Of a stretch of DNA of 21,225 nt, positions 1 to 21,225 are shown piece by piece. The position numbers and the translations under genes were made by a program. Position 1 is the stretch's first letter. Each line of letters starts with the position of its first letter. The stretch comes from a virus, in IMG/VR virus record IMGVR_UViG_3300006101_000085, positions 1 to 21,225 of that record; one strand, written 5' to 3'. The notes under the pieces are model-generated. The model made no database searches, was not told where the DNA came from, and saw only the letters and a program-made list of their open reading frames with translations.

Positions 1-474
1 TTCTCATGGGGTCAAATGGATAGCGTATATGTTGCTAATGCTAACAACTCAGTTGTTAACGTTCCAACATTGCTAAACAATGATTCTTCTGTTAACAGCA
101 CACCAGATACTCCAGCAGCAACATTGAATATGGCTGCAGGTGCTCTTGGTGACGCACCAGTAGAGCGTGTACTTATCGCAGTTGGACAAGCTCCAGCTCA
201 AATCGGTACATCAGCAGCTTTCAATGATCCAGCAGCAACAGGTTCAACACCAGTTGTATCAGTTGGAACAGGTTCAGTAACTACTGTTGCTCGTAACAAG
301 GAGCGTGTATACGTTGCTCGTCGTGTTGTTTCTATTGATACAACAATGCATGCACTCAAGCGTGATGCAGCAACTGTGTTCCCAGTGAATTTCCGTTGCT
401 TGCCAGATTCAGATGCAAACTATGCAGGTGCAGAATACGGTGTTGTTATTGACCGTGTATACGGTACATTCTAA
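1..474 (+). CDS. Major tail tube protein, 3' end (5' truncated by the window)
   Basis: The frame is open from base 1, so the N-terminus lies outside the window; the first ATG (16) is internal. The visible 157 residues are rich in Ala, Val and Thr and end in a segment around FRCLPDSD and VIDRVYGTF, which I recognise as the style of the C-terminus of phage major tail proteins. The position fits: in siphoviruses the tail tube gene normally sits just before the tail assembly chaperones and the tape measure, which follow here. The product would polymerise into the tail tube around the tape measure. All eight Arg codons are CGT, unlike the AGA-rich genes downstream, which fits a highly expressed structural gene. 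A hairpin terminator follows 35 bases after the stop. A capsid protein is the main alternative, but the gene order argues against it. Confidence 0.72.
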   Translation, partial: FSWGQMDSVYVANANNSVVNVPTLLNNDSSVNSTPDTPAATLNMAAGALGDAPVERVLIAVGQAPAQIGTSAAFNDPAATGSTPVVSVGTGSVTTVARNKERVYVARRVVSIDTTMHALKRDAATVFPVNFRCLPDSDANYAGAEYGVVIDRVYGTF

Positions 475-508
475 ACAAAACCTAATATACAATTTAATAT
501 TGATTCAA

Positions 509-530
509 GCCCCGTCAGAAATGGCGGGGC
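509..530 (+). terminator. Hairpin terminator after the tail tube gene
   Basis: A 9-bp stem (509-517 with 522-530, one T-G wobble) starts with GCCCCG and ends with CGGGGC, closed by a GAAA tetraloop. It is one of the few GC-rich hairpins in this AT-rich window and lies in the gap after the tail tube gene. The sequence after it (CTCTGAATTTGTTT) is only partly T-rich, so termination may be incomplete. Confidence 0.75.
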
Positions 531-538
531 CTCTGAAT

Positions 539-566
539 TTGTTTATACCTAATATCTTGGTATAAT
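539..566 (+). promoter_or_regulatory. Promoter for the tail assembly operon (extended -10)
   Basis: TATAAT at 561-566 is preceded by TGG, giving an extended -10 box (TGGTATAAT, 558-566). A weak -35 (TTGTTT, 539-544) stands 16 bases upstream. Transcription would start near 573, leaving a short leader that contains the AAAGGAG ribosome site (578-584). It directly follows a terminator, so the tail genes probably have their own transcript. Confidence 0.65.
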
Positions 567-591
567 TTAACTAACACAAAGGAGCTATAAC

Positions 592-927
592 TTGGCAACA
601 ACAGTATATGATGTAGTAGAAATTGAATTGTCAGACGGGTCAAACTTGACTCTAAGACCTCTTCCAATTAAGCAACTAAAGAAGTTTATGGAAGTTATTC
701 GTTCAATTGACGTTAAAGAAGATGCAACCGAAGATGACGCTATGGACGTATTTATTCAGGCAGCTATGATTTGTCTTGAAACATTCAAGCCAGAGCTTTC
801 CAAAGATATAGATAAGTTTGAAAGCGTTGTTGAAGTTCCTACTATGATGAAGATTCTAGAAGTTTGCGGTGGTCTAAAGCTAACAGACCCAAACCTTCTG
901 GGAGCGGCACTAGTTGGGACGAACTAG
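592..927 (+). CDS. Tail assembly chaperone, short form (gpG-like)
   Basis: A 111-residue acidic protein. The start is TTG at 592, chosen because AAAGGAG (578-584) sits 7 bases upstream and no better start exists. It is the short partner of a pair that in siphoviruses acts as a chaperone for the tape measure during tail assembly and is not kept in the finished virion. The assignment rests on position (between tail tube and tape measure), size and the frameshift signal at its 3' end: codons CCA and AAC at 889-894 form the slippery heptamer CCCAAAC with the preceding C. Normal termination is at the TAG 925-927. There is no clear sequence motif to add to this, but the arrangement is highly characteristic. 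Confidence 0.8.
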   Translation: MATTVYDVVEIELSDGSNLTLRPLPIKQLKKFMEVIRSIDVKEDATEDDAMDVFIQAAMICLETFKPELSKDIDKFESVVEVPTMMKILEVCGGLKLTDPNLLGAALVGTN

Positions 928-1211
928 ACCTACGCTCCTTGGAGTCCGAAGTATTTCTAACTGGTCATTGGAAAAACTTTGACGAATTAGAAAGTAATCT
1001 TTCTCTTGATGAATTGATGGCAATCATTGAGATTATCAGGAAAAAAGATAACGATGACAAAAGATTTTTAGCAGCAATAAATGGCGTAGATCTTGATGCT
1101 GAAGAAGAAGTCAGCGATGTATCAGATCTTATGAATTTAAAGGTTGCTAGAGACGAAGGTTTTGGAGTAAACGAAGGCTTAGGCTTTATGCAAATGGGGG
1201 TGGATGAATAG
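592..1211 (+). CDS. Tail assembly chaperone, long frameshifted form (gpGT-like)
   Basis: The long form is made by a -1 ribosomal frameshift at CCCAAAC (888-894). The frame runs 592-894 and then continues with base 894 read again to the stop TAG at 1209-1211, giving about 206 residues: 101 from the first frame and 105 from the second. The join reads ...LTDPN then PSGSGTSWDELDLRS. The second half is acidic and contains GHWKNFDELES followed by ELMAIIEIIRKKD, in the style of the T-domain of lambda-type gpGT proteins, which links the chaperone to the tape measure. An ATG at 864 opens this second frame but has no ribosome site and only encodes a short sequence upstream of the slip point, so I do not call it as a start. 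The stop overlaps the tape-measure GTG by one base. Confidence 0.8.
888..938 (+). promoter_or_regulatory. -1 ribosomal frameshift signal: slippery heptamer and nested stem-loop
   Basis: The heptamer C CCA AAC (888-894) fits the X XXY YYZ rule in the reading frame of the gene. After slipping, the two tRNAs pair with CCC and AAA. Downstream an outer stem pairs GGAGCG (901-906) with CGCTCC (933-938), with a possible extra G900-T939 wobble. Inside it an inner stem pairs CTAGTT (910-915) with AACTAG (922-927) around a 6-base loop. The spacer from the heptamer to the outer stem is about 6 bases, the usual distance. The zero-frame stop codon lies within the inner stem. Confidence 0.82.
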
Positions 1212-4200
1212 TGGCAAGAGTAGAACTTAATATAGTTGCACTCGGAGATTTTACTTCCGTCAATACGCAAATAAAAGCTCTACAAGCCCAAATTGATCTA
1301 CTTAATAAAAGTGTTGCGGGAGTAGGATTAGGTAATAACCTTACCAAAGATCTTAATTCAGCAGCAGCAGCATTTAAAAATACAATGCTGTCAACTGGAC
1401 AATTTACTCAAGCACAAGTCCAATTAAGAACAGAAACTCAGAAGTTTGGCCAGGCTTTAGAGTCTGGCAAACTATCTTTAGGTACATATTACAGCATAAT
1501 TAAACAAAATTCTGGTTCAGCAATGAACAGTGTAAAAGCACTTGCTGTTGAACAAACTAAACTTCAAAATTCTGTAATAATGGCTGACCCTACAAAGCAG
1601 GGATTTTATTCAGTATTTACACCAACAACAATTAATAAAGTCGCTGATGCAACAAAGATTGCTGCAAACGAACAAAATATTTATAATATTGCTGTTGAAA
1701 AAGGAACGCAAAGTTTAATTAACTGGGGTAAAAATACACAGTGGGCTGGTCGTCAGTTAACAGTTGGTATGTCTGTACCTCTTATGCTTTTTGCAAGTCA
1801 AGCAACATCAGCGTTTAAAGATGTTAATACAGAACTTACAAGACTTCAAAGACTTTATGGTGAAGGTTTAACGCCTCCATCACAAGCAGAACTTAATCAA
1901 ATTTCAGCACAGGTAACAGACCTTGGAAAAAATGTTGCAAGCAGCATGGGTATTGCCGTTAAAGATACTGTGCAAGTTGCAGCTAACTTTGCTGCTATGG
2001 GTCGTCAAGGACAAAATCTTTTAGATACAACATATCAAGCACAACGCCTTTCAAAACTTGGTGCTGTTGACGCAACTGCTGCAACAAACACAATTGTTGC
2101 ACTTCAAAATGTTTATAAGGTAAGCACAAATCAACTTGCAGATGCAGTTAACTTTTTGTCAGATATCCAGAAGCAAACAACAATGACACTTGGCGATATG
2201 ACAGAGGCTATCCCGCGTGTTGGTCCTATCATGCAACAATTGGGTGGAAGTTATAAAGATACCGCCGTTATGCTTGTTGCTATGCGTGAAGCAGGTATTC
2301 CTGCAGCCCAGGCTGCTAACGCAGTTAAATCTGCAATTGCATCTTTGATTGCCCCAACAAAAAGTGCAGTAACTGCAGCACAACAATTTGGTATTAGTTT
2401 AGATGCTGTAAAAAATGCGGGATCTCCAGTACAGATGATTGAAAAGTTACAAGAAGGACTCAAAGGCCTAACCCCATTAGCAAAAGAACAAGTTATTGAA
2501 AAGATCTTTGGTAAGTTCCAATTTGCACGTGTATCCGCACTTCTTGAAAACTTTGGCAAGATTGGGTCACAGACACAAAACGCTCTTAAGATTGCAGGAG
2601 CTTCTTCTGCAGAACTTGCTAACCTTGCTAATCAAGAAATGCAACAAGCAACATCATCTCCTACCGCAAAATATCAAAGAGCAATAGAAACATTTAAAGC
2701 TGACCTTATTCCAGTTGGTCAAAAGATTATAGAAATAACAACTACCCTTATGAACTTTGGTAATACTGTTGCTAAGATTTTTTCAGGTTTGCCAGGCCCA
2801 ATTAAATCAATTCTTGGCATAGCTGCAATTGGAACGGTTTTGGCGGGACCTATAATTATGTTAACTGGTCTTATGGCTAACTTTATTGGTTATATTACCA
2901 AGGCTGTATTTAATCTTAAGCAACTTGCAACTGGTGGAACAACACTAAAACAACTTTTAACACCAGAAATTATTGCATCACAACAAGCAGCAGATCTATT
3001 CAGCAAGGGAATATTAGGCGATGTTGATTCTGTTGACTTATTAAATCAAGCAATTAAGAATTTGACCATAAGTATGGAAGGTCTTGTTTCCACAATGAAT
3101 GCTGGAACAGGAATATCTGCAATTGCATCAGAGATAGCAACAATAGCAGAACCTGGATTAGCTGGAGGTAGAGTTCCATTTATAGCACCAGGAATGGCAA
3201 CAGGTGGCTGGGTACCAGGAAATCCAGCTGCAGGAGATGTCTACCCAGCAATGCTTACTGGACAAGAAGCCGTTATTCCAGCAGCAACAGCAAAGAAATA
3301 TGAACCATTTATTAATGGAATGCTTAAAGGTAATTTGCCAGGTTATGAAAAGGGATATTCTGCAGGACATACATCAATGCCATTTACAGCAGGCAGCACT
3401 CAATATGAAGAGATGATGAGAAGATATCCAAGTTTGGTTGGTTTGCAAGAAACAAATCCAGGATCAGTAAGAGTTCTTTCTAATCTAGTAAACACTTCTA
3501 TGATGCAAAAATTAAATGCACAATTAAGAAGTGGAACAGCTACGCCAGAACAATTTGCAGCTGGTTTTGGTAATACTGGAGGATTAGGATTTGCAAGGTC
3601 TGCTGGACTAGGTGGATTAGCTTCAAATCCAGAAAACATTCAAGCATTAAAAGATTTTGAAGCAGAGCTTAAAAAGAGAGTTCTTGCTTTAAATAAAACA
3701 ACATTGTCAGATGAAGACCTTGCAAAAGAAACAAGAAAACTTATTGATGAGCAAATAAATGCAGCTGGAGCATCCAAAGAAGTTGCAACTGCTTTGCACA
3801 ATGCTTCACAACAGGTAGGTCAGGTAAGAGTAAACCCAGGAGCAGAGTACATACGTTCTGGCATAGCAAGTGGTTCACTAACACAAAAGGGAACTCTTGC
3901 ATATCTAAATGAATCACCAGTTGGACAAATAAGAAATAAAGGCGGAAAGATTACAGATTACGCTATTAATCAACCAGGCGGGTATCAAACATCTACTGCA
4001 AAAAATATTGCTTCTTCAATTGAAGAAAGAATAGCACAAGACATTAATGCTGAATCAAAATCACAATCTCCTTCAAAGGCTACAAGAAAAGCTGCTAAAA
4101 ATATGGTTGACGGTGCTGTTCTTGGTCTTGAAGAAGGAAAAGCAAAAGTTCAAGAAACTTCTGCAACAATTGGTCAATCAGTTACTACAACAATAGAAGA

Positions 4201-6067
4201 AGAAACGTTGGGCAAGTCTGGTGCTCCAAATGGCGGTTTGTTTGGAAAGCTAAAGGGAATGGCCACAAACGAATCTGGCAAGATGAATATTCAATCAAAG
4301 ATGGCTTTGTCTGGCGGTCTTATGATGGGCGGAAGTATGCTTGCTGGCATGCTTCCAAAAGGAAGTAACGTTGCAAATATTACTCAAAGCACATCTTCAA
4401 TGGCTGGAATGGGTGCTATGTTTGGACCTTGGGGCATGGCTGCGGGAGCTGCTCTAGGTTTGGTCACTGGTGGCATAGGTGCTCTTATGAAAGCAGAAAA
4501 AGAGCATGCAGAAACAGTTAAAGCAACATTTACTGCAAGTACCCAATCAATACAATTATTTGGCGGTTCTGTTACAGACACAACCCCTAGAATACTTCAT
4601 ATGGCAGACGCTATATCTGGAGCTGGCATTACATCTAAAAAAATTGTAGGAGAAATTAATCAATTAACAGATGCAATTTCTAAATTAGATAAGGGTGATC
4701 CATTAAAGAAAACCGCAGATGCAATTAAAGGGTATGATACTGTAGGCGGAATAGTTGGAACATTAAAACAATTTGCAGCAGCACAAGTAGCAGCAGGCAT
4801 GGATCCAGCGGGTGTTCAAAAGATGGTTGCAGCAATGTTGCAATATGCAGGAAAAACACAATATCTAAATGCAGCATTAAAAGAAATTATTCCAGCAACT
4901 AGAGATTTGGGTGCAGCTCAAGAAACTCTATTACAAAAAACTGTAAGCCTTGCTAATGCACAGTACTTAGAAATGCAAGCAAATCAAGGAGCTATATCAG
5001 CTTATAAAGATTTAAATAGTCAACAAAAAACCGTAGCTGATGCATTTGGAACTGTTGCAACTTCTTTAATGTCAGCAACCGCAAAAACTTCAGATATGAA
5101 ATCAGCTATGGATGCATTAAATCACAGCGGATTAGATGCCTATACTTCAGGTAAGATTCTTTCTAGCGAATTAACACAAATGGGAGAAGATAAAAATTTT
5201 GTTGCTAATTTTAACCGCATTAATGGTGTTGTAAAAGATACTGGAACAGCATTATTAATATCAACTGCACAAGCAATGGGTCTTAAGACTGGTTTAGATA
5301 ATGTTGCTCTTACAAAATTAGCAGCAGATCCAAAAGCTTTAAAACAACTAGCAGACGATCTTAAAGCAGCAAATGATGCTGCAAATGCACTAGCTAAAAA
5401 AATAGCTCCTCCTGTTACAACTTCTTCAACATCAACAACAGATCCAGTAACAGCATTAACTGCAAAATATAGCAAACTTGTAAACTTAGAGAATAAACGC
5501 ATATCTGATCTTGAAAAAACAAATAAGTTAATGAATGATCAAAATCAAGCAGCACAAGATGCTGTTGATCTTGCCTCACAACAAACAGATCTTCAAAATC
5601 AAATTCGTCAAGCTATGGCAAGCGGTGATTATCTAAAGGCTAATTTATTACGTCAAAACATGATGGCAAATCAAGACACATATAATCAAAAAATTACTCA
5701 AAATGCTAATCAGCAAACAATAGATACGTTAAAACAACAACTTGCAGATTTTAATGATCAAATTGCAAATAAAATAGACCCAGGACTAAAAGCAGCAAAG
5801 GCTATGGTTGCTACTGCCAATACAACAAATTTAAAATCTTATCAAGTTGGTTCTGTAACAATGCCTTCAGCAATGACTTATGGATCAGCTGCACAAATGG
5901 GAACAGCAGCAAATAGCATGCCTCAAGTTAATCTTGTTATTAATATGCCGCAAGGTATAACACAAGAGCAGGGTAAAGTAATGATAGCTAATGGAATTAA
6001 TGATGCTTTTACAAAAGTGGGCATTACATCTGGAGCTTCAGCTAGATTGAAGTCTGTAGGAGGATAA
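1211..6067 (+). CDS. Tail tape measure protein (TP901 type)
   Basis: A 1618-residue protein whose GTG start overlaps the preceding TAG by one base. It sets tail length and is held inside the tube until ejection. Residues about 175-400 form the TP901-type tape measure core, with the typical run SKLGAVDATAATNTIVAL, then TLGDMTEAIPRVG and AMREAGIPAAQAANAVKSA. Hydrophobic, likely membrane-active segments lie at about 532-566, 1031-1051 and 1064-1099. Around 650-715 a Gly/Pro-rich stretch has the familiar GDVYPAMLTGQEAVIPA motif. Residues about 1414-1518 are predicted coiled coil, rich in Gln, Asn and Leu. At roughly 1.5 angstrom per residue, a rule of thumb, the tail would be about 240 nm long. 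No peptidase or lysozyme motif was recognised. Arg codons are mixed CGT/CGC and AGA. Confidence 0.95.
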   Translation: MARVELNIVALGDFTSVNTQIKALQAQIDLLNKSVAGVGLGNNLTKDLNSAAAAFKNTMLSTGQFTQAQVQLRTETQKFGQALESGKLSLGTYYSIIKQNSGSAMNSVKALAVEQTKLQNSVIMADPTKQGFYSVFTPTTINKVADATKIAANEQNIYNIAVEKGTQSLINWGKNTQWAGRQLTVGMSVPLMLFASQATSAFKDVNTELTRLQRLYGEGLTPPSQAELNQISAQVTDLGKNVASSMGIAVKDTVQVAANFAAMGRQGQNLLDTTYQAQRLSKLGAVDATAATNTIVALQNVYKVSTNQLADAVNFLSDIQKQTTMTLGDMTEAIPRVGPIMQQLGGSYKDTAVMLVAMREAGIPAAQAANAVKSAIASLIAPTKSAVTAAQQFGISLDAVKNAGSPVQMIEKLQEGLKGLTPLAKEQVIEKIFGKFQFARVSALLENFGKIGSQTQNALKIAGASSAELANLANQEMQQATSSPTAKYQRAIETFKADLIPVGQKIIEITTTLMNFGNTVAKIFSGLPGPIKSILGIAAIGTVLAGPIIMLTGLMANFIGYITKAVFNLKQLATGGTTLKQLLTPEIIASQQAADLFSKGILGDVDSVDLLNQAIKNLTISMEGLVSTMNAGTGISAIASEIATIAEPGLAGGRVPFIAPGMATGGWVPGNPAAGDVYPAMLTGQEAVIPAATAKKYEPFINGMLKGNLPGYEKGYSAGHTSMPFTAGSTQYEEMMRRYPSLVGLQETNPGSVRVLSNLVNTSMMQKLNAQLRSGTATPEQFAAGFGNTGGLGFARSAGLGGLASNPENIQALKDFEAELKKRVLALNKTTLSDEDLAKETRKLIDEQINAAGASKEVATALHNASQQVGQVRVNPGAEYIRSGIASGSLTQKGTLAYLNESPVGQIRNKGGKITDYAINQPGGYQTSTAKNIASSIEERIAQDINAESKSQSPSKATRKAAKNMVDGAVLGLEEGKAKVQETSATIGQSVTTTIEEETLGKSGAPNGGLFGKLKGMATNESGKMNIQSKMALSGGLMMGGSMLAGMLPKGSNVANITQSTSSMAGMGAMFGPWGMAAGAALGLVTGGIGALMKAEKEHAETVKATFTASTQSIQLFGGSVTDTTPRILHMADAISGAGITSKKIVGEINQLTDAISKLDKGDPLKKTADAIKGYDTVGGIVGTLKQFAAAQVAAGMDPAGVQKMVAAMLQYAGKTQYLNAALKEIIPATRDLGAAQETLLQKTVSLANAQYLEMQANQGAISAYKDLNSQQKTVADAFGTVATSLMSATAKTSDMKSAMDALNHSGLDAYTSGKILSSELTQMGEDKNFVANFNRINGVVKDTGTALLISTAQAMGLKTGLDNVALTKLAADPKALKQLADDLKAANDAANALAKKIAPPVTTSSTSTTDPVTALTAKYSKLVNLENKRISDLEKTNKLMNDQNQAAQDAVDLASQQTDLQNQIRQAMASGDYLKANLLRQNMMANQDTYNQKITQNANQQTIDTLKQQLADFNDQIANKIDPGLKAAKAMVATANTTNLKSYQVGSVTMPSAMTYGSAAQMGTAANSMPQVNLVINMPQGITQEQGKVMIANGINDAFTKVGITSGASARLKSVGG

Positions 6068-6068
6068 C

Positions 6069-6590
6069 ATGCAAATACAATCAGGTATACAGGTGTCATT
6101 AGACGGAACAACATGGTATAAGTTAACAGACCACAATCGTGATCCATTTAAAGTTTCATATGAAGTAATTGATAAAACTAGCCGTATGGCAGATGGAACA
6201 ATGCGTCGTTATGTTGTAGCAAGAAAACATAAGATAACATCTTCTTGGAAGCTTACAACATCATGGACACCCGATGCTGTAGATTATAATGTTGCAGACA
6301 CGACAACTGGAAAAGCAGGAGCTTGGATAAAAGCTTTTTATGAAGCAAATGTGTTTAATCCTGTTTATGTAAAGATTATAAATGCAGGAGAAACAGTTCC
6401 ATCATCTGGCTCTTATCCTGATGAATCAACATATTATTCTTCTAAAGATGCTGCTACGGATACAGATAATAAAACTTATCTAACTTACATTACCGCCTTT
6501 GATTACGAGATTGTAAAAAGAGCTGTCGGTGGCATTCAAGCAACTGGGCGGGATCTAGTAAATATTACAATAGAATTTACGGAGGTATAA
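6069..6590 (+). CDS. Distal tail (Dit-like) or minor tail protein
   Basis: A 173-residue protein with ATG at 6069 and a strong AGGAGG site (6058-6063) 5 bases upstream, only one base after the tape-measure stop. It is beta-rich, starting with GIQVSLDGTTWYKL, then a basic segment around MRRYVVARKHKITSSW, an aromatic stretch (WIKAFYEAN) and a C-terminal strand VNITIEFTEV. In siphoviruses the gene after the tape measure commonly encodes the distal tail protein, a ring joining the tube to the tip. The alternating strands could also fit a tail-tube-fold protein, since distal tail and tube proteins share a fold. I rely on position more than on sequence. The stop TAA overlaps the next ATG by one base. 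Confidence 0.6.
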   Translation: MQIQSGIQVSLDGTTWYKLTDHNRDPFKVSYEVIDKTSRMADGTMRRYVVARKHKITSSWKLTTSWTPDAVDYNVADTTTGKAGAWIKAFYEANVFNPVYVKIINAGETVPSSGSYPDESTYYSSKDAATDTDNKTYLTYITAFDYEIVKRAVGGIQATGRDLVNITIEFTEV

Positions 6591-9500
6591 TGAAAGGCTC
6601 CTCCGCAATTAAACAGTACTTCTCATCTGGTACACAACACTATGTAGTTCCCTCAGTTTCAGCAGAATGGAACTATAATTTATTTTATGCCCCATACGCT
6701 ACATTTTCAGGAGACGGAACACCAATATCAAATGGATGGAATACACCATCAAATTGGTCAGCAACAAACTGCGTTATAACTTATGATACAACAGTCGGAA
6801 GAGTTGCAACTGCATATCCAAATACATCAGCTTTAAGATTTGCAACAACTGGTCAAAATGGGTCGGGATCTATAGTGATAGCCCCTACTGGTTCATATAC
6901 TAATAATACCTATAAAGTAACATTCTATGCCAAAGTAGTAGAGAATATACAGGTAAGCCTAACAGCATTAAACTATGTAGATAGCCATAGATCTTCATCA
7001 TCATCTCAAGTTATTGATAGTACAGTATGGACAAAGTTTGAAACCTATATCAGCTCTTTGCCTACAGAAAGCTCATACCCATCATTTACTATGACCCTGG
7101 ACTTTACATCAATTGATACAACAATTGCTATGCAGACTCAAACACCTTTGAGTTCTTATAATGTTCTTATTGATCAGCTTGAAGTTTTTCAGACTACCGA
7201 GCAAGATTATCAATATGGTAATCTTTGGCCAACATCATCTCCGTTTGGATTCTTTAGACCAGGCGAGAGTTATATACCATCAGGAAATTCATTAACTCCG
7301 CTTGCATCAAATTTTAGACAAATTAAAACTGCATTCCAACAATCATCTTTTAATAATCAAGTTATGCCTGCAAGCCCAGTAACATATCACCCTACAGTGC
7401 TGGGTTCTGCAAATTCTAATCCATTATTTAAAAATGGAATACTTTCAGATTACAGTACATATAAATATTTTGTATCAGATGGCGTTACAAACTCTTTAGG
7501 TGCACTTTATGATACTTTGTTGGCAACAAACAAAATTGTTATTAAATTAAATATTAATTATGCAACACCAACCAGCCTAACAGTTAATTTGTATAATACT
7601 GTAACTAACTATACATATACAAAAGCTTTAACAAATTCAGATATATCGTCTGCTGGTGTAATAATACTTTATCATCAAGCTGATGGATCATGGTCAACAT
7701 CACCATGGACAACAATGCCAATATTTAACACATCTGGTCAAATAACAAATTATCAACAAATTAATAAAATTGTTGTTACTCAAAACTCTGCAACAATTAA
7801 TTCTGCATATTCAAGCCCATCTTCAAGCATATCGGGTGATAGCGGAAGATACGCTACATATCAAAAAGATATGACAAGACTTCATGTTATTGAAATTTCT
7901 CCAAGGATAGAGATAGACCTAACTAACTATTTAGTTGATGTAAATACAAAAGAAGAATTAGATAACAAGCAGAACCCATTGCCAATATCTGCGATATCTG
8001 CTAATTCTGCAACAGTTAATTTTTCAAATATTCCGCTTACAGTTAGTGGAAACGTCCTAAGTATATTTTCAAATAACTCAAGTGCATCACCGCTAAATGG
8101 TTTATTTAAAAAGAATGTAAAAATTTACATTAACTATATAGTTAAAGATACTGTGGCGGGAGCTTCAAGTGCGGACAAAGTTATTGCTGGAGGAGTTTAT
8201 TATGCTGAAGAATGGAGCGGTAAGGACCTTAGTCATACACAAGTTATTGCTTATGATATAAGTAAGTATCTTCAGTTATTGTCCCCAACAGATTATGTAT
8301 CTCAATCTCAAGATGTATTTACTGTAATAAGTAACATATTAGATTTTTCAGGTTTTACAGATTATGATTATGATAGTCTAAAAAAGGTAACGACATCTAG
8401 AGTTGTTCTTGTAGATGGAACTATATTAAACAATCCATCTCCAATTAAATCTTCGTATTTCTATTGTGATAGCTTACAACAAAAAGTGTTTGACGTGCTC
8501 AGAGAGCTATTTGAAGTTTATCAAATAGGTGCATATATAAATGCATACGGAGTTATGGAATTCTTGGATCTAGAAAATATATTGGGCAATACAACACCTA
8601 ATTTGCTAGTACATGATAGTTCAACTCCAGTTGCTATTTCTACCCCAGCCTATACTGATAGCTTGACTGTTACAAGTAACATTACAGAAAACACATATAC
8701 TGAAAATGTTAAAACAAAAATTGGTAAAGCAACAATGAAATTTAAGATTCCTCAAATCAATAAAACATTTGACATTGAAGGACTATCAAATACTCAAGCT
8801 TTAGAGACAAAAGTTATTGATAAAAATGATATTTTATGGCAGTTGGAAAAAGAATCTGCAGCAACATTTAATTATTTAAGTCAATCAATTAATAATTATT
8901 CTCAAAATTATTTTTATCTTGATCCAAATGATTTAACAAATACTTTTAGATCTTTCAGCATTGATCAAGAAGGTTATGCAATTATAGAAGGTGAAATTGT
9001 AAGTTTTAAAGATAAAGAATTTAAATTTACTACAACATCACCTACCGATAGCTCCGCTGGACCATCAAATTATATTGCTGATTATAGAGTGGTTGTTTCA
9101 AATGCAGCAGATTTGCAAGCAGCGGTATCAGATTTTTCTGCAAGATCTGGATATGGCGGATCCGTAAGTTATACACCTACAGGAAAAATATGTAATGTAG
9201 AAAGAGGTCTTTTTAACACTCCAGTAAGAACTCATACAATGCTTGATAATTCAAATATTTTTAACCGCACAACAGTTTATTCTGGCAATACGCCAACAAT
9301 TTCAAATAATCAAATTATTATGAGTGCAAATACTCAGGGTATAAAAAGCATATTAGTTCCAAATGATGATGTAAGCCAACAATCAAATCCTTATTATACT
9401 TTTTCAACAAAGATGAGTATTGGTGCTAATTCTGGAACACCATATCAAGTTGGTATGGGGGGAGGCCTAGTATTTGCCCTAGGTAATAATCCAGTTTATG

Positions 9501-10729
9501 TTGAGATAAGACAGGAAGCGGGAACGGGAGGATCATATGTTGGTTCAACGTTTGTTCCTGATACAGCTTATCACTTATATGTATATCAAGGCTCTACACC
9601 AACAAACTCAACAACACTATTGGGCACCACAACAAATCCGCTAATATATGTTCCTATAAACCAAACTATATTAGACGAATCAAATATATATCCAAAAGGA
9701 TCTCCATTTGAAGATTTTGGTAAAAGAGTTAACTTAAAGTTTGTTAAAGTAAAAAATCCAGCAAGTTGGATTGATACAACTACTAATCAATTGGTTCAAG
9801 GACCTTATTTTGAAATTTATATTAATAACAAAAAAATTAATCTTGCTACAAAGCCAGTTAATTTAGATACAAGTGGTCAATATGGAATATTTACTCAAAC
9901 AACAAATGCTCAAGCAGGAACTTCAGGAAGCATTGGCTTTACAGAAATATACGCTACTCAAACCCCATTAGATGATGCCAAAACACATTATCATTGGCAG
10001 TTAAACAGTTTTGCTAATACCCTTGCAAGTAAGAGTAAGGTATTTGAAGTTAACTATATGTTGCAGGTAAGACCAGAAGTTATTGGAATAAGTTTTTATG
10101 ATGTTCAATATCAGACTGCTCCAGCAATTAATGCTTACTCAGTGCCATCCCCATACGACTGGTTCTACTTTACAGAAGATCCAACAAGCCCAGTAGATGC
10201 TACGACGGGTCATCATAAAGGATATATATTAAACAGCATGTCTGTTAGAGAAGACGCATTAACTTATTCTAATATATATAATTCAGGATTCAGGGGCAGG
10301 TTTGCAATAATAAATGGATCACCATCAATGATATGGCTTAAGAAAACCCCAGATTCTAAAAACCCAGTTGATGTTACCTACCTAGTAAATACAAATGATC
10401 TTGTATCTTTAAGTAGTGAAATATCTATTGAAAAAATATTTGATCCTGCTAACATATCTGAAAGTATTGAAATTAACTCAAATTGGGTTCAATCAAAAAG
10501 TGCAGCATTGGGAATTTTAAAGAACATATTTAGAGCTGTAGACGGCTTTAGTCGTGATACACAAATCTCAATATATGGAAATCCATTATTTGAAGTTGGA
10601 GATGTAGTACAAGTTAATTATAGTTTAAAAAATATTTCTAATAAAAAGTATTTTGTTCAAGGTGTTGAGCAGATCTATAGCACAGGTCTTGAAACTGTTC
10701 TTACTTTGAATGAATTACCAAACAGTTAA
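6590..10729 (+). CDS. Large tail hub/tip protein with inserted carbohydrate-binding-like domains
   Basis: A 1379-residue protein with ATG at 6590, overlapping the previous TAA, with GGAGG at 6581-6585. Residues about 33-210 look like a beta-sandwich carbohydrate-binding module (NGWNTPSNW, FYAKVVENI, IDQLEVFQTTEQD). Residues about 430-665 and the C-terminal 100 residues resemble the baseplate hub/tail-associated proteins of siphoviruses: SLQQKVFDVLRELFEVYQIG near 630-650, and IEKIFDPANISESIEINSNW followed by LFEVGDVVQVNY near 1279-1345. Between them, about 890-1125, sits a second beta-rich domain with features of a concanavalin A-like lectin (YFEIYINNKKINL, GSIGFTEIYATQTPL). The protein probably closes the tail tip and contacts host surface sugars. 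No lytic motif was seen. Arg codons are almost all AGA. Confidence 0.75.
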   Translation: MKGSSAIKQYFSSGTQHYVVPSVSAEWNYNLFYAPYATFSGDGTPISNGWNTPSNWSATNCVITYDTTVGRVATAYPNTSALRFATTGQNGSGSIVIAPTGSYTNNTYKVTFYAKVVENIQVSLTALNYVDSHRSSSSSQVIDSTVWTKFETYISSLPTESSYPSFTMTLDFTSIDTTIAMQTQTPLSSYNVLIDQLEVFQTTEQDYQYGNLWPTSSPFGFFRPGESYIPSGNSLTPLASNFRQIKTAFQQSSFNNQVMPASPVTYHPTVLGSANSNPLFKNGILSDYSTYKYFVSDGVTNSLGALYDTLLATNKIVIKLNINYATPTSLTVNLYNTVTNYTYTKALTNSDISSAGVIILYHQADGSWSTSPWTTMPIFNTSGQITNYQQINKIVVTQNSATINSAYSSPSSSISGDSGRYATYQKDMTRLHVIEISPRIEIDLTNYLVDVNTKEELDNKQNPLPISAISANSATVNFSNIPLTVSGNVLSIFSNNSSASPLNGLFKKNVKIYINYIVKDTVAGASSADKVIAGGVYYAEEWSGKDLSHTQVIAYDISKYLQLLSPTDYVSQSQDVFTVISNILDFSGFTDYDYDSLKKVTTSRVVLVDGTILNNPSPIKSSYFYCDSLQQKVFDVLRELFEVYQIGAYINAYGVMEFLDLENILGNTTPNLLVHDSSTPVAISTPAYTDSLTVTSNITENTYTENVKTKIGKATMKFKIPQINKTFDIEGLSNTQALETKVIDKNDILWQLEKESAATFNYLSQSINNYSQNYFYLDPNDLTNTFRSFSIDQEGYAIIEGEIVSFKDKEFKFTTTSPTDSSAGPSNYIADYRVVVSNAADLQAAVSDFSARSGYGGSVSYTPTGKICNVERGLFNTPVRTHTMLDNSNIFNRTTVYSGNTPTISNNQIIMSANTQGIKSILVPNDDVSQQSNPYYTFSTKMSIGANSGTPYQVGMGGGLVFALGNNPVYVEIRQEAGTGGSYVGSTFVPDTAYHLYVYQGSTPTNSTTLLGTTTNPLIYVPINQTILDESNIYPKGSPFEDFGKRVNLKFVKVKNPASWIDTTTNQLVQGPYFEIYINNKKINLATKPVNLDTSGQYGIFTQTTNAQAGTSGSIGFTEIYATQTPLDDAKTHYHWQLNSFANTLASKSKVFEVNYMLQVRPEVIGISFYDVQYQTAPAINAYSVPSPYDWFYFTEDPTSPVDATTGHHKGYILNSMSVREDALTYSNIYNSGFRGRFAIINGSPSMIWLKKTPDSKNPVDVTYLVNTNDLVSLSSEISIEKIFDPANISESIEINSNWVQSKSAALGILKNIFRAVDGFSRDTQISIYGNPLFEVGDVVQVNYSLKNISNKKYFVQGVEQIYSTGLETVLTLNELPNS

Positions 10730-10732
10730 AAC

Positions 10733-10741
10733 TGGTATAAT
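10733..10741 (+). promoter_or_regulatory. Extended -10 promoter before the fibre genes
   Basis: TGGTATAAT, identical to the extended -10 box at 558-566, lies in the 27-base gap after the hub gene. No convincing -35 is seen, which is normal for extended -10 promoters. The start would fall near 10748, close to the AAAGGAG site (10746-10752), so the leader would be very short. This makes the call less certain than the first. Confidence 0.45.
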
Positions 10742-10756
10742 GGGTAAAGGAGAAAA

Positions 10757-11590
10757 ATGACTCAGATATCAAGAAGTAATAGACAAGCAACCCCCGTACC
10801 AGGTGGGGTGCAAAAAAGACGTACTCTTGTAATCTCAGATAGGGATCCACGCAATAACCCATCATATATAGCAAATTATATTGGAGAGGTAAAAGTTCTT
10901 CCATATGCAGAGTATTTGCAATATATTAAAACAACTACTTATGCTGAGCCAAGCGATGGGAACCCTACAGACGCTTCCACTGGAGGTACGGTTGTCTCAA
11001 CCCTACATCCGCCAACTAACCTATATTGGGATGCTACAGTAGGTTCTGCTGCCACCGAAATCATACCCTCTGGCACAAGCCACACAATTAATCTTTATGT
11101 AACTTTTGATCCATCAACAGATGATGTTGCTACAGATGGTACAATAACTTATGAGGTAAGAGCTACGGCAACTGGCCCAGCAATTACTTCGGCAACAGTT
11201 GCAAATGGCGGTGGTTCTTCAACAAATAACTCTGGTACAACAATTACCCCTTCAACAACAAGTACATCTGCCCCAGTAGTTCTATCAACAATTTCAACGC
11301 TTGTACATACATCGGGTGAAATTCAAATAAGATGGAAGGGTGTTTCTGGAGTATCTGGTTACGATGTTGTTGTGACTGGTCCAAATCAAGCTAATGCTGC
11401 AGGAAAAGCATCAAAAGCATATGTTACAGGAAAAGATGTTGGAGCAAAAGGAACTGCAAATGCTGGATACCATGTATTTACAATATATCCTCAATCCCCT
11501 GCAGTATTTCATGGCACATATACATTTAGTATTTCAGCAAAATATACAACAACAACTTCAAAGGCGGTATCTTACAATGTTACAGTTTAA
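10757..11590 (+). CDS. Tail structural protein with two Ig/Fn3-like domains
   Basis: A 277-residue protein; ATG at 10757 with AAAGGAG (10746-10752) 4 bases upstream. The first 60 residues are polar and basic (VQKRRTLVISDRDPR, then NYIGEVKVLPYAEYL), probably an attachment segment to the tail. Residues about 85-145 look like an immunoglobulin-like beta domain (SHTINLYVTFDPSTDD, ITYEVRATATG). A Gly/Ser/Thr-rich linker spans about 150-175. Residues about 176-277 form a second Fn3-like domain (IQIRWKGVSGVSGYDVVV, YTFSISAKY). Such domains decorate many phage virions and are thought to give weak binding to host surface carbohydrate. The function is inferred from position among tail genes and domain style. 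Its 3' end overlaps the next gene by 14 bases. Confidence 0.6.
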   Translation: MTQISRSNRQATPVPGGVQKRRTLVISDRDPRNNPSYIANYIGEVKVLPYAEYLQYIKTTTYAEPSDGNPTDASTGGTVVSTLHPPTNLYWDATVGSAATEIIPSGTSHTINLYVTFDPSTDDVATDGTITYEVRATATGPAITSATVANGGGSSTNNSGTTITPSTTSTSAPVVLSTISTLVHTSGEIQIRWKGVSGVSGYDVVVTGPNQANAAGKASKAYVTGKDVGAKGTANAGYHVFTIYPQSPAVFHGTYTFSISAKYTTTTSKAVSYNVTV

Positions 11591-12503
11591 AGGAACTTAT
11601 GTTTTTAAGCAAGATGGGATAGAAATAGGTAGATCAGAAAACCTAATTACTACAAACGGAAGAAAAGTACTTCTTCAATATCTTGCTGGAACAAAAACTG
11701 ATTGGGCAGCAGATATGGCAATAGGAGCAATTAACACTTCCCCCACCACTTCAGATGTTGAATTAAACTTTGAAACAGGAAGATACCCAGTAACACTTAA
11801 AACATACATTTCTGCAACAACGACAAATCCAGATCTAATAGTTGTCAGATCAACTTTGCCAGCAAGCTTGTATGCAAACATATATGAAATTGGCTTGTAT
11901 CCAGAAACAAGAATAACAAATGTAGCAAATAGAAGTAACAAAATTTTAACAGATTTTTATGATTTAACTAACTGGGTTACAAGTATTGCTGATCAAACAC
12001 AAAGCATTACTGGTCAAGGAACGTCATACATAACTGCTTTTTCTCCACAAGGAGCTTCTTCACCAAGAATTGGCGGGTTCTCAGTAGACCTTAATCCAAA
12101 TACCACATACAGCAATAATACATTTGCATTTAGCTTACAGGGATATTCAGACCTAGATAACTTACAACTTTTAGTATATAACACATCTGCAGGAAATCTT
12201 ACAGTTACACTAACAGATTCAGTTGGAAATCCATATACATTTAATTATACATTGACAACAAATTCTAATTATCAAGTAATTAGTGCACCATTCCCAGCAA
12301 ATATTAACTTTGTTAATACATTTAATTCAATATCAATAACTACAGATACAACTGCTGCTTTAACAATTGATGCAATAAAAGCATCTGTAACAAATGAACT
12401 TACAAATGAAGATTACATAATTAGTAAATCAGTGCTTACTACACCTATTGCAAAGATTTACGGAACACCTTTGGATGTTGAATATTATGTTCAGGTATTG
12501 TAG
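11577..12503 (+). CDS. Tail fibre or receptor-contacting structural protein
   Basis: The frame is open from further upstream, but I place the start at ATG 11577 (308 residues): the sequence then begins MLQFKGTYVFKQDG, overlaps the previous gene by 14 bases, and AAGGCGG (11561-11567) lies 9 bases upstream. The N-terminal part has IGRSENLITTNGRKVLLQYL, a motif seen at the start of various phage tail proteins. A beta-rich C-terminal half (about residues 150-275: FAFSLQGYSDLDNLQLLVYN, LTVTLTDSVGNPYTFNY, ISITTDTTAALTIDAIKA) resembles a galactose-binding-like jelly roll. I infer a tail fibre or tip role. No enzymatic motif was recognised. Confidence 0.55.
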   Translation: MLQFKGTYVFKQDGIEIGRSENLITTNGRKVLLQYLAGTKTDWAADMAIGAINTSPTTSDVELNFETGRYPVTLKTYISATTTNPDLIVVRSTLPASLYANIYEIGLYPETRITNVANRSNKILTDFYDLTNWVTSIADQTQSITGQGTSYITAFSPQGASSPRIGGFSVDLNPNTTYSNNTFAFSLQGYSDLDNLQLLVYNTSAGNLTVTLTDSVGNPYTFNYTLTTNSNYQVISAPFPANINFVNTFNSISITTDTTAALTIDAIKASVTNELTNEDYIISKSVLTTPIAKIYGTPLDVEYYVQVL

Positions 12504-12513
12504 GGAGATATAA

Positions 12514-14805
12514 ATGGCCGTAGGCACAATAGCAAATATAAGTATATCTGCTTATAGCACATATGTTAATGTGTCTTTTGCAAAACCAGCAAACACTACA
12601 AAATATGTTGTAACTGTAACTGATGCAGTAAATTCTTATATATCTCCATTTAGTCAAACTTTTTCATTTTCATCATCTGCAGTTGGATCAATAGTTACAT
12701 GCAGGGTAACTGGAATGAATGCGGGGGGAAAATATTATGTTTCTGTAACCCCATATAACGGAACAACTGCTGGAACTACAAAACAATATTCAAATTCAGG
12801 TACACAAAATTTAGTTATTATTCCAAAAACAACTACAACTGCACAAGCTGGAACAACAAGTGGAACAACTTCTGCAACAACTTCCACCACTGGAAATGGT
12901 CCAATTAATCCAACTAGCCCGACTGGATCAACCGCCAACGGTGGAAGTAGCGGAACTTCTTCTGCAGCACCCTCTAATACACCAGTATTTAACCCAGGAT
13001 CTGTAAGCACTTCTCCACCATCAGATATAAATTCGTCAGCTAGAATTAGTCAAAAAGTTGAGGGACTTGACCCAAACACACCATACTCTATTGATATTCG
13101 TGCAGTAACAACTGATGCAAGTGGCAATACTATATATTCAGAATGGTCTCCAAAGCTTAATCTTATTACCCCAGGTTATTCTACAGATGGCAATAACTTT
13201 CAATCTGTTAATAATGCTACAGATATTCAATTATCTGGTGGATCAATTTTTGCGGGAACTTTTGATGTAAGCACTGGAATAATAGATGTAGTAAATGACA
13301 CAGTAAACGGATCTGGCGTTATATTAAATCAAACAGGACTACTTGGCGTAAATGCTGGAACAAAAGAATTTTATCTTGATGCTGCCACAGGTAATGCATA
13401 TTTTGCAGGAACCATAGGTGCAACAGTAATTCAAAGTACAAACTATTCTCCATCAATTGCAACATCAGAACCTCTGTATACTCAAGCGGGAATGAAAATA
13501 GATCTTAATAACGGATCAATATCCTCAAAATCATTTAGGATAACATCAGATGGTACCGCTTATTTTGCTGGATCAATTGCTGCAAATGCAACAATAAATG
13601 GAGTTACGGCATCAACAGTTGTTTCAAATGCAGCTACTGGAATTACTAAGAATGTAACTTTTACACAAGGAACACAACCAACAGCATTAAATATTGGTGA
13701 TTTGTGGTATGACTCAAGTAATGGATTTAAATCTTATAGATGGAATGGGACAACCTGGGTTAGCGTACAAGATGCTTCAATTGCAACAGCACAATCTGCT
13801 GCAAATGCTGCAAATACAAATGCTTTAGCTGCTCAAACTTCTGCTAACGGTAAAAATAGAATTATTTATGGTGCACGTGGATCTGATGCAACTCATGGAC
13901 AAGCACCAGATCTTCAAACATATCAAATAACACAAGGAACAACCAGTACTTCTGTTAACTCATCAACAGGATCAGTTACTACATCAACTACGGGTCAAGT
14001 TAATACTTTTCCATCACAAATTTCTAATACAAGTGGTAATATTGCGGGAGATACTTGGTTTGTGTTAAACAATTACGGTAGTGTAATTGCACAATATACT
14101 GTTAATTCTGCAGCAACATACTGGGTATGGACAACAGTATCAAGTCAAATTATTGGCAATCTTGATGCGGGAATGATAACAACAGGAACGCTTAGTGCTG
14201 TTAATATAAATAATAATACAGGAACTTTTGCTGTTGATACATATGGAAATCTTAAAGCAACATCAGCTTATATAACGGGAACAATTGTTGGATCAAATAT
14301 TTATGGTGGAACTTTGCAAACTACAACAACAGCAAATTCTGGAAATTATATATCTATATCTAATTCAAACAACGCCATATCTTTTTATTCTGGTACAACA
14401 GGATACGCACACATAACACCTTTAACAGGCGGTACAACAACATACGGATTAGTTATTCACCAAGGTTCTACGGCAGACTCAACTGGTGGAACTTACCCTC
14501 AAATGTTTATAGGAAATAATATTTTAAGCTTATCTGCTAATACACCAAGTGCAGTAGCTAATGCTGCATTTTTAACATTTTTTAAAACAAGTGGCAACTT
14601 AAGTATTGGTGGAAACGTTTCATACTCAAGTAAAAATCTTGGCTGGACACAAGGAACAAACTCTGTATCTTATAAATTATTAGGTGCTGATTCGGCAGGT
14701 AATTTTGCTCAAATGGGAATAGGTTTATGGTATAGTGGTAGTTATGGATCTTCAACCCCGCCAAGCAGCATAGGCGATGACGGTGATTATCTATTTAGTT
14801 CATAG
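12514..14805 (+). CDS. Tail fibre protein with Fn3 domains and repeated strand motifs
   Basis: A 763-residue protein; ATG at 12514 with GGGAG just upstream, overlapping the previous stop. Residues about 3-105 and 172-235 look like Fn3 domains (YVVTVTDAVNSYISPF; VEGLDPNTPYSIDIRAV). Between them is a Thr/Ser/Gly-rich linker (about 107-170). Three copies of a short fibre motif follow: FYLDAATGNAYFAGTI near 286, FRITSDGTAYFAGSI near 341 and FAVDTYGNLKATSAYITGTI near 572, typical of intertwined phage fibres. Near 395-420 GDLWYDSSNGFKSYRWNGTTW is a unit I recognise from many phage fibre and host-specificity proteins, followed by an Ala/Asn-rich heptad stretch likely to trimerise. The C-terminal 200 residues are beta-rich and unassigned, and are the likely receptor-binding region. 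Confidence 0.78.
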   Translation: MAVGTIANISISAYSTYVNVSFAKPANTTKYVVTVTDAVNSYISPFSQTFSFSSSAVGSIVTCRVTGMNAGGKYYVSVTPYNGTTAGTTKQYSNSGTQNLVIIPKTTTTAQAGTTSGTTSATTSTTGNGPINPTSPTGSTANGGSSGTSSAAPSNTPVFNPGSVSTSPPSDINSSARISQKVEGLDPNTPYSIDIRAVTTDASGNTIYSEWSPKLNLITPGYSTDGNNFQSVNNATDIQLSGGSIFAGTFDVSTGIIDVVNDTVNGSGVILNQTGLLGVNAGTKEFYLDAATGNAYFAGTIGATVIQSTNYSPSIATSEPLYTQAGMKIDLNNGSISSKSFRITSDGTAYFAGSIAANATINGVTASTVVSNAATGITKNVTFTQGTQPTALNIGDLWYDSSNGFKSYRWNGTTWVSVQDASIATAQSAANAANTNALAAQTSANGKNRIIYGARGSDATHGQAPDLQTYQITQGTTSTSVNSSTGSVTTSTTGQVNTFPSQISNTSGNIAGDTWFVLNNYGSVIAQYTVNSAATYWVWTTVSSQIIGNLDAGMITTGTLSAVNINNNTGTFAVDTYGNLKATSAYITGTIVGSNIYGGTLQTTTTANSGNYISISNSNNAISFYSGTTGYAHITPLTGGTTTYGLVIHQGSTADSTGGTYPQMFIGNNILSLSANTPSAVANAAFLTFFKTSGNLSIGGNVSYSSKNLGWTQGTNSVSYKLLGADSAGNFAQMGIGLWYSGSYGSSTPPSSIGDDGDYLFSS

Positions 14806-14813
14806 GGGATTTA

Positions 14814-16640
14814 ATGCCAAGTATATATCATAGATCTGGCGGGTCTTGGACAAGAATAGCAAAAGTATATCATAAAGCATCTGGTTCATGGACCCAGATT
14901 AGATCAGTATATAAAAAAGTTTCTGGTTCATGGGTAAAAGTATTTTCAGCTGGCTCAACATCTATATCCGTTAGTTCAATAACTCAAACTGGAGCAACTT
15001 TTAACTGGTCATCAACCGTATATAATGGAAGTTATCAAATACTTATATCTCCATCCGTATCTGGATTTCCCATTAATTTTACATCTTCTACTACAAGCAC
15101 TTCAACCACATCTTTATCTGTAAATACATCTTATACGGTTACAGTAAGAGCATATTCTGGAACAGGTCAAACTGGTAGTTATGATACAGCTACAGCTAAT
15201 TTTACAACTTCAAGTTATTATAATGTTACTTACAGTGCAAATGGTGGTTCAAATGCACCAACAGATTCTACTAATTATTCATATGCAGATTTAGTAACAG
15301 TAAAAACAATAGGATCAATGACAAGATCAGGTTATGCTTTTGCTTCATGGAATACAGCAGCAGATGGATCGGGTACTTCATATAATCCAGGAAATCAATT
15401 TTATATATATAACAGTACAACACTTTATGCACAATGGTCAAATGTTATATATACGCCAAATTCTGTAGGATCTCTTACGGGAACATCAAGTTCCTCGTCT
15501 TATGGTGCGAGTTGGACTGCACCAACAGTAGATTCATCTCATAGTGCAGCAACAGGATATTGGTGGACTAGCAATACTACGGGCACAACTCCAACAACAA
15601 ACGGAACTGGAAATCAAATTACCGACCCAGCTTCTACATCAGTAAACGTATCCCCCATATCCCCTGGCACATATTATATATTTGTACAAGCTTATAATAC
15701 TTACAATGGAACAACACAATATAGTGGGTGGTCTGGAACTGGGGCAATAAATGTTGTTGCTGCCCCATATGTTATAAATAATCCTACATTAAGTACTTCT
15801 GCTTGTTATATTAATTATCCAATTACTTGTACAACCTCTACTTCAGATTGGGGCGGAGGCGGAACAATAACATTTGCATATCAGTGGTATTATAAAACAG
15901 GTACAACTGCATATCAAATATCTGGTGCAACATCAGCAACATATTATCCTGCGGGTATTTATGCCGTGCTTAGTAATACAATAAGTTGTCAAGTAACTGC
16001 TACAAATAGTGCTGGATCAACAAGTTTTACATGTCCATATGTACCAGCTAGGTATACTGGAAATGCTGGTTATAATTTATCTTACAACACATACACATTT
16101 ACAGATTCTGTTGCAAACTATGTAGATTTTGCATGGGCTGTCGGATCAACATCTACATCTGCAAGCCCCACATATACTCAAGGATCAACTACAGAATCAG
16201 TAACTTGGTCAGGGGCATTAAGTAGTGGTTATGGAAGTGCCTCAAGCAATCAAGTAACCATCAACACGGCTGGCAGATATCTTTACATATTGCCTATTGT
16301 ACAAGATTCAGTAAGTCATTATTATTATAATGCTCTTAATGGAACTCAAAATGGAGCATATGTATTTGGTCCAACAGTTAATAACCCCCCTCCAACAACA
16401 ACAACTTCTTCAAGTTCTACAACAACTACAACAACTTCTTCAAGCTCTACAACAACAACTTCTTCAAGCTCTACAACAACAACTGCTTCAACAACTTCAA
16501 CAACAAGCTCATATACATGTAATTCATCTGCAACAAAATTGTGTACTTCTGCAGATTTAATTAATGGTTGCTGTTTGTATCCAAATACCCCAGGTGCTGG
16601 AAACTGTGGCGGAGCAGGATCATTTAGCTTTAACTGTTAA
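14814..16640 (+). CDS. Modular tail/adhesin protein: 14-residue repeats, Fn3, InlB B-repeat, Ser/Thr linker, Cys-rich end
   Basis: A 608-residue protein; ATG at 14814 with AGGGGA (14804-14809) 4 bases upstream. It opens with three 14-residue repeats (residues 4-45) around YxKxSGSW. An Fn3-like domain follows (about 48-132). Residues about 136-210 form a clear InlB/Flg_new-type B-repeat (VTYSANGGSNAPTDST, SGYAFASWNTAADGSGTSY, TTLYAQW). More Fn3/Ig-like domains fill about 215-520. A Pro/Thr/Ser linker (about 524-565) leads to a 40-residue end with six Cys, including a CC pair. It is most likely a tail fibre or decorating adhesin. The linker and Cys-rich end are unusual for a phage fibre and look like features of cell-surface proteins. 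Confidence 0.72.
   Translation: MPSIYHRSGGSWTRIAKVYHKASGSWTQIRSVYKKVSGSWVKVFSAGSTSISVSSITQTGATFNWSSTVYNGSYQILISPSVSGFPINFTSSTTSTSTTSLSVNTSYTVTVRAYSGTGQTGSYDTATANFTTSSYYNVTYSANGGSNAPTDSTNYSYADLVTVKTIGSMTRSGYAFASWNTAADGSGTSYNPGNQFYIYNSTTLYAQWSNVIYTPNSVGSLTGTSSSSSYGASWTAPTVDSSHSAATGYWWTSNTTGTTPTTNGTGNQITDPASTSVNVSPISPGTYYIFVQAYNTYNGTTQYSGWSGTGAINVVAAPYVINNPTLSTSACYINYPITCTTSTSDWGGGGTITFAYQWYYKTGTTAYQISGATSATYYPAGIYAVLSNTISCQVTATNSAGSTSFTCPYVPARYTGNAGYNLSYNTYTFTDSVANYVDFAWAVGSTSTSASPTYTQGSTTESVTWSGALSSGYGSASSNQVTINTAGRYLYILPIVQDSVSHYYYNALNGTQNGAYVFGPTVNNPPPTTTTSSSSTTTTTTSSSSTTTTSSSSTTTTASTTSTTSSYTCNSSATKLCTSADLINGCCLYPNTPGAGNCGGAGSFSFNC
16385..16511 (+). repeat. Short tandem DNA repeat encoding the Thr/Ser linker
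   Basis: The DNA consists of imperfect repeats of a unit of about 24-30 bases mixing ACA ACA ACT and TCT TCA AGC TCT codons. It encodes runs of four to six Thr alternating with four Ser. Such repeats can change length by slippage. It is coding and in frame, so length changes in multiples of three would keep the gene intact. Confidence 0.8.
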
Positions 16641-16643
16641 ATA

Positions 16644-16673
16644 TTGACATAATTATAGAAAGAATGATACAAT
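16644..16673 (+). promoter_or_regulatory. Strong promoter for the glycosylation cassette, probably leaderless
   Basis: A perfect -35 (TTGACA, 16644-16649) and a near-consensus -10 (TACAAT, 16668-16673) are separated by 18 bases. The -10 ends only 6 bases before the ATG at 16680, so transcription should start at or next to the start codon. No Shine-Dalgarno site is present in the preceding 20 bases. The same promoter pattern recurs at 20744-20773. Confidence 0.78.
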
Positions 16674-16679
16674 AAAAAA

Positions 16680-17129
16680 ATGCTAACAGATAACGATATA
16701 TATTATTTTCCAAATAAACACCCAGGAGTTCCAACGATAGCTATTGCCATAGGGATAAATGGTAAAATAATTATAGATATGCCTACATATGTTTTTTTCT
16801 ATGACATTTTAAAATCAGCAGATTCTGTTGTTGCAAATAATGAAGATCATAGCAATATTAGTTTTATAAAAAATGAAAATGTTATTGAGACTTTACAAAC
16901 TTCTTCATTTTTAGGCAGTTTATTAGCAAGTAAACCAGATATTTTAGAAATATTTAGACCACCAAATCAAGATCAATATAAAAAAAATTCTCGTGTATCA
17001 AGCGGTTGGCTATATGATTCAGAAGGAAATTTTAATTTGCCTTACGAAGGTTGGGATACAGAAATGGTTGACGGCAAATATAATGCAGATAATGAATTTA
17101 GATATTTAAATTTTTATACAGGAGATTAA
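16680..17129 (+). CDS. Unrecognised protein, first gene of the glycosylation cassette
   Basis: A 149-residue protein I do not recognise. The start at ATG 16680 lies at the predicted transcription start, so translation is probably leaderless; there is no ribosome site to support another start. The sequence has a hydrophobic, beta-rich N-terminal half (VPTIAIAIGINGKIIIDMP, then YVFFYDILKSADSVVAN) and a C-terminal part rich in Trp, Tyr, Gly and Asp (GWLYDSEGNFNLPYEGWD). No signal peptide, transmembrane helix or catalytic motif is evident. It is followed one base later by the Cys-rich gene with a good ribosome site, so the genes share an operon. A role in the sugar-modification pathway is suggested only by position. 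Confidence 0.6.
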   Translation: MLTDNDIYYFPNKHPGVPTIAIAIGINGKIIIDMPTYVFFYDILKSADSVVANNEDHSNISFIKNENVIETLQTSSFLGSLLASKPDILEIFRPPNQDQYKKNSRVSSGWLYDSEGNFNLPYEGWDTEMVDGKYNADNEFRYLNFYTGD

Positions 17130-17130
17130 T

Positions 17131-17409
17131 ATGTCAAAAGAAAAAACACCATTTGAAAAATGGCATGAAGAAAATGAAGAAAAAATTAAAGAAGAAAGAT
17201 CTAAAATTGTAAAAAGGGTAGCAAGACCACTTGATATTTTAAACCCATCAACACAATATTTAGATAATGAAGAGTCAAATGCAAGATATGAAATTTGTAA
17301 ATCTTGTCCAGAATTAATTAATTTAACAAAACAGTGTAAAAAATGTGGTTGTTTTATGGCGGTAAAAACAAAAATTGCTCACGCTTCGTGCCCATTGGGT
17401 AAATGGTAA
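17131..17409 (+). CDS. Small Cys-rich (zinc-ribbon-like) protein
   Basis: A 92-residue protein; ATG at 17131 with AGGAG (17120-17124). The first 30 residues are highly charged and probably helical (FEKWHEENEEKIKEERSK). The C-terminal half carries C56xxC59, C69xxC72xC74 and C87, ending CPLGKW, a pattern suited to binding one or two zinc ions. I recognise this arrangement (CKSC...CKKCGCFM...CP..KW) from small phage proteins, often in marine and freshwater phages near structural or sugar genes. Their function is not established to my knowledge. It could be a nucleic-acid or protein adaptor. No catalytic residues are visible. Confidence 0.72.
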   Translation: MSKEKTPFEKWHEENEEKIKEERSKIVKRVARPLDILNPSTQYLDNEESNARYEICKSCPELINLTKQCKKCGCFMAVKTKIAHASCPLGKW

Positions 17410-17412
17410 TTT

Positions 17413-18348
17413 ATGTCTAAATTAATTTTGTCGCATTGGCACGGCAAATTTGGTAACAGAATGCATGAGTATGCTTTTGCCAGCACATATGCAAAAAAAT
17501 ATGAATATTCAATTGAAGCTTTTTCACATTGGGAAGGAATACTTCTATTTAAAAATCCACAATATAAATTATTAGAAGAAAAAGAATTGTGTGAGTATTT
17601 AAGAAACAGCGACCTTAGTCTTGAAGAAAGAAATGCAAAAGTTTTAGAGTATTATCCAGAAGCAAATTATTTTGATCCACATCAGCATGAAAACGCATAC
17701 GCACAACCAGTATGTCAAATTATATTTGATAGCTTAAGTGCTTATAATGACGATATATTTTTAGGTATGGATTCTAAATTTATTAAAAGTTTATTTGAAT
17801 TTTCTGATTTAGTAAAAGAAACTGATTCTTATAAATATTGGGAATCAATAAAAGGAACTTATGATGTTGCACATTTAAGAAGAGATGATATAGCAAATGT
17901 AGAGTTTAACTTAACTCACATACAAGGCTATTCAGTTATATCAAAAGAATCTTATTTTAAAGCTTTTGAAAAATTTGGTTTTGATAAAGATAAAATTCAA
18001 TGGGTATCTGATGATTTTATTAATAAATGGCATACAGATAGGCCAAAAACAAAGCAAATGGGTTGGAGTTTTCCAGAAGGCTCCATTTATTGCCCAGGCA
18101 TAATATTTGATTGGCTTGATGATTTTTTAAAAATTTATTTTGCAAGAACTGTTTTTAGAGCAAATAGCAGTTTTAGTTGGTGGGCTTGTTATTTGTCACC
18201 TACAGCAAAAGTTTATTCACCAATAGTTGATAAACAATTAATATATGGTAGAAATGGTTTAACACAAGAGATTGATGTTGAATTTTCAGAAGGAAATGAA
18301 AACCATTGGATGCATTTTGATCCACCAAGAAAAATAATAATAACATGA
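17413..18348 (+). CDS. GT11-family-like glycosyltransferase (alpha-1,2-fucosyltransferase-like)
   Basis: A 311-residue protein; ATG at 17413, three bases after the previous stop, with no good ribosome site, so it may rely on translational coupling. The motifs match the GT11 fucosyltransferase family: an N-terminal GKFGNRMHEYAFA (residues 11-23, compare the usual GGLGNQMFQYA), HLRRDD at 154-159 (the GDP-sugar-binding HxRRxD signature), WVSDDF at 197-202 and ANSSFSWWACYLSP at 250-263. Family members transfer L-fucose from GDP-L-fucose. Here the next gene makes GDP-L-galactose, which differs from GDP-L-fucose only by a 6-hydroxyl, so L-galactose may be the donor sugar. No membrane segment is seen, implying a cytoplasmic enzyme. 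The four-base ATGA overlap with the epimerase gene ties the two functionally. The exact acceptor is unknown. Confidence 0.82.
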   Translation: MSKLILSHWHGKFGNRMHEYAFASTYAKKYEYSIEAFSHWEGILLFKNPQYKLLEEKELCEYLRNSDLSLEERNAKVLEYYPEANYFDPHQHENAYAQPVCQIIFDSLSAYNDDIFLGMDSKFIKSLFEFSDLVKETDSYKYWESIKGTYDVAHLRRDDIANVEFNLTHIQGYSVISKESYFKAFEKFGFDKDKIQWVSDDFINKWHTDRPKTKQMGWSFPEGSIYCPGIIFDWLDDFLKIYFARTVFRANSSFSWWACYLSPTAKVYSPIVDKQLIYGRNGLTQEIDVEFSEGNENHWMHFDPPRKIIIT

Positions 18349-19295
18349 AAAACATACTTGTACTTGGAGCGGGCGGATTTATAGGTAGCCATCTTGTTAA
18401 AAGATTAAAAGAAGAAGATTGTTATGTTGTTGGAGTAGATCTTAAAAAACCAGAATTCTGGGAAACTTATGCTGATAAATTTATCATAGCTGATTTAAGA
18501 GATTATCAATCTGTAATAAAATTGTTTAACATAAAATATGATGAAATATATCAACTTGCTGCAGATATGGGAGGTGCTGGATATATTAATACTGGTTTTA
18601 ATGATGCTGAAGTAATGGGTAATTCAATATTAATAAATGTAAATGTTTTAAAAGCTGCACACGTTTTTAGATGTAACAAAATACTATATTCTTCAACTGC
18701 TTGCGTTTATCCAGAATATAACCAAATGGATCCTTTTGGAGTAAATTGCAGGGAAGATTCAGTTTATCCCGCTCAACCAGATACAGAGTACGGCTGGGAA
18801 AAATTATTTAGTGAAAGGCTATATTTGGCATATAATAAAAATTATGGAATGAATAATAAAATAGCTAGATATCATAATGTTTTTGGTCCTTATGGAACTT
18901 GGGATGGCGGAAAAGAAAAAGCACCTGCTGCGATAGTTAGAAAAGTTGCTAAAGCTACAGATTCAATAGAAATTTGGGGGGATGGAGAGCAGACTCGTTC
19001 ATTCTTGTATATAGACGAATGTGTAGAAGGAACAATTAAGTTAATGCGATCTAAAGATTTTGATGGTCCAGTTAATATAGGTTCAGAAAGAATGATATCT
19101 ATAAATAATTTAGTAAACATTGTTTCAGGTATTGCTAATAAAAAACTTGTTAAAAAACACATACCTGGGCCAATAGGTGTAAAAGCAAGAGTTTCTGATA
19201 ACCAATTAATACAAGAAAAGTTGGGCTGGAAACCAGAAGAAAATCTAGAATACGGACTAACTCAACTATACAATTGGGTGTCTAGTCTGATATAA
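18345..19295 (+). CDS. GDP-mannose 3,5-epimerase
   Basis: A 316-residue extended short-chain dehydrogenase/epimerase. ATG at 18345 overlaps the previous stop (ATGA). It has the NAD-binding G8xxG11xxG14 motif and acidic D32. The motifs are those of GDP-mannose 3,5-epimerase rather than generic epimerases: LAADMGGAGYI (71-81), STACVYPE (117-124), YGWEK (149-153), HNVFGPYGTWDGGKEKAPAA (177-196), WGDGEQTRSFLYIDECVEG and HIPGPIGVKARVSDN. As I recall the Arabidopsis numbering, its catalytic C145, Y174, K178 and K217 correspond here to C120, Y149, K153 and K192, all at the same offset of 25, so the active site looks intact. The enzyme converts GDP-mannose to GDP-L-galactose (and GDP-L-gulose). GDP-mannose would come from the host, since no gene for it is in the window. 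Confidence 0.9.
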   Translation: MKNILVLGAGGFIGSHLVKRLKEEDCYVVGVDLKKPEFWETYADKFIIADLRDYQSVIKLFNIKYDEIYQLAADMGGAGYINTGFNDAEVMGNSILINVNVLKAAHVFRCNKILYSSTACVYPEYNQMDPFGVNCREDSVYPAQPDTEYGWEKLFSERLYLAYNKNYGMNNKIARYHNVFGPYGTWDGGKEKAPAAIVRKVAKATDSIEIWGDGEQTRSFLYIDECVEGTIKLMRSKDFDGPVNIGSERMISINNLVNIVSGIANKKLVKKHIPGPIGVKARVSDNQLIQEKLGWKPEENLEYGLTQLYNWVSSLI

Positions 19296-19296
19296 T
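19288..19296 (+). promoter_or_regulatory. Extended -10 promoter before the coiled-coil genes
   Basis: TGATATAAT matches the extended -10 form seen at 558 and 10733. It overlaps the end of the epimerase gene (TGATA includes the last Ile codon and the TAA stop). No clear -35 is present. A GAGGAGG site (19301-19307) and ATG 19313 follow at good spacing. Confidence 0.4.
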
Positions 19297-19312
19297 ATAT
19301 GAGGAGGCAAAA

Positions 19313-19537
19313 ATGTCATATGAATTAACAAACGAAGAAAAGATCAATGTTATTGAAAGCAGAATTAAAAACATTTATAGAAATGAGTATAGTCTACAAA
19401 TTTCAAAAATTGAAGAACAATCAAAAACAAGTCCAGATCAATCAATTATTAATAATTTAAATTCACAAATTGCTGATATAGCAAAGCAAACATCTGCACT
19501 AGAAGCAGAAATAACAAAGTTAACAACATCTAACTAA
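19313..19537 (+). CDS. Small coiled-coil protein
   Basis: A 74-residue charged protein with a strong GAGGAGG site (19301-19307) 5 bases before ATG 19313. It appears helical and coiled coil almost throughout: hydrophobic residues recur every three to four positions (INVIESRIKNI, INNLNSQIADIA, SALEAEITKL). There is no signal peptide, membrane segment or enzyme motif, so a spanin or holin role is not supported. The next small gene has a related pattern (RIxxI...QI), which suggests that the two are distant duplicates. A structural or chaperone role next to the fibre genes is possible but unproven. Confidence 0.65.
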   Translation: MSYELTNEEKINVIESRIKNIYRNEYSLQISKIEEQSKTSPDQSIINNLNSQIADIAKQTSALEAEITKLTTSN

Positions 19538-19552
19538 TAGAACAGGAATAAA

Positions 19553-19723
19553 ATGGAAAAAGCGGAACTAGTAATTACCGCCCTACAACAACGTATTGGC
19601 GAAATTGTTTCAAATTATGAAACACAGATTGCAATTCTTAGAGCAGAGATTACACAGCTCATGGATAAGGATAAGGCAAAGGATGAATATTCTCAAAGCC
19701 TTTCAGAAACAATCTCCCAATAA
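19553..19723 (+). CDS. Small coiled-coil protein, possible paralogue of the preceding one
   Basis: A 56-residue reading frame from ATG 19553 to TAA 19721-19723. An AGGA site (19543-19546) lies 6 bases upstream. The protein is helical and coiled coil in style (LVITALQQRIGEIVSNYETQ, then IAILRAEITQLMDKDKAK). It resembles the preceding 74-residue protein in the spacing RI..I...N.Y..QI and in the AEIT motif. It overlaps the next gene by 41 bases. The function is unknown. Confidence 0.6.
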   Translation: MEKAELVITALQQRIGEIVSNYETQIAILRAEITQLMDKDKAKDEYSQSLSETISQ

Positions 19724-20081
19724 AGTATATAACCCTATAGTCCCTAGTGGATTAGTTGCTCATACTGAGAAGGGTTATTTTTATATCAAGGGTAATAAAA
19801 AGTTTAAGTTTGTATCTGAGAGGGCCATGCTTTCATGGTCCCTCCCAATTATTAATACAACAGAAAATAAACTAAGTAAACTTATTACCGCTGGTACTTT
19901 GGGATTTCGTGATGGAACTTTGATAAAAGACATCTCTGATGGTAAAATGTATCTAGTAAGTGATTCAAAACGTCGTCATATAATTGACCCTAACGTACTA
20001 GAATGGCTTAATACAAATGTTATTGGGGCGGGACAAAAAGAAGTCCTAATACATGAAGAAGGAGAACCACTAGATGAGTAA
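19683..20081 (+). CDS. Two-repeat protein of the KRR/surface-associated type
   Basis: The frame is open from 19596, but ATG 19683 is preferred: AAGG (19673-19676) lies 6 bases upstream, and the 132-residue product begins just before the conserved part. It would overlap the upstream gene by 41 bases. The protein holds two diverged copies of one repeat: GLVAHTEKGYFYIKGNKKFK (from residue 23) and GTLIKDISDGKMYLVSDSKR (from residue 78), each followed by a helix ending around SWSL or EWLN. The second copy closely resembles the DGxLxKxxxxxxYLVxxGKRRxI repeat common in actinobacterial exported proteins and some of their phages. Its molecular function is not known to me. The location suggests a virion or host-surface role. 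The start codon of the next gene lies inside its last codons. Confidence 0.68.
   Translation: MNILKAFQKQSPNKVYNPIVPSGLVAHTEKGYFYIKGNKKFKFVSERAMLSWSLPIINTTENKLSKLITAGTLGFRDGTLIKDISDGKMYLVSDSKRRHIIDPNVLEWLNTNVIGAGQKEVLIHEEGEPLDE
19820..19844 (+). other. Strong stem-loop inside the KRR-repeat gene
   Basis: Left arm GAGGGCCATG (19820-19829) pairs with right arm CATGGTCCCTC (19834-19844), leaving one bulged T and a four-base loop CTTT. Ten base pairs, six of them G-C, stand out in this AT-rich sequence. It lies within the coding region and is not followed by a T run, so a classical terminator is unlikely. Confidence 0.6.
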
Positions 20082-20487
20082 TAAGATAATCCAATCAGAT
20101 AATGCTGTTATTGACTATACAACAATTTCAGTCATGATTGATACCTTAAATAATCAGCAAAAAGCTATTGAAGATCTTCAAGCTACCGTTAACCATACAT
20201 CGGCAGCCACCGATCCAGTTTCAGGTCAAACAGTAACAACCTCTGGCCCTATGGTTATGAAAGGCGGGTATGTAAAGATAACTGCAAATGGAAATGTTAA
20301 TATTACCTATAGCGGATTTACATCAAAGCCAACAAGTGTTATTGGAGTTGTTCAGTCAACATCAAATCCAAAAACTGCTGGATGTTATATTAATAAAACA
20401 ATTACTCAAACAGGTGCTTCATTTACAGTATATGGCCTAACAAGCTTTACTGGAGCAAATTTATATTGGATGGCATTAGGTAACTAA
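20074..20487 (+). CDS. Small fibre-tip-like protein
   Basis: A 137-residue protein; ATG 20074 with AAGGAG (20059-20064) 9 bases upstream, overlapping the previous stop by eight bases. Residues 1-40 are polar and helical (TTISVMIDTLNNQQKAIEDL), probably a trimerising or docking helix. The rest is beta-rich and ends LTSFTGANLYWMALGN. The pattern of a final aromatic-W-x-A-(I/L)-G resembles the C-terminal domain of gp53-like tail fibre tips and H-type-lectin-like modules. I infer a small receptor-contacting or fibre-tip protein. The sequence alone does not prove this. The stop TAA overlaps the following ATG by one base. Confidence 0.55.
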   Translation: MSNKIIQSDNAVIDYTTISVMIDTLNNQQKAIEDLQATVNHTSAATDPVSGQTVTTSGPMVMKGGYVKITANGNVNITYSGFTSKPTSVIGVVQSTSNPKTAGCYINKTITQTGASFTVYGLTSFTGANLYWMALGN

Positions 20488-20747
20488 TGTACGATCCTAT
20501 CAAGTTTTGGACAAAACGAGATAGTAAAATCAGCAAAGAAGGATATGTTCTAATAAAAGTACCAGAACATCCTAAAAATTTTAAAGGCTGGTACTATGAG
20601 CATCGTCTCATGATTGAAAAAGAATTGAATAGAATGATTGAAGATTGGGAAACCATCCATCATATTAATGAAGATAAGACTGATAATAGATTAATTAATC
20701 TATTTCTTTGCTCAAGATTAGAGCATAACAAAGCACACGCTGCTTGA
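20487..20747 (+). CDS. HNH endonuclease
   Basis: An 86-residue protein; ATG 20487 overlaps the preceding TAA by one base. It matches small phage HNH nucleases: EGYVLIKVPEHP, then YYEHRLMIEKEL (E38-H39-R40), IHHINEDKTDN (H58-H59, N67), N71 and EHNKAH (H80, H84). The metal- and DNA-cleavage residues expected for the ββα-metal fold are present, so it should be active. Free-standing HNH genes often behave as homing elements that insert between phage genes, and its place between the fibre genes and the next module fits. Its stop codon lies inside the -35 box of the following promoter. Confidence 0.88.
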   Translation: MYDPIKFWTKRDSKISKEGYVLIKVPEHPKNFKGWYYEHRLMIEKELNRMIEDWETIHHINEDKTDNRLINLFLCSRLEHNKAHAA

Positions 20748-20773
20748 CAAAAAACAATACACTACGCTACAAT
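20744..20773 (+). promoter_or_regulatory. Promoter for the metallophosphoesterase gene
   Basis: TTGACA (20744-20749) and TACAAT (20768-20773) are 18 bases apart, exactly as at 16644-16673. Transcription should start near 20780, giving a short leader that carries AAAAAGGA (20787-20794). The -35 overlaps the HNH stop codon. Confidence 0.75.
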
Positions 20774-20798
20774 TGACTAAACCTAGAAAAAGGATTAT

Positions 20799-21225
20799 AT
20801 GACTAATGACTTAAAGTGGATGATGGTATCGGATATTCATTTCCCCCGCCATGATCCAAGAAAAGTAGAACTCTTCATGAAGGTATTGAAGTGGTTCAAG
20901 CCAGATGCAGTTGACCTGCTTGGCGATATTGATGATGCAGATTCAACTTCACGTTGGGCTGCTGAGTATCCTGCAGAGTTTAGCATACCAGTATCAGATG
21001 GTGGTGTAACAGGAACAAGAGATTTTTTGGCAGACCTACGTCGTGTGGCGGGACCAGAAGCAGAAATACATTTTCATGATGGTAATCATGGCTGGACAAG
21101 ACATGGTGATTACCTAGCAAAAAAAGCTCCAGCATTTTTAGAATTCATTACGCCTGATTCACTCTATGAGTATAAAAAGCATGGCATTAACTGGCACGAA
21201 TATAACGAGCCACCTGTTAAACGCT
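20799..21225 (+). CDS. Metallophosphoesterase (calcineurin-like), 5' part; runs off the window
   Basis: ATG 20799 has AAGGA 4 bases upstream and opens a frame with no stop to the window end (142 residues visible). It contains the signature motifs of calcineurin-like phosphoesterases in order: SDIHFP (D12, H14), LLGDIDD (G42-D43) and DGNHGW (G95-N96-H97). These bind the two active-site metal ions. The remaining C-terminal motifs (the last His-containing ones) lie beyond the window. Such proteins are frequent in phage genomes and may act as nucleases or phosphatases on DNA, RNA or nucleotides; the substrate cannot be told. It has its own promoter and probably begins the next, non-structural module. 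Confidence 0.85.
   Translation, partial: MTNDLKWMMVSDIHFPRHDPRKVELFMKVLKWFKPDAVDLLGDIDDADSTSRWAAEYPAEFSIPVSDGGVTGTRDFLADLRRVAGPEAEIHFHDGNHGWTRHGDYLAKKAPAFLEFITPDSLYEYKKHGINWHEYNEPPVKR

Follow-up and report, generated by a model that had tools for sequence, protein, structure and literature searches.

The 21,225-nucleotide stretch of viral DNA analysed here (the window) encodes a terminal fibre with a long run of Ser and Thr, upstream of genes for sugar enzymes, which raises the question of whether this run is the acceptor of sugars added by the phage itself or a bare spacer. The tract, which the initial annotation had placed at 16385-16511, proved real. It is directly preceded by PPP (16386-16394), the fibre ORF reading PPP, then TTTTSSSSTTTTTTSSSSTTTTSSSSTTTTASTTSTTSS, over 16386-16511, and Ser or Thr occupies 38/39 residues at 16395-16511, a dense Ser/Thr tract of the kind that marks mucin-type O-glycoproteins. 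We scored tracts as the best run, with +1 per Ser or Thr and -2 per other residue. The window tract scores 36, whereas the scores of 20,000 shuffles of the fibre, which is 36% Ser/Thr overall, averaged 6.2 and never exceeded 15, with 0/20,000 reaching 36. The fibre begins with short N-terminal SGSW-type repeats, followed by an fn3-like region (PF00041 at E 1.7e-4, under the fn3 cut-off), a List_Bact_rpt (Flg_new) domain (PF09479, E 3e-12), the tract and a Cys-rich module that, judged from its sequence, is likely to be a disulfide-bonded fibre tip. This tip was considered as a GT-linked feature in its own right and set aside, as tract-less fibres often end in a Cys tip too.

Table 1. Features of the fibre-sugar gene region in the window
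Feature	Coordinates	Strand	Basis or remark
Terminal fibre protein, 608 aa	14814..16640	+	ORF and translation
Ser/Thr tract, residues 528-566 of the fibre; proposed O-glycan acceptor	16395..16511	+	Translation, shuffles, association tests
24-base coding tandem repeat underlying the tract	16395..16506	+	TRF score 128, 4.4 copies, 83% matches
C-terminal Cys-rich module, 42 residues, 6 Cys	16512..16637	+	Sequence
149-aa protein between fibre and cassette	16680..17129	+	ORF
p17, 92-aa protein, 6 Cys, DUF6171-like, phrog_13558	17131..17409	+	Marker gene for sampling loci
Glycosyltransferase (GT), fucosyltransferase superfamily (GT11/O-FucT-like), HLRRDD motif; proposed tract-modifying enzyme	17413..18348	+	PHROG, fold
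GDP-mannose 3,5-epimerase; proposed GDP-L-galactose maker	18345..19295	+	PDB 2c59 E 2.9e-93, residues 4-314
Weak Ser/Thr-rich linker in 763-aa fibre (12514 protein)	12832..13025	+	Not tied to cassette

The genes run in the order fibre tract, 149-aa ORF, p17, glycosyltransferase, GDP-mannose 3,5-epimerase. A glycosylation cassette had been thought to start 169 bases after the tract; the ORF found there encodes the 149-aa protein and is no recognisable sugar gene, and the first sugar gene begins at 17413, about 900 bases past the tract. At the cut-offs applied, the 149-aa protein matched neither Pfam nor PHROG families; it has distant relatives in L003, L007, L009, L059, L129 and L168 (tblastn, 25-35% identity).

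The glycosyltransferase matches phrog_2644 (E 2e-5). Because sequence searches against PDB structures gave no match, we turned to its fold. An AlphaFold (AF2) model built from a 29-sequence alignment (pLDDT 85.6, pTM 0.88) gave FUT1 (Z 13.3), FUT8 (11.6), POFUT1 (11.0), POFUT2 (10.9) and NodZ (10.8) in the PDB comparison, the first 43 rows all being fucosyltransferases and the first protein of another kind scoring Z 8.0. The alignment with plant FUT1 spans 260 residues at 4.1 A (Foldseek E 1.5e-6), and identity to the fold-matched enzymes, which represent families GT65, GT68, GT11, GT23 and GT37, is only 10-15%. H154, R156, R157 and D159 are invariant in the 29 sequences and spell HxRRxD, the motif of the fucosyltransferase superfamily. 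The modelled fold and this motif place the enzyme in that superfamily, as a GT11/O-FucT type. It gave no match to Pfam GT11 (PF01531), and its relatives in L063 and L059, at E 1e-3 and 8e-3, fall short of that family's cut-off. We also tried to tell POFUTs from the glycan-modifying enzymes FUT1, FUT8 and NodZ by fold, and the window GT fits both about equally. A GT60 enzyme was looked for as well, and neither PF11397 among 10 window proteins scanned nor a gt60 profile search of the window ORFs gave a match.

The epimerase is a full-length match to Arabidopsis GME, the best non-GME entry reaching E 1.5e-25. Its alignment retains the Cys in SSTACVYPE and the Lys residues in YGWEKL and GGKEKAPAA, the latter being likewise catalytic residues of GME. 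According to PMC6678494, C145 is the catalytic Cys of GME. Unlike plant and bacterial GMEs, the window enzyme is phage-borne, and its gene immediately follows, on the 3' side, that of a glycosyltransferase next to a fibre gene. Cyanophages, too, are known to carry GME, and the epimerase was found in 37 phage records at E 1e-50. On the strength of this match, we propose that it would supply GDP-L-galactose. L-galactose is 6-hydroxy-L-fucose, so a GDP-L-galactose donor and a fucosyltransferase-type enzyme suit each other. The window GT thus shares fold and HxRRxD with POFUT1/2 and the alpha-1,2/1,6-fucosyltransferases and differs from them in its pairing with an enzyme predicted to make GDP-L-galactose rather than GDP-L-fucose. 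This pairing recurs, as 41/50 loci with a window-type GT also match the epimerase profile.

In order to compare loci with and without such enzymes, we sampled through conserved neighbours, since neither tblastn against 50,697 phage records nor a pattern search of viral contigs found any homologue of the fibre. Eight contigs with a tract and without a window-type GT all carried PF11397 (GT60) in the protein scanned (8/8, E 3e-31 to 4e-43), the gene lying directly after p17 in six and 1.0-1.5 kb further on in L103 and L112. We scanned the viral collection three times, with p17 (at least 80 loci), the window GT (52 loci) and GT60 (at least 80 loci). The p17 and window-GT scans are blind to the tract, whereas the GT60 query and gt60 profile were built from tract-positive loci, and that scan may lean towards them, even though the profile still recovers members at about 30% identity. 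The 166 p17 genes collapsed into 127 clusters (90% DNA identity over 250 bases), of which 97 had 1.5 kb on both sides. A locus was counted as GT-positive if GT60 or a GT11-like gene lay within 3 kb (54/97 with, 43/97 without), and thresholds were a score of at least 9 for Ser/Thr tracts and at least 12 for Ser/Thr/Pro tracts. Three loci count as GT-less by their layout: in L059 and L055 the glycosyltransferase precedes the chosen p17 copy, and in L090 the contig ends within the GT; L032, excluded for its short flank, has GT60 abutting p17 and a Ser/Thr run of 7, or 22 with Pro. For the GT-less loci, ORFs on the + strand that are 170-700 aa long and lie no more than 3 kb away were scanned against Pfam; the 113 such ORFs that follow p17 in 40 loci included 32 PF13640, 3 GT61 and 1 O-FucT members, with no GT60 among the 25 families listed of 26. 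Since so few are glycosyltransferases, the no-GT class is for the most part real.

A Ser/Thr tract was present in the upstream fibre of 29/54 loci with a GT and 2/43 without (p 1.4e-7). The initial annotation had reasoned that linkers equally common in relatives without the cassette would speak against glycosylation; applied to the fibre tract, the comparison went the other way, tracts being rarer in GT-less loci. Leaving out clusters known only from the GT60 scan gave 14/32 versus 2/41 (p 1e-4), and p17-scan clusters alone gave a weak 7/21 versus 1/32 (p 0.004). The association was strongest where the enzyme gene abuts p17 (21/24 loci versus 10/73 of all others, p 6e-11), with 16/19 for GT60 and 5/5 for GT11-like genes, the three tract-negative GT60 loci carrying runs of 6-7 Thr. 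At a distance from p17, the figures were 7/21 for GT60 and 1/9 for GT11-like genes; the latter, 0.6-2.2 kb from p17, have a Pro-rich tract in 9/9. Including proline raised the contrast to 51/54 versus 7/43 (p 4e-16), to 22/22 versus 4/32 for clusters holding a p17-scan locus, and to 31/32 versus 7/41 without GT60-scan-only clusters (p 1e-12). Clustering at 90% DNA identity and pairing on the tree of a protein as short as p17 remove shared ancestry only partly; independent pairs on this tree gave 16 concordant, 0 discordant and 4 ties of 20 for Ser/Thr/Pro (p 3e-5), 8:0 for Ser/Thr with an abutting GT (13 pairs, 5 ties) and 7:0 with a GT within 3 kb (20 pairs, 13 ties). We repeated the comparison, varying the residue class, the penalty and the threshold over 12 settings and excluding the three ambiguous loci L059, L055 and L090, and all were significant (p 6e-7 to 5e-16), with 20-23/40 GT-less loci also passing the Ser/Thr/Pro threshold at the laxest penalty.

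Among the 46 GT60-scan loci with p17, Ser/Thr tracts occurred in 27/217 upstream ORFs and 0/228 downstream ORFs. In the 34 GT60-scan loci without p17, tracts were nearly absent (1/141 upstream ORFs), which indicates that the rule concerns a fibre-linked module and not GT60 as such. When we considered the residue classes with at least three positive loci among the 97, those associated with a GT were the Thr-holding T, ST, TP and TA, while GS, AP and GA runs showed no association; GN runs are rare (3/24 abutting loci versus 0/73 others, p 0.014).

Proline accounts for most GT loci that have no pure Ser/Thr tract, Thr/Pro runs (score at least 9) being found in 51/54 GT loci and 6/43 GT-less loci (p 5e-17). 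Their proline content follows the presence of a 2OG-Fe(II) oxygenase gene nearby; the oxygenases scanned belong to PF13640, and that of L047 is similar to bacterial prolyl 4-hydroxylase (E 4e-7). Where both a GT and a 2OG gene are present, a Ser/Thr/Pro tract of at least 12 was found in 16/16 loci, all Pro-rich; with a GT alone in 35/38, 27 of the 35 being Pro-poor; with a 2OG gene alone in 6/21, all Pro-rich; and with neither in 1/22. Among GT loci, Pro-rich tracts thus occur in 16/16 with and 9/38 without a 2OG gene (p 1e-7). The seven GT-less loci with a tract include L037, L134 and L152, which have a 2OG gene next to p17, as do L090 (its GT cut by the contig end), L096 (GT61 further on) and L097 (where a nucleotide-sugar transferase match stays below threshold and an epimerase lies further along). 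The seventh, L011, has a member of an unnamed family next to p17; L144 and L098 have one in the same place, and their Thr-Pro runs are shorter.

Building on the tract, the gene order, the enzyme families, the association and the match between tract composition and enzyme, all of which are observed, we consider it probable that the tract serves as acceptor for a phage O-glycosylation module dedicated to the fibre, which here would probably add L-galactose. In the infected host, the epimerase would convert GDP-mannose to GDP-L-galactose, and possibly also to GDP-L-gulose, and the fucosyltransferase-type enzyme would transfer L-galactose onto Ser/Thr hydroxyls of the tract, presumably by direct attachment rather than by elongating a host-made primer; p17 may serve as an accessory factor. 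A dense sugar coat would turn the linker into an extended, protease-resistant rod that keeps the Cys-rich tip clear of the fibre shaft. In related modules, GT60 may act in the same way beside poly-Thr, and GT60 or a fucosyltransferase-type enzyme together with a prolyl-hydroxylase-like enzyme beside Thr-Pro repeats.

An alternative is that the sugar genes alter the host surface, for receptor change or superinfection exclusion, or another part of the virion, the tract being a mere spacer; fibre and surface-modifying genes would then be neighbours because both concern adsorption. FUT1, FUT8 and NodZ, which are among the best fold matches alongside the POFUTs, do act on glycans. This explanation leaves unaccounted for why runs of Thr/Ser(/Pro), and not Gly/Ser or Ala/Pro, track the GT and why Pro content follows the prolyl-hydroxylase-like gene. 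In addition, the four cyanophage epimerase regions examined contained no tract ORF within 10-15 kb, which shows that sugar genes do not bring tracts per se, and we regard this alternative as unlikely. The tract might also be an unglycosylated flexible spacer that joins the Cys tip to the shaft, with fibre, p17 and GT co-inherited as one exchanged block. This would fit the finding of p17-GT-epimerase blocks on different backbones, and Cys modules (at least four Cys in the last 60 residues) do end 23/29 fibres with tract and GT versus 32/68 other upstream ORFs. Co-inheritance sits poorly with the independent contrasts given above and with the recurrence of the tract while fibre modules differ between many tract-positive loci, and Gly/Ser runs, the usual inert linker, are precisely a class without association, which makes a plain spacer quite unlikely.

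Replication slippage could in principle have produced the tract without any selected function. A clear tandem repeat (unit ACAACAACAACTTCTTCAAGCTCT) underlies it, and its Thr codons are ACA and ACT only, its serines being encoded by both TCN and AGY codons. Slippage would also be in keeping with the Ser/Thr run of the tape measure, which is 14 residues long in L010 and L016, their tape measures being 98% identical, and 8 in the window. The tracts of relatives, however, jointly use all four Thr codons (pooled: ACT 218, ACA 173, ACC 94, ACG 32), and slippage does not predict tract enrichment beside GTs; we consider this explanation very improbable.

Returning to the glycosylation module, phage GT60 (PF11397) beside Thr-rich proteins is reminiscent of the mucin-type system of protists, and a prolyl-hydroxylase-like gene and a GT beside Thr-Pro repeats resemble the arrangement around Gnt1, which acts on hydroxyproline. 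The GT60 enzyme TcOGNT1 makes GlcNAc-alpha-Thr on T. cruzi mucins (PMC9472816), starting their O-glycosylation, and GT60 also includes Skp1 Gnt1 (PMC9472816, PMC8724618 and PMC6939170). In contrast to the protist systems, the genes here belong to phages, there is no Golgi, activity is predicted, and the window has a fucosyltransferase-type enzyme. In mycobacteriophages, GTs encoded by the phage reportedly modify virion proteins, namely the C-termini of capsid and tail tube proteins (Freeman et al. 2023, as cited in PMC10877033 and PMC12619734). In the window, the putative target would be a terminal fibre that carries a long Ser/Thr tract, its glycosylation being predicted from the genes, with a nucleotide-sugar enzyme of the phage's own and module enzymes of the GT60 or fucosyltransferase-superfamily type.

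As tract composition tracks the enzyme, such fibres may be seen as viral mucins or hydroxyproline-rich glycoproteins. On balance, we lean towards the wider reading that uncultured tailed phages bear an exchangeable, eukaryote-like O-glycosylation module made up of the tract, p17, an O-GT (GT60, or a fucosyltransferase-superfamily enzyme with its GDP-L-galactose supply) and, where the tract is Thr-Pro, a prolyl-hydroxylase-like enzyme. If so, finding a Thr/Ser or Thr-Pro tract ahead of p17 would predict a GT and vice versa, and bacterial viruses would use mucin-like and hydroxyproline-like O-glycosylation, sugar-coating their own fibres much as animals and protists coat mucins. The module would also offer small candidate enzymes for glycosylating simple repeat peptides in bacteria, and some phage GTs read as cell-wall genes may instead act on the virion. 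In the open-licence PMC literature, we found no paper that brings phage fibres together with Thr-rich tracts and glycosylation, and none with a mucin-like or Thr-Pro fibre tract and matching GT60, fucosyltransferase-type or prolyl-hydroxylase-like genes.

Outside the sampled loci, the window GT had no match in the 50,697 phage records, and eight loci in bacterial genomes contain it, with no p17 and no tract fibre among the matches listed. GT60 was found in three phage records, all jumbo phages, with no tract ORF in the XacN1 GT60 region (6 kb flanks). Thirty-two phage records contain p17, and its regions in S-IOM18, X1, QB2, YB07 and Sf-FP1 (6 kb flanks) contained no tract ORF.

A relative of the window minor tail protein is encoded in 37 viral loci. 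Those that reach far enough have the same gene order up to the fibre, resuming at the genes at about 19313-20799, with a variable block in between, and 19 loci (window included) hold this block whole. Three of these carry a GT: the window, whose tract scores 36, and L012 and L015, which appear to be one block in two contigs and have GT60 and a tract of 9 each; the other 16/19 have no GT by profiles and a last-fibre Ser/Thr score of at most 8. The contrast on this backbone is thin, with 9 in L012/L015 versus 8 in GT-less L011. Once Pro is counted as well, the score is 20 in L011 and 25 in L037, both GT-less and each beside a 2OG-type or unnamed gene.

Two further linkers, noted earlier near 11205-11280 and 12832-13025, do exist and are weak. 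The best Ser/Thr run in the window's 12514 protein scores 7, versus 9 and 11 in the same protein of GT-less L011 and L023, and the version of the 10757 protein in GT-less L019 scores 9. As these cassette-less relatives match or exceed the window, we discarded both linkers as evidence for glycosylation. The original proposal of a tract serving as acceptor for an adjacent cassette thus holds as far as the tract-GT association goes, while the cassette position and the extra linkers it invoked fall away. The window minor tail protein is about 21% identical (best-covered records) to those of Streptomyces and Rhodococcus phages, a distant kinship that makes an actinobacterial host likely.

In loci where the upstream fibre carries long Thr-Pro repeats, 2OG-Fe(II) oxygenases are flanked by p17, the small Cys-rich marker gene, on one side and by a glycosyltransferase on the other, and the one oxygenase that we compared resembles a bacterial prolyl 4-hydroxylase. 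Oxygenase genes of this type directly follow p17 on its 3' side in L047, L051, L052, L068, L116, L120, L103 and other viral loci. In L011, L144 and L098, which have Thr-Pro runs, p17 is adjoined by genes of a family (LPPAEH...FGRHQW...) that matches nothing in Pfam and may represent a further hydroxylase family. The large sugar cluster of Synechococcus phage S-SCSM1 encodes GDP-mannose 3,5-epimerase, O-FucT, several 2OG oxygenases and fucosyltransferases, and no tract ORF was found in the stretch examined.

Tract-bearing fibres of ~840-1000 aa (L112, L187 and L188) have in common a C-terminal domain that appears similar to those of the Hint/intein type and could act in processing of the fibre. 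The Radical SAM/SPASM protein of L112 possibly introduces a further peptide modification of the fibre; an apparently similar product is encoded in L103.

Features of the window and of the compared loci
Feature	Position	Remark
Tape measure protein	window 1211-6067	
Tail ORFs	window 10757-11590 and 11394-12503	overlap by ~200 bases, different frames
Tract-bearing fibre	L112:2442-5435	
Radical SAM/SPASM protein	L112:6185-7189	between p17 and GT60 glycosyltransferase
Apparently similar product	L103:6795-7766	
LPPAEH family	L011:19706-20245; L144:6191-6781; L098:3135-3725	adjoins p17
Sugar cluster	S-SCSM1 (L263) 95305-126270	

Thr linkers followed by Cys-rich C-terminal modules occur in the window fibre and in many other tract-bearing fibres (L002, L004, L012, L125, L170), the pattern C.S.DV.N...C being loosely common to these modules. 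Ser/Thr runs can change length quickly, since the run near residue 1403 of the window tape measure comprises 8 residues versus 14 in L010 and L016, at 98% identity of the tape measures. In the second of the overlapping tail ORFs, the phrog_9983 match begins at residue 84, and the true start of this protein probably lies further downstream.
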